Positions 1 to 64,000 of a stretch of DNA of 64,000 bases are shown piece after piece. A program made the translations under genes and the position numbers. The number at the start of each line of letters is the position of its first letter. Positions within the stretch are counted from its first letter, which is position 1. The stretch comes from a virus, in the IMG/VR virus record IMGVR_UViG_3300048556_000868, positions 1 to 64,000 of that record; one strand, given 5' to 3'. The notes beneath the pieces are model-generated. The model did not search any database, was not told the DNA's origin, and saw only the letters and a program-made list of their open reading frames with translations.

Positions 1-834
1 CATCATCACCCATCCAACAAAACTGTCAGCAATATATAAAGAAGGACATAGTCTGGGTTTATTATGATAAAAAATATTTTTTTCTTTATTAAAACACTGG
101 GTATAATCAAGGTCATTAAATTTTGCCTTCATAGTAGAAGTGTCTAAATTTAAATCCTCGTCTTCATTTTCGCATGATACTATTTCGTCTCTAAGTTTAT
201 CATCCGAAAGATTAGACCAGTGCATATTGTTCGATAAATGATCAAGTAATAGAGGGTCTTCATGATTATAATCAACAACATTAGAGTAAGCATTTAACAA
301 CTTTCTAGCCCCCTTGCTGGTAATATAATAAGCATGTAAGCAGTCTACATCTCCATCAAAAAACATATTGTTTTTTATAAAATTACCTTCAGTATGACCA
401 CCGCCAGAACCAATAAAGACAATGTCTTCATCACCATCTAAAATATCCCAATATTTTGGAAAAATTTCAGGAAAATCAGGCCTAGGAAGAGCATCGTCTT
501 CAAATATAAAAGCTCCTTCTGAATTAGAACAAGCAATTAATCTCCATAAAGATAGAAAACCAACAAAAACTGAGAACTGACCAGGCCCTATGTAATTGTG
601 TTCTTTTATTTTATTGTCAAATAGATACTCAGAAGCACAATATAAACCTTTGTCAAAATCATCACCTTCTTTATCGTTCAAAATTTTATGCCCGTCTATA
701 CCCTTGAAAGGATAAACGTTTTTGAATCCAGCCTTGTTTAATCTTTCTTTTGTCGGAAGATACCTAAGTTCCTTGTGCCTCTCTAAGCATAAAACAAAGG
801 CGGGGTCTTCTAAAATATCTTTACTATTTTTCAA
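1..834 (-). CDS. Glycosyltransferase family 25-like protein, 3' end outside window
   Basis: An open frame runs from the left edge to about 834 and encodes roughly 278 residues. It is clearly paralogous to the complete GT25 protein at 1633-2607: both have an N-terminal NKAGF segment, an identical FEDDALPRPDF block (the acidic GT25 metal/nucleotide-sugar motif) and a C-x-HA-YIT-KGA-K segment. There is no ATG after the in-frame stop upstream. A TTG at 832-834 gives an N-terminus that aligns with the paralog, so I use it, although no Shine-Dalgarno is visible. The start overlaps the end of the sulfotransferase gene by 11 nt, so translational coupling is likely. GT25 enzymes transfer sugars onto LPS or protein glycans. 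The role here is inferred to be glycan modification of the virion or cell surface. The C-terminus lies beyond the window. Confidence 0.8.
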   Translation of the reverse strand, partial: MKNSKDILEDPAFVLCLERHKELRYLPTKERLNKAGFKNVYPFKGIDGHKILNDKEGDDFDKGLYCASEYLFDNKIKEHNYIGPGQFSVFVGFLSLWRLIACSNSEGAFIFEDDALPRPDFPEIFPKYWDILDGDEDIVFIGSGGGHTEGNFIKNNMFFDGDVDCLHAYYITSKGARKLLNAYSNVVDYNHEDPLLLDHLSNNMHWSNLSDDKLRDEIVSCENEDEDLNLDTSTMKAKFNDLDYTQCFNKEKNIFYHNKPRLCPSLYIADSFVGWVMM

Positions 835-1636
835 AATTATTTTTATAAATATTTAAAAACTTTTTATTTTGCCTATCGTCATGCAAAAGAACCGAGTCTT
901 TTACCCATTTGGGGTATTCAGACAAGACTTCATCCATCGCTTTTTTAGCTAAAGACTTGTGGGTAGACATAAACTCATCAAAATCTTTTTTATCCGAAAT
1001 ATTTAAAGATTTTATTTCTTTGAAAGCACCTCTGTCAGAGGCAAGCATTCTGTTTGTGGGAATTTCTTCACAGTCTTCCATAGTATGATCTGCAACAAAA
1101 GGCTTCCAGTCTTTATATATGTCAATAATTAAAAGCTGTTGCCTTCTATCTTTAAAAAACTCAAGTATATCTGTGTAATAGCTCTCTCTTTCATCTATCC
1201 AGAATTTAATTTTTTCTTTTATATAATTAAAGTATTTTTCTTTGATCTTGTCATTAAGTTTTAGGCTTCTTTTGTCTCCACAGATATCTTCCAATGATGG
1301 ATAAGCCCAAGATTCTTTAGTCGGTCTATTACCGTCAATAATTGTAATTAACGCATTATTGAAAATAACGTGACCGCACCTGCTCATCATCCAGTCATCT
1401 AGCTTCCTGAGATTTAGTATAAACAAAGCATTGGGGTAATCTTGAGACAGTTGCTTGAAGTTGAAAAAATTAGTATTATCAGCGTGTTGATCACTGAAAA
1501 CTTCTTTTTCATCTATTTTCCAGTTACCGTCTTGGTGCTGTGTATTCCATCCATTTTCAAAAAACAATGCGTCTAAGCTGCAAGTAGCAGTTTTATTGTA
1601 ACCTATAATAAATATTTTTTCGAATTTCTTTTTCAT
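824..1636 (-). CDS. Sulfotransferase family protein (PAPS-dependent type)
   Basis: This 270-residue protein has the usual length of a single-domain sulfotransferase. Residues 9-25 (IIGYNKTATCSLDALFF) resemble the 5'-phosphosulfate-binding loop, whose family form is G-x-x-R/K-T-x-T-x-S-L. Residues 76-86 (LRKLDDWMMSR) resemble the 3'-phosphate-binding segment of the family. A later IDIYKDWKPF segment matches the region before the C-terminal helices in Sulfotransfer_4-like proteins. The expected reaction is transfer of sulfate from PAPS to a hydroxyl, probably on a sugar because the flanking genes are glycosyltransferases. The start codon overlaps the stop of the upstream GT25 gene as ATGA, so it belongs to that operon. 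The acceptor is unknown. No signal peptide or membrane segment is seen, so it is probably cytoplasmic. Confidence 0.72.
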   Translation of the reverse strand: MKKKFEKIFIIGYNKTATCSLDALFFENGWNTQHQDGNWKIDEKEVFSDQHADNTNFFNFKQLSQDYPNALFILNLRKLDDWMMSRCGHVIFNNALITIIDGNRPTKESWAYPSLEDICGDKRSLKLNDKIKEKYFNYIKEKIKFWIDERESYYTDILEFFKDRRQQLLIIDIYKDWKPFVADHTMEDCEEIPTNRMLASDRGAFKEIKSLNISDKKDFDEFMSTHKSLAKKAMDEVLSEYPKWVKDSVLLHDDRQNKKFLNIYKNNFEK

Positions 1637-2607
1637 TGTTCTATATACCCTTTTCCTGTTTCTTCATCTATCTTCATTATGCTTTCATGAAAAACGTCGT
1701 GCCCTTCTTTTTCGGTTTCTTCTTCCTTCCTCATGCGAGAAACTGCGAGGCCGTGAATATTACTGCCCAAGTCAGCATTTTGATGAATTATTCCATCATC
1801 TCTGCCTTCCCAAGGAGTTCCATCGTATTTTCCTTTTACTGGAATTTCGTCCCCAAGAAAAGAAACACATTTAAAGTCTGGAATTTTATCTTTATGATGT
1901 CCAGCTCTGACTTCATCACATAAATGAAGGATACCCCTTTTTTTGCCTATTTCACAAATAGTTGTATCTATAGGGCAAAATCGAGGAGAACCAAATTTAT
2001 CAATGTGACGCCTTCTTAAATCTCCCATTACTGGCATGAAATCTAATATTTTCTTAGCTCCCTTTTTTGTTATATAATGAGCGTGAAGGCATTGCATGGG
2101 ACAATTAATATGTAAGCCATTTTCAGATCCATATTGATCTTTATCATTAGGGTGTTTTTGACCTCCTAGGTAAACCATGTCAACATCTTCAAGTTCTATA
2201 GAATTCCAGTATTTAGGAAAAACTTCTAGAAAATCTGGTCTTGGTAGAGCGTCATCTTCAAAAATCATAAGACCTTTTTTATTAGATAAAGATAACCAAC
2301 CCCAAAGAGTAAGAAGAGATAGAGTCATGCCAAAAGGTCCTCCTGCGCCACCTTTCATCCATGACCCGTCTTCATTTTTCTTCCAAGGTAGACCTAGGAA
2401 TTCGCCAAAAGGACGGATTCTTTGATCCCACTCGTCCTCCGAATCTCTTGCGGCTATTGCGTCAACAGCTTCAAAAGGGTGAACTGTTTGGAATCCAGCT
2501 TTATTTAATATTTTTTTTGTATGAAGAAATCTTGCTTCATTTCTTTTTAAAGAAACAACAAAAGAAGGAAGCTTTAGAACTTCATCAGATGATGGTAAGT
2601 TATTCAT
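1633..2607 (-). CDS. Glycosyltransferase family 25-like protein
   Basis: The protein has 324 residues with GT25 hallmarks: an N-terminal FVVSLKRNEAR segment, a middle block of G-M-T-L-S-L-L-T-L-W followed by MIFEDDALPRPDF, and a later HAHYITKKGAKKIL helix. In the family the EDD acidic cluster binds the metal and sugar nucleotide, and the enzymes act in LPS or glycoprotein glycan synthesis. It is paralogous to the truncated gene at 1-834, with the sulfotransferase between them, which suggests a tandem duplication or a two-step assembly of a sulfated glycan. It overlaps the upstream GT4 gene and the downstream sulfotransferase by 4 nt each, so all are probably co-translated. Fold assignment is fairly safe; donor and acceptor are unknown. 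Confidence 0.82.
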   Translation of the reverse strand: MNNLPSSDEVLKLPSFVVSLKRNEARFLHTKKILNKAGFQTVHPFEAVDAIAARDSEDEWDQRIRPFGEFLGLPWKKNEDGSWMKGGAGGPFGMTLSLLTLWGWLSLSNKKGLMIFEDDALPRPDFLEVFPKYWNSIELEDVDMVYLGGQKHPNDKDQYGSENGLHINCPMQCLHAHYITKKGAKKILDFMPVMGDLRRRHIDKFGSPRFCPIDTTICEIGKKRGILHLCDEVRAGHHKDKIPDFKCVSFLGDEIPVKGKYDGTPWEGRDDGIIHQNADLGSNIHGLAVSRMRKEEETEKEGHDVFHESIMKIDEETGKGYIEQ

Positions 2608-3734
2608 TTTTTATAATATTCTATATGTTTTTTACACGTGTTTGTCCAAGAAAAATCGTCGCAATATTTGCGGGCATTATCGATTAAGCCGTTTCTAAGT
2701 TTAGGTTCGTTTAGAACTCTTTTTATAGCCCAGACCCATTCAGCGCGTTCAGTATGGTGACATAAAAACATTGGGTCTCCGCCTGGGCAAGCATTATTAA
2801 TTTCTCTAAAAGATCTAATATTGCTTGCTATAACAGGTTTCCCTGAAGTTAGATTCCATGTAATAGCGCCAGAAGAAGAAATTTCAGTCGTTTGATAAGG
2901 AACAAGGCAAACATCGCAATGAGATTGATGAATATCTGCTTCTTCGGGAGTGGTCCAACCAGTAATAAGAACCCTTTGAGATAAACCCATTTCGTTGGCT
3001 TTTATTAATATCCTACCTATTTCTTCGCCTTCACTCGCAGGATGCCTGCCGCCAATAATATAGAGTTTAAAGTTGCTGGGCAAAAGATCGAGTATAGAAA
3101 GCGCAAATTCATGCCCTTTATAAGGGCTTACAAATCCAAACATACCTAAAATGACTGGATCTTCTTTTTGTTTGATCTTAAAATTTTTAGGAAGTTGTCG
3201 TTCTAGCACTCCATGGCGTATTAAGATAATATTCTTAAAACCTGTTTGCTTAAAAATAGCTTCGGTAGGTTTTGTATGAACAATTGCGGCTATATTGTTT
3301 TCTTTTGTGTGAAGCTTAGCCATTTTCTTCCAATACTTTGCGCAGCCTCGATTTTCAAAATTAAATAAACCAGCAGCCTTTAAAAAAGAAGGTTCAGAGT
3401 GGTAGGTGGTAAATACTTTTTTGCCCATTTTTTTTAGTTTATACAAAATTCTGTAAAAAACTTTCATTGAAAAGTCTAAACCAAAAGGGCCATTAAATAA
3501 ACCAAATTCATTTTGTATGTGAATAACATCATAGCCTTTACAGTAATCAACAAAATCGTCAAAAAAAGCAATGATTCTTTCTTTGCTATAGTCCGCCATA
3601 ACAACTTTATCTGTAATATCATAACGGTCATGCTCACATTCATTATTGAAATGTTTAATCAAGTTAGTAAGATATGTAGATATGCCGCAAATCTTACCTG
3701 TGGAAGACAGGTGTAATACTTTTAGTTTACTCAT
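2604..3734 (-). CDS. GT4-type glycosyltransferase
   Basis: The 376-residue protein shows the GT-B, GT4 layout. The N-terminal Rossmann start MSKLKVLHLSSTGKICGIST carries the G-rich acceptor loop. A central linker GMFGFVSPYKGHEFAL begins the C-terminal domain. The donor-binding part has SSSGAITWNLTSGKPVIAS, which corresponds to the E-x7-E region of GT4 enzymes, although the first glutamate is not conserved. It would transfer a sugar from a nucleotide-sugar donor in the cytoplasm. The gene starts 2 nt after the stop of the small gene upstream and overlaps the GT25 gene downstream by 4 nt. It therefore heads the left-hand glycan operon or is read through from the 3984 promoter. Confidence 0.82.
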   Translation of the reverse strand: MSKLKVLHLSSTGKICGISTYLTNLIKHFNNECEHDRYDITDKVVMADYSKERIIAFFDDFVDYCKGYDVIHIQNEFGLFNGPFGLDFSMKVFYRILYKLKKMGKKVFTTYHSEPSFLKAAGLFNFENRGCAKYWKKMAKLHTKENNIAAIVHTKPTEAIFKQTGFKNIILIRHGVLERQLPKNFKIKQKEDPVILGMFGFVSPYKGHEFALSILDLLPSNFKLYIIGGRHPASEGEEIGRILIKANEMGLSQRVLITGWTTPEEADIHQSHCDVCLVPYQTTEISSSGAITWNLTSGKPVIASNIRSFREINNACPGGDPMFLCHHTERAEWVWAIKRVLNEPKLRNGLIDNARKYCDDFSWTNTCKKHIEYYKK

Positions 3735-3735
3735 A

Positions 3736-3984
3736 TCAGAGAGATTCTGTTGGAGGAGTTGGAGATTTTAAAAACCCAGTTTTTTTATTTTTATCAAACT
3801 TAATCATTTCTTCATAAGAAACAGGTATATTTTTATAAACATTAGACCAGTCTGGTTTAGGGTTTTTGATTTCATCGTATTGTATTTCGAATACTTGAAA
3901 CTCGCGCTCTTGCTCTTCTACCTCTTTAAGTTTTGAGTCAAGCCATTTATTTGCATTGTCGTATATGTTTTGGAAAAACTTCAT
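3736..3984 (-). CDS. Small hypothetical protein (82 aa)
   Basis: A TTG at 4014 would extend the frame by ten residues, but the ATG at 3984 is preferred because a GTGTA element lies 10 nt upstream of it, the same spacing seen at other leftward genes. The product is charged and soluble: an N-terminal helix rich in K and E (WLDSKLKEVEEQEREFQVF) followed by a proline-rich tail ending PTPPTESL. I recognise no family. It ends 2 nt before the GT4 gene at 3734 and probably shares its transcript. Confidence 0.6.
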   Translation of the reverse strand: MKFFQNIYDNANKWLDSKLKEVEEQEREFQVFEIQYDEIKNPKPDWSNVYKNIPVSYEEMIKFDKNKKTGFLKSPTPPTESL

Positions 3985-3994
3985 CAAGAATAAA

Positions 3995-3999
3995 TACAC
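3995..3999 (-). promoter_or_regulatory. GTGTA element, 10 nt before ATG at 3984
   Basis: Minus-strand GTGTA with an AT-rich upstream stretch. It decides the start of the 82-residue gene. Confidence 0.5.
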
Positions 4000-4028
4000 C
4001 TTAAATCTTGACAATATTTTATTTTATT

Positions 4029-4136
4029 CTAAATACTTGGAAGTGGGCCGCAACTAGTTATAGGAGTTTTCTTTACCAGAAGATGTCCTGTTTTTTTTAA
4101 CAGCAGAATTCCTGCTTTCTTAATGATTAGACCCAT
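4029..4136 (-). CDS. Small ORF of 35 aa with conserved-type leader
   Basis: The frame begins ATG at 4136 and ends TAG at 4029, giving a 35-residue product that starts MGLIIKKAGILLLKK and ends CGPLPSI. It has an internal pseudo-repeat: LLLKKTG followed by HLLVKKT. The main support is its leader: a GTGTA element sits 10 nt before the ATG, exactly as for the larger neighbours, and the ORF fills the only long gap between 3984 and 4178. The amphipathic Lys/Leu pattern suggests a short strand or membrane-binding peptide. I know no function. Confidence 0.5.
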   Translation of the reverse strand: MGLIIKKAGILLLKKTGHLLVKKTPITSCGPLPSI

Positions 4137-4146
4137 GTATATAAAT

Positions 4147-4151
4147 TACAC
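4147..4151 (-). promoter_or_regulatory. GTGTA element, 10 nt before ATG at 4136
   Basis: Minus-strand GTGTAAT directly in front of the 35-residue ORF. Confidence 0.5.
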
Positions 4152-4177
4152 GGAATTGAATATTTCAAGAAGAGTAA

Positions 4178-4720
4178 TTAATTTTCTGGATACACAAAAT
4201 ATTTAACAAAATTCTTTATTATGAAATCTTTTTTTGATTCAGATGAAAGATACCAAATGTATGGATAACTGTTTTTTAACTTCTCTATTTTTTCTTCTGT
4301 TTTGATTATGCTAAGCTCTATGTCTTTAATGTCGGAGTAACTTAACTCATTGAGATCTATATTTAAATCTTTAGATACAGAGATTAATTTATTGATATTC
4401 TTTTCTTTTTTGGCTGATGTTGCGCCAACATAAGAGTTTAATTTATCTTCTGTTGTTTTGTCAGGGTGAGATTTAACGACAATCTTTCTGAATACAGAGT
4501 AGAAACCTGAGCCAAACTCATCAAAGTCATCTTCTTTGTTTTTCTCATCCAATGAATCTAAAGGATTTTTTAAAGAATTGGAATCGCAATAAGAATTAAC
4601 TGAAGAAACAAACAAGGGTGTTGCAGAATTAAACAGTAAAACTGTGTGAGAAAGTTCTTCTTCTACAGTAGAACATTCAACTTTAAGCTTTCTTAAAAGC
4701 TTAGACTTATATTTATCCAT
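4178..4720 (-). CDS. J-domain-like protein
   Basis: The 180-residue protein contains a divergent J-domain in its second half. FRKIVVKSHPDKTTE (about residues 77-91) has the helix II basic face followed by the HPD tripeptide (85-87), which in the DnaJ family is essential for stimulating Hsp70 ATPase. A charged helix III follows (KKEKNINKLISVSKDL). The N-terminal 70 residues are acidic and unassigned, and the C-terminus has a coiled-coil-like stretch (IIKTEEKIEKLKN) and an aromatic tail. It has no G/F or zinc-finger region, so it is not a full DnaJ. It probably targets host DnaK to a phage process such as replication or tail assembly; that role is inference. It lies 8 nt downstream of nrdB. Confidence 0.6.
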   Translation of the reverse strand: MDKYKSKLLRKLKVECSTVEEELSHTVLLFNSATPLFVSSVNSYCDSNSLKNPLDSLDEKNKEDDFDEFGSGFYSVFRKIVVKSHPDKTTEDKLNSYVGATSAKKEKNINKLISVSKDLNIDLNELSYSDIKDIELSIIKTEEKIEKLKNSYPYIWYLSSESKKDFIIKNFVKYFVYPEN

Positions 4721-4728
4721 AAAAAACT

Positions 4729-5742
4729 TTAAAAATCGTCTTCTAGAGAACCACTTTGTTGATATTCTCTTACCCTGCGCTCAAAGAAATTACCCATAGC
4801 CTGTACATCAACAACCTCGCCAAGCCAAGGAAAAGGGTTTTTGTCGCTTGGAAAACGGTAATCTAAGCCAATGCCTTCAAGCCGACGATTTCCTATATAA
4901 TACATATAATCGACAAACATGTCAGCATTTAACCCTAAGATACCAGTAGGAAGAACGTCTTTAGCATAAGCAATTTCAAGATCAACGGCTTTTTTGATGT
5001 GATCCACGAATTCGTTTTGAATTTCTTGAGTCCATATTTCAGGATTTTGCTCAATAAGAGTGTTAATTAAATAAGTACCAAAAGCAATATGAGAACTTTC
5101 ATCGCGTAAGGTATATTTTATTTGATCAGAAATTCCTTGTAACTTATTTTGTCTGCCCAAAGCTAACAACATTGCAAAGCCGCTAAAAAAGAAAGTTCCT
5201 TCACAGATAACCCAGTAGGTAAGAAAGTTTCTTAGTAGAGCTTGCTTTGATTCTTTAGAGTCAAGATTAAAATTTTCAGCACCAATATCATCGGTTATTT
5301 GCATCAAAAAGTCGTCTTTAGCTTTTATGCTTGGAATGTTCTGATAGGCGGCAAAGACTTCATCTATATCGAGGTCTAAGCTGTCGCAAACATAAACAAT
5401 AGTTAAATTGTGAAGGCTTTCTTCAAACGCTTGACGAAGGATATACTGGCGACACTCAGCGTCAGTAATATATCTAAAGGCACTAAGAAGAAGATTATTA
5501 CCAACCAAAGACTCGCTCCCAGCAAAAAATCCAAGACAACGTTTGACAAGAAGCTTTTCAGATTCTGTGATTTCATTGTTTTTCCATTGGTTTATATCGT
5601 TTTGCATTGATATCTCTGTTGGCATCCAGTTGTTAGCGCAACTTTTCAAAAAGAGATCCCAAGCATATTTGTGCTTGTGTGGTAATATTCTGTTTACACC
5701 AGCAATGTTATTAGATAATAGGTGTCCTGTTTTAGTGTCCAT
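4729..5742 (-). CDS. nrdB: Ribonucleotide reductase R2 subunit, class Ic-like
   Basis: The 337-residue protein is the radical-generating small subunit of class I ribonucleotide reductase, partner of NrdA at 8670-11093. Metal-ligand positions are visible: Glu77 in FFAGSESLVGNN, Glu108 and His111 in FEESLH, Glu181 in CEGTFF, Glu215 and His218 in RDESSH. The first ligand is Glu where most R2 proteins have Asp. The position four residues after His111, normally the radical Tyr, is Ile115. Both changes, and the NNW-PTEI, SLVGNN and IKAKDDF segments, resemble the Chlamydia class Ic R2, which uses a Mn/Fe cofactor instead of a tyrosyl radical (there the Tyr is Phe). The C-terminal Tyr327 for radical transfer is present. 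A TTGACA/TATTAT promoter precedes it with only 7 nt before the ATG. Confidence 0.92.
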   Translation of the reverse strand: MDTKTGHLLSNNIAGVNRILPHKHKYAWDLFLKSCANNWMPTEISMQNDINQWKNNEITESEKLLVKRCLGFFAGSESLVGNNLLLSAFRYITDAECRQYILRQAFEESLHNLTIVYVCDSLDLDIDEVFAAYQNIPSIKAKDDFLMQITDDIGAENFNLDSKESKQALLRNFLTYWVICEGTFFFSGFAMLLALGRQNKLQGISDQIKYTLRDESSHIAFGTYLINTLIEQNPEIWTQEIQNEFVDHIKKAVDLEIAYAKDVLPTGILGLNADMFVDYMYYIGNRRLEGIGLDYRFPSDKNPFPWLGEVVDVQAMGNFFERRVREYQQSGSLEDDF

Positions 5743-5749
5743 GTCGGTT

Positions 5750-5778
5750 ATAATAAAACGTTTTAAAGCTTATGTCAA
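5750..5778 (-). promoter_or_regulatory. Sigma70-type promoter of nrdB, nearly leaderless
   Basis: On the minus strand there is a perfect TTGACA (5778-5773), a 17-nt spacer and TATTAT (5755-5750). The nrdB ATG begins 7 nt later at 5742, so a start site 6-8 nt after the -10 box would fall at or next to the ATG. This implies a leaderless or almost leaderless mRNA. Confidence 0.75.
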
Positions 5779-5780
5779 GA

Positions 5781-6089
5781 TCATTTTTTAAATTTACCAC
5801 TAAAAAATACATAAACTTGATGACTAAAACAAACAAGTAATGTTGACCCTATTATGCATGAAATAACCAAAAGCGAATCTTTTGACTTTACTTTGTTTTC
5901 AGAAGCTTTAAATGCTTTAATTTCTTTTTTATCTATAAAAGAATCTTTGTTTGTATCAACTTCTTCAAAATCAAAGTCGGCCTGTTGAGTGTATTTTGAA
6001 TTGGTGGGTTCTGACTTTAAGTCTCTAATACTGCAAGTAGAAAAGAAAGGGGCACAAAATAAAACGGTTAAAACTTTTAAGTGATTCAT
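5781..6089 (-). CDS. EF-hand lipoprotein with C-terminal membrane segment; possible unimolecular spanin
   Basis: The 102-residue protein starts with a lipoprotein-type signal: MNHLKVLTVLFCAPFFSTCS, lipobox FSTC, Cys19. Residues 45-56 form an EF-hand loop, DTNKDSFIDKKE, with acidic or Asn ligands at 1, 3, 5, 9 and Glu at 12. Residues 72-96 are a strong membrane segment followed by a basic tail SGKFKK. An outer-membrane lipoprotein end plus an inner-membrane C-terminal anchor is the architecture of u-spanins, which fuse the two membranes at lysis. The calcium loop in the periplasmic part would be unusual. If the host is not Gram-negative the spanin reading fails. The ATG overlaps the upstream gene's TGA as ATGA. 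Confidence 0.6.
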   Translation of the reverse strand: MNHLKVLTVLFCAPFFSTCSIRDLKSEPTNSKYTQQADFDFEEVDTNKDSFIDKKEIKAFKASENKVKSKDSLLVISCIIGSTLLVCFSHQVYVFFSGKFKK

Positions 6090-6400
6090 AATGATCTAAT
6101 ATTTTTTATCTTTGTTAAGACGATATTGGTTGTGTAATAATTTATTCTATCTAGAGTTAAATCTCCTTTTTTTGTGTGAATTAAGAAACCTGACTCTTTT
6201 TCTTTATCAGTTAATAGATAGGAAATAAAGTCATGGGCGCCGTGTTCTTTTAACCAGTTCCAATAAATAGATCTGGTTCCTTTTTTGCAAAGCAATAAGA
6301 CATCGTCAAAAACAAAAGTCTTTCCATACAAAGTAACATCTCTAAAGCAAGAAATTTCACTGGGTGGCTCTGATAGAGGGGCTTCTATGATTAAATTCAT
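6086..6400 (-). CDS. Hypothetical protein (104 aa)
   Basis: The protein has no signal peptide or membrane segment and I do not recognise a family. It contains a Trp-rich IYWNWLKEHGAHDF segment and alternating hydrophobic stretches suggesting a small alpha/beta fold. A GTGTA element lies 11 nt upstream of the ATG, the same arrangement as the next two genes upstream, and its stop overlaps the start of the EF-hand lipoprotein gene. The context suggests a small operon with that gene. Confidence 0.6.
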   Translation of the reverse strand: MNLIIEAPLSEPPSEISCFRDVTLYGKTFVFDDVLLLCKKGTRSIYWNWLKEHGAHDFISYLLTDKEKESGFLIHTKKGDLTLDRINYYTTNIVLTKIKNIRSL

Positions 6401-6411
6401 TTAACCAAAGT

Positions 6412-6416
6412 TACAC
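6412..6416 (-). promoter_or_regulatory. GTGTA element, 11 nt before ATG at 6400
   Basis: Minus-strand GTGTAAC in the 17-nt gap between two genes. Confidence 0.5.
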
Positions 6417-6417
6417 A

Positions 6418-7032
6418 TTAAATTATCATATATAAAATACTCTCTTGATTCGGATAATCTTCGAGTAATATATATTCGCCTGTTTGTGGCTCTATTATAT
6501 ACCAACCGTTGCTTGTAAAAACTAAACAAAGCATATGTAGACCACCAGAAGGTATGCCGCCGAAAGGTTTTTTTTGTTTCAAAACCAAAAGAGCTACAGC
6601 GGGCTCATGTTCAGAAGAGCTTTTATAACCAGCCACCGACATTAAAGATTTATAAAGCATAGCAAAATTATCGCAATCAAGATTTTCTTTTTGATCTATG
6701 GGTAAAATGCCGTTTTCGAATTGTAGTTTTTTAAACCAATTATTAAATTTTTTAAAAAAATAGTAGTCAACTATAGAATACTTTCCATCTAGTAAAAAAA
6801 CTTTAATATCAGTGGGCACTTTGGTGTCAACCCAGTTCATAGATTTTTTGTAGGCAAAATGCCTTGAAATATCAAAATGGGTTAGATGGTTTTCATTGCT
6901 TTCTACTACAGGTATAGATTTAATTTCTTCAAATTTAGAATCTTGACAGCCTACTAAAAACCAGATTATGGAACCTAGTAATGAAAACCCTAAAAGACAC
7001 ATCCAGCATATTTGTTTTTTCTTTTTACTCAT
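6418..7032 (-). CDS. Transglutaminase-like cysteine protein, predicted lipoprotein
   Basis: The 204-residue protein begins with a basic N-terminus, a hydrophobic stretch and a lipobox-like LVGC (Cys29), so it is probably exported and lipid-anchored, or anchored by a signal helix. The body carries a transglutaminase/papain-superfamily pattern: LDCDNFAML with Cys120, a GLHMLCLVF strand with His166, and IIEPQTGEY with Glu181 as the third residue. This D-C-D-[DN]-F-A plus E-P-Q-T arrangement is familiar from phage and bacterial proteins of unknown role. It may act on peptide or amide bonds in the cell envelope, possibly in superinfection exclusion or wall remodelling; this is inference. A GTGTA element sits 9 nt before the ATG. 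Confidence 0.65.
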   Translation of the reverse strand: MSKKKKQICWMCLLGFSLLGSIIWFLVGCQDSKFEEIKSIPVVESNENHLTHFDISRHFAYKKSMNWVDTKVPTDIKVFLLDGKYSIVDYYFFKKFNNWFKKLQFENGILPIDQKENLDCDNFAMLYKSLMSVAGYKSSSEHEPAVALLVLKQKKPFGGIPSGGLHMLCLVFTSNGWYIIEPQTGEYILLEDYPNQESILYMII

Positions 7033-7041
7033 AACAAGTAA

Positions 7042-7046
7042 TACAC
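7042..7046 (-). promoter_or_regulatory. GTGTA element, 9 nt before ATG at 7032
   Basis: Minus-strand GTGTATT; the 9 nt to the start read TTACTTGTT, similar to CTCATTGTT at the next gene. Confidence 0.55.
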
Positions 7047-7067
7047 AAATAAAACTTGAGTGCTTTT

Positions 7068-8270
7068 TTATTTATTTATTTCGTCTTCGAACTTTTTATC
7101 CCAATCAATATTACCATTTTCGTCTATATATGGGGGATTAGGTATGTAATTTTCTTCTTCGCCAGTACAATTAAATAAAACAAACAAGGAACTGAATAAT
7201 ACTAAAGCAGCAGAAGCAATTAAGATAATTTTATTTTTATACCAAGGTTTTTTAGGTTCTGGCTTTACGGGTTCTGGTTTAGGGTCTACGGGCTCTGGGT
7301 CAGGTTTTGGGTCTACAGGTTGTGGATCAGGTTCTGGGTCTACAGGTTCTGGATCTGGCTCAGGGTCAACAGGGTCAGGATTAATAGGTTCTGGATCAGG
7401 ATCGGGTTCGACAGGATCTGGTTCAGGGTTAATATAGCCATTATTAATTTCGACATAATAGGGTCCTACTGAGTTAATTATTATTTTTTTAAATAAAGAA
7501 TCTTCAAGATAAAAGCAGCCAAGATTACCGTGAAAAATTCCCCAACTATTTTGAAATTCCCAATACAATTTACCATTGATAGTTTTCCAACCAATCATGC
7601 ATACAGCATGACCACCAGCTTTATTTGAAGATAAATATTTTTCTGTATCAACAACTCCATCATATTTTATAGAAAAGAAATTATCATAAACCATAAAAGC
7701 ATACCATAGAGGCCTATTGAGCAACATGCTTTTAATCTCGTTTGTTTCATTAGTTGGGATGGTGTAAAAAGAATGAATTTTTTTATAAGAAGCGTCTAAT
7801 TCAGCACCTTCTTCTGGTTTAGATTTTTCATCATCTATATAAGGCCAAAAAGATTCAAAGCAGCACCCTTCCGTTTTAGCTGCCATAGCGGCGCCTCTTA
7901 TTGAGGTTCCAGAATAATCTTCTCCAGCCCATGCGTCATATTTTTTACCTTTTTGATAAATCCACATTGGGCTTGGCTCTTCAGATTTAAAAAGTTTAGC
8001 AGAACCAAGAAGAACTCTTCCGCTATGCCCGACGCAAGACCCAATTCTCCCTTGATCTTTTATTGTAGGGCTAATTTTTCGCCTAGAGAATTCTTTTGAA
8101 TCGATATCTTTGGATTGTATTTTTCTTTTTACATGCTTCCAGTCTCTTGGGTCAGGTTCTAGTTCTGAAACATTTAATTTGTAACCAGAAAATTTGTTAT
8201 CTTTAATTAATTTGCCGATAGGATTATCGAGCAATGCGTAGCCTAGTAATGTTTTTAATTTAAGTCTCAT
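7068..8270 (-). CDS. Papain-like (C1 family) cysteine protease with Pro-rich stalk and C-terminal membrane anchor
   Basis: The catalytic domain covers about residues 65-275. KDQGRIGSCVGHS supplies Gln73 (oxyanion hole) and nucleophile Cys79. AGGHAVCMIGW supplies His221. FQNSWG supplies Asn241. This is the complete C1 papain set. Residues 282-342 are a stalk of P-E-P-D-P type repeats, followed by a membrane segment (about 347-367) and an acidic tail of about 30 residues. There is no N-terminal signal peptide, so the topology may be tail-anchored, with the protease facing the cytoplasm. Possible roles are processing of phage proteins (the tape measure is a candidate) or cleavage of host membrane proteins; neither is shown. 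The ATG has a GTGTA element 9 nt upstream. Confidence 0.82.
   Translation of the reverse strand: MRLKLKTLLGYALLDNPIGKLIKDNKFSGYKLNVSELEPDPRDWKHVKRKIQSKDIDSKEFSRRKISPTIKDQGRIGSCVGHSGRVLLGSAKLFKSEEPSPMWIYQKGKKYDAWAGEDYSGTSIRGAAMAAKTEGCCFESFWPYIDDEKSKPEEGAELDASYKKIHSFYTIPTNETNEIKSMLLNRPLWYAFMVYDNFFSIKYDGVVDTEKYLSSNKAGGHAVCMIGWKTINGKLYWEFQNSWGIFHGNLGCFYLEDSLFKKIIINSVGPYYVEINNGYINPEPDPVEPDPDPEPINPDPVDPEPDPEPVDPEPDPQPVDPKPDPEPVDPKPEPVKPEPKKPWYKNKIILIASAALVLFSSLFVLFNCTGEEENYIPNPPYIDENGNIDWDKKFEDEINK
7258..7425 (-). repeat. Short in-frame repeats encoding the P-E-P-D-P stalk
   Basis: Degenerate repeats of ggttctgg/gggtcta type units encode about ten P-[ED]-P repeats in the papain-like protease, linking its catalytic domain to its membrane anchor. 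Copy number could vary by slippage. Confidence 0.7.
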
Positions 8271-8279
8271 AACAATGAG

Positions 8280-8284
8280 TACAC
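8280..8284 (-). promoter_or_regulatory. GTGTA element, 9 nt before ATG at 8270
   Basis: Minus-strand GTGTACT in the gap between the Nudix gene and the papain-like gene. Confidence 0.55.
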
Positions 8285-8698
8285 TTAAATATTTTTGATA
8301 GCGTCTGAGATTTTGGGGTCTATTTTGTCTGGCAAACTATTTAAGCCAAACCAACCATAATTAGAATGTTCTTGGTTTATGGTTACTTTTGGAATTTGTT
8401 TCGTATGTAAAGAGTATATATGAAAATTTAAATTTTCAGTCTTTATAGTGTTATAAAAGTTAAGACTGGAAGGTTTTACTTCTATTTTTGTTTCCTCAAA
8501 CAACTCTCTTTGGGCGCAATCCCTGGAGTTTTCATCTTTTTCTATGCTGCCACTAAAAATGGACCAGTATCCACCGTATGGAACTGGTTCACCTGTTAAA
8601 TAACACAGCTTAGAGCGCTTCCCTAGTAAAACTAGGAAGTTTTGATAAAAAACAACTACGCCAGAAGCATTATTGACAGCTTTCGCAGGTTTCTCCAT
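8285..8698 (-). CDS. Nudix hydrolase
   Basis: The 137-residue protein has the Nudix box at residues 50-72: Gly50, Glu56, Arg64-Glu65 and Glu68-Glu69 fit G-x5-E-x7-R-E-U-x-E-E-x-G-U. The last Gly is replaced by Lys71. Nudix enzymes hydrolyse nucleoside diphosphates linked to another moiety, and the Glu pair binds the metal. The substrate cannot be read. The location directly after nrdA, with the start 29 nt inside its 3' end, suggests nucleotide-pool work such as cleaning or balancing dNTPs. A sugar-nucleotide or RNA-cap substrate is also possible. Confidence 0.82.
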   Translation of the reverse strand: MEKPAKAVNNASGVVVFYQNFLVLLGKRSKLCYLTGEPVPYGGYWSIFSGSIEKDENSRDCAQRELFEETKIEVKPSSLNFYNTIKTENLNFHIYSLHTKQIPKVTINQEHSNYGWFGLNSLPDKIDPKISDAIKNI

Positions 8699-11093
8699 TC
8701 TTCATTGCCTCTATACTGCAAGACTCAGCTTCGTTATTTGATTGCGTAGATTTTTCAATCTTGCTAGCTGCACGATTTCTTAAGTAGTAAGTTGTTTTTA
8801 ATCCTTTTTCCCAACATTTCATATAAATATCATTTAAATATTTTAATGATGTTTGAGAGTTATATAAATTAAAACTAATTGCTTGATCTATCCATTTTTG
8901 CCTAGCTGCATTTGCTTCAATTAATGTAAACATGTCTCTATCAAATGCGGTCTTATATTTACTTTTAATATCGTTAGGTATATCACCATTTAGCATGGAT
9001 AAATCACCATCAACGCTTTTAACTAATTCTGCTAATTCTGGGCTCCATAAGTCAAGGGACTTCATATCTCTAACAAAATGCTCGTTGGTGATATAAAAGT
9101 TTCCGCTTTTGTTTTCGTAAACAAATAGTACTGAAAAGTTTGGTTCTATGCTTTGCTCGACACCGTTTATGTATCCAATTGTAGCTGTTGGAGCTATAGC
9201 CATAACGTTAGAATTTCTCATTCCGAAATCTGAAACATGTTGCCTTATTCTACCCCAGCCTTTTAGGGTTTGACCTTCACCTATTTTAAACTCCTGTTTG
9301 TTTCTATAAGAAGTTAAGTTGTTATAAGAATCAATTGGGAGTATATTTTTGCTCCATAGTGAGCCTTCGTAATTTTCATAAGACCCTCTTTCTTTAGCTA
9401 ATAATGAGCTTGCATAAATAGCATGCATAGAATAAAACTCAAAAAATTTGTCGTTGAAATCTACAGCTTCTTCGCTGTCTATTGCTATGTTAAGTTTATG
9501 AAGAACATCATGAAGAGCCATAACCCCTAATCCGATTGGACGATTTTTGAAGTTAGAATTTTTAGATTCTTTAGTGGGGTAGAAGTTTATGTCTATAACA
9601 TTGTCTAACATTCTTATAGCAACGCGTATAGTATTTTCTAATTTTACATAATCTAATTCATTGCCAGCTTCATTAAGGTGATTTAATAAATTAATCGATC
9701 CTAAGTTGCAGACAGCAGTTTCGCCTATCTCTGTTTTTTCTCCCTGCTCGTATTTAGAAGCTTTAGTATGCAAAGTTATTTCCGTACATAGATTTGAACT
9801 GTTGACAATTCCTGCGTGTTGATTTGTGTAACGTATATTACAGGGATCTTTGAATGTATTCCATGGATGAGAAGTTTCAAAAAGAACTTTTAACATTTTC
9901 TTCCATAATTCTTTTGCAGGGGTAACTCGGTAGTTTTTTATTAAACCTTCTTCTGCTTTATCGCATAATTGATTATACTTTTTGTCAAATTCATTTCCAA
10001 AACAATCATGAAGAGCGGTTTCTTTAGGATCAAAAAAGTACCATGCATCATCATTTTGAACTCTTCTCATAAATTCGTCTGGAATCCATGAAGCAGTATT
10101 CATGTCATGGCATCTTAATCTGTCATCCCCAGTATTTCTCCTAAGGTTTAAGAAATCTTCGAAATCTAAATGCCAAGGTTCAAGGTATGCGCACCCTGCG
10201 CCTGGACGTTTTCCACCTTGATTGACAGCAACTAAGAGATCGTTATAAATTTTTAACCAAGGTACTAAACCGCTAGATATCCCATTGGTACCCTGAATAT
10301 GAGAACCTGTTGAACGAAATGGTGTTACATCTAAACCTAGCCCACCAGCATACTTAGATTTTCTAGCTTCTTGCCAAGCTCCATCAAAAATTCCATCAAT
10401 ACTATCATCGAAAGTATTTAGATAACAAGAGCTTAATTGAGACTTAACTGTACCGCTATTAAACAATGTGGGGGTCGATGAAGTATAAAGCATTTGGCTT
10501 AACATATCATAAAACTCTATAGCTTTTTCAGTTTTATCTTTTTCATTTATAGCTAAACCCATTGCAATTCTCATCCAGAAGCATTGGGGTGCTTCCATTA
10601 TTTTATCATCTTGCCTAATAAAATATCTATCAAAAAGTATCTGTATACCTAAATACTTAAAATTTTTATCTCTCCTGATTCTTAAAGCTTCAGAAAGTTT
10701 TTGTAAATCAAAGTCAAGTAGTTTTTTATTCAAACGGTTTAGCTTTACTAATTTTTTAATATTTTGAATAAAGGTCTTTCTATACTGAAGGGAGAATGTA
10801 TCTGAATCCACGCCTTCTTTAAAGACCTCTTTATATAAGCAGTTAAGCAGTAATCTTGCTGCGGCAAATGAATAGTTTGGTTCTTTCTCTATTTTTTCTC
10901 TAGCCGACAAAATAAGAGCTGTATCCATTTCTTTTGTTGTAATTTTATCAAAAAGCTGAAGCTGGGCATCTAAAACAATTTCGCTGGCGGAAACATCTTC
11001 TATATCTTCACAAGCTCTCTGAGCGCTGGCGTTAATCTTATCTACTTGAAACTCTTCTAAGCGACCATTGCGCTTTTTAACTTTTATATCCAT
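8670..11093 (-). CDS. nrdA: Ribonucleotide reductase R1 (large, catalytic) subunit, class I
   Basis: The 807-residue protein has a complete class I R1 layout. An N-terminal ATP-cone (KRNGRLEEFQVDKI onward, about residues 1-90) gives allosteric control. Catalytic cysteines are Cys223 (QLSSCYLN), Cys436 with Glu438 (SNLCTEI) and Cys462 (AVCNLGSI). The C-terminal tail CESCQ provides the redox-active pair that is recharged by thioredoxin or glutaredoxin. It reduces ribonucleoside diphosphates for phage DNA synthesis together with the R2 protein at 4729-5742. The genes for R1 and R2 are separated by four envelope-type genes, the Nudix gene and a hypothetical, unlike the usual adjacent pair. A GTGTA element stands 9 nt before the ATG. 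Confidence 0.95.
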   Translation of the reverse strand: MDIKVKKRNGRLEEFQVDKINASAQRACEDIEDVSASEIVLDAQLQLFDKITTKEMDTALILSAREKIEKEPNYSFAAARLLLNCLYKEVFKEGVDSDTFSLQYRKTFIQNIKKLVKLNRLNKKLLDFDLQKLSEALRIRRDKNFKYLGIQILFDRYFIRQDDKIMEAPQCFWMRIAMGLAINEKDKTEKAIEFYDMLSQMLYTSSTPTLFNSGTVKSQLSSCYLNTFDDSIDGIFDGAWQEARKSKYAGGLGLDVTPFRSTGSHIQGTNGISSGLVPWLKIYNDLLVAVNQGGKRPGAGCAYLEPWHLDFEDFLNLRRNTGDDRLRCHDMNTASWIPDEFMRRVQNDDAWYFFDPKETALHDCFGNEFDKKYNQLCDKAEEGLIKNYRVTPAKELWKKMLKVLFETSHPWNTFKDPCNIRYTNQHAGIVNSSNLCTEITLHTKASKYEQGEKTEIGETAVCNLGSINLLNHLNEAGNELDYVKLENTIRVAIRMLDNVIDINFYPTKESKNSNFKNRPIGLGVMALHDVLHKLNIAIDSEEAVDFNDKFFEFYSMHAIYASSLLAKERGSYENYEGSLWSKNILPIDSYNNLTSYRNKQEFKIGEGQTLKGWGRIRQHVSDFGMRNSNVMAIAPTATIGYINGVEQSIEPNFSVLFVYENKSGNFYITNEHFVRDMKSLDLWSPELAELVKSVDGDLSMLNGDIPNDIKSKYKTAFDRDMFTLIEANAARQKWIDQAISFNLYNSQTSLKYLNDIYMKCWEKGLKTTYYLRNRAASKIEKSTQSNNEAESCSIEAMKNGETCESCQ

Positions 11094-11226
11094 GGACTAA
11101 TTTACACGGGGGTTAAGGTGTATTCCTTAAAATTAAACAATAACTTTGATTTTGTGATAATAACAAAAGAGTTAGTGTATGGCAACGCTAAACTTCTTAA
11201 AAGTTATTAACAATTAATAAACGGAT
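11094..11226. other. Intergenic region between gmd and nrdA
   Basis: This 133-nt AT-rich gap holds the minus-strand GTGTA element of nrdA (11103-11107). A 5-bp AACTT/AAGTT inverted repeat near 11190 is too weak for a convincing terminator. No small gene is evident. Confidence 0.5.
11103..11107 (-). promoter_or_regulatory. GTGTA element, 9 nt before nrdA ATG at 11093
   Basis: Minus-strand GTGTAAA preceded by CCCCC, unlike the AT-rich flank of the other copies. Confidence 0.5.
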
Positions 11227-12270
11227 TTACAATTTCGATTTAAATAGCTCATAATCATTGTGATACATTTTTTCTACAAGTCTATCAAAAGTAACGCTAG
11301 GCTTCCAGTTGAGATTTTTTTTGGCTAAAGAGTAGTCGGCACAAAGTTTATGGACTTCTGCTGGCCTATAAAAATTTGAGTCTATTACAATAATTGGATT
11401 TTTTTTGTAAAAATATTTTTCGTTCTCAAATTCTCCTTCTCTTGTAAAATCAATGTTAGCGCAAGCTAAACATGTTTCTATAAAATTTCTAACTGAATTC
11501 ATTTTTCCAGAACCTATGACGTATTCTACAGGTTTGTCTTGGTTTAACATTAACCAAACAGATTTTATAACATCTTCTGCGTCAGACCAATCTCTTTTTG
11601 CATCTAGATTCCCAAGTCTAATTGGCTCAAAACTTTTGTTTTTTTCTATACAGTATTTTATTCTAGCTATCCCGTGGCTAATTTTTCTGGTCACAAAGTC
11701 TAAACCCCTTCTTGGCCCTTCATGATTGAATAACCAGCCTTGTATGGCGTAAAGATTATAAGATTCTCTGTAAACTCTGACAATATGTCTTGCTGCGCAT
11801 TTTGCGGCTCCATAAGGGGATTGGGGTCTAAGTGGGTGAGATTCACTTTGAGGTGTGGAAATTACATCTCCAAATTCTTCAGAAGAACCTGCGTTGTAAA
11901 AACGGCATAGGGGGGCAAATCTCCTTATTGATTCAAGGATATGAAGAACTGCATCAGCATCTGTGTTCCAAGTTTGAATTGGATAATTCCAACTGCCAGC
12001 GACAAAAGATTGTGCTCCAAAATTTATAAAATAATCTGGTTGTATATCAATGATAACATCTCTGATGCTATGGGCGTCATTTAAGTCCATATTAAGCAGC
12101 TTGAACCTAGGCTCATTTTCTAAATGCAAGATATTGTCATGGTTTTTAACGCTAAGCCTGCGCGCAGTTCCGTATATCATAAATTTGTTTTCGCTAAGTA
12201 GTTGCAGTAAATAATCTACCATATGACTCCCGTCTTGACCTGTAACCCCTGTTATTATAATTTTTTTCAT
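11227..12270 (-). CDS. gmd: GDP-mannose 4,6-dehydratase
   Basis: The 347-residue protein is an extended short-chain dehydrogenase of the GMD type. The NAD(P) loop is GVTGQDGSH (Gly8, Gly11, Gly14). The catalytic set is the SSEEFG segment (129-134) with Tyr153 and Lys157 in SPYGAAKCAA. The GNLDAKRDW segment and RPAEVHKLCAD near the C-terminus are typical of GMD. It converts GDP-mannose to GDP-4-keto-6-deoxymannose, precursor of GDP-fucose, rhamnose or perosamine. No fucose synthase, reductase or aminotransferase is seen in this window, so the product must be finished by host enzymes or by genes outside. It closes the operon that starts at 15316, overlapping the upstream gene by 4 nt. Confidence 0.93.
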   Translation of the reverse strand: MKKIIITGVTGQDGSHMVDYLLQLLSENKFMIYGTARRLSVKNHDNILHLENEPRFKLLNMDLNDAHSIRDVIIDIQPDYFINFGAQSFVAGSWNYPIQTWNTDADAVLHILESIRRFAPLCRFYNAGSSEEFGDVISTPQSESHPLRPQSPYGAAKCAARHIVRVYRESYNLYAIQGWLFNHEGPRRGLDFVTRKISHGIARIKYCIEKNKSFEPIRLGNLDAKRDWSDAEDVIKSVWLMLNQDKPVEYVIGSGKMNSVRNFIETCLACANIDFTREGEFENEKYFYKKNPIIVIDSNFYRPAEVHKLCADYSLAKKNLNWKPSVTFDRLVEKMYHNDYELFKSKL

Positions 12271-13220
12271 TGTGTTATATTATGAAGTAATTTTTTCCAT
12301 TTTTCTAGAACAATTTCTTTATTTGATTTCGGTATTACCTGATTTAAAAAATTAAAATCAGATTCAAAATAATTACATTTAATGGTTTCATTATAAAAAT
12401 CTGCATAAGACAGCCATTCTTTTTTTAAAAAGTTTGTAGCTTGCCTATCTGGTAAATTATTAGGAAAAACAATTTCAGAAAACAAATTGACTCCCGATGC
12501 AACCAAGCTTAGGGCAAAATCTAACGATGGAAAATTTAATGGAATGCCAGCTTGATACTGCTCGAATATTGACATCGTGGATACATTGTAAGGAAGATGC
12601 GCTATACTATTGTACGAATATAAATGACTCCAAGTATACCTGCCTAATTCATTTTGATGTACTATTTTTTTATCTATTTGGGTATCAAGCTTGCTAAACA
12701 GGACTGATTTGTCTGATGTTGCTTTATATCTTGCATTTGTATAATCACATAGGCTAGGGATCCATTCCCACTTATTACCTATAAAGTGCTCGCAATACTT
12801 TTGATCAAATTGATTATTTGCAATTTTAATTATGTTTTTATTATTTATGAGCGAATCTTCTAACCAGATTAATCTTGATGGATCATTTGTGTATGGGTGA
12901 TCATATCTGGTAGCTGCGATAACAATGATTGGTTTGTTAAATTTTTCGAACAGTTTCAGGAAGCAAGGAGGGTAGGCACAGATGAAAGCATCATATTTAT
13001 CTAGCTCATTTTTATGGGCGTCGTAAAAGTCTTCCGCCATTTTTTCATCTAGACTCTTCCAGTTAGATGAATTAATGATAGGGGATTTGCATTCAGGTAA
13101 GTTAAATACCCATCTGTGGCCAGATAAGCACCAGCTCTGCACTTTATGCCCTAAGCTCTCAAAAATGTTTTTAATATCCGCTATAACAGAAATATGACAA
13201 TCTATATTAAAAAAAATCAT
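12267..13220 (-). CDS. Putative GT-B fold glycosyltransferase-like protein
   Basis: The 317-residue protein begins like a GT-B N-terminal domain (MIFFNIDCHISVIADIKNIFESLGHKV, with a helix after the first strand). A DKYDAFICAYPPCFLKLF segment resembles the region that recognises the acceptor. A later HLPYNVSTMSIFEQYQAG segment resembles the donor-site E-x-x-A-x-G of GT4 enzymes. Similarity is weak and no catalytic residue is certain. The position among glycosyltransferases, with 4-nt and 1-nt overlaps on each side, supports a glycan role. It could also be a glycan-binding or inactive enzyme. Confidence 0.5.
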   Translation of the reverse strand: MIFFNIDCHISVIADIKNIFESLGHKVQSWCLSGHRWVFNLPECKSPIINSSNWKSLDEKMAEDFYDAHKNELDKYDAFICAYPPCFLKLFEKFNKPIIVIAATRYDHPYTNDPSRLIWLEDSLINNKNIIKIANNQFDQKYCEHFIGNKWEWIPSLCDYTNARYKATSDKSVLFSKLDTQIDKKIVHQNELGRYTWSHLYSYNSIAHLPYNVSTMSIFEQYQAGIPLNFPSLDFALSLVASGVNLFSEIVFPNNLPDRQATNFLKKEWLSYADFYNETIKCNYFESDFNFLNQVIPKSNKEIVLEKWKKLLHNITQ

Positions 13221-13855
13221 TATTGAGTGTAAAGCACAAGTGGCGCATTAAGGAAAATGCCCTTGTATCTATTAGATACTAAATCTTGACAAAATTTACC
13301 ATCTTCTTTTCTGTAATAAAATTTAGATTCATTAAATTTTAATGTTTTAAATATTTCTGTTTTTATCGTTATATGCGCATGATGAATGGGTAGGTTCTTA
13401 TCTATAAGTAAATTTGTACAAGTATGATTTATGCTAAAATTATGATATGTGTCAATATTTAAAGATTTAAGCGTTTGGAATTTTGAGTTATTAGTTTGGT
13501 AATTATGAAGCAAGAAATCGTAATCTTGGATGTAATGCTTACAAAATTCAATTTTTTGAGGGTGAGGAATGTCGTCAACATCAAAAAACATAATATACTC
13601 CGCATCACTCATTAATGCTCCTGCATTTCTGGCAGATGACTGCATCCACCTTTCTTCTTGATTTGTGATTTTTATTGAAACATCATTGCCGCAAATTTTA
13701 AAATTTTGGTATCTTTCTAAAAATTGATCCTTAACACCGCTTGAGGATATTATAATTTCGTCTGGTGATATTGTTTGCTTTTGGAATTCATTTAATAATC
13801 CATCAAGCAAATGAAAGTCTAAGTCGCAACACGTGATGCATAGAGAGAGGTTCAT
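13220..13855 (-). CDS. GT2-type (GT-A) glycosyltransferase
   Basis: The 211-residue protein has a GT-A start (MNLSLCITCCDLDFHLLDGL), an ARNAG segment as in GT2 enzymes and the metal-binding acidic motif FFDVDD. It lacks the C-terminal extension of many GT2 proteins, so it is a minimal catalytic domain. It transfers a sugar from a nucleotide donor in the cytoplasm. It sits in the overlapping operon 15316-11227 and was probably acquired or kept as part of a glycan cassette with gmd. Confidence 0.78.
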   Translation of the reverse strand: MNLSLCITCCDLDFHLLDGLLNEFQKQTISPDEIIISSSGVKDQFLERYQNFKICGNDVSIKITNQEERWMQSSARNAGALMSDAEYIMFFDVDDIPHPQKIEFCKHYIQDYDFLLHNYQTNNSKFQTLKSLNIDTYHNFSINHTCTNLLIDKNLPIHHAHITIKTEIFKTLKFNESKFYYRKEDGKFCQDLVSNRYKGIFLNAPLVLYTQ

Positions 13856-14529
13856 TTTAATACATTTGTATTGGATAGCATGTTTAGCGCATCAAGATGA
13901 GATTGGTCACAGATATCATTCTCATCAAAAACCTGCCCGACGAATTGATTTTGTTTTCTTTCGCTTGGGAAATCAACTCCAGAGAAAAAAGGATCATGAA
14001 GCATTAAAGTTTCCGTTGGTATTTGATTAATGATCGAATCGAAGAATTTATAATCAGTTCCATAATTATTGGTTTTGGAAAAACTTGCACATAAATCTTT
14101 CATGTTATCTAACAAACCTTTTTTAATTCCAAACATCCCCCCTAAAACATTAAACTTATGCCAAGGGTGATCCCTCATAATATGAAAAAGTTTGTCGCTA
14201 TTAATAAATTCCTGCACAGCTTCCGATTCTCTCAAATTCAATCTACTGTCACAGTCTCTAGAAATCATCACCGAAACATCGTCATCAGAAATCGCTTCGA
14301 ACCTCCAAAACATTCCAGTCCAATCAGCCTCTCTATTCTCAATTAAAATTTCTGTATTATTAAAAGATTTTAATTTATTTATGTATTTTTCAGGAACATC
14401 TTTATGGACATAAAATCTACAAATCCAGTCAGGATATATTTTTTTTCTGAGTTCTGCGTTTTTTATAGCTCCTACGCAATACTTTGGGTTATCGCCCCAA
14501 AGCGAAAATGATATTATTTTTTTAGACAT
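13852..14529 (-). CDS. GT-A-like glycosyltransferase
   Basis: The 225-residue protein has a FSLWGDNPKYCVGAIKNA start and a SRDCDSRLN acidic motif (D-x-D) typical of small virus and bacterial GT-A transferases that recognise nucleotide sugars. The HIMRDHPWH and GGMFGIKKG segments fit the family pattern of an acceptor-side loop followed by a conserved G-G-M-[FW]-G-x-K. It overlaps both neighbours (8 nt and 4 nt) in the same operon. Substrate unknown. Confidence 0.7.
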   Translation of the reverse strand: MSKKIISFSLWGDNPKYCVGAIKNAELRKKIYPDWICRFYVHKDVPEKYINKLKSFNNTEILIENREADWTGMFWRFEAISDDDVSVMISRDCDSRLNLRESEAVQEFINSDKLFHIMRDHPWHKFNVLGGMFGIKKGLLDNMKDLCASFSKTNNYGTDYKFFDSIINQIPTETLMLHDPFFSGVDFPSERKQNQFVGQVFDENDICDQSHLDALNMLSNTNVLK

Positions 14530-15316
14530 TTATCATGCTGTTTATATTTCTTATTATTCTTCTTGCATTACCTGTATGAGTGGTTCCATATTCTTTGTAT
14601 TTATCTCTAACCTCTTTTTCTTCGATCATTTTCCAGGAATGGTTATTTGGATCAGTTGAAACCCCTGTGGGGTTATCATAATAAACTCCAAGAATATCGT
14701 CTATCTTTTTCATTTTTGCTCCATTAGCGCCGCACCTTAGCCAAAATTCATTGTCTGCAGCCGACTTGTAAGACTCATTAAAAAAACCGAATTTATCATG
14801 TAAGGATTTCCTGTAAACAGGGGATTGGTGTGGAGGGTTGCAGTCTATTATATTTGCCATTGAGAAATCAGGGAAGTTGTATCTGAAAGCGCTTTCTTTT
14901 AAGGCTACATCGTAACCGCAATTAATAGAGTTTGTTATAAGACTATCTGCGTAAACTAAATCAATATCTTTGTTTTGATCAAGATATGAGTGTTGAATTT
15001 CTAAAGCGTCTTTTCTTTTTGAATCATCTAGATTTGCGTTATTCAGAATTTCTGCAGAAGATTGCTGTATAGCTATATTCCAACATGCATACAGACCTGG
15101 ATCGCTATCTAGTCTCAAATATTTAATATTTGAGTATTTATCTTGGTAATTTTTTATTACCTTAAATTCTTGGTCTGGTGAGTTTGCGTCGATCAATATC
15201 AACTCGCATTCATCAAAAATAGTTTGATTCGTTATGTCTCTCAGGTAGTGGTCTATGTATTTGCCACCTTTAAATATTGAGCAAAAAATGCTTACTTTAA
15301 TTTTTTTACTTGACAT
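14522..15316 (-). CDS. GT2-type glycosyltransferase
   Basis: The 264-residue protein is a family 2 transferase: KVSIFCSIFKGGKYIDHYL at the start, LILIDANSPD in the nucleotide-binding part, GLYACWNIAI as in G-x-Y-x-A-x-N-x-x, and ANLDDS with the D-D metal motif. It is the first gene of the leftward glycan operon. The region upstream has a TATAAT-like -10 on the minus strand (15342-15337) that overlaps a palindrome, so expression of this operon and of the divergent sigma operon may be controlled together. No Shine-Dalgarno is visible before its ATG. Confidence 0.8.
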   Translation of the reverse strand: MSSKKIKVSIFCSIFKGGKYIDHYLRDITNQTIFDECELILIDANSPDQEFKVIKNYQDKYSNIKYLRLDSDPGLYACWNIAIQQSSAEILNNANLDDSKRKDALEIQHSYLDQNKDIDLVYADSLITNSINCGYDVALKESAFRYNFPDFSMANIIDCNPPHQSPVYRKSLHDKFGFFNESYKSAADNEFWLRCGANGAKMKKIDDILGVYYDNPTGVSTDPNNHSWKMIEEKEVRDKYKEYGTTHTGNARRIIRNINSMINV

Positions 15317-15343
15317 ACTAGATTTATTTATGTATAATTATAT

Positions 15344-15363
15344 TCCTCAAACTGGTTTGAGGA
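15344..15363. promoter_or_regulatory. Palindrome in the divergent intergenic region, candidate operator
   Basis: The 20-bp palindrome reads tcctcaaac-tg-gtttgagga. It lies between the leftward glycan operon and the rightward sigma operon and abuts the leftward TATAAT-like box. A 2-nt centre argues against a transcription terminator hairpin and for a dimeric repressor site. Confidence 0.55.
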
Positions 15364-15416
15364 TATTCTTTACGTATTCTTACATTATTGTCTAACGTTA
15401 ATCTTAAAAAATAATG

Positions 15417-15446
15417 TTGACATTACTTATGATATTATGTTAACAT
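15417..15446 (+). promoter_or_regulatory. Predicted sigma70-type promoter of the rightward operon
   Basis: TTGACA at 15417-15422 is followed, after 18 nt, by TAACAT at 15441-15446 (4 of 6 matches). The sigma-factor ATG is at 15470. The -35 is perfect and the -10 is mediocre. Confidence 0.5.
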
Positions 15447-15469
15447 AGTTTCTTTTCAACAAATAATAC

Positions 15470-16102
15470 ATGAATCAAGTTAATCATTTTCTAGGAGAAG
15501 TTTTATCTGAGATGTCAGATAAAGATCTAATAAATGGAATAAAGGAGCAGGGAAATTCAGGCGAATGTCTTTCTGAGTTGGTGTCTAGGCATAGCGGAAT
15601 ATTTTTAAGCATGGTAAACAACTATACCCCACCTTTAGTTTCTCCGTACAAGTCTCACAAAAACGAACTCATAGATGATAAGTGCTATTATATTTATCAA
15701 GCCGCACTTAAATATGACGATACAAAAAATACTAAATTTTCAACTTATTTAGGGAACGAAACCAGGTGGATGTGTTTGAATTTATTCAACAGAGATAAAA
15801 AAAGGAAAGTTACTGATATTGACTTAACTGACACTAGCGCAAAGCAAATTCCTGAAGACAAAGACGTAAATCAAGAACACTCAAAAAGAGATTTCCTTGA
15901 CATAATTTTTAAAATGATAGAGAAGGATCCCGACTCAAGGATATCAAAAATTTTCAAGATGAGGTATAAAGACTCAGATACAAACAAAGTGACACCGTGG
16001 AAAAAGATAGGTGAAGAATTACAATTAAGCATTCAAGGATGTATAAACATTCACGATAAGACAATAGACAAAATCAAAAAGGAGTTAACAGCAGATATAT
16101 GA
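15470..16102 (+). CDS. Phage RNA polymerase sigma factor (sigma70 family)
   Basis: The 210-residue protein shows region 2 at about residues 62-108: ALKYDDTKNTKFSTYLGNE is the sigma region 2 core (family form F-D-x-x-x-G-x-x-F-x-T-Y), followed by RWMCLNLFNRDKKRK. The C-terminal part, about 156-206, has a region 4 type helix-turn-helix (TPWKKIGEELQLSIQG). A charged linker separates them; regions 1 and 3 are reduced or missing, as in small phage or alternative sigmas. It would bind host core polymerase and redirect it. As first gene of the rightward operon behind a TTGACA promoter it is probably made early. The GTGTA sites upstream of leftward genes are candidate targets. Confidence 0.78.
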   Translation: MNQVNHFLGEVLSEMSDKDLINGIKEQGNSGECLSELVSRHSGIFLSMVNNYTPPLVSPYKSHKNELIDDKCYYIYQAALKYDDTKNTKFSTYLGNETRWMCLNLFNRDKKRKVTDIDLTDTSAKQIPEDKDVNQEHSKRDFLDIIFKMIEKDPDSRISKIFKMRYKDSDTNKVTPWKKIGEELQLSIQGCINIHDKTIDKIKKELTADI

Positions 16103-16482
16103 TAAATAAATTTATAGGAATAGGTAATCTTACAAAAGATCCAGAAAGCAAAAAATTAGGAGAATATTTTAAATGTGGATTCTCAATAGCTATAAACTCA
16201 ACCAAGGATGAAGTCATTTTTCTTGACGTAGAATCGTGGGGAAAAACAGCTGAAAATTGCCAGAAGTTTATAAAAAAAGGTTCACAAGTATATATTGAAG
16301 GAAAAATAAAAATAAGTAAATGGGAAGATAAAAGTGGCAACAAAAGACAAAAATATTATATAAACGCAGACCTTGTTAGGTTCCTCCAAAAAGATAAAAA
16401 ACAACCCGACTCCTCCCCAAAAGAGCCAGAACCAGCGCAAAGCGTAAAAGAAATCGTAAACGAAGAAGAAATGCCATTTTAA
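16099..16482 (+). CDS. ssb: Single-stranded DNA-binding protein
   Basis: The 127-residue protein has a bacterial SSB OB-fold: INKFIGIGNLTKDPE at the start, VIFLDVESWGKTAENC, and KGSQVYIEGKIKISKWEDKSG. A short flexible linker rich in P, S and E leads to an acidic C-terminal tip EEEMPF, equivalent to the D-D-D-I-P-F tip that recruits repair and replication partners. It coats ssDNA during phage replication and recombination. It overlaps the sigma gene by 4 nt (ATGA) and the next gene by one base (TAATG), so translation is coupled. Confidence 0.93.
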   Translation: MINKFIGIGNLTKDPESKKLGEYFKCGFSIAINSTKDEVIFLDVESWGKTAENCQKFIKKGSQVYIEGKIKISKWEDKSGNKRQKYYINADLVRFLQKDKKQPDSSPKEPEPAQSVKEIVNEEEMPF

Positions 16483-17567
16483 TGAATAAAATCAACTACA
16501 ATGGTCCAATAAATCCCTTGAGCTTTGGGAATGTATCTTATAATTTTTTAAAATATCTTTACAGAAAAGAGATTGAAGTTTGTTATTTTCCAATAGGCAA
16601 TAACTTAGATTTTTCAGCCTTCGATAAAGCTGAAGATGATTTTAAGAAATGGGTATACAGTAGCTACGAAAATCGTTACAAGAACTTATCTCCCGACTCT
16701 CCTTCTTTAAGAATGTGGCACATTAATGGTTCTGACATAAGATATGGAAAGCGACAATTCTTGTATACTTTTTATGAATGCGATAAACCAACATTGATTG
16801 AAAAAAACCTTTGCAATTATCAAGATAGAACAATCTTCAGCAGCTCTCATTCTAAGAAAATATTTACAGACAACGGCTGTAGCAATTCAGAATATATACC
16901 AATAGGATTTGATGAAGATTTTCACGAAACAGGTAAGGTATATTTAGAAGATAAAGTTAACTTTGGCTTAGTTGGAAAATTTGAAAAAAGAAAGCATACT
17001 GCGAGGATATTAAAACTGTGGGCTGATAAGTATGGAAATAATAACAAGTATCAGTTAACCTGTTCCATAACAAATCCTTTCTTTAAAAAAGAACAGCAAA
17101 ACTCTTTGATATTAAAAGCCCTAGAAGGTAAAATGTACAAAAACATCAACCTATTACCTTTTGTTAAAACCAACACCGAAATGAATGAGGTTTATAACGC
17201 TATAGATATAAACCTAAGCGGTCTTAGCGGTGCAGAAGGGTGGAATCTTCCAGCCTTTAACTCTACCTGCTTAGGTAAGTGGAGTGTTGTTTTAAACTCA
17301 ACCTCCCACAAAGATTGGGCTAACGATGAAAATTCAATACTTATTGAACCTAGCGCTCAAGAAGATATATATGATAAAATATTTTTCACCGAGGGTCAGG
17401 ATTACAACCAAGGAACAATGTCAACTTTTACAGATGAGCAATTCTACGAAGCTTGTGAATTAGCTGAAAAAAAGAATAATCAAAAAAATAAAAAAGGCGT
17501 AGAATTAATAAAGCAATTTAATTACAATAAAACCATTGATAAAATATTAGAATTAATGCAATCATGA
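16482..17567 (+). CDS. GT4-like glycosyltransferase
   Basis: The 361-residue protein fits a GT-B transferase. The N-terminal half has a WHINGSDIRYG segment and a YTFYECDKPT segment followed by SSSHSKKIFTDNG, as in glycosyltransferases that locate an acceptor. VNFGLVGKFEKRKHTARIL starts the C-terminal domain, and GLSGAEGWNLPAFNSTCLGKW is the donor-binding region with a Glu seven residues before Asn. It is an unexpected neighbour for ssb and sits inside the early-type operon. It may modify DNA, a virion protein or a surface glycan. Confidence 0.72.
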   Translation: MNKINYNGPINPLSFGNVSYNFLKYLYRKEIEVCYFPIGNNLDFSAFDKAEDDFKKWVYSSYENRYKNLSPDSPSLRMWHINGSDIRYGKRQFLYTFYECDKPTLIEKNLCNYQDRTIFSSSHSKKIFTDNGCSNSEYIPIGFDEDFHETGKVYLEDKVNFGLVGKFEKRKHTARILKLWADKYGNNNKYQLTCSITNPFFKKEQQNSLILKALEGKMYKNINLLPFVKTNTEMNEVYNAIDINLSGLSGAEGWNLPAFNSTCLGKWSVVLNSTSHKDWANDENSILIEPSAQEDIYDKIFFTEGQDYNQGTMSTFTDEQFYEACELAEKKNNQKNKKGVELIKQFNYNKTIDKILELMQS

Positions 17568-17752
17568 ATATTATAAAAGAAAATAACACAGTTTTACTTT
17601 GTTGCGGTAAAGGGCGTTGTCCTGCAATCAAAAAGTCTGAAGAGCACAAAGGTATGTATGAACTAACAGATGATTTTGACAACAAAGTAATTTTGGAAAA
17701 AGACAATTTACTGGCAATCAGTGAAGCTATAAAATCTTTAGAGGATGATTGA
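17564..17752 (+). CDS. Small CGKGRCP-motif protein
   Basis: The 62-residue protein begins MNIIKENNTVLLCCGKGRCP and continues with a YELTDDFDNKVIL strand pair. Such C-C-G-K-x-x-C-P plus D-D-[FY]-x-x-x-V proteins recur in phages, but I know no function. The cysteines could bind metal. It overlaps both neighbours. Confidence 0.6.
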   Translation: MNIIKENNTVLLCCGKGRCPAIKKSEEHKGMYELTDDFDNKVILEKDNLLAISEAIKSLEDD

Positions 17753-18038
17753 GGCTATATCTTGCATTGGCTTAATGTGGATTTTGAAACATGGGTCAAT
17801 ATTAGACGCACCAAGAAAGTTTTTAACTTTTCATTCTAAAATATTATCTGAGCTTTTTAAATGTAGTCTTTGCTTGGGTTTTTGGAGTGGATTGATTATT
17901 GCTCTTTATTCCTACTTTTTAATTCAAAAGTCTAGCGGGGTTTTTCTTTTACCCTTTGCTTCTTCAGCTCTTTGTTGGTTTTTTGATTCGCTTCTTGATT
18001 TAATTCAGTTATCTTGTTGTCGTTTAGATAAAAAGTAA
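17745..18038 (+). CDS. Small membrane protein with CSLCLGFW motif
   Basis: The 97-residue protein has two or three hydrophobic segments (about residues 4-14, 43-62 and 66-88) around a C-S-L-C-L-G-F-W-S-G-L motif. It resembles small phage and bacterial membrane proteins of the DUF1360 type, for which I know no biochemical role. It overlaps the previous gene by 8 nt. Its stop codon directly precedes a TTGACA promoter box. Confidence 0.6.
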   Translation: MIEAISCIGLMWILKHGSILDAPRKFLTFHSKILSELFKCSLCLGFWSGLIIALYSYFLIQKSSGVFLLPFASSALCWFFDSLLDLIQLSCCRLDKK

Positions 18039-18067
18039 TTGACATTTTGTGCCCCGCACTGTATAAT
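18039..18067 (+). promoter_or_regulatory. Consensus sigma70 promoter, nearly leaderless
   Basis: TTGACA (18039-18044), 17-nt spacer, TATAAT (18062-18067). Both boxes match the consensus exactly. The ATG of the next gene is at 18076, only 8 nt after the -10 box, so transcription would start at or within 1-2 nt of the ATG. Confidence 0.85.
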
Positions 18068-18075
18068 CTTGCATT

Positions 18076-18462
18076 ATGCCAATATATATATTTAGCAATC
18101 CAAAAACAAAAGAACTAAAAGAGGTTTTCTTTCACATGGATGATGAAAAGAAATACATTGACGACCAAGGTTTAGAATGGAACAGGGAGTTGTCTTCTCC
18201 ACAACTCAACACTCAAGGATCCATAGATCCATGGAATAATAATGATTTTGTAAATAAAACTGCCGAAATGAAAGGTACAGTAGGAGACTTGCTTGATAAA
18301 AGTTCTGAACTTTCAAATCAAAGAGCTAAAGAAAACGGTGGGGTAGATCCATTAAGGAAAAAATATTACGAAAACTACTCTAAAGAAAGAAAAGGCGCAA
18401 AACATTTAGATCAAGTAAAAAAGACATACGAAAATAAAAACGTAAAAATAGAATTCGATTAA
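18076..18462 (+). CDS. Phage protein with degenerate FmdB-type N-terminus
   Basis: The 128-residue protein starts MPIYIFSNPKTKELKEVFF, like phage relatives of the FmdB regulatory zinc-ribbon family (M-P-x-Y-x-[FY]), but the cysteines are missing. The rest (IDPWNNNDFVNKTAEMKGT, DLLDKSSELSNQRAKENGG, DPLRKKYYENYSK) is typical of a conserved phage protein found beside replication or DNA-binding genes. The function is unknown. It is the first gene after the consensus promoter at 18039-18067. Confidence 0.6.
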   Translation: MPIYIFSNPKTKELKEVFFHMDDEKKYIDDQGLEWNRELSSPQLNTQGSIDPWNNNDFVNKTAEMKGTVGDLLDKSSELSNQRAKENGGVDPLRKKYYENYSKERKGAKHLDQVKKTYENKNVKIEFD

Positions 18463-18463
18463 T

Positions 18464-19000
18464 ATGAGTATACAAATTTATAAACCAAATAAAGATAACA
18501 CAGGCTTTGGGTTTTCTTTTAGCTTAGGCAAAGACAAGAAAAGTAATGAGCCTGTTATGTTTGTTAATGCAATAGCACAGTATTCTTGGAATAACGGAGT
18601 CGGTTCTTTTCAAAAAAATTCTGAAAATCCAGATAAAAATATATCTGTAAAATTCAATGAATTTGAATGTGGCGCAATTATATCATGTATAAAAGAAAGA
18701 TATGAATGGAACACTTTTCACCAAAGCAAAGAAAATAAAACTACAATCAAATTAACCCCATGGGATAAGCCTGTCACTATCCAAAAGTTTAATCCACAAA
18801 CAAAAGGTTACGAATCTACCAAACAAAAAGTTCCAGCTTTTGGTATGACAATGACTAAGAACGGAAATCAAACTTTTAAAATTTCCCTAGATCCAGGTGA
18901 ATGCGAATGTATTATCAGGTTTTTAGAATTACTACTCGCTAAATTATATTCTCACAGAATAAATAAAAATAGTAAATACACTGAACCTTTTGATGGGTAA
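18464..19000 (+). CDS. Hypothetical protein, possible PC4-like DNA-binding fold
   Basis: The 178-residue protein starts MSIQIYKPNKDNTGFGFSF. ECGAIISCIKERYEWNTFH followed by KTTIKLTPW and a strand-rich part ending in SLDPGECECIIRFLELLLAKLY suggest beta strands capped by a C-terminal helix, as in PC4/whirly ssDNA-binding proteins. This is a loose resemblance only. The 1-nt gap to the previous gene and the 8-nt overlap with the next put it in the operon started at 18076. Confidence 0.5.
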   Translation: MSIQIYKPNKDNTGFGFSFSLGKDKKSNEPVMFVNAIAQYSWNNGVGSFQKNSENPDKNISVKFNEFECGAIISCIKERYEWNTFHQSKENKTTIKLTPWDKPVTIQKFNPQTKGYESTKQKVPAFGMTMTKNGNQTFKISLDPGECECIIRFLELLLAKLYSHRINKNSKYTEPFDG

Positions 19001-20912
19001 AAAGAAAAAAATATTATTTCACAGCAATCATAGTAAGGCTTTTACTGGTTTTGGTAAAAATTGTAAAAACGTATTAACTTATTTATATAAAACAGGTAAA
19101 TACGAAATAATAGAAGCTGCAAATGGGTTTACCAAAAGCAACCCTGCTTTAAAAAAAATGCCATGGAAGTGCGTCGGAACTTTACCAGACAGTCAGGCAA
19201 GACTCGCTCAACTAAATAAAGACCCAAACTTAGCTAGGGCTGCGTCTTATGGTGGAGAAACAATCGATTCTTTAATTAAAGAATTTCAGCCTGACGTCTA
19301 TGTGGGTGCAGAAGATATTTGGGGCTTTAATAAGTATTGGGATAAAAAGTGGTGGAATAAAACAAACTGCATGGTTTGGACCACTTTAGACTCAGAGCCC
19401 ATACTGCCTTTAGCTATTGAAGCAGCCGACTATGTAAAAAATTATTTCTGCTGGGCAAGTTTTGCTGAAAGAGAAATGCATAAATTGGGCCACAAGCATA
19501 TCAAAACACTAAGGGGTATTGTTGATGATAAACACTTTTTCAAATTAAAAGAAGAAGAAAAAGATTCTTTAAGAAAAAAGTATAGAATTGACTCTAATAG
19601 TTTTATAATAGGGTTTGTTTTTAGAAATCAACTAAGGAAAAGCGTCCCCAATTTGCTTGACGGCTTTAAGGAATTTTGCGAAAATAATCCTGAATCTAAT
19701 GCTAAGTTATTACTTCATACTAGTTGGGCTGAGGGTTGGGATATACCTAGACTAATAAAAGAGAAAAAAATAGACAACCTAAGAGTACTAACTACTTATT
19801 TTTGTAAAGAATGCAAGAGTTATGATGTTAGGCCTTTCTCTGGGCAAGAACAAGATTGTAGATTTTGTAAAGCTGAAAAATCTCAAAATACAATTACTGC
19901 CGCACATGGAGTTTCTGAAAAACAATTGAATGAAATTTATAATTTAATGGATGTATATTGCCACCCATTTACATCTGGCGGCCAGGAAATACCAATACAA
20001 GAAGCTAAATTAACAGAATTAATTACATTGGTTACAGATTATAGTTGCGGAGAAGATCATTGCACAGAAGAAAGCGGAGGGCTTCCTTTGTCTTGGTCTG
20101 AATACAGAGAGCCAGGAACTCAATTTATAAAAGCTAGTACTTCGCCATCAAGTATAGCAAAACAACTTGAAGAAGTTTATAAAATGGATCTTTCTAAAAA
20201 GATAAAAAAAGGAAAAACTTCTAGGCAATTTGTTATAGAAAACTACTCAACAAAAGTTATAGGCGGCCAGCTTGAATCTATATTCGACAACATGCCCAAT
20301 ATTGATTGGGATTTTGATTTTGAAGAAAAACCAAGAAACCCAGATTATGAGCCTAACGAAAATCTAAGTGACTCAGACTGGTTGGCAGATATATATTTAA
20401 ATATTTTAAATATGAAGGTTGATCCTTCTTCTGATAAAGGGCACAAACATTGGATGAAGAAAATAAAAGAAAAATTTCCTAGAGAAAAAATATTAAACTA
20501 TTTTAAAGAAGTTGCCTCTAAAGAAAACGAACAAATTTTCAACAAGAAAACTATAGAAGATTATTTAGATGGAGATTCTCCTGACAATAGAGTTGCCATA
20601 GTTATGCCTGGTAGCGCTGGTGATGTATTAATGGTAAATTCTTTAATTGATAATTTGAAATCTTTATACCCCGATAAAGATATATACTTTATTACTAAGC
20701 CCATATTTTACCCTTTAATAGAAGACAATGTAAACATTCATAAATTAATACCTTACGACGAAAGTTGCGATAGCTTACTGATGCTAGAAGGCTCAAGTTC
20801 GCATAAAGGGTATTTTAGTATAGCATACCTACCCCATATAGGGACTCAAAAAATCTTAAATTACGTGCATAACGGAGAAGATAAAATGCAAATTGAATTA
20901 TATGAAAATTGA
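18993..20912 (+). CDS. GT4-like glycosyltransferase with zinc-ribbon insert, fused to N-terminal half of a GT9 domain
   Basis: I start at the ATG at 18993 rather than the preceding TTG, giving 639 residues. Residues 1 to about 430 form a GT-B transferase: FHSNHSKAFTGFGKN start, FVFRNQLRKSVPNLL in the C-terminal domain, and HPFTSGGQEIPIQEAKL as the donor-site E-x7-E analogue. A CKEC...CRFC pair, 20 residues apart, is inserted in the donor domain and looks like a zinc ribbon. From about residue 530 a new domain begins, VMPGSAGDVLMVNSLIDNL, the start of a GT9 (ADP-heptose/LPS heptosyltransferase) fold. It stops at the middle of that fold (YVHNGEDKMQIEL). The other half is at 21288-22478. Confidence 0.75.
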   Translation: MGKKKKILFHSNHSKAFTGFGKNCKNVLTYLYKTGKYEIIEAANGFTKSNPALKKMPWKCVGTLPDSQARLAQLNKDPNLARAASYGGETIDSLIKEFQPDVYVGAEDIWGFNKYWDKKWWNKTNCMVWTTLDSEPILPLAIEAADYVKNYFCWASFAEREMHKLGHKHIKTLRGIVDDKHFFKLKEEEKDSLRKKYRIDSNSFIIGFVFRNQLRKSVPNLLDGFKEFCENNPESNAKLLLHTSWAEGWDIPRLIKEKKIDNLRVLTTYFCKECKSYDVRPFSGQEQDCRFCKAEKSQNTITAAHGVSEKQLNEIYNLMDVYCHPFTSGGQEIPIQEAKLTELITLVTDYSCGEDHCTEESGGLPLSWSEYREPGTQFIKASTSPSSIAKQLEEVYKMDLSKKIKKGKTSRQFVIENYSTKVIGGQLESIFDNMPNIDWDFDFEEKPRNPDYEPNENLSDSDWLADIYLNILNMKVDPSSDKGHKHWMKKIKEKFPREKILNYFKEVASKENEQIFNKKTIEDYLDGDSPDNRVAIVMPGSAGDVLMVNSLIDNLKSLYPDKDIYFITKPIFYPLIEDNVNIHKLIPYDESCDSLLMLEGSSSHKGYFSIAYLPHIGTQKILNYVHNGEDKMQIELYEN

Positions 20913-21291
20913 AACACCAATATCAGTAGGCGAACTTTTAGATAAAATATCTATACTTAAGATTAAATCTTTTAAAATAAAAGATGAAGAAAAGCTTAAA
21001 AATGTAAAACTTGAATTAGAATATTTAAACAATATTGCAAAAGAAAAATTAAGTAAATACGAAAATCTTGAGAAAAGAAGTGAAGAGCTTTATCAAGTGA
21101 ACGCCTCCCTCTGGAACATAGAAGATCAAATAAGGGTTGCGGAAAAAAGAAAAGATTTCGATAGCGAATTTATTTTTTTAGCCAGATCTGTGTACATAAC
21201 AAATGATAAAAGGTTTGACATAAAAAATAAAATTAACGAAGAGTGCGGCTCTGAATTAAAAGAAGAAAAATCTTACGAAAAATATTCATGA
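20902..21291 (+). CDS. DUF6165-like protein
   Basis: The ATG at 20902 (129 aa) is preferred over a TTG at 20893. ISVGELLDKISILKIK followed by NVKLELEYLNNIA matches the DUF6165 pattern, a small helical family found near glycosyltransferase genes. The gene sits exactly between the two halves of a GT9 enzyme, overlapping the upstream gene by 11 nt and the downstream gene by 4 nt (ATGA). A role as adaptor or partner of the split enzyme is attractive but unproven. Confidence 0.7.
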   Translation: MKIETPISVGELLDKISILKIKSFKIKDEEKLKNVKLELEYLNNIAKEKLSKYENLEKRSEELYQVNASLWNIEDQIRVAEKRKDFDSEFIFLARSVYITNDKRFDIKNKINEECGSELKEEKSYEKYS

Positions 21292-22478
21292 GTCACCTTG
21301 TTGAAGAGTATGCAAAATCTTTGGGGGTAAAAATTGGCGAACCTACTTTAGATCCTCATTTTTTTCCAATATTAAAAGAAAAATATATAACCTTTCACAC
21401 CAATAACGAGAAGGTTAAAGCAAAACATTATGATCATTGGCCCACTGTTTATGGATTAATAACAGATTATTTAAAAAAGAACAATATATCGATCATACAA
21501 GTTGGTGGTCCTGATGATCCTCAAACTTCTTTTTGTGACCAAGATACCAGGGGCGCTTCTTTTAAGCAAATGTCTTATATTATTAAGCGCGCAATACTTC
21601 ATTTAGGTATAGATAGTTTGCCCATGCACATAGCCAGTGCTTATGATAAAAAAATTGTGTCCCTATTCTCTAACCTTTATATTCAAAATGCTTCTCCTAT
21701 ATGGAATAAAAATAGTGAAGTAAAACTTTTTGCTCCAGATTTTACAGAGCAAAAACCATCTTTTAGATTTGATGAAAACATAAAAAGAGTAAATGAAATA
21801 AACCCAGAAGAAGTAGCTAAAGCTGTTCTGGATTTACTTGATATAAAGAATGATTTATCGGATATAGAAACCCTAAACATAGGCTATCATTATCAAAATA
21901 TAATAACTGAAATAATTCCAGACTTTATTCCAAATGATAATGATTTTCAAGGAAAACTTATCAACCTAAGATGTGACTACGATGTTATGGAAGAGTCTCT
22001 TATTAAGTGGTTAACAAGAAAAACTAACTTAATGATTAATAAGCCTATCGACATAAATACAATAAATTTTTTCAAAGATAATATAGCGGGCTTAACAATA
22101 TTTTTAGGAGAACATGAGTTTCATGAAGAATACTTTGAAAACTTAAATAAACTAAGTATAAATTTTAATTTAATTTCTAGGCATAAAGACAAACTTCCCG
22201 ACTTACGCTTGAAGTTTTTTGATTATACGGTTGAAGAATACGTCGATTATCTCAAAAAAGATCTTGACTTTACTTCAGAATTATGTGATGATACATACTA
22301 TCACAGTAATAAAACCTTAATTTCAAAAAACAAAAAATACAGCAGTAAAGCAGCATGGAAGCAAGGAATAGAAAAAACCCAAGAACATCAAAAAGTCATT
22401 GACAATAAAGATTTTTGGGAAGAATTCCAACATTTAAATATATATAATTATGCCAAGAACAAAAAGCTCAGATACTAA
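21288..22478 (+). CDS. C-terminal half of a GT9-like heptosyltransferase with extra domain
   Basis: The 396-residue protein begins MSHLVEEYAKSLGV, which corresponds to the middle of a GT9 enzyme. About residues 100-130 read LHLGIDSLPMHIASAYDKKI, the GT9 donor-site pattern of G-x-D-S-x-x-x-H-x-A. It therefore continues the fold that begins at the end of the 18993-20912 product. Residues from about 190 on are an additional alpha/beta region ending in a basic tail that I do not recognise. Donor binding would be here, acceptor binding in the partner protein. It overlaps the DUF6165 gene by 4 nt. Confidence 0.7.
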   Translation: MSHLVEEYAKSLGVKIGEPTLDPHFFPILKEKYITFHTNNEKVKAKHYDHWPTVYGLITDYLKKNNISIIQVGGPDDPQTSFCDQDTRGASFKQMSYIIKRAILHLGIDSLPMHIASAYDKKIVSLFSNLYIQNASPIWNKNSEVKLFAPDFTEQKPSFRFDENIKRVNEINPEEVAKAVLDLLDIKNDLSDIETLNIGYHYQNIITEIIPDFIPNDNDFQGKLINLRCDYDVMEESLIKWLTRKTNLMINKPIDINTINFFKDNIAGLTIFLGEHEFHEEYFENLNKLSINFNLISRHKDKLPDLRLKFFDYTVEEYVDYLKKDLDFTSELCDDTYYHSNKTLISKNKKYSSKAAWKQGIEKTQEHQKVIDNKDFWEEFQHLNIYNYAKNKKLRY

Positions 22479-23238
22479 GCGCAAATCAGGACCATCTATA
22501 TTTTCAAGAGACAGTGATGGTTTATTAATTAATACTGACTACGAATTTAATGAAGATGGTTCTATAAATTGGAGAGCTATGGTTAAAGAAGACCATTTAT
22601 TTCCTAATAAATTATGGTTTCAAAATAGAGGAAAAGATACACCAAGATCTACTGAAGGCTTAGCGGATCATCAGCTCCTTATTAAACTTGGAGGAATAAA
22701 AGAGCTTGCTAAGCTAAGAGGATTTTCTAAGTTATCTTATGAAGTAGTAAAATGTGAAGAAGAACATGTTGCGGTTATTTGCACAATGACATTTCTTCCA
22801 AACTATGAAACATTTGGTGAGCCTGTAACTTTTCAAGACATGGCCAATGCAACCCTTAACAATACAAGTAGTTTTGCAACCAAATTTTTAGAGACCATAG
22901 CTTGCAATAGAGCTTTCGTAAGGTGTGTTAGAAACTTTCTTCAAGTTCATATCGTGGGTGATGATGAAATAGATAAATCAGACGGCCCAAGCAAGGTAAC
23001 CCCCAAATATAAAGCTTCTTCTCCAGCAAATCCTTTAAGCCCAACTTCTTCTCTTCAAAACAAAGCTTTAGAAGTTTTAGGCTGTGAATCTTTTTCTGAC
23101 TTTAAATCAAGCCATATTAAAGTTTGGTGGCAAGAAAAAATAGAAGGAATATATTCTAACGATTCTATTAAAAAAGCGGAAGATTGGTCTGATATAGACG
23201 CTAAAGATGCTAGGGTAATGCTTGGCTTAATTAATTAA
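22450..23238 (+). CDS. Hypothetical phage protein, possibly ssDNA-annealing (Rad52/Sak-like)
   Basis: The 262-residue protein contains LADHQLLIKLGGIKELAKLRGF, a TFLPNYETFGEPVTFQDMANAT strand-helix part, and KFLETIACNRAFVRCVRNFL, which resembles the A-x-x-x-A-x-x-R-A-[LF] helix of Rad52/Sak/Erf annealing proteins. A flexible Ser/Pro linker leads to a small C-terminal helical domain. Given ssb in the same operon, a recombination role is plausible but not established. Its start lies 29 nt inside the previous gene. Its stop overlaps the stop of the opposing J-like gene. Confidence 0.45.
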   Translation: MPRTKSSDTKRKSGPSIFSRDSDGLLINTDYEFNEDGSINWRAMVKEDHLFPNKLWFQNRGKDTPRSTEGLADHQLLIKLGGIKELAKLRGFSKLSYEVVKCEEEHVAVICTMTFLPNYETFGEPVTFQDMANATLNNTSSFATKFLETIACNRAFVRCVRNFLQVHIVGDDEIDKSDGPSKVTPKYKASSPANPLSPTSSLQNKALEVLGCESFSDFKSSHIKVWWQEKIEGIYSNDSIKKAEDWSDIDAKDARVMLGLIN

Positions 23239-26200
23239 TCGTTATAGTAAATACTATCACTTGTAAAAATCACAGGATTCTCTGGGTTTTTAATTGATAT
23301 ATCTTTTTCGATATTATCAAATTTATCTATATCGTATTCTAGAGCTTGAATATTAAATAAACCGTTAGACTCTTCTGTTATATTAATAACTTTATACTGT
23401 TTAGGTTTAGCAAAGTTTACTGAGTCATTTAAAATAAAAGTAGTCCCCGCAGATTCTGCTATTTTTTCTAAAGAATCATTTGATATTTTTTCTAATATAT
23501 ACCCGAATCTTTGACTTAGTTTTTCATGTTTCCATTTTCCATGCTCATCTTCATTTTCCGATCCGTTTATAGTTATGAATCTATGTCCACTTAATCCCTC
23601 TGGGTGGTCTCCTGCTAAAAATGAATCACTAAAAGGATCATCAGCTATAAAATTTTCATCTTGGTTGTCTGTCTCTATGCCAGCCGAAAATTTAGGGTAA
23701 TCTTTCTCCCAATTAAAATACTGTATTCCATCATTACAATCTGGAGAGTTTTCCCAAACTAATTTTTCAGGAGGCGGTTCTTCTCTATTATACCCCCCAA
23801 GCCAAGCTATTTGATCTTTGGGTAAAACTATTTCAGACAGCAGTTGAGATGATTCATCAGTTATCTGCGCAACTCTTCCACCTTTTTCTCTTGCGTCTAA
23901 AATAGCTTCGTACCAAGTAAAGCTTCCTTCTACAAAAGTAAATAGATCATTATATAATTTTAAAGTTTTTCCATCATTGTCTATATCAAAAACTTGATAC
24001 GTGCCAAATTGTTTAAACCTCATATTATTAATATCTTCATCTGTTACGCCTGTAGCTGAATCTAATGACGCTATTGTTTCATTTCCAGATGGCTGGTATA
24101 TTTCAATATTTTTCCATGTTAATTTATTGAAAGGCTCAATAATTGTATGCATAGGATGGTCAATCGTAACTTCTGCCATCATACCTCTTGAATCAACTTG
24201 TATATCTACTATATGTCCAGCAAACCTACCTACGGTTCTTTTATTATCGAGCACGTCAATAACGTCTCCAGGCTTTAAATAAGAACCTATCATACTTGTT
24301 TGGAAAGATAGAATTTCTGTTTCCATATTTGCAGATTTTACCAAGAATTCAGTTGCTCTTTTTGCTTGCGCTTGAGAAGTTATACCGAACCCATCTATAG
24401 TTTGTTCTATCATGTTGTTTTCATGGACGGCTTCTCTATCCTCTGCCCTCTCCATTTTAGGGCGATACATATTATATCTGTCCGTGTATCTTATATTACA
24501 AGCGTTTGTTCTTGATGATTTTGGAGTGCTTGAATAAGCAAATCCTGCCTCAGAAATATTGTTGTTTGAAAAAAGCATAACAGCCTCTTTCTTTTCGTCT
24601 TGAAAGAAATTAATGGCGCCTCCAGACCAATAGGAATAAGCTCTAAAAATTAACGCAAATTCATTTATTAATTTAAAAGCATTTTGTTTATCCATTATGT
24701 ATGCATTTAAAGTATATCTTGGTTCTACGAGTGGATAATCTATTTCTACTGCACACTTAAACTGATTGTTTTTAGGTTCAACACTCAATGACATTGTTTT
24801 TTGATTTCTATCTATTGATGAAATTGTTATTGATTCGTATGTTCCGTCATCGTAAAATATTGCTAATTTTTTTCCAGTATAATTAAATTCTTTTAGGAAC
24901 TCTGGGGTAGATAGGTTACTAATTTCGGCAAATGTTCTTTTTTTGTATTTAGGGCTATATCCAGTTGGCACCATTTGGTCGCAATATTTTGCTATTTTAT
25001 ATAAAGTCCACCTATCAATATTTTCTTCTTTTATACCAAACCTGCCCACTCCAAATCTTTTATTAGATATTAGATCATATAAACACCAAGCTGGATTATC
25101 TGTCCATTCAGGTTCAGGCTTGAACTCTCCATTCCAGTTACCAGTGTACCTTCTGCTTTCACTGTCGTAATTGGATGGTACTTGGACAGTTTTCATTCTT
25201 AAATAATATGTTCTTTTTGGTATGGTTGAAACGTCTTTAGCATTTACTCTTGTTCCAATTAAAACTGAATTAGGATAATTTAATTTAACTGGAGTAATTT
25301 CTGTTATGGAAGCTAATGCAAATTTTTCTCTATATCTAGCTGCTTGCTCTCCCTCTTTTACCGCGTTTCTTTCTCTATTTAATTTATAAACTTTTATAAT
25401 CCTATCTCTTTGATCTGGGTTTGGCGGAAAATATATTTTAACATCTTTTCTGTAAGAGGAATTTGCGATTCCATAAAAATAAATATCTGTACTGTATAAT
25501 TCTTCTCCCTCATTTCCATATTTTATTCTAAACCTAGCTTTATTGGGCCAAAATTCTCCTGAGTTTTCTACTTTTGTTCCTATTTTAAATCTATGATTTC
25601 CTAATACGAAAGATAATATTATGCCCAATACTCCTACCAGAACTCCGCTAGCTACTCCGTCACTAGTTTCTTTTGCTGCATTAGTTAATGTATGCGAAGT
25701 AATTAAAGCTAAGGCGGCGGAAGCAGCAGGTTGTGGTGGGGCTATTGCTACCTTTTGAGCCATCAATGCGGATTCTGCTAAACCAGTATATGTTGCCACT
25801 ACTGGTATAGCTTTTACAGATTTATATATATGATACGCTGATAAACCTAACAATAAAAAAGTCCAAAGCTTACCTATCTTATATTCGACATTTATTTCAT
25901 CTCCTTCGTATACATACATTAATTCATCTATTTGTAAGCTTACGTAAGCTTCCTCTACTAATGGATTGATTACCCGATGGGCTTCATAATTTTCTTCTTG
26001 TAATTTTCTTGCCACTAAATTATCTAAATCAGAACCCTGTAACTCTCTAAAAATACCTTCAAGATCTGAAGGTTTGGTTAATTGTTTTTCATTCCATAAA
26101 GTTGGTTCCTTACTAGGACTTATATCGACATGACTAACAATTTCAGTTGGAATATTGACTGTTACCGCATTAGTTGGATCGGGAGAAAATGTACCGTCGG

Positions 26201-28454
26201 TTTCGTTTAATTTTTGAGGCATGAATTCAATCTGACCCCCGACGAATTCGTTAGAAAATTCACTCATCATATACACAGGGTCTCTGCCATAATCAATATA
26301 TTCTTGATCACTTTCATCTACCATAGATATACCTGTAGCAAAACTACTTATAGAGTCGCCAGGTACCATTTGTGTTCCTGTTATAATAAATATACCAGCA
26401 TTTGTGTTTGGCCCACCTCTTAGTGCGTTATTCATTATAACTGAACCTTGTTGATTGCTGTAGTCAATAGCGCTACTATATGTTCCAAGAAATTTATTTG
26501 CATCAGGCCCCATTTTGTAGTAACCCATTGTGTCATTGTATCTTCTAGATCTAACAGTGTCATCAGGGCTATAAGTGCTGAAATTAGATCCATCATGAGT
26601 TACATGCTCACCTGAAAATATTTTGTATTCGTCTATAAATTCAGTTGCTTCATAAAAAGTTGAGTCAGGAGGTTCTCCTATATAAACAAAAGATCCAGAC
26701 TGATAATCTCCACTTTTAGAGAATTCTTCATCAGTGTTTTGCATAACCTGATAGGTGGTTGTTACGCTATTTTCTTCATAGGTCACCATTTCTCCTTGTG
26801 CATAAGTTACTCCTTGCTGAAAAGGGTTTGATGGTAAAGCATAAGAGTATTCAGCGAAGTTAACGGTTCTTGGTCCGTACAATACTGTTCCAATTTCTTT
26901 AGTGTTTGCTGTAAATAAATATTGATCTTCTAATAATTCTTGATCTTCTGACCCAAGAGACATGTCTATGTCAAATTCATTTATGTTATATCCATCTAAA
27001 CCGCCATCTTGTGTTTCAAAACTTATTTCTTTTACTGGAATGTCATCAAGAAAAACACCCTGAAGGTAATCGTTATCAGGCTCCCTTGTTGGGGCAGGAG
27101 TAGCTGCAGAACTTAAAGATTCTGTTGATTGATTTGGGTCATTTAATTTAAATTCTCTGTCAAATTCCAGTTTCTTTCCGTTTTTGTCAGAGAATCCATC
27201 TATTTCTCCTTCTGATACTAAGTCAATTGACTTAGCTATAGATGTTGATTCTAATTTATACCAGCCTACCCCATTTGATTTTAATCCTCCTCTATATCTT
27301 TGGCCAACCTGAACTGGAAATGCCCCATTTGTTTCAGGTTGATTTTCAGCGCTAGCGCCCAATGCTTTTAAAAATCTTGTAGTAAGACTTACGTTTTGGT
27401 TTTCTTTTAAATATGGCAAACTATCTTCGCTAAATATTATCGGATAAAATATTTTTTCATTGCCTTGCGAGCTTTCTTTAATTGGTACGCTTTGCAGGCA
27501 GACAAAAGAAGATGATATTGCATCTCGTTCTGTTATAGCATATCTTTGGTTTTCTGCATCGGTTATTTTTGCGGAAGGATACCAATTCCCAGTATTTTCA
27601 TCAAAATTTCCAAGAAATGCTTGGTTAACCCCTTTTGCAAAATTATAAAAATAATAATAATAACCCCCAATAGAGTTACCTTGTTTTTCCATCTTAACAG
27701 TTCTGTTTGTTTGAGAATCAACGCTTTCAAAACCACCATAAAGACCGTCTATTGTGCCGAATTCAGTAGCATCCGCAAGTCTTGCTATATATTGAAAAGC
27801 AGGATCTACCATCCTGTACCTACTCTCTCCATCAAATACGCTTCTAGCAAAACTTGAAACTAACGGCCCAAGATCAACAAAATAGTGTGGGCTATAAGAT
27901 GGTATCAAACTGTATAACCCATTACTAAAACTAAAAATCCTTTGGGTTTCTGAATTATAATCATAATTTATATTACAAGAAGATATCACATTACTGCCCA
28001 CAATCATTTTTCCATAACCAACAGGAATTGTGGCTCCTTGCTGAAATTTGTTTTCAGTGCCATTATATAAGTAAGATTTAGTTTGAACCTGTAATACAGA
28101 TTCATCTCTTTCCATGGCTTCCGCCATTTTTTTACTAATATATATTGATGCTGCCGTAGTTGCGGCCATAACAAGTAAACTTGTAATAAAACCTCCAGAT
28201 CCTTGAGGCACAGGAAAAACATGCAAATCTTTTTCTGTTAACAAATTACATTCTTCTGCAGTAGCAAAACTTCTAGAGTTTGATTTTTTTATTCCATAGC
28301 ATATTCCTTCTTGTTGTTTCTTGAACAAATATCTTTCGATTTCAGGTTCGTTTGCAAACAAAGCATTTACAGCTTCTCCTGGAGTAAATACATTAAGCTC
28401 CCACTTTTTACCAAAGCGTTTGCCTAGCTCTCCATGTAAATATACATTTTTCAT
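23235..28454 (-). CDS. Tail tip attachment protein, lambda I+J-like fusion with C-type-lectin-like domain
   Basis: The 1,739-residue protein starts with a lambda gpI-like domain: YLHGELGKRFGKKWEL, VNALFANEPEIERYLF, a hydrophobic stretch at about 86-107, then QGATIPVGYGKMIVGSNVIS. The gpJ-like body follows (ENIDRWTLYKIAKYCDQMVP, NACNIRYTDRYNMYRPK, GSYLKPGDVIDVLDN). Residues about 860-950 are a second hydrophobic, Ala-rich region, as in many J proteins. Residues about 1500-1655 form a C-type-lectin-like fold: FTWYEAILDAREKGGRVAQI, IAWLGGYN, LVWENSPDC and a closing GYILEK. The protein would form the tail tip and bind the receptor. It follows the K gene, with a GTGTA element and an AGGAACAAGG leader before the ATG. 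Confidence 0.85.
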   Translation of the reverse strand: MKNVYLHGELGKRFGKKWELNVFTPGEAVNALFANEPEIERYLFKKQQEGICYGIKKSNSRSFATAEECNLLTEKDLHVFPVPQGSGGFITSLLVMAATTAASIYISKKMAEAMERDESVLQVQTKSYLYNGTENKFQQGATIPVGYGKMIVGSNVISSCNINYDYNSETQRIFSFSNGLYSLIPSYSPHYFVDLGPLVSSFARSVFDGESRYRMVDPAFQYIARLADATEFGTIDGLYGGFESVDSQTNRTVKMEKQGNSIGGYYYYFYNFAKGVNQAFLGNFDENTGNWYPSAKITDAENQRYAITERDAISSSFVCLQSVPIKESSQGNEKIFYPIIFSEDSLPYLKENQNVSLTTRFLKALGASAENQPETNGAFPVQVGQRYRGGLKSNGVGWYKLESTSIAKSIDLVSEGEIDGFSDKNGKKLEFDREFKLNDPNQSTESLSSAATPAPTREPDNDYLQGVFLDDIPVKEISFETQDGGLDGYNINEFDIDMSLGSEDQELLEDQYLFTANTKEIGTVLYGPRTVNFAEYSYALPSNPFQQGVTYAQGEMVTYEENSVTTTYQVMQNTDEEFSKSGDYQSGSFVYIGEPPDSTFYEATEFIDEYKIFSGEHVTHDGSNFSTYSPDDTVRSRRYNDTMGYYKMGPDANKFLGTYSSAIDYSNQQGSVIMNNALRGGPNTNAGIFIITGTQMVPGDSISSFATGISMVDESDQEYIDYGRDPVYMMSEFSNEFVGGQIEFMPQKLNETDGTFSPDPTNAVTVNIPTEIVSHVDISPSKEPTLWNEKQLTKPSDLEGIFRELQGSDLDNLVARKLQEENYEAHRVINPLVEEAYVSLQIDELMYVYEGDEINVEYKIGKLWTFLLLGLSAYHIYKSVKAIPVVATYTGLAESALMAQKVAIAPPQPAASAALALITSHTLTNAAKETSDGVASGVLVGVLGIILSFVLGNHRFKIGTKVENSGEFWPNKARFRIKYGNEGEELYSTDIYFYGIANSSYRKDVKIYFPPNPDQRDRIIKVYKLNRERNAVKEGEQAARYREKFALASITEITPVKLNYPNSVLIGTRVNAKDVSTIPKRTYYLRMKTVQVPSNYDSESRRYTGNWNGEFKPEPEWTDNPAWCLYDLISNKRFGVGRFGIKEENIDRWTLYKIAKYCDQMVPTGYSPKYKKRTFAEISNLSTPEFLKEFNYTGKKLAIFYDDGTYESITISSIDRNQKTMSLSVEPKNNQFKCAVEIDYPLVEPRYTLNAYIMDKQNAFKLINEFALIFRAYSYWSGGAINFFQDEKKEAVMLFSNNNISEAGFAYSSTPKSSRTNACNIRYTDRYNMYRPKMERAEDREAVHENNMIEQTIDGFGITSQAQAKRATEFLVKSANMETEILSFQTSMIGSYLKPGDVIDVLDNKRTVGRFAGHIVDIQVDSRGMMAEVTIDHPMHTIIEPFNKLTWKNIEIYQPSGNETIASLDSATGVTDEDINNMRFKQFGTYQVFDIDNDGKTLKLYNDLFTFVEGSFTWYEAILDAREKGGRVAQITDESSQLLSEIVLPKDQIAWLGGYNREEPPPEKLVWENSPDCNDGIQYFNWEKDYPKFSAGIETDNQDENFIADDPFSDSFLAGDHPEGLSGHRFITINGSENEDEHGKWKHEKLSQRFGYILEKISNDSLEKIAESAGTTFILNDSVNFAKPKQYKVINITEESNGLFNIQALEYDIDKFDNIEKDISIKNPENPVIFTSDSIYYND

Positions 28455-28479
28455 CCTTGTTCCTGTGTTATATTTACAC
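28455..28479 (-). promoter_or_regulatory. GTGTA element plus AGGAACAAGG leader of the J-like gene
   Basis: GTGTA (28479-28475) overlaps the last sense codon and stop of the K gene. Ten bases later comes AGGAACAAGG (28464-28455), directly followed by the ATG at 28454. The same GTGTA-N10-AGGAACAAGG layout precedes the tape measure gene. Confidence 0.6.
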
Positions 28480-29199
28480 TAATTGAGGGTGCCTGTACAC
28501 TCCTTTGATTTTTTTTTGCCATCTTTTATCTAAAAGGGTTTTTTGAGATATACTGTTTCCGCATTGATGAATAAAATAATCATCTCCCTGATATACCCCA
28601 ACATGTTTTCTTCCTTCTTTTTTTATTTTAAAAATAATTATGTCGTGTTTTTTTAATTCATTTTTTTGTTTGTAAACAAAATTTGAATGCATAACATTTT
28701 CTAGAATTCTATTGGATTCTTTGTCGCATTCAGGAAGCCAATAATTATAATGGCACCTAGTTATATTAATATTTAATTCTTTAATAAAATAATCCTTAAG
28801 CAAGCAAGTGCATTCATAAAAACCTTTGACATATGGTCTTTTTAATAAATCATCAGGCTCAAAAGAGTGAGGAAAATGCAAGAAAAAATTGTCAGTAAGA
28901 ATACTGTATATAAAAAAAGGCATACCAAGCTCTTGAGATATATTTAAATCGTGTAGAGAGGGGTTCTCATTTCCTTCAGGGTGAGAATGATATATTCCTA
29001 GTATTTTTTTGTTAAGTTTTTTTTCTAAGAAGGTTTTTGGGGATATTGAAAATGAAAGTTTTTTATTTGGATTCTCATTTTTTACTCTCTCTACTGATAT
29101 TGTATTGTCTGGGTTTAATATAATAAAGCCACAAACCTCTTCTTCAGGTTTTTCTAAAGCATGCGCTTTTACTTGTTCATGAAAATTATTTAAACTCAT
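28474..29199 (-). CDS. Tail assembly protein K-like: JAMM peptidase plus NlpC/P60
   Basis: The 241-residue protein has the two domains of lambda gpK. An N-terminal JAMM/MPN metallopeptidase has Glu20/21 and the HSHPEGNENPSLHD motif with His71, His73 and Asp84. A C-terminal NlpC/P60 domain has Cys130 in YECTCLLKDYF (the usual D-C is E-C) and His199 in RKHVGVY. In related phages the protein acts at the tail tip, cutting murein or processing tail proteins. It lies between L and J as expected, overlapping L by 14 nt. Confidence 0.88.
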   Translation of the reverse strand: MSLNNFHEQVKAHALEKPEEEVCGFIILNPDNTISVERVKNENPNKKLSFSISPKTFLEKKLNKKILGIYHSHPEGNENPSLHDLNISQELGMPFFIYSILTDNFFLHFPHSFEPDDLLKRPYVKGFYECTCLLKDYFIKELNINITRCHYNYWLPECDKESNRILENVMHSNFVYKQKNELKKHDIIIFKIKKEGRKHVGVYQGDDYFIHQCGNSISQKTLLDKRWQKKIKGVYRHPQLV

Positions 29200-30205
29200 A
29201 CGGATCTATTCCAGGGAAACCTCCATAAGGAAGCCCGTTACCGTTTTCTGTCCAAATAACAGGATCTCCAGGTTTGTTTTTCGCATTCATTCTTAAACAT
29301 CCTCCCGCCCCAGTGGCTTCTGGAGAAAATCTTAGCCTACAACCACAGAGGGTTTTATCGCAATCATCTAGTCTCCAGTTTTCGGTATCTCTAATTGGGT
29401 TAGATCTTATGTTATCATTAAGGCATACGTAAATATTTACTGGGTAAATTTCTCTATCGCTGTCTAATGGTTCTACTTTCACAACATCTCCTTTGTTATA
29501 TACTTGATTTCTTGTCCAGTCTCCTGTTTCCGCTCCTCCGAAATCTCCGTTTGGTTGATCGATGTAAACTTCTTCGCCGATCATTTGACCAGTATATCCA
29601 CTAGGCACAAATCTTTTATTCTTTTGATCAGATATAGGTTTGCCTTTATAACCGCATCCTATTTCACTTCTGTATTGCCAGCCACAATAATTAGAATACA
29701 TTGTGCGCGCAGGTATATTTGCATTTTGTAGTTCAAGCAACGATACTAATTCGAATTCTACAACATTATCGTCTTCTTTTGTTTTTTGATTAACATAGAA
29801 AACATCCTCGACAAATGAGCTGTCTGGATCAGGGTCTGCATGAGGATTAACATTGTTAGGGAAATTTACATCATCTATATATCTTACAAAGGTTTTAATT
29901 CTGGTAACCTTATAATTTATAAAGTCTTTAAAAACTCCAAGCCTCATTGATATGTTGCCGTTCTGATTTGAGAAAGTTAATTTTGGACGAGGCAATTTTC
30001 CATCTCCATGCATTTCAAAGCCTTCAACTTTTATGGGGTAATAGTTGTATTCTTTTTCGTTGAAAATTATTGGATTATTATATCCATTTTCTCCAGCATG
30101 AAATCTATATTCTCCCTGATCTTTAAGATCTACAACATAAAGAAGAACAACAGTAGATGGTTCTGTTGCGAATATTTCTTTATTTATTTTTGATGTGTTT
30201 TTCAT
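29186..30205 (-). CDS. Minor tail protein L-like (Fe-S cluster type)
   Basis: The 339-residue protein has the lambda gpL pattern: FELVSLLELQNANIPAR, then YCGWQYRSEIGCGYKG (about residues 171-187), and a C-terminal CDKTLCGCRLRF followed by LPYGGFPG. In lambda these cysteines hold an iron-sulfur cluster that helps tail-tip assembly. An extra segment of about 60 residues lies between the two cysteine groups (GDWTRNQVYNKGDVV, a carbohydrate-binding-like CBM5/12 motif). The gene sits between the 30207-31367 structural gene and K. Confidence 0.85.
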   Translation of the reverse strand: MKNTSKINKEIFATEPSTVVLLYVVDLKDQGEYRFHAGENGYNNPIIFNEKEYNYYPIKVEGFEMHGDGKLPRPKLTFSNQNGNISMRLGVFKDFINYKVTRIKTFVRYIDDVNFPNNVNPHADPDPDSSFVEDVFYVNQKTKEDDNVVEFELVSLLELQNANIPARTMYSNYCGWQYRSEIGCGYKGKPISDQKNKRFVPSGYTGQMIGEEVYIDQPNGDFGGAETGDWTRNQVYNKGDVVKVEPLDSDREIYPVNIYVCLNDNIRSNPIRDTENWRLDDCDKTLCGCRLRFSPEATGAGGCLRMNAKNKPGDPVIWTENGNGLPYGGFPGIDPYEFK

Positions 30206-30206
30206 T

Positions 30207-31367
30207 TTAAGATTCTAAGATTTTTTCGTTTTGAAAATCACCTTCATCGCATAAAAACATTTCTATACTCCCAGGTGGATTTATTTCTCTTAAAAATAAA
30301 GATTGATTTGTCATTAAATCAATTGATTGAATTGGTTGGTTTTTCACTTTTAAAACTGTGTAGTTATCTCCTTCATAATTAATCTCTTCGTAATCTCCTG
30401 CTGAAAATCTAGTTCTATAACTAATGAAATCATTTACATCTACTGTGTGGTCAAATCCTATGTTGTATAAATTTGATTTAGAATTATCCGCGTTATTTTT
30501 TTGTAGTCCAGATACATGTAGAAAAACTCCGCGCAAAGTTCCAAGTATTCCAAAATCACCATAAGTTTCAAACCATGAATTTTCTTCAAAGTATTCAGTA
30601 TACGCTTCCAAGGCTCCACTTATGCCACTAAAATAGTTTTCAACGCTAGAACTTGAACTTTGATTTGTGTGTTGCAATGTATGTTTTTTTCTTAAGAAAA
30701 ATTCGTTTTGAAAAGTAGGGGGTTCGTAATTTTCTAATGATGATTGGTCAAACTCTTGGTCGAAGTTACTTTTATTCTCTAGCCATTCCAAGTCATGTTC
30801 TACGTTGGGGCATAATAATTCGCCTGTAAGTATAAAGCTTGCGTCGCATGGGGCCTTATTGCAGTTTATTATAGGGAACCCTGGGAGCATTCTAACTTCT
30901 GCGCCAAATTTATCTCCAGTTCTATTTTCTGGGGTGCCTGCATTTCCGTATTTTATTTCTTCATAGAGGGGGTGAAAGTATGTATTCACTTTTATTTTTT
31001 CCCTTGGATTAATAGTGAAAGGTAATTGGTTTACATTTCCAGACGAGTAAACTTCTATTCCAGTATAATCTGGGAATTGAAACAAAGAAAACCTGACAGG
31101 GTCAGACACCTTCATTCCTGTAACTGTTATAGGCAAGGTGCATGAATTTATCATTGTAAAGCTGCCAGAAGCAGCGACTCCTTGCTGGCAAGCATTCTTA
31201 CAATCTATTTCAAAACTGGCGTTAGACCCAACTTCTATTAGCAACCCATTTTCGGTCTTAGTCTGAAGTAGTATGGGTTCACTTTCTACTTCTAAAAATC
31301 TAGGATTTTCTTTTATATTAGTCTCACTAAACGTGATACCATAATCATCTGGATTAATAAAACTCAT
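30207..31367 (-). CDS. Tail structural protein, beta-sandwich type
   Basis: The 386-residue protein is strand-rich with no signal peptide. Residues about 45-140 (FEIDCKNACQQGVAASGSFTMINSC, then FTINPREKIKVNTYFHP) resemble ASH/Ig-like sandwich domains, in which a new part and a P-x-E motif limit the strands. It resembles the C-terminal part of the 32192-36652 protein in the same style. No enzyme motif seen. Position between M-like and L-like genes marks it as a tail-tip part. Confidence 0.6.
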   Translation of the reverse strand: MSFINPDDYGITFSETNIKENPRFLEVESEPILLQTKTENGLLIEVGSNASFEIDCKNACQQGVAASGSFTMINSCTLPITVTGMKVSDPVRFSLFQFPDYTGIEVYSSGNVNQLPFTINPREKIKVNTYFHPLYEEIKYGNAGTPENRTGDKFGAEVRMLPGFPIINCNKAPCDASFILTGELLCPNVEHDLEWLENKSNFDQEFDQSSLENYEPPTFQNEFFLRKKHTLQHTNQSSSSSVENYFSGISGALEAYTEYFEENSWFETYGDFGILGTLRGVFLHVSGLQKNNADNSKSNLYNIGFDHTVDVNDFISYRTRFSAGDYEEINYEGDNYTVLKVKNQPIQSIDLMTNQSLFLREINPPGSIEMFLCDEGDFQNEKILES

Positions 31368-32176
31368 CTATTTGAAATTCCGTATCTTACTATATTAGTT
31401 GAATCAGGCTGTTCTTCACCTTCTTCTACCAAGCCTATTTGTTTTGTCGTATTTGGCGTTTCGCTTCCTGGGATTAAGGCATCATTATCGTAGCAAGGAG
31501 TTGGCACCCATGTTCCATCTTTATATTTATAACAATAATCATTAGGCATATCTGAAAGTACTCCAACTTGATTCCTATTAAACCTTGACAGTTTGCACTG
31601 AATGAATATTCTTCCCTTCGGCCAACCGTGCATGTCACTTTGAGAATCTAAAGCCATTTTATCAAAGTGGTCTGAATCCCTAACCCCATACCTCATCCAG
31701 AAGTTGTCTATAGGTTTTCCATCCTCATCTTCGTATTGACCATTTCCTCCTGCCCATGTAGGAAATGATCTAGCATATCCCATGCCCCTCCATTTTGCAT
31801 TGTTTAATATAAACGGTCCTATTGAGTCAAATGCAATATTTTGACCATTGTATACTTTTACTCTAGTAGTTGTATCCACAAATATTGAATCAAACGTTGT
31901 TGCCATTGCATTAGGGGCAAGTTGCGCCAAGCTCCTATCCTCACTATCAAAATTATTTCCACCAAAAATATCTGTTATGTGATACCCTCCTACATGAGTT
32001 TGAAAAGGTATAACAACTCCAAAAGGAGATACAAAAGGCGGCGAAGAAGTTAATCCTCCACTAAAACAAACCCTGCAACCAGGCCCTGCGACGGGTGGAG
32101 CTTTCCAGGAAACCTTTAACTTTTTATTTTCTTCTAAGTCTTGGTTTTGTGGTTCTATTATAAATTCAGTTTCCAT
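31364..32176 (-). CDS. Tail structural protein, unknown
   Basis: The 270-residue protein opens with KLKVSWKAPPVAGPGCRVCF and has many Gly, aromatic and Asp residues (WAGGNGQYEDEDGKPIDNFW), compatible with a beta-rich virion protein. No family recognised. It overlaps the next gene by 4 nt (ATGA) and lies 15 nt after the M-like gene. Confidence 0.5.
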   Translation of the reverse strand: METEFIIEPQNQDLEENKKLKVSWKAPPVAGPGCRVCFSGGLTSSPPFVSPFGVVIPFQTHVGGYHITDIFGGNNFDSEDRSLAQLAPNAMATTFDSIFVDTTTRVKVYNGQNIAFDSIGPFILNNAKWRGMGYARSFPTWAGGNGQYEDEDGKPIDNFWMRYGVRDSDHFDKMALDSQSDMHGWPKGRIFIQCKLSRFNRNQVGVLSDMPNDYCYKYKDGTWVPTPCYDNDALIPGSETPNTTKQIGLVEEGEEQPDSTNIVRYGISNR

Positions 32177-32191
32177 ATTTTAATTTAATGT

Positions 32192-35100
32192 TTAAGATAT
32201 CTCCGATGACATGCTTATTGGAAACCTAGCATAACAGTCCATCTTTTCATCTTTTAAATCTTCTGCGTTAAATATTAGTTCGATTTTTTCTGTTTCTGTT
32301 GATTGAGAGTTAAATCTAATTCCAAAAAACAAATCTATAGATTCTCCATCTTGCAAAATTGGTATATGATTGTAATCACCGTGGTAACTATTAGCTTCAT
32401 CAACATTGCCAATATTATAATCTATAATATCTATCCCCTTATCACTTGTAAAAACCCTAACAGGAAAATTCTTAAAAGCTACTCCAGTATTATTTACTCC
32501 TTCTGTTCTTATTTCTTCTACTCTTATAAGGTCTGTGAGCAATTTTTCTCCACTGTCTAAAACTATAGTTTCTCCAGCTTCGGTTTGTATTTGAAAATTT
32601 TCTTTTAAAGGATCCCAGCCTTTGTCAAATATTTCAGGTTTTCCGTTTCTCCAAACTTCATGTTTAGTATTAAAATTCTTCCAAAGAATATTGGATTTTT
32701 TACTTGCTAAAAGTTTTTCATTTATAGGATCACCGAAATATTGACCTCCATATCCTAATATGTTATTTTCATGACTGGAAAGAGTTGACGTCATTTCAAA
32801 ATTTTCAAGATCATTATTTTTTGTTATACCTGGTCTTATAATCTCTGTAGTCCATTCAGTTAATCCTCCGTCAGAGAAAAAGTTTATTATTGTATTTTTG
32901 ATTTTTATTGGATTTGGCCCGCAATTTTTAATATTTATTGAAAATAAATTTTGAGCGCCAGTATCATAAGTTAAAGATTCAATTACTTCAAAAAAGTTTA
33001 CGGCTCTAGAAGCTTCTTCACTCCCAGATCCGCCATTGCTTATTTCATAGCACATTTGTATATCTTTTAAATTAATAGAAGGATTATAATCTTCAGCATA
33101 TTCGTAGAACCTTGAATTTATTTGATTATACACTCCCAATGAAACTGGTAATACAGTTGTCTTTAAGTTATCTCCATACCAATCTGGATTAGCCAATGAT
33201 GAATCATAATCTTCGTATGTTTCTAAGTTTCCAAAATCACCATCAGGTGAAAAATCAGGATTATATAAATAGGAATAAAATTTTCCATCTCCTCCAGGGA
33301 ATTGTTGTTCTGAAGCAGCATAAGAAAATTCGTTCAACATTACTCTTGGGCTACCTTCTCCAAAGTCTCCTAAAACTGAATCAAGAGGCCTTCTCTTGGA
33401 CAATTCATTTCCATCTCTTAAGGCTAATCTGATTTTGTCTATTTCTTCAGATTCAACTGTTTTAAAGTTAAAATCACTAATTAAAAAAATATATCTTTCT
33501 GATATTATAGATGCTCTATTTGAATTATATAATTGAGATAGTGCGTCGCATATATTTTTTAGATATTCTTTACCCCTGTCATTGTTGTGAACAGTGTTTC
33601 GAAGTCTTTCTTGGATAAATTTTTTGTCAAAAGATTTTGGGTAATTAGGTAAATCTAAAATTCTATTTTCATCTAAAGGAAAATTTCCCATCGCGCTATG
33701 GCCTACTATACAAATTCCTATATTTACTCTGTTCTGTTCTATTCTTACATTAAATCTTTTGAAATTTTCTATATCATAACCTAGTGACTTTAAATCGTTT
33801 TCAAAGATTATAGAATTTGTTTCTTCGTATATTTCAGTATAACTTTGGTTATACCAAGGAGGTTCACCAGATGTGTCGTATTTATCTCCATAGTTTTCGC
33901 TGTAAGGGAATTTATTTCTATCATATCCAGTAACAGATTTTATCAATGAGTCTATGATTATTTGATATTTTGAAAATTCCCCAACACCGTCAATATTTAA
34001 TAATTGCTGAGACACCGCTGCGCTCCCGTCAATAACAAAAATTAAATCCATCTGTTTATTTTTTGGTTTTGCTATAAAAGTATTATTTTTAAATTCTAAT
34101 CCGCTTTGATGACCAGCAACAGCCACAGAAGAAAAAGTGCAAAGAGAGTGCCTGTTTATATTATCAAACAAAGTTACCCCAAAACAAGGTTCTTCTATGT
34201 TACTAATATCTTCCTGTATGTTTGTGGTAGATTCTATAAAAGTTGCACTTATTAAATGATTGTTTTTGTATACAATATCATGCTGCCAGTCAGGGCAGTA
34301 AAATACAGAATTATTAGGCCTTCCAGGCGTTGTTAAAGAACTGGCATCTGCTCCGTATGGTCTAGGCATTGCAAACCTAAATTTCTTATAACCTAAATGA
34401 CTCTCTAAAAATTGTAAAATTTCTACAGCTTCATCATCATCTCTCATATCAAACACAACATTAAATGTGGACATGTTTTGATTGATTGATTTTTTATATC
34501 TTTTATTATAATACTCTAAAAATTTTGATTGAGTATGGGTTGGTTTTTGTGATAAATTAAAAGAAAGGGTTGGGCGGTGTTCAAAGTTCCTAACTTTATA
34601 ATAAGGAAATTTAGCTATTCTTTCTGGGTCTTCTATGTAAATACTACTTCTTCCGCAGATTGCTGGAACAATTACGTTGTAGTTTTCTTCTGATTTTAAA
34701 GTAAAGTTAGATAAAGGTGTAACCTCAAAAGAATACGAATCTTTGCCTATATCTGATTCCAGCTCTAATTGTACATAATTACTTAAATGTATTATTCTTT
34801 TTCTTTTTTCTCCAGTTACTTTGTCGGTAAAATCTTTTGTTATTACGTCACATCCCTCTGGAAATAAAGCGTTAGCCGCCAAACAATCTTGAGGGCAAAA
34901 CTTTAGTTTACTTACAGATGCGGGAGCGTCTTTTGTTTTATCTAAAACTACAAATGCGTTATCTTCTTCGTCTTCTAGTATTTCTTCTGGGTTTGTTGTT
35001 AACCCCAAATAGTTTCCAACATCGGATGTATCTCCTGAATCAAGAAGTTTAGATTTTAATACCAATTTAGGAATTTCTTCCGTTATTAAAGTTTCGCAAG

Positions 35101-36652
35101 AATCTAATTGAACATTGATGCTTAAATCTGTCAATATTGATTGTTCGAAATATTCAACGACAAACCCTTCTCCGTTTCCAAATATAAAAGTTTTATTGTT
35201 TATAACTTTAAATACTTTTGCAAAACCTATAGAAAAAATAGAATCTTCGGGTTCTTCTACATCTATGTATATGCAGTCATCTACAGCTAATTCTTGAGGA
35301 TCCCTAAAAAATAAAACCCCTGAAGTAGGTTTGTTGTTTTCATCAGTTTGATACACATATATTTCTATTAAAGAGCTTAACGTTTCTTTTTGATCTTCAT
35401 CCATACTGAATGAATCAAGTTTTATTGTTTCGCCTTTTTTAAGTTCTATATCCTCATTTACTCTTATAGGTAGTACAGCGTCGGTTTTTACATTGTAACC
35501 AGCGTGACTCTCCACGCTTCTTAGGGTGCTTTCTGTATTACATATAAATTTAGAGGTTATATTATTATTATTTCTATAATCAATGCTATGGCTAAACTCT
35601 ACGCATGTGAACTTAAGGTCCGTCCTGTAGGGAAAACTATATATAAAATTAAAAGCCTGAACATCTGTAGATAAAAGTCTTTCACCTTTATAATCTAAAG
35701 CGTATATAGATTCATAAGGAAAATGTTTTTCTTGAAGAAAATGTATTATAGCTTTTGCCTCTTTGTCTGTCCTGTTGTTGAATCTTACGTTTAATTCAAG
35801 CGGTAGGGAATTGATGGCTAGATTGTTTACATAATCATACCCCTCTCCTAATTTCATTGATTCATTATTTGCCCTATAAGAACCGCTAGAACCATAAGAA
35901 GGCCTCCATACAAAATTTTGAGTCCAATTGTTTGACGCACTTGGATAATTTGATGTGTTAGATGTATGGTTATTAACGCAATAAAAAAACTTATTAACTG
36001 AAGAAGACCTTATGTTTCTGAATTCAAAACCTCCTTCTTGATGGCCATAAACAAATATATAAGCTTGAGCCTTGACTGCGTTAACAGGTATATGCTTGGG
36101 GTGTACATCAAGCTGAACGTTATAGTATTCTGATTCACTAAGTTCAGAAGAAGCCATCGGTCTGACCAAGGGCCTGTAATTTTCTACTTCAATGATTTTT
36201 TCTTGAATATCAAAGAATTTAACTCCAATCCCAACTCCTACTGAGTCAGATTTATTTATTACCCCATTAAGCATTTCTATATGAGTTAAATAGGGGTCTA
36301 TAGTGTCAGAAAGAGCAGTATTTTTTCTTACATAAGTTTTAAAAGTATAGGGTATAGAAGTATCTATAGAAAATATAAAACCAAAAGGGACTTCAATGCT
36401 TCCAGAAATAATGGTTTTTTTAAAAATCATACCCCTGTTTGGGTCAATTGATATTAAGTTGCCTTCTTCATCCGATATTTTTGCATTATCTGAAAAACAA
36501 TCAAAATCTTTGTCGCTAATTAATCTATCTTCACTTGGCGATGCTATTAAATATTTCTCTATATCATTGGGCACAGAAAGATTATCTACCTTTACAATAT
36601 CGTGTTTTTGGTAGTTTTTTTCTAGCTCCCAGCTTTTTGCAGATATATCCAT
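32192..36652 (-). CDS. Large tail protein: two M-like domains, von Willebrand A-like domain, beta-sandwich C-terminus
   Basis: The 1,486-residue protein contains a lambda gpM-type domain at about residues 277-357 (LELNVRFNNRTDKEAKAII, HFLQ..., FTCVEFSHSID) and a second copy at about 724-800 (STFNVVFDMRDDDEAVEIL, FRFAMPRPYG, W-Q-H-D). From about 865 a von Willebrand A-like fold begins: MDLIFVIDGSAAVSQQ fits a degenerate MIDAS (D-x-S-x-S normally). The C-terminus has Ig/ASH-like segments. Adhesion or metal-dependent host contact is possible for the vWA part; a tail-tip scaffold role is likely for the rest. It overlaps the upstream tube-like gene by one base (TAATG). Confidence 0.68.
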   Translation of the reverse strand: MDISAKSWELEKNYQKHDIVKVDNLSVPNDIEKYLIASPSEDRLISDKDFDCFSDNAKISDEEGNLISIDPNRGMIFKKTIISGSIEVPFGFIFSIDTSIPYTFKTYVRKNTALSDTIDPYLTHIEMLNGVINKSDSVGVGIGVKFFDIQEKIIEVENYRPLVRPMASSELSESEYYNVQLDVHPKHIPVNAVKAQAYIFVYGHQEGGFEFRNIRSSSVNKFFYCVNNHTSNTSNYPSASNNWTQNFVWRPSYGSSGSYRANNESMKLGEGYDYVNNLAINSLPLELNVRFNNRTDKEAKAIIHFLQEKHFPYESIYALDYKGERLLSTDVQAFNFIYSFPYRTDLKFTCVEFSHSIDYRNNNNITSKFICNTESTLRSVESHAGYNVKTDAVLPIRVNEDIELKKGETIKLDSFSMDEDQKETLSSLIEIYVYQTDENNKPTSGVLFFRDPQELAVDDCIYIDVEEPEDSIFSIGFAKVFKVINNKTFIFGNGEGFVVEYFEQSILTDLSINVQLDSCETLITEEIPKLVLKSKLLDSGDTSDVGNYLGLTTNPEEILEDEEDNAFVVLDKTKDAPASVSKLKFCPQDCLAANALFPEGCDVITKDFTDKVTGEKRKRIIHLSNYVQLELESDIGKDSYSFEVTPLSNFTLKSEENYNVIVPAICGRSSIYIEDPERIAKFPYYKVRNFEHRPTLSFNLSQKPTHTQSKFLEYYNKRYKKSINQNMSTFNVVFDMRDDDEAVEILQFLESHLGYKKFRFAMPRPYGADASSLTTPGRPNNSVFYCPDWQHDIVYKNNHLISATFIESTTNIQEDISNIEEPCFGVTLFDNINRHSLCTFSSVAVAGHQSGLEFKNNTFIAKPKNKQMDLIFVIDGSAAVSQQLLNIDGVGEFSKYQIIIDSLIKSVTGYDRNKFPYSENYGDKYDTSGEPPWYNQSYTEIYEETNSIIFENDLKSLGYDIENFKRFNVRIEQNRVNIGICIVGHSAMGNFPLDENRILDLPNYPKSFDKKFIQERLRNTVHNNDRGKEYLKNICDALSQLYNSNRASIISERYIFLISDFNFKTVESEEIDKIRLALRDGNELSKRRPLDSVLGDFGEGSPRVMLNEFSYAASEQQFPGGDGKFYSYLYNPDFSPDGDFGNLETYEDYDSSLANPDWYGDNLKTTVLPVSLGVYNQINSRFYEYAEDYNPSINLKDIQMCYEISNGGSGSEEASRAVNFFEVIESLTYDTGAQNLFSINIKNCGPNPIKIKNTIINFFSDGGLTEWTTEIIRPGITKNNDLENFEMTSTLSSHENNILGYGGQYFGDPINEKLLASKKSNILWKNFNTKHEVWRNGKPEIFDKGWDPLKENFQIQTEAGETIVLDSGEKLLTDLIRVEEIRTEGVNNTGVAFKNFPVRVFTSDKGIDIIDYNIGNVDEANSYHGDYNHIPILQDGESIDLFFGIRFNSQSTETEKIELIFNAEDLKDEKMDCYARFPISMSSEIS

Positions 36653-37863
36653 TATCTATAAGATTGTCTAACCGTAGCTCTGCCTCTCAAAAAACCGCCT
36701 TCCGATATAGTGAGTGCGTCTTGATCTACAACTCCATATTGCTTTAATTCATCAGGCACTTCGTCTGGCAATACCAGATTACCAAGTAACCTGAATTCTT
36801 TTAGTTTACCTTGGTTGTTGTCCGTAAATTCTTTTGAGAAACCTATATCATGAAGTTTGATTGTTACGTCAGCTCTTTGCCCTGTAATTTTTAAAAAAGG
36901 ATCTAACTTTTCTCCTTGTAAGTTGATTGTAATGTCTATTTCGTTTTTAGTAACCCTTATTGGAAGCTCTCCATCATTATCAAAATTTCCACTTATTGGT
37001 ATAGGGATTTCTGGAGTTCTGTTTGAGGATATACTATAATCAAAAGCTAAAGGGTATTGAATGCCCACATCGCTTGTCCCTAATATTTCACTTCTTGCGG
37101 CGTGAGGTACGCTGATTTGGTTTTCTTTTAAACATTCATAATTACTAGTAATGCTATCTGCAAGCCCTTCTATATATTCCATTTTTCCATATACGTCAAG
37201 ACTTGCTTCTGCCATAATAGGCTGAAATGGAGCCGCGCTAAAACTCATTTCGGTTAAATATATGTCATTAAAAACATAATCACCCAAGCATCCTGTCATT
37301 TTCGACTCATTAATTTGTGGGTAAATTTTTGGGTCAAGTAATCCTGTTAAATCTGCAAACGTATGAAGATTTCCAGTATTCATATAATAGCTAAAGTTGA
37401 GTCTTCCCCTAACGGGGCCTCTGGCAGAATGATTTCTTACAACCTCTACTTCTCCATAGGGCACATCTTCCTGGATATCTAAAGTCATTTCCCCAGTAGA
37501 TCTTACTTTAATGTGATAGTCTCCAGCTTCTAGATCGTCTGCAAGTATAAGGGATTGTCCGTTTGGGTAAGCTATTTTTTGCCCACTTCTTACTACCTCA
37601 ATAGAATTTGACATTTTCATTCCTGGGCCAGATGGTGGACCAAGAATAAAACCTGACTCATGTGCTCCAGTAAAATGAATATCTTCTTTCTGGAAAGCAA
37701 ATGAAATATTATAATCATCTACAAATTTTCTTGCGTCTATAGGTTGATTTGCTGATATGCTTGCTGAGTTTGCAAAAACCATCATTGGCTCCTCACCTTC
37801 AGGTGCGAGCAAAAGCGGTACATCTTCATACCTATAGAACGGTTTATTTTTTCTAGAACTCAT
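36652..37863 (-). CDS. Tail tube-like structural protein 3
   Basis: The 403-residue beta-rich protein shares segments with 37860-38936 and 62546-63988: IYLTEMSFSAAPFQPIMAEASLDVYGKM matches the GYITSHSVSCGIG...NIRVLGDI and NCFVTNYSVSASVG...SIDIVASDI segments of the other two. A closing strand segment (ITGQRADVTIKLHD) also corresponds. These look like tandem tube-type domains. It may form a distal tail ring or second tube protein. It overlaps the preceding gene by 4 nt. Confidence 0.6.
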   Translation of the reverse strand: MSSRKNKPFYRYEDVPLLLAPEGEEPMMVFANSASISANQPIDARKFVDDYNISFAFQKEDIHFTGAHESGFILGPPSGPGMKMSNSIEVVRSGQKIAYPNGQSLILADDLEAGDYHIKVRSTGEMTLDIQEDVPYGEVEVVRNHSARGPVRGRLNFSYYMNTGNLHTFADLTGLLDPKIYPQINESKMTGCLGDYVFNDIYLTEMSFSAAPFQPIMAEASLDVYGKMEYIEGLADSITSNYECLKENQISVPHAARSEILGTSDVGIQYPLAFDYSISSNRTPEIPIPISGNFDNDGELPIRVTKNEIDITINLQGEKLDPFLKITGQRADVTIKLHDIGFSKEFTDNNQGKLKEFRLLGNLVLPDEVPDELKQYGVVDQDALTISEGGFLRGRATVRQSYR

Positions 37864-38936
37864 CTCTTATTATAATAAGCTGTATAGCTTAAATTTGCAG
37901 TTAATCTTCCATCTGTTGATGCCGACATTGATTCGTTTGTTAATCTAGCTAGTTTTACCGTATAATTTTGTATTGGTTCACCAAAGCAATCTTTTATTCT
38001 TATGGCTAAATTATGAAGAGTCGGTGATTTTAAATACTTTCTCAGGCTTTTGTATTTTCTTTCATCGACTTCCACCGTAAAATTAGTTTTAGATTCTATC
38101 GGCCAAACTACATCTACTTGCGCAGGCACCGTAGATCCAACGGTATATATAGGATCTATACCTATATTTATTGTATGATTGAAAGATGTTACCCTGTCAA
38201 AAACATAATCGCTTGTATCGTCTTCAGTTTCGTTTGGGTAACTTACTCCTTTGTGTTCTGGAAGTAAGCCTCCAATTTCAATTTGTATAGATTCTTGGTT
38301 CGCTAACCTTATTTCAGGAAAAGGTAATTCTCCAGAAGCATTATAGGTGGTTGGATTGTCTGAATCTTCTTGTACAAATAAAAAGTTTTCCTCGCTTTTA
38401 AGATTGGTAGAATCTTCGTTTTCGACTATATCTGGAGATCCACCTATATCTCCAAGAACTCTAATATTTGTGCTTGTTGTGGGTAGCTGGCCTATACCGC
38501 AAGAAACTGAGTGGCTCGTTATATAGCCACTATGAAAACCAAAGTAACTCTCTCCATGATGTATGCTTCCAGTAAACGGATTATCACCAGTAAAATTCAA
38601 CATAAAATCTTCGCTTACTAAAATTGAGTTTATGCTAAAGCTTCCCTCTAATGGGGCATTGAGGACAGCTAAACTTTCAGGCAGTTTTTCGCTTCTTTCT
38701 CTAGTGCATATTTTTTCTTGCAAAAGCTTAAAGCCGTTTGAGTCTATAAGTAAACCCTGTTCATTAATTTGAAAATATTCAGCTTGTTCGTAAAAAGCTT
38801 TATTTACATGGCCCCAACCTAGGACATTGATTGGTTGTTCGGATATAGAATATGATCCCTCAACGCTCTGTACTCCTGAAATTTGAGTTCCGTTGAGATA
38901 AAATTGTTGCTCATAACCTAATACCGCTTGTCTCAT
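37860..38936 (-). CDS. Tail tube-like structural protein 2
   Basis: The 358-residue protein begins MRQAVLGYEQQFYLNGTQIS and has an SGVQSVEGSYSI segment as in tube proteins, then the shared GYITSHSVSCGIG motif and a C-terminal NHTINIGIDPIYTVGS segment. It resembles the 62546-63988 and 36652-37863 products. Its ATG overlaps the tape measure's TGA. In lambda the gene after the tape measure is M, so two extra tube-like genes between them are unusual. Confidence 0.62.
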   Translation of the reverse strand: MRQAVLGYEQQFYLNGTQISGVQSVEGSYSISEQPINVLGWGHVNKAFYEQAEYFQINEQGLLIDSNGFKLLQEKICTRERSEKLPESLAVLNAPLEGSFSINSILVSEDFMLNFTGDNPFTGSIHHGESYFGFHSGYITSHSVSCGIGQLPTTSTNIRVLGDIGGSPDIVENEDSTNLKSEENFLFVQEDSDNPTTYNASGELPFPEIRLANQESIQIEIGGLLPEHKGVSYPNETEDDTSDYVFDRVTSFNHTINIGIDPIYTVGSTVPAQVDVVWPIESKTNFTVEVDERKYKSLRKYLKSPTLHNLAIRIKDCFGEPIQNYTVKLARLTNESMSASTDGRLTANLSYTAYYNKR

Positions 38937-41900
38937 CTATCGAGTTCTCCGCCTAGTCTTTTCTCCTCTCTTATAACCTCTAGAACTCTCGTCTTTATTT
39001 TCATTGCAAGTTCTTGTTCTTGTTGGTAGGATCCTTCTGGGGTTTGAGCTTCCACACTTTCTTTGCCAGAGCTATCAATGGTTACATTAACGCTAATGTT
39101 GTTGGTTATTTCGTTGTTTTGAGCTGCGCTTGTTTTTTCTGTTTCTGATGATTTTGCAGCTTCTATTAAAGGCTGTATTCTGTTTACTGGCTGATTTCCT
39201 TTTGGGCTTTCTGGGCTTGATTGGTTCGAAGGAAAGCTGGCTTGGCTGCCAGTACCAACAATTCCGCCGTCATAATATCCAGTTGCGCTTTTCCTGAATC
39301 CATCTGGATTTTGCATTGCGAAACGCATGGTATTTGGATTGTCTCGCATCAACTTATCGGTAGAACTTTTTCTTATAATAAAATCTCCTTCGTCAAGTCC
39401 AACAGGGCCAACTTTATCAATCCCAGATGGACCTTGTATTCTAGGAAGAGAGCCTGTTCTGTTCATTGATTCAAGGTTCTGATAGCCGATTTTTTTAGCT
39501 GTACTTGAAGGTATAAACCCTTCTCCTCTTGTTAGCATTGATGGAATTTTTCCTCCAGAATTATTTTTTAAGGTTTTTCTTCCGTAAGAGCTTCCCATAT
39601 TGTTTAAATCTGGTCGGGTGGGATCAACAAGTGGTCTGTCGTCAAATGTTCTTGTTTTTGTTACTTTTAAGAAATTGCCAGGTTGATAAGTAGTTGATCC
39701 AATAAAAGGGGAGTCTCCAGATTCAGGTCCAATTTTTCTTCTATCTTGAGGTGTTAAGGTTCGCGTAGTTGCGTATTTTGTGCCTTGATTACTTGTATAT
39801 TCTATCGGCTGTCCAGTTTCAAAAGAGTTTTTTATTTGATTGTAATCAAGATCATATCCCCTTCTATTTGCTGCTTGATAAGCATCTGAATATTCTCCAA
39901 ATCCTAAATCTCCATTAAAGAAATTACTAGCTTTGTTTCCAATGTATTTTCCTGTTTTTACAAAAGGTGATGTTACGAAATCAACTGTTTTTCTTAAAGG
40001 TTCTCTAAGAACGTCTGTTACTTCGGCGACGGCAAAGCTGCTTATGAAACCCATAGCTTGCTGGAGGTATCCCATTCTTTTTTTGAATTTAGCGTTCTTT
40101 TTATCTACTTCGTATGCAGCTTTTTCTAAAAGGTAATCTTTGTATTCTTGCATCTCTTGGCTTTTTGCCAAAGCCCTCCCGCTCATTCTTGGGTCTCCTG
40201 TTTTTAAACTAACATCAGAACCTAGGGCAAGAGGGTTCATTTTTTTCATATCAAAGACGGGTGGCCCTTTTTTCTTGCTTTGATCTTCCATTGCTTTATT
40301 TACAGCGTCAGCAGTTATGGTCATGACCGCTAATTGAGTGGCTCCTTTAAAGAATCTAGTAGCTCTTCCTCCTCCTGAAAAATTTTGAACCTCTTCTTTG
40401 GGTACAACATATTCTCCAGCAGTTAACATTGCTGGGACATTATCTATACCTGCTGGACCTTCAACTAAGCCACCTTTTGCAAAGCGTTGGATTTTTCCGC
40501 CCCAGAAATTTTGTCCAGTAGGAGTGGGGTCTACTACTGGAGGAGAGCCTATTGTTGTGGTAGTTGTGACAGCAGTATTTTGTATATTTATTAAATCTTT
40601 TTCTTGGGCAGCCAAGATTTGTTTTTCAATAAGTATTCGTCTTTTTGCAATATCAGCTATTTTTTTATTTAATCCATTTATTTCATCTATTGTATTTTTT
40701 TGCAAATTATCTAGAACTAAGTGTTCTTTCTCTAAAGTTATTTTTTTATCCTTTATTTTTTTAAGTTCTTCATCTTTTTTATCAATATCTTTATTTAGTT
40801 CATACTTTTGTTCATCTGTTAGGTTACTTGGCTTGGGGCTAGATCCAGAGCCTGTTTTAATAAACTTTTCCCTCATCAAGCTTATTTCGTTTTGCATTGC
40901 CTCTATTTCGCTTTCAGCTTTTGTGATTTTGTCAATTACTTCTTTCTTTTTACCTTCCAGCTCATCAAAATTATTATCTCCAAGCACGTATGGAGCACCA
41001 AGGGGTGTTGGATCAAGGATATTCCGCTTGTCTAATACTTCCATAGGACTTAATTTATCCCCTTTTGCAATAGATTCTTCCAGATCATTTTTCTTTATTC
41101 TTTGTTCAAAAGTAAGATCTCCTTGTGCTTTATCAAAATAACCTCGGGATTTTTCATCAAATATAGACATTATATCCTTTGGCTTCTCTGAGGTAAAATT
41201 TTGAGCTGTTTTGATAAGTTGATCTCTTTTTTCAAAAGCCGCTTCTAGATCTTCATCTAATTTTTTTTGGTTTTCTTTTTTTAAAGCAATAGTTCTTTCT
41301 AGGGTATGTGGCCCAGCCCCTTCCCTACCACCATTTTTGGCCAAAGCGTCTTGAGTGGAAACATTAACTTGATTTTCTGCCACAGAATGATTAGTTATTG
41401 GGCCCTGTTGTTCTTTTATTTTTTCCGCATCTACTTCAGATTTAATTTCCTCAAGCTTTTGTCTTATTTTTTCGAAAGCTCCACTTAAGCTTTCTATAAA
41501 ATCGCCCCCAGCATTGCTGAAATTATTTATTTCGCCTTTTAGGTTTGTTATATGTTTTTCTAAGTCGCTTCCTTTTGGGGCGATTCCTTCAAGAAGAGAT
41601 TTGTTTGCTTCTTCTATAGCTTTTCTTACCTCTTCCATGGTAGCTGGAGTCTCAGAGGATTTATCAGGTTTTACTCCTTCCATTAATTGACCTCTTAGTT
41701 TTTCCAAGGCCAAAGTATTTGCAGATACTGCGTTGTTGTTTTCAAGCAAAAATTTATTAGCTTCTTTTTCTGGGTCTACTCCAGTAAATGCATAAGTTAA
41801 ATTACTAATGATTTTATCAACATTATGTTGCATCATTCTATCTAGAATTGCTTCGGCCAAACCAAGGCCAAGGTCTCGATATGCATCGCCTACTGATTTA

Positions 41901-44900
41901 GCTCCTGACCCAATATCTTTAAACATTTGAACCATATTGGTTCTTAAATTTTCAATACCTGTGTTTACTAAATCTGATTTTAGATTAGAAGCAGAGACCT
42001 GCATCTCAGCCATTTTTATTCTTAAAGCGTCTATCGCTTCTGTTCCATTGTTTGTGGTTTTGTTAAATTCCTTTAGTTTTTCAGTAAATGCAAGCATATC
42101 TTCCGCTGTTGCATTAGGGTTGATCGCCTGTGTTGCAGCAGCTCTAGCGTCATATCTTTGGTTAAAACGATTAATTTGCATGTCAGCGCCAACCATACCT
42201 GATAACGCTCTTTGATCTATTGAGGCTCTGTTTGCGGCAAGTCTGGCTTCGTCAATTTTATTTGAAAAATCAAGAAGTTCTTGAGCTTTTTTCTGTCTTT
42301 CGTTTATACCTTCTAGTAACTGCGCTTGCTCTGATTTTAATCCAGCTAAGTATGCATCTTTTTCAAGCATTGAAGTTTCAAGCTTTAATTCTTCTTGTAC
42401 TGTTTCGAGCAATTTGCCATTGTTTGCGGCAACTTGAAACTTAGTTTCTTCTATTAATCTTTGGGATCCTAACTCAATTAGCTCTGATTTGACTTGTGAT
42501 TCTACTAAAGCTAATCTAATTTTTTCATTTCTTAATACTTCTAATTTTGCTTGAGAGGTAAGTTCTGCTATTTTTGTGTCAGCAATTTCATTTTGTAAAA
42601 GAAGCTCGCCTATTTTTTTTCTTTCTTTTTCATTTTGTAATATGTTAATACGTTCTGCTTTTTCTTGTATTTGAGTTCTAAGAGAAGATATTTCTTCTTT
42701 AAATTTTTCTTCCGCTGTTCTTTTTCTTAATCCAAGTACATCGATTAAACCTTGTTGTATATCGTTTTCTTTATTACTTTTTAAAAGGCTAAAGTATTCT
42801 GATGCTACTTTGTCTGTTAATATCTTTACATTAGTTTCTCTAAGCTCTAAAAGCTTGCCATCTAATTTTAAACTTGGGTCTAAAGATAACACATCTGCTT
42901 TCAGTAAACCTACTTTGGGTTGATTTTCCATCAACTCTGTTGTATTTTTGCCAATTTTTACTTCAACAGCTTGGGCGGTAAGATCGTTTATTATTTCTTT
43001 TCTTAAGTTGTATTCTTCTAATTTTGCATTATTGATTTGCATGTCAAACATTGTTGACTCTTGTATTTCTTTAGCCAAAGTTTTACTATCTGTTATCCTG
43101 TCTTTAAGTATTTTGTATAAAGTTTTATTACCCTCTAGTGTTTTAGCTGTTAGATTTTCGCTTTCCATTTGTAGTGAAAGTTCTTTTCGGGCAATTGCTT
43201 CTGCTTTCTTAGCCGCGTCAATCTCTTGTTGTTCTGTTAATTTTGATTCACGAATTTTTTTAATTTGTTCTTCTCGTAACTTAAGTATATTAGTACTGGC
43301 CAATACAAGAGCGGTAACATTTTCATCTCCTTCTTCCGCTAATCTTGAGTAAAGATCGGTTAGTATTTTTTGAAGTTCTACTGTCGATTTAGGATTTTTG
43401 TCTACATTTTTTAGTTGTTCTTCAACTTGCTTTTTTGTTTGTTCAATTATTCTGGAAGCGGTTTCTTTATCTTTTTTTGATGCGGTTATTTTATTTTCTG
43501 GGTTTAAGCCTTTGTTAATTTTTTCAAAAGTTTTTGCAGATTCTATTACTCTTTTCCCTGCCAAATTTAAATCCGTCTTTAAATTTTCCAAAGCTGTCTT
43601 CATGCTACCAACATCCATTTCTGCAAGATTGTTTGTAACAAGTAATTTGTTTGCTTGCTCAAGAAGAGCTTGGTTTAGTTTTTCTCTAGCGTTTGTTGTT
43701 GAAAGTTTTTCTGTATTTTGAATATCTTCAAGAGCAAGGCTTTGTTTTTCTGCGAGTAATTTTGACTTGGCGATTAAGTTTTGTTCATCTAAGAATTTTG
43801 ATCTTTGAGATGTTTGTTTGTTTATAATCTTATTCAAAGAATTTTCGTGTTTAGCTGCGGCTATTTTCATCTTAGAAACATGTTTTTCTATAACCACCCT
43901 TCTTGCTAATTCTTTTATTCCTTCACTGTTACTTTGAATAAGATTTCTTAAAGATTCGCTAACGTCATTCTTTTTAAACCCATCAATAAAACTTTTCATT
44001 GCTTGCCTGAATGCTTCATCTTCATCCATAGGTTCAAATGGGTTAAAACTTTCTGATTCTTCTAGGCCGTCATGAAGAGTTTTAAATACATTCCTAAAAT
44101 CTTCTTGAGAGACGCCTTCTTTTAGTCCGAAATTCATACTATCAAGCATTCCGTCTGGCTCTCCTCCTGCTTGGCTTAATCTTTTAAAAAGATCTTCGTT
44201 TTTACTAGCTTGACTTTCGTCCATCAAACTTCTGGTTAACATAGCTAAACTATAACCCCTGCTTTTACCTGCATCGTTTAGCTTATCATTATTGTCTATT
44301 GAATCAGTGGTATTAGCAAAGGCTTCATTTGTTGAAACAACAGCTTGAAAGACTTTCATTTGTTGAAGCATTGATTCAAGGCCAGCTTTATCTAAAGTAG
44401 ATTTTCCTGCTTTTTTTGTTGCTTCAGAAAACATTCTCATTGCAAAACCGCCTTCGTTTGCTTCTTTTTGCAGTTCTGCCATAGATCTTGCTACAGCAAT
44501 TTCTACATCATAAGATTTTACTCTGAGATCTAATAACTCTTGATCTTCTTTTATTGTTCTACCGCTACCTTTTATTTCAAGCTCGACAATTTTTTGCTTG
44601 TTTTCTTCTTGTTTCTTTAATTCGAGCCTGTGCGCAGCCTTCTCTGATGCTGAGCCCATAACAGACATATATATCCCCATTTTATCATCGCTAATAAAAT
44701 TTTTAAACACACCATCAGCTAATTTAAAACCAGCTACAACAGCCGCGACTGGTTTGATAAATCTCTGCATAGCCTGAGCTCCTCTTGCAGCCATGTTTCT
44801 GATGCCCGCAAACATTGATCCTCTAGCTGCTCCTCCAGCAGCGGCTCCTCCAGCAACTCCTTCAATAATCCCACCGCTTCCTCCTTCTTCATCCTCTTTT

Positions 44901-47900
44901 TGTTTTTTACCTATCGATTCAAAGAAATTGGCCAATTCATCTCCAAGCATTTGTATTTGCACAAAAGAGGCGACTGTATCTGAAGCGACAGTCCCCAGTT
45001 TAGCGAAAGTTCTAGTTACCGTATTTGTACTTTCTGCAAATTCTTGTAAAAATCCATTTGTAGTACTAATTATGGATTGAAGTGCAAAAAGTTTGACTAA
45101 GTTGTCCCCCTGGCTTTTTGTGTTTTGTTGTACTTCTATATCGGCTTCTTCTATACTTGAAGTTAATTTTTTAGTTGCTTCTTCGAGCTGCGCCATCTTT
45201 TTGTCTGCATTATCTTTTGTGGCTCCAATGGAATGCTGGCTATTCGAACCAAGTATTTGCTTAGGGTTTTTTGTAAATTTATCTATCCCTTTTTGTTTGA
45301 TGGTTTCAGCTTCGTCTTTTATATCTAGAACTTTTTTGGTATCTTTTGTTTTCTTCGCTTCTTCTATTGAATCATCAAATTTCTTTTTAAGATCTTTAGC
45401 TAAATCTCCTAGCTCAATGTCATCTAGGGTTTTTTCTATGTCCTTAAATGAACTTTCTGCTTTAGATACAATATCATTCAAAATTTTATCAAATTGATCT
45501 TTGCTTACTGGAGTTGCAAAATTTGGAACATCAATGCCGTGTCTCTTGGGGTCTATTCCTTGTTTTTTGGCTCTTCTTATTCCTTGAGCTAATCCACCTG
45601 GTTCATCACGAGTGTTTGTGACTGCAAGACCCATTGGATTCATTGGGCTTTTTAATTGAGAACTTTTTTCTACCCTGATTCTTGAACTAGGTACGCCAGC
45701 CGATTTTTCTCTTTGTAAAGCGTCTGAAAGAGGGTTTGCAAAATTAGGAGTTAATCCTTTTGAAAAAGGGGCTAAGTTGTCTCTGTCAGTAAAAGCTTGC
45801 TTTCCTAGCAGTGCTACTTCATCTTCAAACTCATTTTGTTTTTTTAATTTACTACCTTCATCCATCCACCTTTTTATGTGAAATCCGATGTCTTTATTTT
45901 TAGCGTTTTCTAAAAACCACTGAACTGACTTTGCCTCCGACCAGCCTTTTCTGTCCATCATAAAATTAAGCAATTTTTCTACTTTTCTAGGATTGTACAT
46001 ACGTCTAAAACTCATGTTTTCTTTTGATACTAACCCTTGCTTTGAAGAATCCTTGCTTGTTGCAAACTCCATGGCTACGCTTTTTTGAGTTGATGTAGAT
46101 ACTAGGGACGATGCGTTTTGATTATCCGTATGTCCAAGCAAATATTGTTTAAGATCTTCTATGCTGGTTATCGAACTAGATGCGAATTGTTTTTGCCTCT
46201 TGGGAGTTAGTTCAAAAACATCTTTTTTGTTGTATTTAGCTCCCTTGTCTCTTATTACTCCCCTGTATAAGTCCATGCCCGCAAAATTAGGCACCAAACC
46301 TTTACTAAGATCTCCTTGCATTAAAGGGTCTTCTGCTTGTTTGAACTTTCCTTTTGCTAGCAATAAAGTTTCAAAATGCCCGAGCATGTAGCCGTCTAAT
46401 ATATTCCTAAGTTTTCTTTGGCTTCCCGCTATTTGAATTAAATCTTTTTCGCTTTTGCCTGAAGTTTTAAATGTTTCAATTAAGTTTCTGTCTTCTGCGG
46501 TGCCAGTTAAAGACATTCTTCTTTCGTTTAATCCAAAAGAGCTAGATAACCCTGAGATTTTAGAAATGAAATGATCAAACATATTAAACGCTATGTCTTT
46601 ATCCCTTTCACTTACTCCGCCTCCAATAAACTCTCCTTTACCCTTGACCCTATCTTCTTGAGATTTTATCGTTCTTGAAACTTTAGAAAAATTTGGTATT
46701 AAACCAGAGTTTCTAAATGATCTTGGGCCTTTTTTAGGGTAATCGGTTTGGTATGGATTGTAAGATATAGATTTTTCTCCTGGAACTCCATAAGATTTTG
46801 TTATACCTGGATAATACCCTAAAGTGTTTGGATCATTCATTGAGTCTGAATGAGGATTTTTACCAAATCTTTCTTGAGCTCTTTTTGCTGTTGAAACATC
46901 GGAGTCTAAATATCTTGTTTCTCCTAAATAGTTCGCGTACTCGTTGTAAATTTTTTCGTTTTGTATAAAGTCTGCATTTTTGATTTCTCTAGCTTTTTCA
47001 AAATTTTCACTTTGAATAGCTGATTCAAGATCTTTTCTTTGTTTTACAAATCTTTGTAGTCTTGACGTATGACTATTTTTGTTTGACTTATTTAAGTATT
47101 TTTCATCTAGGTCTTTGAGCCTTTGGCTTCCTATTTGTTTTATTAATTCTTCTTTTTTGGATTTTTCAATCCTTTTTGATGATCTGATAGCTTGAGCAAC
47201 ATTTTTCTCTCCTCCTCCAGTTGGGGCATTGATTATTTTATTTCTTGCTTGTCCTAAGATTGGATCAGGGTAATGCCTGTCGAATAGTTTTGGGTCTTCT
47301 CCGCGCAAGGCTTTCTCTCTGTTAAGTTGGTTTCGATTTTGGATATCTTTTGTTCTGCTGTCAAGCGTTCCGAACATTTGTTCATGAACGTTCCTTGCTC
47401 GTTTATTTTTTTCAAAACTGTTTGGGTCAAAAGCAAAATTAGGAACTAAACCTTTGCTTTGATTATCAACATGCTCTTTTATTCCCTCAATCCCCATTCT
47501 TCTGGAAGCATTCATTGCTTTCTCTGGATCTTTTGCTACATCAGATAACATTTCTGAAAACCCTTTATTGTCTAAATGCTTTTCGGATATTTTTCTTTCA
47601 ATTAGATGATTATCTCGATTTAAATTTGGAGAGAATATTGACCTTATTTTTTTATCATCTTCGGTTGTAAATCCATCTTGATAAATATCAAGAGCGCCTA
47701 AGTCAGGTATAATGTAGCCAGGCCCAAACATTTCATTAGTCTTATATGTTGCTAACGGTAGTGGGTTATTTATAGTTCCAGCCATACTATTTTTCCATAA
47801 ACGATTTTGGTTTTGGGTTTTTCTTAGTCTTGAATATGCGCCTAGCCTGCCTTCCATTTCATCAGAAGCATCATCAAATCCATTTCCTGAATTATTGACA

Positions 47901-50900
47901 AGATCATCTTCCCACTCTTCGTCATTTTGATCAGGCATTTCATTATTCGCCTCGAAAGCTCTACTCATAACCCTTAGTTTTCTTAAATTCCCAGAACTGT
48001 AAACTCCAGACGTCATTTCTTTTAGGTTGCTATCGCTAAGTGAATATTCACGAGCATATAAATGTCCAATGCCTTTGCTCACGGCTCCGCTAGATACCAC
48101 GCCTCGCCAATCATCTAATATTCCATCTGTTCCTTTTTGACTATCAAAATACCAAGCGCTACTAGTCCTGTTGGCTCTATAGTTTTTATCGTCACCGATA
48201 TATGCTTGATATAGTTTTTTATAGTTTGGAATAAAACCTCCATATTTTCCTTCTCGATTATTAGGTATAGCTCCCCATGCCCCTGAGCCTCCACGCGATT
48301 TGTCATATTTAACAAAATTAGGAATAACATTTTTCCCATCCAACCTGTTTAAATTATACATCTCCCTGAATTGCGACGAGTTAGTCATTAAGGTAGAATA
48401 AGTCTCACCGTTTCTCCAGGAATCTGTTTTTTCAAAGAACGGAGGCCTTATCCCAAGAGTATTCTTTAAAGCTATGGCATAAAAATCTTCCTGCTCGCTC
48501 ATCCCTTTTCCGAGACTTGTATCCCTATAAGGGTCGCCCTTGCCAATAGGGGTCCTGGTTCCTATTGGCAGTACATTCATCTGAGGTTCGATATCCTGAG
48601 GATTATTAGATGTTAACATTTCCCAAACTCTCGGAGGAAAATTAAACTTCCTGAGCTCAGAGCTTCCAGTTTTTATATTCAAATTTTTGTTGGACTTTAT
48701 GTAATTTAGTGCGTCCTCCTGATTATTAGAACTGTAGAAATAATTTTCCATACCTATAGCCTTTCCCCCTTTATTCATGTATGGCTTGTATAAATCAGCA
48801 AAGTTCGGAATTAGGCCTGAAGAAAAATCAATCGCAGCCATACTGTCATTAGGCAAACTTCTCAATCCCAATCTACTCAACGGCTTAGATTCTTTTGATC
48901 CGACAGGGGCAAATTGATTAACCGTATTTAAGAGTTGTTTCTTCTTGCTTGCCTCAGCTATAAAATTACCAGAATGTACATCCGTTATCATCGTGGATTC
49001 GCCAATGTTTTCCATTAAATGCTCGACAATCTTATAACCGTCTAGATTAAAGTCGGTTTTATTGTTTTTGTTTTTAACAATTTCGTTCTGAAGATTAAAA
49101 AAAGTACTACCCTTAACCCTTTCCTGGGAAGTTATAAACTCGTCTTGCCCAGCTACTTTTAACACCTCTGTTTTTGGTAAAAACAGTGAATTAATACCAA
49201 GCTCATCAAGTTGAGACCTTATTCTTTCCGCTCTTTTTGCTATATTTGAATTCGGCACAAGATTCCAAGCTTTATTTTCTGGACTCACTTTATACTGAAG
49301 AGAAGGTTGAGCCATCACTTTCATTTGCTTTCTCCATCTTTTTAGTTCTAGATCGCCTGTTTTACTAAAGCTATCTATCATTGGCCTTGGCAGCTTATAA
49401 ACAACCTCCTCGTTTCCTATGGCCCACGATTCCATTCCATTGCCAATCATCTTGAATTCTTTGTCCTTGACGGTCTTTAAGGCCCACTTTGCTAGCGGAC
49501 TGCCCATTTTTGCTAAATCTTCGTATTCGTCCTGGAAACTTAATGTACTTTTCATCATCTTGAGCCTCTCTGATTTGCTTAGATCGGCAAAATTAGGCAC
49601 CAACCCCTTATTCATTCCCCAAGCGTCAGCGTCTATTTGATCAAAAGTGGGTTCTTCAGATTCATCTTTTTTAGTTCCTTTTATTCCTAGTTGAGAGGCT
49701 AGGTTTTGAGCTCTTTTTAAGTTTTTTTCATCAAGACCTTTGTCTTTAACGCCTTGAGATTCTAACCATGAGGTTAATTCTCTATCAGAAGCCATTCGCA
49801 AACTTTTAGAGATCAAATTTGCGGCGATAAATTCTCCGCTTTTAGTTTCTCCTGAAGAAAACTCAAGACCTTCTGCTATATGATCGATGGGATAAGAAGG
49901 GTCGCCCTTTTTTGTTTCAGGGTTATATGTAGATAAATATTTTGTGTAAGTTGATCCAGCTGTTTCTCTTATATCTTGTTCCGCATTTAATTGAGCAGTG
50001 ACTTTTCTTTCGTTAAAATCTGGATCTGATTCTCCTTTTTTTTGTCTAGCTCCTCTTCTTTTAAGTTGCCTGAAAATAAAATCTCTTTCTATATAAGAAA
50101 TCCCTTTTGACGCTAAAGAGTTAAAGGTGCCATGTAATGCTTCTTTTCCAGTGGGTTTTGTTTTATTTTTGTCAGACGAAGTTATGATATCCAGCAGGCT
50201 AGCTTTTATCGATACAGGTTCCTGTGAGTCCATCTTATCTTGAATTTCTCTGTAATTTACTCCTTTCCCTAGAGCTTTAGCCACATCGCTTGAGTTGGCA
50301 TAAGTAAAAAATTTACTTGGCTCCATCAACAAAGTATTGCCTGCTTGTTGTGCAAAGTTAGGAACAAGGCCAGAACTCTTTTTCTGGAAGTATTCTTTTG
50401 CCTGTTCAGCTGAAACTGCTTCAAGATCTTTGAAAAATACTTCCTCATCTTTGTATTTTTCCATGTCGTGATGTTTGATCCTTGCGATTTTCTTGTCATT
50501 ATCTACGCGAGTTACCCTCACGATCTTATTGTGAGGCTTACTGTAGTAGATTGCACCGTTTTGAACTTTATCAACGAAGTTAGGAACGAGACCAGAAGAA
50601 TAGCTTAAATCTTTATCGCCATAGAAATCCCCATCTTTTGTTGATTCTTTGTATTTTTTAAGAACAGAATCTATGTCTACGTTTTTTAAATTTTCAAAAC
50701 CCTCCAGTTGTAAATCTTTTCTTTTCTGTATTGTTTCTGATATTGCTTTTTTAATTTCATTGTCAGAATATTCTTTAGTAACATTACCTCCTACTGGGAC
50801 ATTCATCGCCATACTTATTTGCGTAGGAGTTATATTTGCTGGCATTTTAGGCCTTTTAAACTTTACTTTGTCATTAGCTGGATCATTTAAATAATCTGTT

Positions 50901-53900
50901 ATTTTTTGTTCACGAGTTCTGTAGTCTGCAAAATTAGGGATTAGGCCTAAATTTGCTTTTATATTGTGGGCTTGTTTGTTTCGCTGCTCTATATGTTTCA
51001 TAGTAGGAGCGCCAAAACTTTCTGTATGAAAATATTCTAGACGCCCTAAGCTTCCATACCCTGCTCGTGGTGGCCATGATATTGAGTCAGTGCCAATTAA
51101 GTGCCTTAAAAATTTTCCTGTTAAATGCTCGTCAAGGGTGTTTTTATATGCTGTTGGTCCGAATTTAGCTTCTCCAGGGACATCTATAAAATCAAGAGGA
51201 GATCCCGCAAGTCCTCGTTTACGACGTTTAAAATCTGAAATTGCATGTTCAAATCCATTCGCGTTCAAGCTATAAGGCGCATTTGCTAAAGTATTATAAC
51301 TTAAAAAAACGGGTTTTGGTGGGTTTCCTTGCATTTTAGCAAATCCATAATGATCAACATTTGCGCTAAAATTTTGTTTTTTGAAGTCGGCTAGTTCTTT
51401 TTTAGTTAGTGGGTTTATATCAAACCTTTTATCTAAACCTAAAAAACTTTGAGGAGCTCCGTTTTTTATACCATTGAAAACACTATCAATTTCTTTGCCA
51501 GTAGCATTTACTTTTGACTTTCCCTTAGATTCTAATGATACATTTGCCCATGGACTAGAATTAGGTGGGCCAACGTAAGTTGAATCATCTTTTAAATATA
51601 TTGGTGGCGCTACAAGCTTGTCTTCGTTGACGAATTGATTTCTGTAAGATGTAACTGAATTTGCAAAAGATACTTTAGATCTTCCTCCAGCTTCAATTGC
51701 GGCTTGAAAATGATGTCCAGATGCGGATTTTAAAATTTTTTGTTTTAAAAATTTATCCATTAATTCGTCATCGGTTATTGTCGCAATTCCTTTTTTTGCG
51801 GGGTCTTGCTCCCGTTGTATAAATTTTGCAATTTTTTCTTTATTCGTTGGTAAGTATTGGTAGTATTCTGTGCGTGGTCTTGTATTAACAGTGTATCCAG
51901 CTTTGTTTAATTTGGCTCCAAAATCTCTATTAAAGCTTGAATTGGCTTTTTTATATGGATTATCAGGGGCTCCTGGAAGGCCAGTGGCATCTGTAAGTTC
52001 TTTGTTTGTCATTCTGTACCCTTCAGACAACCAGGCATTTTTTAATAATTGGTAAACCTTATCAACATTAGAGCCTTTTCTGGGCACAAAATTAGGAATA
52101 AGTCCTCCACTAGCATAAGGATCAAAACCATGTTTTTCTGAAAATTTTTCTTTATAGTTTCTTCCAGCCCTACTGCTTTGTGGCGGCATAATAGCAGGCT
52201 GTTTCATTCCCTCAAAATTCTTTACTTTTTCGGCGGTATTATAAATAACATCACCCATTCCAGGGACTTTCATTTTGTTTACTCTTCCAGGGCTATAGCC
52301 TCCTTCTATGGCTCCTTTTCTTTCTGCATTTTTTTCTTGAGGTAAAATACCTCCAGCGCCTGAAATCACCCCATCTCCATCGATATCAACAAGCGTACCA
52401 GGGGTATTATCGTAACTAAGATCTGGAGTTATCCCTCTTTTTAAAAGAGCGGGGCCTAATTTGCTTGCGAGTTGTTGTTGTTTTGCAAGCGCATTTGTTT
52501 GAGCTTCTATTATCCCCAGTATGTATTGCTCTTGAGCAATCCTGTCTCCTTCAAGTCGATTTAAAGCTTGAGTTACTTGAACATTTGAGCCTAATACTTT
52601 GACTATAGACTCTTCAATTTGCCTAACTTTTTCTTTTTGAGTTACTATTCCTAAAACATCTTTTAACGAACCAGAAGCGAACTTAAAAACATTAAATAAA
52701 AGTTTTGTAAAAATAGCCGCAAAAGCTATAACTCCTGGACCAGTCAAAACATTCCCAATACCTCTAACTAAACCTTTTGCAAACGCATTACCTTCGTCTT
52801 CTCCTCCTCCTAATGCATTTTTTAAGCCTTCTATAGCATTACCAAATATTCCAACTGCTTCGCCTAGCTCTGGCTTTATCGCCAATTCACCCATTATTCC
52901 TACTAGTTCTTTTAATCCAGAACCAGCTTGCGAAGCCATAGCGGATATACTTTTATTTAAAAGTTCATTTTTTCTAGCTGCCTCTCCAGCTGCGTTAGCT
53001 GATATTTCAGTAGCTTGCTGTTGAATACCTTGAGTTTTTGCTAAGTCAGTAAGAGCGGCTCTAAAAATATTAGCTTGAAATATTCCAGCGGCAAACTGAA
53101 CAATGTTTGATTGTTGACTTTGGGATAGTTCTTCAAAACCTTTTGCTATATTCTTTAAGACTTTGTCAGCTGGAAGAACTGCTCCAGTTAGAGTTCTAAC
53201 TGCAACGCCCATATCTTCTAGCTGCCTGATGGATTCTGGCCTTTGGATTCTCGTAAAAATAGTTTTAAGTCCATTACCAATAACCGCACCACCACGAGCA
53301 GTTGTTTGCTGCAAAGAAGTTATAATTCCAACTAAGTTATCAAGGTCAACACCAGCATCAATAGCAACAGCGCCAGCCCGCTCAAGACCGTTAATTAGAT
53401 CTTCAGAGCTAACAGCGAATTTTACGTCTACAGCCGCTAGTTTATCTATAATATCCGTTGTAGTTAAACCTGCTTCCCCGAAAGCATTTACTGCGGCAGT
53501 TAATCCAGAAACAGCTTCAGCCGCATCTAAGCTTGTGATACGAGTCAATGTGAGGGCATCGTTAGTTCTTTTTAAAACTTCTTCTACGCTTAAACCTTGA
53601 CGAGAAAATTCAAGAGCGGCGTCAGCGGCAATATTGAAAGATTGAGCTGTGTTTTGCGCTACATCAAATAAACCTTGTCCAAACTTTTGTATCTGCTCAT
53701 TTGAGGAATTTAAAACCACGTTAATATCTTGAAGGGTTTTTTCAAACCTAACAGTTTCTGCAATTAAAAATTTAAAAGAATCTGTTATTGCATTAATTAT
53801 TCCAACTGAAGCTCCAAACGCTATAACACGAGCATTAGAAGCTTCTAAAGATTTGGTGAATTCATTTGCAGACGATGTAATTCTACCAAGCGGCTGAGTA

Positions 53901-54043
53901 AAGCTTTTTCCGTTTACATTAAAAGATATATCTTTCCCTGAAACATTTTGTACGGTTTTGTTTACTTCTCTAGCAGCGCGATCCATGCTTCGTTTTACTG
54001 AAGCCATGTTTACTTTTAGATCAACATTTGCTCTTACTGCCAT
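38933..54043 (-). CDS. Giant tape measure protein with cargo domains separated by GLVPNF motifs
   Basis: The protein has 5,036 residues, several times lambda gpH. About 1-420 are a TP901-type tape measure core (DINVVLNSSNEQIQKFGQGL, RGGAVIGNGLKTIFTRIQRP). About 645-2840 hold cargo units bounded by 13 GLVPNF-type motifs: a PD-(D/E)XK-like unit (D951/D954, E958, K960), a small beta barrel (about 1150-1215), a second PD-(D/E)XK-like unit (D1387, E1399, K1401), a kinase-like unit (K1550, D1688, H1690, N1693, D1739) and an ADP-ribosyltransferase-like unit (R2594, STS 2649-2651, E2740/E2742). About 2840-4500 contain Gly/Ala-rich hydrophobic and long coiled-coil stretches. The C-terminus has GGLVEGPAGIDNVPAMLTAGEY (typical of tape measures). 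A GTGTA element and AGGAACAAGG leader precede it. The cargo may enter the host with DNA. Confidence 0.85.
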   Translation of the reverse strand: MAVRANVDLKVNMASVKRSMDRAAREVNKTVQNVSGKDISFNVNGKSFTQPLGRITSSANEFTKSLEASNARVIAFGASVGIINAITDSFKFLIAETVRFEKTLQDINVVLNSSNEQIQKFGQGLFDVAQNTAQSFNIAADAALEFSRQGLSVEEVLKRTNDALTLTRITSLDAAEAVSGLTAAVNAFGEAGLTTTDIIDKLAAVDVKFAVSSEDLINGLERAGAVAIDAGVDLDNLVGIITSLQQTTARGGAVIGNGLKTIFTRIQRPESIRQLEDMGVAVRTLTGAVLPADKVLKNIAKGFEELSQSQQSNIVQFAAGIFQANIFRAALTDLAKTQGIQQQATEISANAAGEAARKNELLNKSISAMASQAGSGLKELVGIMGELAIKPELGEAVGIFGNAIEGLKNALGGGEDEGNAFAKGLVRGIGNVLTGPGVIAFAAIFTKLLFNVFKFASGSLKDVLGIVTQKEKVRQIEESIVKVLGSNVQVTQALNRLEGDRIAQEQYILGIIEAQTNALAKQQQLASKLGPALLKRGITPDLSYDNTPGTLVDIDGDGVISGAGGILPQEKNAERKGAIEGGYSPGRVNKMKVPGMGDVIYNTAEKVKNFEGMKQPAIMPPQSSRAGRNYKEKFSEKHGFDPYASGGLIPNFVPRKGSNVDKVYQLLKNAWLSEGYRMTNKELTDATGLPGAPDNPYKKANSSFNRDFGAKLNKAGYTVNTRPRTEYYQYLPTNKEKIAKFIQREQDPAKKGIATITDDELMDKFLKQKILKSASGHHFQAAIEAGGRSKVSFANSVTSYRNQFVNEDKLVAPPIYLKDDSTYVGPPNSSPWANVSLESKGKSKVNATGKEIDSVFNGIKNGAPQSFLGLDKRFDINPLTKKELADFKKQNFSANVDHYGFAKMQGNPPKPVFLSYNTLANAPYSLNANGFEHAISDFKRRKRGLAGSPLDFIDVPGEAKFGPTAYKNTLDEHLTGKFLRHLIGTDSISWPPRAGYGSLGRLEYFHTESFGAPTMKHIEQRNKQAHNIKANLGLIPNFADYRTREQKITDYLNDPANDKVKFKRPKMPANITPTQISMAMNVPVGGNVTKEYSDNEIKKAISETIQKRKDLQLEGFENLKNVDIDSVLKKYKESTKDGDFYGDKDLSYSSGLVPNFVDKVQNGAIYYSKPHNKIVRVTRVDNDKKIARIKHHDMEKYKDEEVFFKDLEAVSAEQAKEYFQKKSSGLVPNFAQQAGNTLLMEPSKFFTYANSSDVAKALGKGVNYREIQDKMDSQEPVSIKASLLDIITSSDKNKTKPTGKEALHGTFNSLASKGISYIERDFIFRQLKRRGARQKKGESDPDFNERKVTAQLNAEQDIRETAGSTYTKYLSTYNPETKKGDPSYPIDHIAEGLEFSSGETKSGEFIAANLISKSLRMASDRELTSWLESQGVKDKGLDEKNLKRAQNLASQLGIKGTKKDESEEPTFDQIDADAWGMNKGLVPNFADLSKSERLKMMKSTLSFQDEYEDLAKMGSPLAKWALKTVKDKEFKMIGNGMESWAIGNEEVVYKLPRPMIDSFSKTGDLELKRWRKQMKVMAQPSLQYKVSPENKAWNLVPNSNIAKRAERIRSQLDELGINSLFLPKTEVLKVAGQDEFITSQERVKGSTFFNLQNEIVKNKNNKTDFNLDGYKIVEHLMENIGESTMITDVHSGNFIAEASKKKQLLNTVNQFAPVGSKESKPLSRLGLRSLPNDSMAAIDFSSGLIPNFADLYKPYMNKGGKAIGMENYFYSSNNQEDALNYIKSNKNLNIKTGSSELRKFNFPPRVWEMLTSNNPQDIEPQMNVLPIGTRTPIGKGDPYRDTSLGKGMSEQEDFYAIALKNTLGIRPPFFEKTDSWRNGETYSTLMTNSSQFREMYNLNRLDGKNVIPNFVKYDKSRGGSGAWGAIPNNREGKYGGFIPNYKKLYQAYIGDDKNYRANRTSSAWYFDSQKGTDGILDDWRGVVSSGAVSKGIGHLYAREYSLSDSNLKEMTSGVYSSGNLRKLRVMSRAFEANNEMPDQNDEEWEDDLVNNSGNGFDDASDEMEGRLGAYSRLRKTQNQNRLWKNSMAGTINNPLPLATYKTNEMFGPGYIIPDLGALDIYQDGFTTEDDKKIRSIFSPNLNRDNHLIERKISEKHLDNKGFSEMLSDVAKDPEKAMNASRRMGIEGIKEHVDNQSKGLVPNFAFDPNSFEKNKRARNVHEQMFGTLDSRTKDIQNRNQLNREKALRGEDPKLFDRHYPDPILGQARNKIINAPTGGGEKNVAQAIRSSKRIEKSKKEELIKQIGSQRLKDLDEKYLNKSNKNSHTSRLQRFVKQRKDLESAIQSENFEKAREIKNADFIQNEKIYNEYANYLGETRYLDSDVSTAKRAQERFGKNPHSDSMNDPNTLGYYPGITKSYGVPGEKSISYNPYQTDYPKKGPRSFRNSGLIPNFSKVSRTIKSQEDRVKGKGEFIGGGVSERDKDIAFNMFDHFISKISGLSSSFGLNERRMSLTGTAEDRNLIETFKTSGKSEKDLIQIAGSQRKLRNILDGYMLGHFETLLLAKGKFKQAEDPLMQGDLSKGLVPNFAGMDLYRGVIRDKGAKYNKKDVFELTPKRQKQFASSSITSIEDLKQYLLGHTDNQNASSLVSTSTQKSVAMEFATSKDSSKQGLVSKENMSFRRMYNPRKVEKLLNFMMDRKGWSEAKSVQWFLENAKNKDIGFHIKRWMDEGSKLKKQNEFEDEVALLGKQAFTDRDNLAPFSKGLTPNFANPLSDALQREKSAGVPSSRIRVEKSSQLKSPMNPMGLAVTNTRDEPGGLAQGIRRAKKQGIDPKRHGIDVPNFATPVSKDQFDKILNDIVSKAESSFKDIEKTLDDIELGDLAKDLKKKFDDSIEEAKKTKDTKKVLDIKDEAETIKQKGIDKFTKNPKQILGSNSQHSIGATKDNADKKMAQLEEATKKLTSSIEEADIEVQQNTKSQGDNLVKLFALQSIISTTNGFLQEFAESTNTVTRTFAKLGTVASDTVASFVQIQMLGDELANFFESIGKKQKEDEEGGSGGIIEGVAGGAAAGGAARGSMFAGIRNMAARGAQAMQRFIKPVAAVVAGFKLADGVFKNFISDDKMGIYMSVMGSASEKAAHRLELKKQEENKQKIVELEIKGSGRTIKEDQELLDLRVKSYDVEIAVARSMAELQKEANEGGFAMRMFSEATKKAGKSTLDKAGLESMLQQMKVFQAVVSTNEAFANTTDSIDNNDKLNDAGKSRGYSLAMLTRSLMDESQASKNEDLFKRLSQAGGEPDGMLDSMNFGLKEGVSQEDFRNVFKTLHDGLEESESFNPFEPMDEDEAFRQAMKSFIDGFKKNDVSESLRNLIQSNSEGIKELARRVVIEKHVSKMKIAAAKHENSLNKIINKQTSQRSKFLDEQNLIAKSKLLAEKQSLALEDIQNTEKLSTTNAREKLNQALLEQANKLLVTNNLAEMDVGSMKTALENLKTDLNLAGKRVIESAKTFEKINKGLNPENKITASKKDKETASRIIEQTKKQVEEQLKNVDKNPKSTVELQKILTDLYSRLAEEGDENVTALVLASTNILKLREEQIKKIRESKLTEQQEIDAAKKAEAIARKELSLQMESENLTAKTLEGNKTLYKILKDRITDSKTLAKEIQESTMFDMQINNAKLEEYNLRKEIINDLTAQAVEVKIGKNTTELMENQPKVGLLKADVLSLDPSLKLDGKLLELRETNVKILTDKVASEYFSLLKSNKENDIQQGLIDVLGLRKRTAEEKFKEEISSLRTQIQEKAERINILQNEKERKKIGELLLQNEIADTKIAELTSQAKLEVLRNEKIRLALVESQVKSELIELGSQRLIEETKFQVAANNGKLLETVQEELKLETSMLEKDAYLAGLKSEQAQLLEGINERQKKAQELLDFSNKIDEARLAANRASIDQRALSGMVGADMQINRFNQRYDARAAATQAINPNATAEDMLAFTEKLKEFNKTTNNGTEAIDALRIKMAEMQVSASNLKSDLVNTGIENLRTNMVQMFKDIGSGAKSVGDAYRDLGLGLAEAILDRMMQHNVDKIISNLTYAFTGVDPEKEANKFLLENNNAVSANTLALEKLRGQLMEGVKPDKSSETPATMEEVRKAIEEANKSLLEGIAPKGSDLEKHITNLKGEINNFSNAGGDFIESLSGAFEKIRQKLEEIKSEVDAEKIKEQQGPITNHSVAENQVNVSTQDALAKNGGREGAGPHTLERTIALKKENQKKLDEDLEAAFEKRDQLIKTAQNFTSEKPKDIMSIFDEKSRGYFDKAQGDLTFEQRIKKNDLEESIAKGDKLSPMEVLDKRNILDPTPLGAPYVLGDNNFDELEGKKKEVIDKITKAESEIEAMQNEISLMREKFIKTGSGSSPKPSNLTDEQKYELNKDIDKKDEELKKIKDKKITLEKEHLVLDNLQKNTIDEINGLNKKIADIAKRRILIEKQILAAQEKDLINIQNTAVTTTTTIGSPPVVDPTPTGQNFWGGKIQRFAKGGLVEGPAGIDNVPAMLTAGEYVVPKEEVQNFSGGGRATRFFKGATQLAVMTITADAVNKAMEDQSKKKGPPVFDMKKMNPLALGSDVSLKTGDPRMSGRALAKSQEMQEYKDYLLEKAAYEVDKKNAKFKKRMGYLQQAMGFISSFAVAEVTDVLREPLRKTVDFVTSPFVKTGKYIGNKASNFFNGDLGFGEYSDAYQAANRRGYDLDYNQIKNSFETGQPIEYTSNQGTKYATTRTLTPQDRRKIGPESGDSPFIGSTTYQPGNFLKVTKTRTFDDRPLVDPTRPDLNNMGSSYGRKTLKNNSGGKIPSMLTRGEGFIPSSTAKKIGYQNLESMNRTGSLPRIQGPSGIDKVGPVGLDEGDFIIRKSSTDKLMRDNPNTMRFAMQNPDGFRKSATGYYDGGIVGTGSQASFPSNQSSPESPKGNQPVNRIQPLIEAAKSSETEKTSAAQNNEITNNISVNVTIDSSGKESVEAQTPEGSYQQEQELAMKIKTRVLEVIREEKRLGGELDR
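45516..52110 (-). repeat. Thirteen G-[LIF]-[VIT]-P-N-[FY] motifs in the tape measure
   Basis: Copies begin near residues 647, 1031, 1149, 1221, 1479, 1741, 1904, 1933, 2196, 2445, 2580, 2761 and 2836. Most are preceded by S-S, S-K or N-K and followed by A-D, V-D or A-x. On the + strand they appear as variants of gcaaaattaggcaccaaacc. They partition the cargo into units of 30-385 residues. The last copy lacks the leading G-L (reads D-V-P-N-F-A). Confidence 0.85.
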
Positions 54044-54046
54044 TTT

Positions 54047-54071
54047 CCTTGTTCCTTATACTATAATACAC
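54047..54071 (-). promoter_or_regulatory. GTGTA element plus AGGAACAAGG leader of the tape measure gene
   Basis: GTGTA (54071-54067), 10 nt, AGGAACAAGG (54056-54047), then AAA and the ATG at 54043. This lies in the only real gap of the tail operon (54044-54099) and matches the leader of the J-like gene. Confidence 0.6.
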
Positions 54072-54099
54072 CTAAAACATTAGTTTTTTTAGCATTATA

Positions 54100-55227
54100 T
54101 TAAGTGGGGTCATACTCAGATATAATAGGTTTTATTGTTACATTTTTATTTATTGTGAAATAAACATAGTATTCGCCATATTCTTCGTCATACTCTTCAT
54201 CTAAATCTTGTATCTGATCTTTTATATCATTTCCGTTTTCATCTACGTAAGTAAATTCATCTATTTTGTATTTTGGTACACCGTCATAATCTCCATCATG
54301 CTCTATGGAATCGTATCTAAATACATACTCGTCGTTTTCATCTGTGTATTCGCTAATAAAAAATGATGCCTCAAGTTCTTCTCCGTATGAAAATGAATCA
54401 AAATCTCCTTCTACAATAACCACTGTTTCCTCTTCTACGGAATCATCTTCTAGCGCAAAAGGTATTCCGTCTGATTCACTTAAATTAAAATTTAGCTCAA
54501 CAGCTTGAAAATCTGCTGTGGCAATTATGTTGTCTCTGTCTATTTTTATCGTTGTTTCAATAGAATATTTATCTGTTATATTTATACCTATCCATTCTGT
54601 AAATTCGTGTGAATCTGTATTAATTGCTTTTATTGGAGCGTCAGATAAGTAATCTTTTAATCCAGATAAAGTTTCGTCAACCAGACCTATTGGATCTCCG
54701 TTTTCATCAACCACGCTACTTAATGATAAATTAAACTTTGCAGGTTCGAAATTTGCGTTTATAGTTATAGTTTTCTCAAGCAGTATAGATTGAGCGACAA
54801 GGCTTGGGTCCGCAAAAGTATAATCATCAGAATCCCAACCTGTAAATACGTAACCGAAATCCACTTTTAAATCTATATCTAGAAGATCTCCTGGAAAGCC
54901 TCTCAAAGTCCCTATCACAGATCCATGGTCGGAATTTACAATAATTCCCAAGGTATCATGTATTTCGCATATATTAGTTGCGCATAAAGTTAAACCACCC
55001 TTGAAATCTCTTGAATATGCTGCGTAAGCCCAGACTCCAGGTCCCTCTACTTCATCCACATAGTTAGTTATTGTTAAATTTTTTGTTTCAAATACTAATT
55101 CTTCGTTGTATAGAAAGTTGCACCCTCTAATGTTTTTCCCCTTAAATAGCATGACTGCTTCGATATCACTTGTATGCAAAGGTATATCCCAGTCCGCTAA
55201 AAGTTGGTATTTAAAGTTATTGCTCAT
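54100..55227 (-). CDS. Adhesin-like tail protein: FnIII-like domain plus InlB-type repeats
   Basis: The 375-residue protein has an N-terminal fibronectin type III-like domain (about 1-95, YQLLADWDIPLHTSD, then GPGVWAYAAYSRD) that is paralogous to the N-terminus of the 2,439-residue neighbour. It is followed by about two divergent InlB B-repeats (FGYVFTGWDS...TITINANFEP; HEFTEWIG...IIATADFQ) and a very acidic C-terminal region rich in D, E and Y. No membrane segment. It probably serves as a short fibre or tail decoration paired with the large adhesin. The ATG overlaps the upstream stop as ATGA. Confidence 0.68.
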   Translation of the reverse strand: MSNNFKYQLLADWDIPLHTSDIEAVMLFKGKNIRGCNFLYNEELVFETKNLTITNYVDEVEGPGVWAYAAYSRDFKGGLTLCATNICEIHDTLGIIVNSDHGSVIGTLRGFPGDLLDIDLKVDFGYVFTGWDSDDYTFADPSLVAQSILLEKTITINANFEPAKFNLSLSSVVDENGDPIGLVDETLSGLKDYLSDAPIKAINTDSHEFTEWIGINITDKYSIETTIKIDRDNIIATADFQAVELNFNLSESDGIPFALEDDSVEEETVVIVEGDFDSFSYGEELEASFFISEYTDENDEYVFRYDSIEHDGDYDGVPKYKIDEFTYVDENGNDIKDQIQDLDEEYDEEYGEYYVYFTINKNVTIKPIISEYDPT

Positions 55228-58200
55228 GTTTCTTGAGTTGGTATGTCTAACACAAAGAACGCCTCGTTTCCAGATATAGCTATTTTGGTGGCGACACCTT
55301 CTTCTCTAGTATCAAAAACGATTGCTTTTCCGAATAAATTAATATAACCAGCCCCTGGAAGAGAGTCTGTCATAAATATTTTATTCCAGTAATCGAATTC
55401 CTCTGAAGTACTGTTCCATTTATATAGATAAACCGTTTGATGGACTGGTGTTGATACAGCAAGGTAATTTCCATCAAAAGCTATATCATAAGCAAAGTCT
55501 CGCTTTGTATATTCTGAAAGATCATTATCGCCATCAGGTATCCGTATTGATTGTACATTTTTATACTCAAACCATTCATAGGTATTACTATTATGATTGA
55601 TTGTTATAGGTTTTCTCAATAGTACTTTTACTTCCCCGAATTTATCATCTTCATAGAGTATGTTGTCTTCATCAGGATTCGATGTTCTTGAATTACTTAT
55701 TACGGCTATTGAACCGTCTGGGGATAATCTTACTTTTTGTCCATAATCACTTTCTGTGTTGTACACTCCATTTATATTGTTTCCAAAAGAAAATCTATAG
55801 TCTATAAGGGGTTCCTGGTCTGCATATATTTCTTTATTACTCCAGTTTGACATGTAACTATTCATAGTCCTTGTTGTATCAGGAATTTTAATTGAACTAC
55901 TGCCTCCATCATGATATCCAATTCCCATTTTGTGAATAGTGGAACCTTCTTTGTATACCCCTATTATTTTTGTTATTGAATAGCCTCTGGTCCAAAATGT
56001 ATACGTTTCATTTGAATTATTCGGTTTCCATACCGATGTAATTGCAATAAATATAGGGTTAGTTACTGAAGAATTTTCTAGCGTAGGACTATCCCTTGAT
56101 ACGTCTACAGATCTTCCAAATTGAGACCACGATCCATCATTAGATTCTCCTCCGATATCTCTAGATCCCAAGTCAAAAACTATATAATCTTCTTCGTCTC
56201 TTTCGTGCCCCTGAACTCCAAAATCTACATCCACGAGTCCTCTTTTTGGCCCAGGCATATCTATACCTGTATTATTTAAATGGTTATTGGGTACGACATG
56301 TATTACATTTGCATTATTGGGTACTAGCTCAGTATTCGAACTAAATATACTTGTTGGATTAACATTTTGATATCCTGGAAAACCGCCACTCCCTGATCCA
56401 CTAGTTGTATTGTGCTGAATGGGTAAAGTTTGCTGTATGCTGCTTGGGGCAGAATAAGCCGCATAATTCTTAGCTATACATATAGAAGCTCCATAAAAAG
56501 TTTTACTACTTTGCCTGCTAAAACTAAAATCTATAGTCGAAGCATTAGCGATATGGTCAATATTCACGCCCCCAGCTGTATTTGTTCCTGAACCTATTGC
56601 CCCTATATCTCCATCGCTATTAATGTTCGTAACCGTCCCAAGGGTTAAATTCCCATATTCTGTAGACCCGTAATAATTTGCATAACCCCCCAGAATAAAG
56701 CTAGTAGTTATCCCTTTGTCTCCTGGGCCGCCTCGCATTATTTTGCTTCCATCTGGCGAGACAGATAGGGATGAGGCGATATTACTTTTTTCTAATCTTT
56801 TTTCCCAGTTCGTTGCGGACAAAGCGTTCAACGTTAATTTTGATACTCCTTCTGCTCCTAGGTTGTAGCCTCCTGATGCAGCAGTACTGTTTAAAAGCGG
56901 CAATATAGCTTCTATTTGGTTTTGATCGTTATCTTTATTAATAACCCTAATAGCTGGAGTATACTTTGTTGCAGACGACGGTAAATTATTAACATCTCTT
57001 ATCGCCTTTAATCTATCAAGCGTTGGTTTGTATTGCGAAACTATGACTACAGCTGCGCCATCCTTAGTCATTGCAAGCATATTTCTATCTATTTCTACCC
57101 CGTTATTGCCTGCAGAAGAGAGGATAGGTATTAATTTATTACCGTTTCCATCTTGAGGTAAAGGTATTTCTTCAAGAATTAAAGTTAAGGTTGCGTCTCC
57201 TTTTATTTGTATTGTTTGATTTTGCTCTGACGTGTCTAAATCTCCAGGCTCTTCTCCATCAGTAAAACTCCATCTTAAAAACTTGTACCCTGGATTTGGG
57301 ATGCCAGATATATCTACTGATTGATTGTATTCGTAAGTTCCAGCTCCTATTGCTGATCCCCATGAATTGTTATCATTTATAATTATTGTTAAGGTATAAG
57401 GTATTCCTATGAATACTGGCCTTATTTTAACATCTTCAGTTAACCTTATAATGTCAGAAGCTGAAGCATTAAAGTCTTGCCAATTATCCGCAGAAACTTC
57501 ATATTCCCATTTTGAAAATTGAAAATTAGAGTTTGCGTTTGCTTTTAATGTAATATCTTGAAAAGCATTATAGCTTCCATTGTTTGTGCTTCCAGAAGTG
57601 TTTCCGTTTGCCCCCTGAACAATAGTAAAAGAATATAATTTGAAGCTAAGGTTGGCCCGCAGAGTTACATCGCTTTCTATTTGTATATCTGAAGATGATG
57701 TAGAAGGAATATTTCCTTGTAAAGTTCCTAAAATTAAACCCCAATCATCAAAGTCAAGATGATCTGGCGGGGTAACACTTAATGATATTAAATCGTCTAA
57801 AAAATACGGTCCAGTATTACTTGCATCGTTTTTAACGTTATGACTATAAGAAAAATCAGGCGAACTTTGAGGGTACGCTGTAGGGTATTCCGCTGTTATT
57901 GAAAGTTCATGTCCTTGGTATACCAAATAATCTATAGTAACATTATCTGTTAAAGTAATTTTTTTGTCTTCAGGCCAAACCGTCGAAGGTTCTGAGGATA
58001 AAGCGCTTGCGGTACCCTGCGTTATTTCCCAGTTTTGAAATTCTTGATCGCTAGGGACATCAATTGACCGTATGGTTATTTCGCTGGTTCCTTCCATTAC
58101 ATTTTGAGTAGACACATTTGTAGGTGATCCGTTGTCTACTATTTTCCTGATAGTAAAAACATAACCCTGTAAAGTTCTCAAATTGTATGTTAAGGTTGCG

Positions 58201-61200
58201 TCTTTAGTCAGCGTAATTGTTTCTCCTACTGGCCAATCTTCTTTGCCTTGTATTGGCCCTAAATCTGCACCTGCATCTCCCTCTGTTATTTCCCATGATT
58301 CAAAAGCCTGCCCAGCAGGTATTCCTATTGAAGGCACATTAAGAGTGCTGAGTCCTTCTGTAAAAACGTCAGAGCTAACAAGCTGTGACCCTGCATTATC
58401 TAGCGTTTTTCTTATTGTAAAAGTATAGGTCGCAAGGGTTCTTAAATTGTATGTTAAGGTTAAGTTTTCATTTAAGGTTATTCTTTCATTTTCTGGCCAT
58501 GTTGAAAAATCTGAGGGTAAGTCTGCGTTTGCTACTGATGGACTCCATGATACAAAAACCTGTCCAGCAGGTATTGTTATTGGAGGCACATCAAGGGGGC
58601 TGCCTCCTTCTGTTACACTTTGAGTATCCTCAGTTACGGGTGATTCACTGTCTAAGATTTTTCTTATTGTAAAAGTATAGGTCTCGAGAGGTCTTAAGTA
58701 AAAGTTTAGAGTAGTATCTTTATTTATAGTTATTTCTTGATCGCTTGTACTATTCTCGTCAAAAGATTGACTTCCTGATTTTTCCACCCTATCTATAGTG
58801 TATCCGTTAAGAGATGGCCACTCTACATTGATCTTAGCTGTCCCTCCTTCGTTTGTTGTTTCAAGAAGAGTTGTTTCGGCTATACTCAGTGATGAGTTTA
58901 GTGACCCTCCAACATAAACATTTTTGGTAAATTTTATTTCTTTCTTAAATCTAGCTATCAGTGTTAAGTTTCCATACAATGATAGATTAAAATTTGAGCT
59001 CCCACTAAAAACCGATCCAGTTGTTAATCCCGCTTCAGAAGATACCACTTCCCATTGGTAAAACTGATACCCACTGGATGCTAGGTGTTCTATCGTTGCA
59101 TTTTGTGTGGCATTTAATGTTTTAGAAACACTAGCGCTTTTTGATTCGTTTAAAAATCCTACGGTTCCCTGGTTTGTTTCTGATTGCAATGTTAGTACGT
59201 ATTGCGATTCTTCGTACATAGCTTCTATTTCTGTATCTGCAGTTATTCTTATTGTAGTAGCAGATGAGTGATCGTTTCCACCTGCACCGCCTCCCCATGT
59301 CCCGATCACTAATCTCCAATTTAAAAAAGAAAAATTACTTATATTTGAAGCGTTAATAGTTGGTATAGTTTGTATATCAATATTTTCTTCAGATAAATAC
59401 CCTCCTGCCCCAGAAAGTGAACCTGCTCCAGGAATATTTATAGAAAGAGAGAGAACGAAAACTTTTTGCACCTCTACCACTATTTCGTAGTCTTTATCCA
59501 TTGTGAACTTTTGATTTAAATCAGTTAACGCTGACTGTTCCGCCCCCTGATTTATGGTCATGTTCAAAAATCTATAGCCAGTATTAATGGAAGCTTCAAT
59601 GTCTACGGTAACATCAGAATCTTCAGCATACAGGCTGGTGGTGAGTACATTATCTGCGTCTGGATATTCTATTGTAATATTAAGGCTGTATTTATTGTCG
59701 AATATTGCCTCTAGTGCAAGATCTCCATAGTCAGCTAAATTAATAGAAGTATTTTGAGTTGTTGAGAACAAGTTTCCATTTGAATCCCTCCACTCTTTAA
59801 AAATATTTTTTACAGGGTCAATTGGTTCAGCCTTCAAGGTTATTGATTCTAGAGTATTATATTTACCGCTGGATGATGTGCCCTCAATGCTCCCTCTCAT
59901 AGGATCTACTGTAGCAGAAAAGTCATATAAAACATAATCTAAATGAGCTGTTATAGAAACGTCCCCAGAAATTCTTATGGTATTTGACTTTTGACTGTTT
60001 ACTAATCCAGTAACCAGACTTGATTTTGTAGTGCTATAATCATTTAAAAATTGATAAGTAGGTATGGCGGCATTAGCATTGTTCAATGAAAGCTCAATAT
60101 CTATATCTTCTGTACTCCTAAAGAAATTATTAGCTTCTCCATGTGAAAAACTTGCTGCGCCAGGCAAGTCTATCAATAATGTTAATTCATTACTTCTTAA
60201 CGCATGAAATTCTATAACAGCGTCTTCTGTAAGATCTATTGTTTTATCCCCAAAAACTTCTGGTTGATTTATGGTAACGTTGCCACTTTGCACTTCCCAC
60301 CTATCAAATTCATGTCCAACTGAAACATTTAATGGGCTTACGGTTATTGAACTTGACTCGTTTTCTTTTCTCGAATAAGTAGCCTGCTTTGAAGTATTCT
60401 CTACTCCGTCTTCATAATATTTTACCGTTAACACATATACAGCCAAGAAGTAAGCTTTTAAGCTCAAGTTTCCATAATCTCCTAAATTAAAGCTCGTTGC
60501 ATTAAAATCATCCCCAACACTTAAAGTATAATCAGATGAGGCAACCTCCCATTTCTGGAATATATTATTCCCTTTGGGGCTGGTTAAAATTGTGATACTA
60601 TCAAAAACACTATAATTAGGACCGCCAGTTTTAGATACAGTTCCTTTAGAGTTATCTTCGCTTGATACCGTTAATGTATATTTAGTAGTTTCTACATTTG
60701 CTGTTATGGTTGTGTCTTCTACAATACTGACTGTCCCAGATTTAGCGCTTGGAAGACTAAGGCTTTGAGGGCTTTGCCAATTAAGGAAATTGTAAGCTGG
60801 GGCAACAGTAGGACTATTTAGTGTGACTGATATACTTATATTTTCATGGCTTCTAAAAACGTAATCACCTTGGCCTGTTAAATTAACAGCGGATGGAATA
60901 TTTGATGTTAATATTAAAGAATAAATCTCAAGCACGTATAGCTTTACTATAGCATCATCATCTAGAGTGTGCGATAAGTTTTCACTTGTGTATTCTGGCT
61001 GAGTTGAAAATAGATCAACAGCCCATTTTTCAAATTGATATTTTCCAGCAGGCTTGACAGTGTCGTAATTTAAAGAGAGCTGATTATTTACTTCATCGTA
61101 TCCATTTAATGAGGTATTAGACAAAGTACTTGCTCCGTTTACCCCAGTAGAAAAAACTCTTAAGAAGACGGTGAAATATTTTATAAATATAGCATGCAAT

Positions 61201-62543
61201 TCGGCATCGCTTAATATACTAATGGATGAATTTGCTAAAGATGCTCCAGTTACATTTCCTGTTATTAACTCCCATCCATCAAATCGATGAGAGCCTTTTT
61301 TAGTTGCCGCTATGTCAAAAGGGTTATTAATGCTTTCTATGTTAGCCGTAATAGTATTGCCAGAAGTAGATTGATCGTTAGCGCTAATAGATATGGAGCC
61401 TCTTGTGCTCGATCCCTCTATACCATTTGGCCCCATTATCTTTAAAACAATTTGAAAAACTTTTGTAAAAGTAGCTTTTAAATCTACATTACCTTCTATC
61501 TTTAAATCGTTGTAATTTACAGTTATGGAGGTTAGTCCTTCTGGCACAGATTCTGGATCACCTTCTCTTATTTTGCTAGAACCTCGAGTTATTGTCCAAC
61601 CTTTAAATTTTGTTTTTTCTGAGATAGGTTTCGCAACCAAAGCAATGTTATCAAAGCACGAATATTCTCCTTCCCCGCTTACTTCTCCTATTTCTGGAAT
61701 ATTGCTTGAAAGTTTTAATTTTGATATTTTTTCTTTGTAACTAGCGCTTAATACGTAATTTTGATCTACTAATATTTTTGTGCTAGATTTGTTTGGATCA
61801 TATTTTTCTTGACCGTAAGGATCTGCATTTCCTTCTGCTGTATATTTATCAAACTCATAACAGTCTTTTTTGTCTTTTTCCATAGAGGAACTTATACCTT
61901 TTAGATTTCCAGCTTTTAAATTTTTATAAACTTTTTCTCCATTTTTAGTACTTCTAAAATAATCACCATCCCTTTTTATGGTTATTGTATATTTTTGTTT
62001 GTGACAAACGACTGATACTTCGGTATCTTCTGTTATTGTTATGGTAGGTGCTCCATCTAGCTTTGTATTATTATTTCCAGTAAATACGTAAACTTCTTTG
62101 ATAGCATATCCTTCTGATAAATTAGGGATGATTAAATCTCTTAAGTTTAAATCTGATCCTTTTACGACTGTTTGGGTATATTTTAAATCGTTCCCATCTT
62201 CTTGGGCTGCCCCGAAATTTTGAACTGTAGCTTGGTTTTTGTCGGTTATTATGGTAACATCAACATTATCGTTATATTGATAAACAAAAGTTGCGCACTC
62301 TGACATTTCACCACTATGAGACTCGACGAAAGCTGCGTACCTATAAATTCCTTTATCTTTTATTTCGTCTATATAATTGTTTTGAAAAGGTGCTGTTGGG
62401 TCTTTTAACAATACAGAACCTGTGTTAATCACGTCTTGGCAGCTTTTATTTTGATTTGGGTCTTCAGCTCTATATAAAATACTGGCCGCGATGTTATTTA
62501 AATCCGCAGGCAAGTTCCATTTTATTTGAAGCTTTGTGCTCAT
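55224..62543 (-). CDS. Giant adhesin/tail fibre: FnIII, about 19 divergent InlB B-repeats, beta-propeller-like C-terminus
   Basis: The 2,439-residue protein starts with an FnIII-like domain (LQIKWNLPADLNNIAASIL, YRYAAFVE). From about 170 to 1790 there are about 19 repeats of roughly 75-90 residues with the divergent InlB signature: an [FY]-x-x-W core (KFKGW, RFDGW, IFQKW, EFDRW, QFYQW, AFESW, KFLRW) followed by I-T-x-D-x-x-[IL]-x-[AV]. The C-terminal 650 residues have repeated SPDGSK/SPDGSI and FDGNYLAVS, IAISGNEAFF strands, a beta-propeller pattern. Such repeats occur in bacterial surface adhesins. Position between tube and tape measure marks a virion part, probably a long side fibre or tail decoration; no lipid or wall anchor is present. 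Confidence 0.75.
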   Translation of the reverse strand: MSTKLQIKWNLPADLNNIAASILYRAEDPNQNKSCQDVINTGSVLLKDPTAPFQNNYIDEIKDKGIYRYAAFVESHSGEMSECATFVYQYNDNVDVTIITDKNQATVQNFGAAQEDGNDLKYTQTVVKGSDLNLRDLIIPNLSEGYAIKEVYVFTGNNNTKLDGAPTITITEDTEVSVVCHKQKYTITIKRDGDYFRSTKNGEKVYKNLKAGNLKGISSSMEKDKKDCYEFDKYTAEGNADPYGQEKYDPNKSSTKILVDQNYVLSASYKEKISKLKLSSNIPEIGEVSGEGEYSCFDNIALVAKPISEKTKFKGWTITRGSSKIREGDPESVPEGLTSITVNYNDLKIEGNVDLKATFTKVFQIVLKIMGPNGIEGSSTRGSISISANDQSTSGNTITANIESINNPFDIAATKKGSHRFDGWELITGNVTGASLANSSISILSDAELHAIFIKYFTVFLRVFSTGVNGASTLSNTSLNGYDEVNNQLSLNYDTVKPAGKYQFEKWAVDLFSTQPEYTSENLSHTLDDDAIVKLYVLEIYSLILTSNIPSAVNLTGQGDYVFRSHENISISVTLNSPTVAPAYNFLNWQSPQSLSLPSAKSGTVSIVEDTTITANVETTKYTLTVSSEDNSKGTVSKTGGPNYSVFDSITILTSPKGNNIFQKWEVASSDYTLSVGDDFNATSFNLGDYGNLSLKAYFLAVYVLTVKYYEDGVENTSKQATYSRKENESSSITVSPLNVSVGHEFDRWEVQSGNVTINQPEVFGDKTIDLTEDAVIEFHALRSNELTLLIDLPGAASFSHGEANNFFRSTEDIDIELSLNNANAAIPTYQFLNDYSTTKSSLVTGLVNSQKSNTIRISGDVSITAHLDYVLYDFSATVDPMRGSIEGTSSSGKYNTLESITLKAEPIDPVKNIFKEWRDSNGNLFSTTQNTSINLADYGDLALEAIFDNKYSLNITIEYPDADNVLTTSLYAEDSDVTVDIEASINTGYRFLNMTINQGAEQSALTDLNQKFTMDKDYEIVVEVQKVFVLSLSINIPGAGSLSGAGGYLSEENIDIQTIPTINASNISNFSFLNWRLVIGTWGGGAGGNDHSSATTIRITADTEIEAMYEESQYVLTLQSETNQGTVGFLNESKSASVSKTLNATQNATIEHLASSGYQFYQWEVVSSEAGLTTGSVFSGSSNFNLSLYGNLTLIARFKKEIKFTKNVYVGGSLNSSLSIAETTLLETTNEGGTAKINVEWPSLNGYTIDRVEKSGSQSFDENSTSDQEITINKDTTLNFYLRPLETYTFTIRKILDSESPVTEDTQSVTEGGSPLDVPPITIPAGQVFVSWSPSVANADLPSDFSTWPENERITLNENLTLTYNLRTLATYTFTIRKTLDNAGSQLVSSDVFTEGLSTLNVPSIGIPAGQAFESWEITEGDAGADLGPIQGKEDWPVGETITLTKDATLTYNLRTLQGYVFTIRKIVDNGSPTNVSTQNVMEGTSEITIRSIDVPSDQEFQNWEITQGTASALSSEPSTVWPEDKKITLTDNVTIDYLVYQGHELSITAEYPTAYPQSSPDFSYSHNVKNDASNTGPYFLDDLISLSVTPPDHLDFDDWGLILGTLQGNIPSTSSSDIQIESDVTLRANLSFKLYSFTIVQGANGNTSGSTNNGSYNAFQDITLKANANSNFQFSKWEYEVSADNWQDFNASASDIIRLTEDVKIRPVFIGIPYTLTIIINDNNSWGSAIGAGTYEYNQSVDISGIPNPGYKFLRWSFTDGEEPGDLDTSEQNQTIQIKGDATLTLILEEIPLPQDGNGNKLIPILSSAGNNGVEIDRNMLAMTKDGAAVVIVSQYKPTLDRLKAIRDVNNLPSSATKYTPAIRVINKDNDQNQIEAILPLLNSTAASGGYNLGAEGVSKLTLNALSATNWEKRLEKSNIASSLSVSPDGSKIMRGGPGDKGITTSFILGGYANYYGSTEYGNLTLGTVTNINSDGDIGAIGSGTNTAGGVNIDHIANASTIDFSFSRQSSKTFYGASICIAKNYAAYSAPSSIQQTLPIQHNTTSGSGSGGFPGYQNVNPTSIFSSNTELVPNNANVIHVVPNNHLNNTGIDMPGPKRGLVDVDFGVQGHERDEEDYIVFDLGSRDIGGESNDGSWSQFGRSVDVSRDSPTLENSSVTNPIFIAITSVWKPNNSNETYTFWTRGYSITKIIGVYKEGSTIHKMGIGYHDGGSSSIKIPDTTRTMNSYMSNWSNKEIYADQEPLIDYRFSFGNNINGVYNTESDYGQKVRLSPDGSIAVISNSRTSNPDEDNILYEDDKFGEVKVLLRKPITINHNSNTYEWFEYKNVQSIRIPDGDNDLSEYTKRDFAYDIAFDGNYLAVSTPVHQTVYLYKWNSTSEEFDYWNKIFMTDSLPGAGYINLFGKAIVFDTREEGVATKIAISGNEAFFVLDIPTQET
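57910..58690 (-). repeat. Three recently duplicated adhesin repeats
   Basis: Three adjacent repeats of about 255-270 nt each share protein segments YTFTIRK or YVFTIRK, P-A-G-Q-x-F or PSDQEF, and I-T-L-x-x-x-[LV]-T-[LI]-x-Y, and share DNA such as aaattgtatgttaaggtt. They are more alike than the other repeats in the gene. Confidence 0.7.
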
Positions 62544-62545
62544 TT

Positions 62546-63988
62546 TTATTCAACTATACCTATATTGGTTGGCGTATCTTTTTCTCCCAAAGGAGTAACG
62601 TTTGAAACTTCCATGTTTCTAGGCGAAGATAACATGTCTGGCCCGCATTTTTCAAGCCTGCTATTTTCAAATGTTCCGTCTATAAAAATTCCTCTATTCT
62701 TGCTTATATCAAAAGAAAAACTGCAATCAAATGTCGCGTATGAACCTATCGATTCATTTAATGTATAACTATCTAATTTTGCATTAGATATAGTGAATTT
62801 CATGTTTGTATCTTTTGCCCAAACAGGCAAACAACTTAGTTTGCATTGATTATTTAAATCTATTTCTATTTGATAAATTTCATCATCGCAGAATATTTCT
62901 GAAAATTTACCTTTTTCAAAAGCGCTAGAAATTATAGAAAATGAAATCGTACCTATTTGTGGGTATTTTATTTTTCTCCCAAAAACATGCATGGATTGAA
63001 ACCCCTCAAGATTTTCTCTTTCAAAAGGTATATTTATGTCAAAACTTTGTATATGAGCGTAACCTTTAGAACATTCAGATAAATTCTCGTCGCTTAAAAC
63101 TGGGCCTCCTACGTTTATATTTTTAACGTTTACAGAAATTCCTCCTGGCGGTATTGCCATTGTTGCTGCTTTATATATTTTTGGATCAAATATAAAACCT
63201 GAATCTGTTCTTTGTGTAGCGTAATTTTTTAAATCCATAGAAGGAGGGTCGACTCCCCCTAGATTTCTTATCTCAAAAGAATCTGATTCTTCAAGAAATA
63301 TTTTCCCTCCGTCTTCAAGGATTGCTAAATTTTCTATTTCTTCTTCAGATTCTAATAACACAGCTTGAATGTTATCTGATATTTGTTGGAATTTCTCTCC
63401 TTGCCCTTCTTCGCCAAAACCAATGCAGTCGTAAGTAATATCAGAAGCTACAATATCAATAGAGGCTTTTGCGAAATCTCCAACGCTTGCAGAAACTGAG
63501 TAGTTTGTAACAAAGCAATTTCCTATTCCAATAACGTCTAATCCAGAATATCCATTTTCTCTATTAGCGTAGCCAGTCAAATCAAAATGTTCTTCTCCTA
63601 CTACTAAAAAAGCGGTTTTGTCTTCTTGAATATTATTGTGTAAGCTGCCATACTTTCTGTCGCTTGCTGGCCTATCTATGACACCAAATTCTTCGGTGTA
63701 TATTATAGGAGACCCATTAAGGTTAAAACCCAGAACGTCTTCTTCGTATCCGTCAGTTAATAAATATTCTAAGTTTAAGTTTACTGAGGCTGCAGAAACT
63801 ATTTTTCTATCTAAAAAGTTATCGCTACCGATGTGTTGTACATTTTGCCTTTGAATATCTAAAGATAAAGCGGCAGACTGCACTCTATTCAGAAACTTTA
63901 TAGTTTCGTCTTTAGGGTCATGCGCAGGAGATTCAGTAAGAAAAACCCCAACTGAATTGTATCTTATCGCATTCCTTGTTCCTGGCAT
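62546..63988 (-). CDS. Probable tail tube protein (tube-like 1)
   Basis: The 480-residue protein is the most upstream tail gene in the window. It reads MPGTRNAIRYNSVGVFLTE at the start, has the shared NCFVTNYSVSASVGDFAKASI strand-loop-strand, GGISVNVKNINVGG and a tube-like C-terminal part. Its order before the adhesins and tape measure matches lambda V, so it is the likeliest major tube protein, although at 480 residues it is twice the usual size and may hold two tube domains. The ATG at 63988 is 9 nt after GTA at the window edge, compatible with a truncated GTGTA element. Confidence 0.6.
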   Translation of the reverse strand: MPGTRNAIRYNSVGVFLTESPAHDPKDETIKFLNRVQSAALSLDIQRQNVQHIGSDNFLDRKIVSAASVNLNLEYLLTDGYEEDVLGFNLNGSPIIYTEEFGVIDRPASDRKYGSLHNNIQEDKTAFLVVGEEHFDLTGYANRENGYSGLDVIGIGNCFVTNYSVSASVGDFAKASIDIVASDITYDCIGFGEEGQGEKFQQISDNIQAVLLESEEEIENLAILEDGGKIFLEESDSFEIRNLGGVDPPSMDLKNYATQRTDSGFIFDPKIYKAATMAIPPGGISVNVKNINVGGPVLSDENLSECSKGYAHIQSFDINIPFERENLEGFQSMHVFGRKIKYPQIGTISFSIISSAFEKGKFSEIFCDDEIYQIEIDLNNQCKLSCLPVWAKDTNMKFTISNAKLDSYTLNESIGSYATFDCSFSFDISKNRGIFIDGTFENSRLEKCGPDMLSSPRNMEVSNVTPLGEKDTPTNIGIVE

Positions 63989-63997
63989 ATATATAAA

Positions 63998-64000
63998 TAC
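63998..64000 (-). promoter_or_regulatory. Partial GTGTA element at window edge
   Basis: Minus-strand GTA at 64000-63998 sits 9 nt before the ATG at 63988, as in complete copies. The first two bases would lie outside the window. Confidence 0.3.

Follow-up and report, generated by a model that had tools for sequence, protein, structure and literature searches.

A putative bipartite GT9-type glycosyltransferase encoded on either side of a DUF6165 gene in a viral genome

The closest described systems are the pairs Alg13/Alg14 of eukaryotes and EpsE/EpsF of bacteria, in which a GT-B enzyme is made as separate N- and C-terminal proteins (PMC8993221, PMC4973528). Both pairs are of the MurG type, and the accessible portions of these two papers describe no subunit that is fused to a second glycosyltransferase. 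The GT9 heptosyltransferases (WaaC, WaaF, WaaQ, 3TOV; TibC) consist of one chain, and the residues D13, D261 and K192 of HepI are those tested by mutation (PMC5713226).

The window analysed here is a stretch of 64,000 nucleotides of IMG/VR record IMGVR_UViG_3300048556_000868. As in Alg13/Alg14 and EpsE/EpsF, the N- and C-terminal parts of a glycosyltransferase are encoded separately; however, the Pfam and NCBIfam matches and the fold are those of GT9 and the heptosyltransferases, not of MurG. The likeness to the GT9 heptosyltransferases comprises a fold that extends over both parts, the GD motif and the Asp and His of the donor domain. Unlike in these enzymes, the N-terminal part is fused to a GT4-DUF4214 moiety and the C-terminal part to an extension of about 200 residues.

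Layout and domain composition of the locus

The features of the locus are as follows.

18464..19000, + strand, gene directly 5' of protein A, 178 aa, no family, kept in relatives
18993..20912, + strand, protein A gene (GT4, DUF4214, GT9 N-terminal part), 639 aa, from domain searches
19560..20195, + strand, GT4 (Glycos_transf_1) region of protein A, PF00534, residues 191-402
19794..19901, + strand, zinc-ribbon-like CxxC...CxxC insert within the GT4 part, residues 269-304, from weak matches to zinc-binding domains
20358..20534, + strand, DUF4214-like segment joining GT4 to the GT9 N-terminal part, PF13946
20553..20909, + strand, GT9 N-terminal (acceptor-side) part with GD motif, from NCBIfam heptosyltransferase II, Asp conservation and the L071 model
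20902..20912, + strand, overlap of the protein A and DUF6165 genes, 11 nt, from the sequence
20902..21291, + strand, DUF6165 gene, 129 aa, ATG 20902, TGA 21289-21291, PF19662
21288..21291, + strand, overlap of the DUF6165 and protein B genes, 4 nt (ATGA), from the sequence
21288..22478, + strand, protein B gene, ATG 21288
21288..21860, + strand, GT9 C-terminal (donor-side) part of protein B, PF01075, TIGR02201 and the L071 model
21861..22478, + strand, C-terminal extension of protein B, about 205 aa, no family, from the AlphaFold2 model and dN/dS
22450..23238, + strand, gene directly 3' of protein B and overlapping it, 262 aa, no family, kept in relatives

The domain searches bear out the arrangement described in the sequence-only reading, in which a GT9 N-terminal part fused to a GT4 closes one protein, a GT9 C-terminal part opens the other, and a complete DUF6165 gene lies between them with both ends overlapping. 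Protein A starts at ATG 18993 or TTG 18990 and stops at TGA 20910-20912. Its GT4 part scores 26.9 bits against a cut-off of 26.4 for PF00534, and the protein matches the glycosyltransferase phrog_2170 with an E-value of 1.3e-15; the CxxC...CxxC pattern recurs in 101 of 108 relatives. The DUF4214 match is below threshold (PF13946, E 7e-4, 20.0 bits against a cut-off of 23.2). The GT9 N-terminal part alone has no Pfam match, the Pfam GT9 profile having missed it, and gives only N-terminal NCBIfam matches, including positions 2-56 of the heptosyltransferase II model. Its GD motif is the equivalent of the catalytic D13 of HepI.

Protein B reaches 29.7 bits on PF01075 against a cut-off of 22, and its GT9 part matches positions 208-343 of the heptosyltransferase III model (TIGR02201). 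Its extension has no curated family above the cut-off, is modelled as an ordered alpha/beta structure, and has a dN/dS of about 0.05 or lower. The DUF6165 protein matches PF19662 with 35.8 bits against a cut-off of 27 and is predicted to form a four-helix bundle (AlphaFold2 pLDDT 93.8). A fold search with it gave no usable match, with a best Foldseek E-value of 0.46 and a best VIA Z of 7.0; a sequence match to a lectin stalk was rejected as coiled-coil noise, and our literature search found no paper that names DUF6165.

Conservation of the split and fit to one GT9 fold

Profile scans of IMG/VR yielded 167 distinct pairs of N- and C-part genes. All 167 are separate open reading frames, and the two parts are co-inherited, each N-part adjoining a C-part. 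The genes overlap or lie at most 20 nt apart in 135 pairs. The same gene order occurs in close relatives, at about 95% and 84% identity, as well as in a more remote one with 41% identity in protein A and 31% in protein B; the order is therefore not due to chance. The split is kept down to 19–22% identity. The sequence-only reading had proposed a search for an unsplit GT9 in relatives. With the same profile, ordinary unsplit GT9 genes were found in 19 of the 20 loci checked in sampled cellular genomes, but none was found among the 167 phage pairs. Among the viral proteins of BFVD, A0A6J5SVC1 and A0A7S9XE01 (924 and 985 aa) have a GT9-like part and could be single-chain GT-GT9 fusions. A search of cultured phages with the N- and C-parts of the window and two divergent C-parts returned no record, and the sole match obtained with the protein A of a relative was of the GT4 type, to phage S-EIVl.

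The two parts align to one GT9 model, as the sequence-only reading presupposed. The joined parts score 55.3 bits on the heptosyltransferase III model, whereas the C-part alone scores 41.1 and the N-part alone 11.2. In the joined alignment of the relatives, read-through rows served as anchors. The fold was predicted using AlphaFold2 on the read-through chain of the relative L071, in which the halves are tethered, with a pLDDT of 89.7 and a pTM of 0.87. Over residues 7-307 this tethered model matches the GT9 structure 3TOV with a VIA Z of 22.4, WaaF with 21.2 and WaaC with 20.4, and the best-ranked structure that is not GT9-like has a Z of 13.1; the GT-B fold of WaaC and WaaF thus spans both halves at Z 20–22. 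The earlier description of two GT9 halves holds in so far as the parts are the N- and C-terminal parts of one fold, but the point of division does not coincide exactly with the border of the two Rossmann domains. It falls in a loop of low model confidence (pLDDT below 50 at 97-102 and 115-120), and in the L071 model the last helix preceding the donor domain sits on protein B, ahead of the GT9 C-part.

The residues expected of an active site are kept on both proteins, where the equivalence to HepI residues follows from motif position. The Asp equivalent to HepI D13 is present in 59 of 59 aligned N-parts. In the donor domain, the Asp equivalent to HepI D261 occurs in 56 of 60 sequences and is missing in 4, the His occurs in 54 and is missing in 6, and a Lys or Arg is found in 52 of 60. 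The motifs of both parts align to WaaF 1PSW. All parts have dN of 0.01–0.15 and dS of 0.24–3.3, which indicates purifying selection.

Because the split is universal among the pairs, the catalytic residues are kept and the joined parts form one GT9 fold, there is good inferential support for the proposed reassembly of a single GT9 enzyme. Proteins A and B are probably the subunits of a single bipartite glycosyltransferase of the GT9 type, with a probability of roughly 0.7. As judged from the sequences, protein A would contribute the acceptor-side part with its catalytic Asp, and protein B the sugar-nucleotide (donor) domain. We infer that the two proteins associate physically, that the complex is active on a donor and an acceptor, and that the tight gene junction couples their translation. 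DUF6165 would be an optional addition to GT9 enzymes, which either came to lie at a gene boundary that already existed or disappeared from it repeatedly, and would not be required for holding the halves together.

Alternative readings of the split

The origin of the split is a separate matter. A homing endonuclease may first have split the gene and been lost in most lineages, with DUF6165 and other genes later using the boundary; this origin is compatible with the bipartite enzyme and is a tentative possibility. As in phage genes split around homing endonucleases, two halves meet at one junction, and in two relatives (L089 and L355) an open reading frame with HNH-like cysteine/histidine motifs lies exactly there, that of L089 having a helix-turn-helix above the Pfam cut-off. 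However, such a frame occurs in only 2 of the 167 pairs, the Pfam HNH match of L089 is below the cut-off (13.8 against 21.4 bits), and the insertion may postdate the split. Unlike in endonuclease-split genes, most junctions here have no insert, and the other inserts look like glycan genes.

It is unlikely that the parts have ceased to be one enzyme, with the C-part now binding sugar nucleotides as an independent protein and the N-part serving the GT4 in a structural capacity, as an appendix. The conserved extension of about 200 residues on the stand-alone C-part and the shortness of the N-part would fit such a change. PnsB1, a chloroplast protein of GT9-like fold that has a structural role in the NDH complex, is likewise among the closest structural matches. 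Nevertheless, the catalytic Asp of the N-part is invariant, although by itself it would serve no purpose, and every N-part found has a C-part next to it.

The sequence-only reading regarded the GT9 as split by the DUF6165 gene, whose product could serve as a third subunit. The position of this gene exactly between the halves with overlapping ends, together with the purifying selection on it, favours an essential bridging subunit, but we regard this role as very improbable. DUF6165 lies between the halves in only 15 of the 167 pairs; the other 152 are split with no DUF6165 at the junction, and in some an Anp1-type glycosyltransferase, an FkbM-type methyltransferase or an HNH-like frame occupies the same junction. 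A split by DUF6165 is therefore wrong as an account of the origin, and a necessary third subunit is not supported. In L053 the A-B pair is intact and DUF6165 is reduced to a remnant of 17 codons, and bacterial DUF6165 neighbours an unsplit GT9. A looser functional link to GT9 is supported, since bacterial DUF6165 usually adjoins GT9-type genes (49 of 80 loci; 29 of 45 after removal of near-duplicates); the DUF6165 of the window shares with this family the PF19662 match and differs in lying between two GT9 parts. A GT9-looking frame upstream of DUF6165 in L009, noticed by eye, was set aside as it had no Pfam confirmation. DUF6165 is probably an optional partner of GT9 and not the origin of the split.

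There is little chance that the split is only apparent, with ribosomal frameshifting or read-through still yielding a full-length GT4-GT9 protein. In most pairs the genes abut or overlap, and L071, L076, L084 and L307 are in frame, but the frame of B relative to A varies among the 94 close pairs (55 at +1, 35 at +2 and 4 in frame), and a whole DUF6165 gene intervenes in 15 pairs. A sequencing or assembly artefact, the former named earlier as a possible objection, is excluded, since 167 distinct pairs drawn from many metagenomes share this architecture, and the low dN/dS leaves practically no room for a decaying pseudogene; no observation favours either.

Possible role of the assembled unit

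As protein A also carries the GT4, the complex of A and B could add two sugars one after the other. Two unannotated gene families recur beside the A and B genes: of 114 pairs, 106 are immediately preceded by the 178-aa family and 108 immediately followed by the 262-aa family, over 90% in each case. In 54 pairs a DNA polymerase III alpha gene is situated some 0.6 kb upstream. The GT4 and the bipartite GT9 might belong to the replication module and, by a route so far undescribed, attach sugars to phage DNA or to a protein associated with replication, which we consider rather improbable. The DNA-glycosylation reading is weakened because base-modification enzymes were mostly not found: 17 of 18 records, possibly fragments, have no thymidylate-synthase-type hydroxymethylase, and the 18 records gave no Tet/JBP match, in a search whose positive control was also silent. 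A search for anti-phage defence families gave no match.

If the bipartite reading is true, the phages have a two-subunit enzyme in GT9, a family otherwise met here only as single chains, and a division into acceptor and donor proteins would have evolved anew outside the MurG/Alg13-14 group. Since the donor subunit is free and other glycan genes can occupy the junction, phages may change a sugar modification in a modular manner, and DUF6165 would gain a testable functional context as an accessory of GT9 enzymes.

The GT9 parts and their joined fold

The window belongs to a 137.7-kb IMG/VR virus record, in which the genes of the locus are arranged as follows.

18993-20912, + strand: gene of protein A, with a GT4 domain, then a DUF4214 segment that scores below threshold, and a GT9 N-terminal part (N-part) at its end
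20902-21291, + strand: DUF6165 gene, overlapping both neighbouring genes
21288-22478, + strand: gene of protein B, with the rest of the GT9 (C-part) first, then about 205 aa without known family

In the NCBIfam heptosyltransferase models, A matches positions 2-56 and B positions 208-343, the two ends of the same models, and the heptosyltransferase III model scores 55.3 bits for A and B joined, 41.1 for B alone and 11.2 for A alone.

In the relative L071, both halves lie in one frame, with a stop and three codons between them; it was modelled with the stop read through as Q and aligned to the relatives' separate N- and C-parts. The joined model, which is the tethered chain of a relative and not the window's own protein, has a pLDDT of 89.7 and a pTM of 0.87. 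The top VIA-align matches of its residues 7-307 are 3TOV (Z 22.4), WaaF (1PSW, 21.2), WaaC (about 20) and TibC (19.2), followed by PnsB1 of the NDH complex, which has the same fold (Z 18-19), and by a next group at 13.1; Foldseek agrees on the GT9 fold. The break between the halves lies in a poorly predicted loop of this model, and one helix ahead of the donor domain sits on B. The sequence-only reading, which placed the two GT9 halves on A and B with an overlapping DUF6165 gene between them, is borne out by the coordinates, and its expectation that both halves fit one GT9 model by the joined score and the match to WaaF and WaaC.

The Asp of the GD motif is present in 59/59 N-parts, and among 60 C-parts the Asp is kept by 56, the His by 54 and a Lys or Arg by 52; the GD and D...H motifs align to WaaF. 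In HepI, mutation of D13, D261 and K192 lowers activity about 4700-, 2000- and 900-fold, respectively (PMC5713226). Wherever dS was computable, dN was far below it in all five parts of the locus. Distances between N-parts rise with those between C-parts (r 0.78, against no more than 0.27 in permutations), evidence of co-inheritance though not of contact.

Other features were observed nearby. A second GT4-type glycosyltransferase (16482-17567, same strand), of PHROG 2170 like A, lies about 1.4 kb upstream of A, and A's GT4 domain has a zinc-ribbon-like CxxC...CxxC insert (19794-19901), a pattern found in 101 of 108 relatives and absent from L007. In L076:1500-2316, the GT4-GT9N gene has an in-frame stop within its DUF4214 segment, either an error or a real break. 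The same virus record (L352) also has, at about 93.7-98.0 kb, a stretch of about 4 kb with no convincing long ORFs and no tRNA genes.

The split and the contents of its junction

IMG/VR relatives whose protein A is about 95%, 84% and 41% identical keep the same break. Successively wider IMG/VR profile scans gave 66, 114 and then 167 distinct pairs of adjoining N- and C-part genes; the parts are separate ORFs in all 167, and these scans found neither a fused gene nor an N-part without a neighbouring C-part. By contrast, the N-part profile matches 93 of 288 cellular genomes, all of one phylum, and the C-part is in the same ORF at 19 of the 20 cellular loci inspected. The unsplit GT9 that the sequence-only reading proposed to look for in relatives was found in these cellular genomes. 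The split is old and general in these phages. The A and B genes overlap or lie at most 20 nt apart in 135/167 pairs, most commonly with a short overlap or 1 base from stop to ATG. The frame relation among 94 close pairs varies (+1 in 55, +2 in 35, 0 in 4), which argues against programmed frameshifting at the junction.

The view that DUF6165 split the GT9 is rejected, since only 15 of the 167 split pairs carry it at the junction and some have other ORFs there. Seven pairs have a 213-aa ORF (L285:4350-4991, L327, L394, L395, L398, L401 and L404), which is an Anp1-type glycosyltransferase in L285, the sole copy tested; L318 has an FkbM-type methyltransferase, and L078 and L329 have small ORFs without known family. 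The HNH-like ORFs with CxxC...HH...CxxCH in L089:5567-5995 and L355:5868-6122 are possible homing endonucleases. In L053:6358-6416, a 17-codon ORF, MSLFCEISVGELIDKYN, between intact GT9 halves resembles the DUF6165 start, and loss of DUF6165 has therefore occurred. A quick tree, made without testing of support, places the junction copies in three groups intermixed with copies from elsewhere, so that gain and loss are not separable there. DUF6165 at the junction is optional.

In a sample biased towards the best-scoring bacterial DUF6165 loci, a GT9-type gene lies within 100 bp in 49/80 (29/45 without near-duplicates). The tested member of the larger neighbour cluster (27 genes) is a plain GT9 (Pfam, 154 bits), and that of the smaller (14 genes) has TPRs and a sub-cut-off GT9 match (16.9 vs 22 bits). 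The predicted structure of DUF6165 is a four-helix bundle (pLDDT 93.8), and a structure search with this fold gave no meaningful match. The window's DUF6165 weakly matches DUF4254 (PF14063; E 8e-5, below cut-off), and the two families may be related. Viral contigs (L144:2-4372; also L145, L147, L149 and L151) encode a protein at least 1456 aa long that ends in a DUF6165 domain, preceded by sequence resembling an FkbM-type methyltransferase.

Proposed enzyme and its setting

A and B most likely form one transferase, in which A would provide the acceptor side and the base and B would bind the sugar nucleotide; A's GT4 could add another sugar, and the tight gene coupling would match the subunit amounts. 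Given that its junction accepts DUF6165, a methyltransferase or an Anp1-type ORF, the locus may be a cassette for building glycans, which would acquire modules at a boundary tolerant of insertion.

Alg13/Alg14 and EpsE/EpsF are GT-B enzymes of the MurG type whose N- and C-parts are made as two proteins (PMC8993221, PMC4973528). They are the right comparison for the probable joint working of A and B, which fall outside the MurG-type group because their sequence and fold are GT9. From GT9 itself, with which they agree in sequence, fold and active-site features, A and B differ in not being a single chain. Searches of open-access literature turned up neither a GT9 encoded by two genes nor any mention of DUF6165.

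The same neighbours without a family flank the pair on the 18464-19000 side in 106/114 cases and on the 22450-23238 side in 108/114, and DNA polymerase III alpha is nearby in 54/114. DNA or a replication protein was considered as the target on account of these neighbours; a search of 18 records for the usual base-hydroxylating enzymes was negative for most of them, and such a target is therefore of low probability. Pfam and PHROGs gave no names for the two flanking families, which may serve as markers of this phage group. The bipartite GT9 of uncultured phages, unreported as far as searched, is real and widespread, and its two parts are most likely one enzyme.

What the first reader, a model, noticed from the sequence alone, without database searches (positions are those of the whole stretch)
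45516..52110. Tape measure with about 2,200 residues of cargo cut into units by 13 GLVPNF motifs
The tape measure gene spans 15.1 kb. Between a TP901-type N-terminus and a normal ruler and C-terminus lie about 12 units, each bounded by a G-[LIF]-[VIT]-P-N-[FY] motif. At least four units have enzyme-like residue sets. Polyvalent proteins of phages and conjugative elements are known to carry many effector domains delivered with DNA; a tape measure is a natural carrier because it leaves the tail at infection. The regular motif could be a linker, packing or cleavage site.
Basis: partly seen in the sequence, partly recalled or inferred. Interest (0 to 1): 0.92.

Follow-up and report, generated by a model that had tools for sequence, protein, structure and literature searches.

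The report
Phage tail ruler carrying swappable enzymes
The protein that sets the tail length of this uncultured virus of bacteria also carries a row of small, exchangeable enzyme-like domains separated by one short repeated motif, and a whole family of uncultured phages is built this way, so the tail ruler probably doubles as a package of tools injected with the viral DNA.

Summary
Confirmed and extended. ORF 38933-54043(-) is a 5,036-aa tape measure protein (TMP). Residues 647-2,842 hold 11 strict G-[LFI]-[VIT]-P-N-[FY] motifs plus 2 degenerate ones (chance 0.002). They separate about 11 units that match no Pfam, PHROG, NCBIfam or PDB model.

The array is not a quirk of one genome. 97/97 motif-array ORFs with a visible N-terminus are TMPs. 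Conversely, 52/52 relatives found by N-terminus alone that reach the region carry 3-11 motifs. Units are duplicated, reordered and exchanged, with identity switching at the motif. Several units elsewhere in the family are recognisable enzymes: CCA-adding enzyme, thermonuclease, GNAT. PD-(D/E)XK-like units occur in 74/84 TMPs. The window has a PD-(D/E)XK-like unit (E-D-ExK invariant in 13 relatives), a second PD-like unit, an ADP-ribosyltransferase-like unit (R-S-E) and, more weakly, a kinase-like unit. Cargo obeys the cysteine exclusion of siphophage TMPs: 4 Cys in 94,532 residues.

Best reading: modular effector cargo moved through the tail inside the ruler and acting in the host cytosol. Architecture and shuffling are shown; delivery, activity and motif function are inferred. 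No prior description was found in the library searched. It resembles polyvalent proteins, in a carrier they were not reported in.

The parts
38933..54043 (-). Tape measure protein gene, 5,036 aa, no cysteine
52106..54043 (-). TMP N-terminal region (residues 1-646, PF10145), conserved in relatives (91-96% in L007 and L006)
52088..52105 (-). Motif 1 GLIPNF (residue 647), start of cargo
50948..52087 (-). Unit U1 (653-1032), PD-(D/E)XK-like signature DFIDVPGEAK at 951-960; weak similarity to an L007 unit that also has LDF..GEAK
   Evidence: no family hit
50930..50947 (-). Motif 2 GLIPNF (1033)
50594..50929 (-). Unit U2 (1039-1150), unidentified; also in L006 and L024
50576..50593 (-). Motif 3 GLVPNF (1151)
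50372..50575 (-). Unit U3 (1157-1224), unidentified small domain; tandemly duplicated in L006 with the motif
50354..50371 (-). Motif 4 GLVPNF (1225)
49607..50353 (-). Unit U4 (1231-1479), PD-(D/E)XK nuclease-like: E115, D157, E169, K171 invariant in 13 sequences; in other positions in L007 and L024
   Evidence: no fold match
49589..49606 (-). Motif 5 GLVPNF (1480)
48818..49588 (-). Unit U5 (1486-1742), kinase-like residue set (GNGMESWAIG, VVYKLP, DVHSGNF, AIDF); weak assignment
   Evidence: no profile or fold support
48800..48817 (-). Motif 6 GLIPNF (1743)
48239..48799 (-). Unit U6 (1749-1935), unidentified; shared with L024; contains degenerate motif NVIPNF at 48314-48331
48221..48238 (-). 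Motif 7 GFIPNY (1936)
47453..48220 (-). Unit U7 (1942-2197), unidentified; in other neighbourhoods in L006 and L024
47435..47452 (-). Motif 8 GLVPNF (2198)
46706..47434 (-). Unit U8 (2204-2446), unidentified, no relative found
46688..46705 (-). Motif 9 GLIPNF (2447)
46301..46687 (-). Unit U9 (2453-2581), unidentified; shared with L006 and L024
46283..46300 (-). Motif 10 GLVPNF (2582)
45758..46282 (-). Unit U10 (2588-2762), ADP-ribosyltransferase-like R-S-ExE: R7, S62, E155 invariant in 8 sequences at 22-30% identity
45740..45757 (-). Motif 11 GLTPNF (2763), last strict copy
45494..45739 (-). Closing segment (2769-2850) resembling the conserved last unit of the family, with degenerate motif GIDVPNF at 45518-45538
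40544..45493 (-). Ruler (about 2851-4500), K/E/A-rich, no Trp
38933..40543 (-). C-terminal region (about 4501-5036)
   Evidence: weak phrog_339 TMP match, E 0.0018

Best explanation
The TMP is a tail ruler and at the same time a carrier of a modular effector payload. Between its conserved N-terminal region and its helical ruler it holds an array of independently exchangeable domains, each bracketed by a [AMK]-[SA]-x-G-[FLY]-[IV]-P-N-[FY]-A motif. Shown: the array, its restriction to TMPs of one lineage, exchange, duplication and reordering of whole units at the motif, enzyme families with conserved active-site residues among the units, and cysteine exclusion shared with the rest of the TMP. 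Inferred: the chain lies extended in the tail tube, leaves it at infection with the rest of the TMP, and the units refold in the host cytosol, because kinase, ART, GNAT and CCA-adding chemistry needs ATP, NAD, acetyl-CoA and CTP, which the virion lacks. There nucleases (mostly PD-(D/E)XK-like), ADP-ribosyltransferases, acetyltransferases and kinases would act on host or rival nucleic acid and proteins, that is counter-defence or early takeover. The motif is most likely an inter-domain linker or handle that tolerates exchange; cleavage at it after delivery is possible but untested.
For: Array and chance level. All 97 motif-array ORFs with a visible N-terminus are TMPs; all 52 N-terminus-selected relatives that reach the region have 3-11 motifs. 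Unit exchange: U4 against an L007 unit, 5% identity upstream of the motif, 85% downstream, 5% beyond the next motif; unit order differs in L024; among 510 comparisons of homologous units each way, the next neighbour is homologous in 150 and the previous in 86. Enzymes between motifs: PolyA_pol 9.4e-15, PDB CCA-adding enzyme about 4e-15, thermonuclease 1.1e-9, GNAT above cut-off. PD-(D/E)XK-like: D and K in 54/54, E in 53/54 of one profile group; present in 74/84 TMPs. ART signature. Cys: cargo 4/94,532 against 0.76% in other ORFs of the same loci; the embedded CCA unit has 0, five homologues 1-9. Cargo length varies more than ruler length between relatives (median 24% against 10%).
Against: No virion or infection data. 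The window's own units have no significant match to any profile or solved structure; their assignment rests on residue signatures and, for U4, on a confident alpha/beta model without a fold match. ART fold hits are individually insignificant (best E 0.31), though about half of the top 50 are ARTs. The kinase call has only one close relative behind it. Cysteine-free TMPs are general in the siphophages tested (5/5), so this shows that the cargo shares the TMP's constraint, not that it is delivered.
Confidence: 0.74

Rival explanations
1. The units are virion-structural: domains of enzyme ancestry reused as packing or spacer modules in the tail tube or neck, with no catalytic job in the host.
For: They lie inside a structural protein; most of the window's units lack a recognised family; no activity data exist.
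Against: Active-site residues are invariant while the rest diverges to 20-30% identity. Many unrelated catalytic folds occur, each in few phages and readily swapped, as expected for effectors rather than for a common structural role.
Confidence: 0.13
2. The units act in the producing cell: they are cut out at the motifs during assembly, as some tail and head proteins are processed, and work before lysis, for example against rival phages.
For: Lambda's TMP is known to be processed during tail assembly (own knowledge); the motif is short, regular and sits between domains.
Against: Cargo keeps the cysteine exclusion of the whole TMP, which cytosolic homologues do not. A tail-bound chain present in few copies is an odd way to make cytosolic enzymes.
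Confidence: 0.08
3. The motif is chiefly a docking site, for a tail-assembly chaperone or for the inner tube wall, which keeps the cargo stretched; it is not a linker or cleavage site. (Compatible with the main explanation; it concerns the motif only.)
For: Conserved hydrophobic-Pro-Asn-aromatic core across very different units; it brackets every cargo array, even short ones.
Against: Spacing between motifs runs from 31 to 386 residues, so it is no regular pitch.
Confidence: 0.3
4. Artefact: misassembly or fusion of unrelated genes into a false long frame.
For: Metagenome assembly; the length is extreme.
Against: Same architecture in contigs from many metagenomes; frame open over 15.1 kb with protein-level motif conservation.
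Confidence: 0.01

Closest known systems
Polyvalent proteins of phages and conjugative elements (Iyer et al. 2017, PMC5512222)
   Same: One very long chain with many disparate effector domains (ART, kinase, GNAT, nucleotidyltransferase, metallopeptidase, ParB-like), predicted to be injected with DNA; several of these types were found here, partly by profile, partly by eye.
   Different: Here the carrier is the tail tape measure, bracketed by TMP N-terminus and ruler; dominated by PD-(D/E)XK-like units; one dedicated boundary motif; cysteine-free. That paper does not mention tape measures.
TMPs with embedded peptidoglycan hydrolases (mycobacteriophage TM4; SPbeta-type TMPs annotated as lytic transglycosylase; Bacillus phage Stills with lysozyme and LysM)
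   Same: Enzymatic domain inside a TMP.
   Different: Those carry one or a few wall-cutting domains used during penetration; here up to ten mostly non-wall domains in a swappable array. No motif in six TMPs of annotated phages examined.
Tape-measure-related effectors of contractile injection systems (Sle1, Tme; PMC13277306, PMC11126660)
   Same: TMP-like chain as ejected effector.
   Different: Bacterial injection systems with a single effector region; no array or motif described there; not the ruler of an infecting phage.
Polymorphic toxin systems (PMC3482391)
   Same: Toxin-type domains exchanged by recombination behind conserved delivery parts.
   Different: The variable part there is typically a C-terminal toxin domain; here many internal units, N-terminal to the ruler.

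Membership tests
Siphovirus tape measure protein | Homology to TMP N-terminal domain | tested here: met
   PF10145 E 3.6e-24; phrog_4211 E 1.2e-46
Siphovirus tape measure protein | Lies in a tail gene run of siphophage type | tested here: met
   Downstream: minor tail protein, PF05100 (L), JAB+NlpC/P60 (K), J
Siphovirus tape measure protein | Sets tail length | not testable with these tools
   Ruler length more constant than cargo length is only indirect
Polyvalent proteins | Several domains of disparate activity in one chain | tested here: met
   Family level: nuclease-like, ART-like, GNAT, CCA-adding enzyme, GHKL-type ATPase, P-loop; in the window itself by signature only
Polyvalent proteins | Injected into the host with DNA | not testable with these tools
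   Inferred from TMP biology
Polyvalent proteins | Metallopeptidase (zincin) domain for processing (frequent, not universal) | tested here: not met
   No HExxH in the window TMP; HExxH stretches in eight ORFs of the family
PD-(D/E)XK nuclease (U4) | Catalytic E, D, (D/E)xK in order | tested here: met
   Invariant E115, D157, E169, K171 in 13 sequences
PD-(D/E)XK nuclease (U4) | PD-(D/E)XK fold | tested here: inconclusive
   Confident alpha/beta model, no Foldseek match in PDB or BFVD; the query carried a poorly modelled second domain
ADP-ribosyltransferase (U10) | R-S-ExE residues | tested here: met
   R7, S62, E155 invariant in 8 sequences
ADP-ribosyltransferase (U10) | ART fold | tested here: inconclusive
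   pLDDT 62; Foldseek best E 0.31, but several distinct ART families dominate the list
Protein-kinase-like (U5) | Gly-rich loop, Lys, HxxN-type loop, Asp-Phe | tested here: inconclusive
   Residues present; no profile or fold support

The most novel reading that the evidence does not exclude
A dedicated delivery platform: a large lineage of uncultured siphophages uses its tape measure as an effector cartridge, into which enzyme modules are loaded by recombination at a conserved GFIPNF-type motif that also serves as the release site (cleavage or unfolding handle) in the host, so that each phage injects its own set of counter-defence enzymes before any gene is expressed.
Probability: 0.4. Interest if true: 0.95.

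Novelty: new variant of a known kind. Interest (0 to 1): 0.87.

Why it matters
It makes the tape measure, seen mainly as a ruler, a DNA channel and at most a wall-cutting tool, into a carrier of many intracellular enzymes, which would give siphophages a way to act on the host cytosol before transcription. It offers a motif with which such cargo can be recognised and parsed in metagenomes, and hundreds of divergent nuclease-, ART-, kinase- and acetyltransferase-like domains to test as early counter-defence factors. It also supplies a clear case of TMP domain shuffling, which a 2023 survey of phage protein mosaicism said it could not confirm (PMC10684548). Cargo that is swapped naturally suggests a protein-delivery route worth studying.

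Tried and rejected
Direct Pfam, PHROGs, NCBIfam and PDB searches of the window units found nothing usable. tblastn of the cargo against 50,697 phage records: no match. Search for relatives of the ART unit in viral contigs: none; search for the kinase unit: only a locus of the contig already held as L024. Foldseek of the two-domain U4+U5 model against PDB and BFVD: no significant match; folding U4 with the poorly predicted U5 was a poor choice. HAD-like, 17-member PD-like and U4 profiles found no PDB relatives by sequence. PADLOC scan of 117 units: only weak, scattered hits, not used. Motif as DNA recombination site: not favoured, third codon positions agree at only 44%. Cysteine exclusion as a special feature of the cargo: rejected, five of six control TMPs also have none; only the fact that enzyme units obey it is informative. 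HExxH metallopeptidase as processing enzyme in the window: absent. Papers: no hit for GLIPNF or GFIPNF; searches for TMP plus effector or polyvalent gave no description of such arrays.
Full report
OBSERVATION. The window holds one 5,036-aa open frame on the minus strand, 38933-54043. Its first 450 or so residues are a tape measure protein (TMP) by Pfam (PF10145, E 3.6e-24) and PHROGs (phrog_4211, E 1.2e-46). It is followed by a lambda-like run of tail genes: minor tail protein, PF05100 (L), JAB+NlpC/P60 (K-like) and a J-like tip protein. Eleven strict G[LIF][VIT]PN[FY] motifs (0.002 expected in composition shuffles) and two degenerate ones lie between residues 647 and 2842. Motif copies agree at 91% of first and second codon positions and 44% of third positions, so selection is on the peptide rather than on a DNA site.

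THE CARGO IS NOT RULER. Cargo is rich in W, Y, H and P, and the ruler is poor in them. Across 93 family members W+Y+H has a median of 4.4% in cargo and 1.9% in ruler, cargo being higher in 85. Unit U4 is predicted as a mixed alpha/beta domain with pLDDT mostly 75-96.

RELATIVES AND EXCHANGE. The nearest relatives, L006 and L007, have 96% and 91% identical N-termini but different cargo. A relative of the window's U4 sits in slot 1 of L007: identity is 5% over the 20 residues before the motif, 85% after it, and 5% after the next motif. L006 has U3 twice in tandem, each with its motif, and U7 between other neighbours. L024 has relatives of U2, U4, U5, U6, U7 and U9 in a different order. Over the family, 718 pairs of homologous units at 40-97% identity were compared. 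The following unit is homologous in 150 of 510 cases and the preceding one in 86 of 510. The pairs are not independent, so this is a description and not a test.

HOW GENERAL. Three motif-pattern scans of viral contigs gave most of the loci; 166 ORFs (window included) have two or more motifs. All 97 with a visible N-terminus are homologous TMPs, and 151 of 166 match by N- or C-terminal part, the rest being fragments. To avoid selecting on the motif, two N-terminal alignments were used as queries: 52 of 54 hits have 3-11 motifs, and the two exceptions are broken off before the region. A narrower motif pattern gave 7 matches in 257 billion bases of prokaryote genomes, all single motifs, against 73 of the viral loci. 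The motif consensus is [AMK]-[SA]-x-G-[FYL]-[IV]-P-N-[FY]-A from 594 instances. No phage record of 50,697 matches the window cargo.

WHAT THE UNITS ARE. 596 units, 403 non-redundant, form 143 clusters, 87 of them singletons. Firm assignments outside the window: a CCA-adding enzyme (L185; PolyA_pol E 9.4e-15 above cut-off; PDB poly(A) polymerase and CCA-adding enzyme E 2e-15 to 4e-15; stand-alone phage homologues at 25-36% identity) with its NTase motif GG-x-x-R-D...D-x-D intact; a thermonuclease domain in five non-redundant units (PDB E 1.1e-9); a GNAT above its cut-off (L039). Weaker: a GHKL-type ATPase (L013) and a P-loop domain. By eye only: HAD-type phosphatases, zincins with HExxH, ParB-like and further kinase-like units.

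PD-(D/E)XK-LIKE UNITS DOMINATE. Three profile groups, 97 of 403 non-redundant units, share an E ... D ... [DE]-x-K pattern. In the largest group aligned, D and K are kept in 54/54 and E in 53/54. 74 of 84 TMPs carry one, mostly in the first or second slot. Membership of the superfamily rests on these residues; no fold match was obtained.

THE WINDOW'S OWN UNITS. U4: E115, D157, E169, K171 invariant in 13 sequences that are mostly 22-52% identical to it. U1: a similar DFIDVPGEAK stretch. U10: R7, S62 and E155 (ExE) invariant in 8 sequences at 22-30% identity, linked to the other ART-like clusters by profile comparison at 86% probability. Its model is weak (pLDDT 62) and Foldseek gives no significant match, yet about half of the top 50 are ARTs of several families. 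U5: a kinase-like residue set, but only one close relative and no structural support. U2, U3 and U6-U9 remain unidentified.

CYSTEINE. The whole window TMP has no cysteine. In 147 TMPs the cargo has 4 cysteines in 94,532 residues, against 0.76% in other ORFs of the same loci. Five siphophage TMPs of annotated phages (lambda, SPbeta, AM5, Hotorobo, Stills) also have none, while the TMP of FP_Taranis, whose record carries a tail sheath gene, has five. Cysteine exclusion therefore looks like a TMP rule that the enzyme units obey: the embedded CCA unit has none, five homologues have 1-9. This suggests that the cargo shares the physical path of the TMP. Avoiding disulphides in a chain that is packed extended and crosses the periplasm is an inference.

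RULER. In related pairs cargo length differs by a median 24%, ruler length by 10%. The window and L006 differ by 606 residues in cargo (first to last strict motif) and by 24 in the remaining C-terminal part. Tail length is then more likely set by the ruler than by the whole chain; pairs are not independent.

MECHANISM. Inferred chain of events: the TMP is threaded into the tail with cargo extended; on infection it leaves the tail; the units reach the cytosol, where their cofactors are; they act before phage genes are expressed. The lambda TMP is known to contact host inner-membrane proteins at injection (PMC13190303). Whether the cargo crosses as a whole chain or is cut at the motif is unknown.

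NOVELTY. The founding paper on polyvalent proteins lists the same kinds of domains but does not mention tape measures. A 2023 survey found mosaic signal in TMPs but could not confirm genuine cases. No paper in the library held the motif. The library holds only open-licence papers and no preprints, so prior description elsewhere cannot be excluded.

LIMITS. Host and habitat are unknown; record G000 is a 137.7 kb virus contig. Scans of viral contigs were capped. Enzyme names for window units are signature-based.

Noticed in passing
window 38933-54043: The 5,036-aa TMP has no cysteine at all; five siphophage TMPs of annotated phages also have none, while that of FP_Taranis, whose record has a tail sheath gene, has five. 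This looks like a general, little-noted rule for siphophage tape measures.
   Followed up: partly
window 55224-62543: 2,439-aa protein with divergent InlB B-repeats (PF18998, E 2.9e-24) directly upstream of the TMP, next to a 375-aa protein (54100-55227) with the same repeat: possibly adhesins or fibres, in the place where tail chaperones usually lie.
   Followed up: no
window 28474-29199: Fused JAB and NlpC/P60 protein (lambda K-like); a possible candidate if the TMP is processed.
   Followed up: no
window 7068-8270: Protein matching phrog_16701 (peptidase, E 1.1e-7).
   Followed up: no
window 11227-23238: Cluster with nucleotide-sugar epimerase, several glycosyltransferases and a heptosyltransferase-like protein, next to a ribonucleotide reductase large subunit (8670-11093).
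   Followed up: no
L185:7575-8981: CCA-adding enzyme (tRNA nucleotidyltransferase) as a unit inside a tape measure; a possible counter to tRNA-cutting defences.
   Followed up: partly
L013:5042-6751: GHKL-type ATPase (HATPase_c_3, E 3.8e-5, just under its cut-off) in a 570-aa cargo unit.
   Followed up: no
L006, TMP residues 1148-1295 (locus 13442-13885): Unit U3 duplicated in tandem together with its motif, nearly identical copies: a recent duplication showing motif plus unit as the exchanged piece.
   Followed up: yes
L060, L129, L233, L013 cargo: HExxH (zincin-like) units in some arrays, as in polyvalent proteins; absent from the window.
   Followed up: partly
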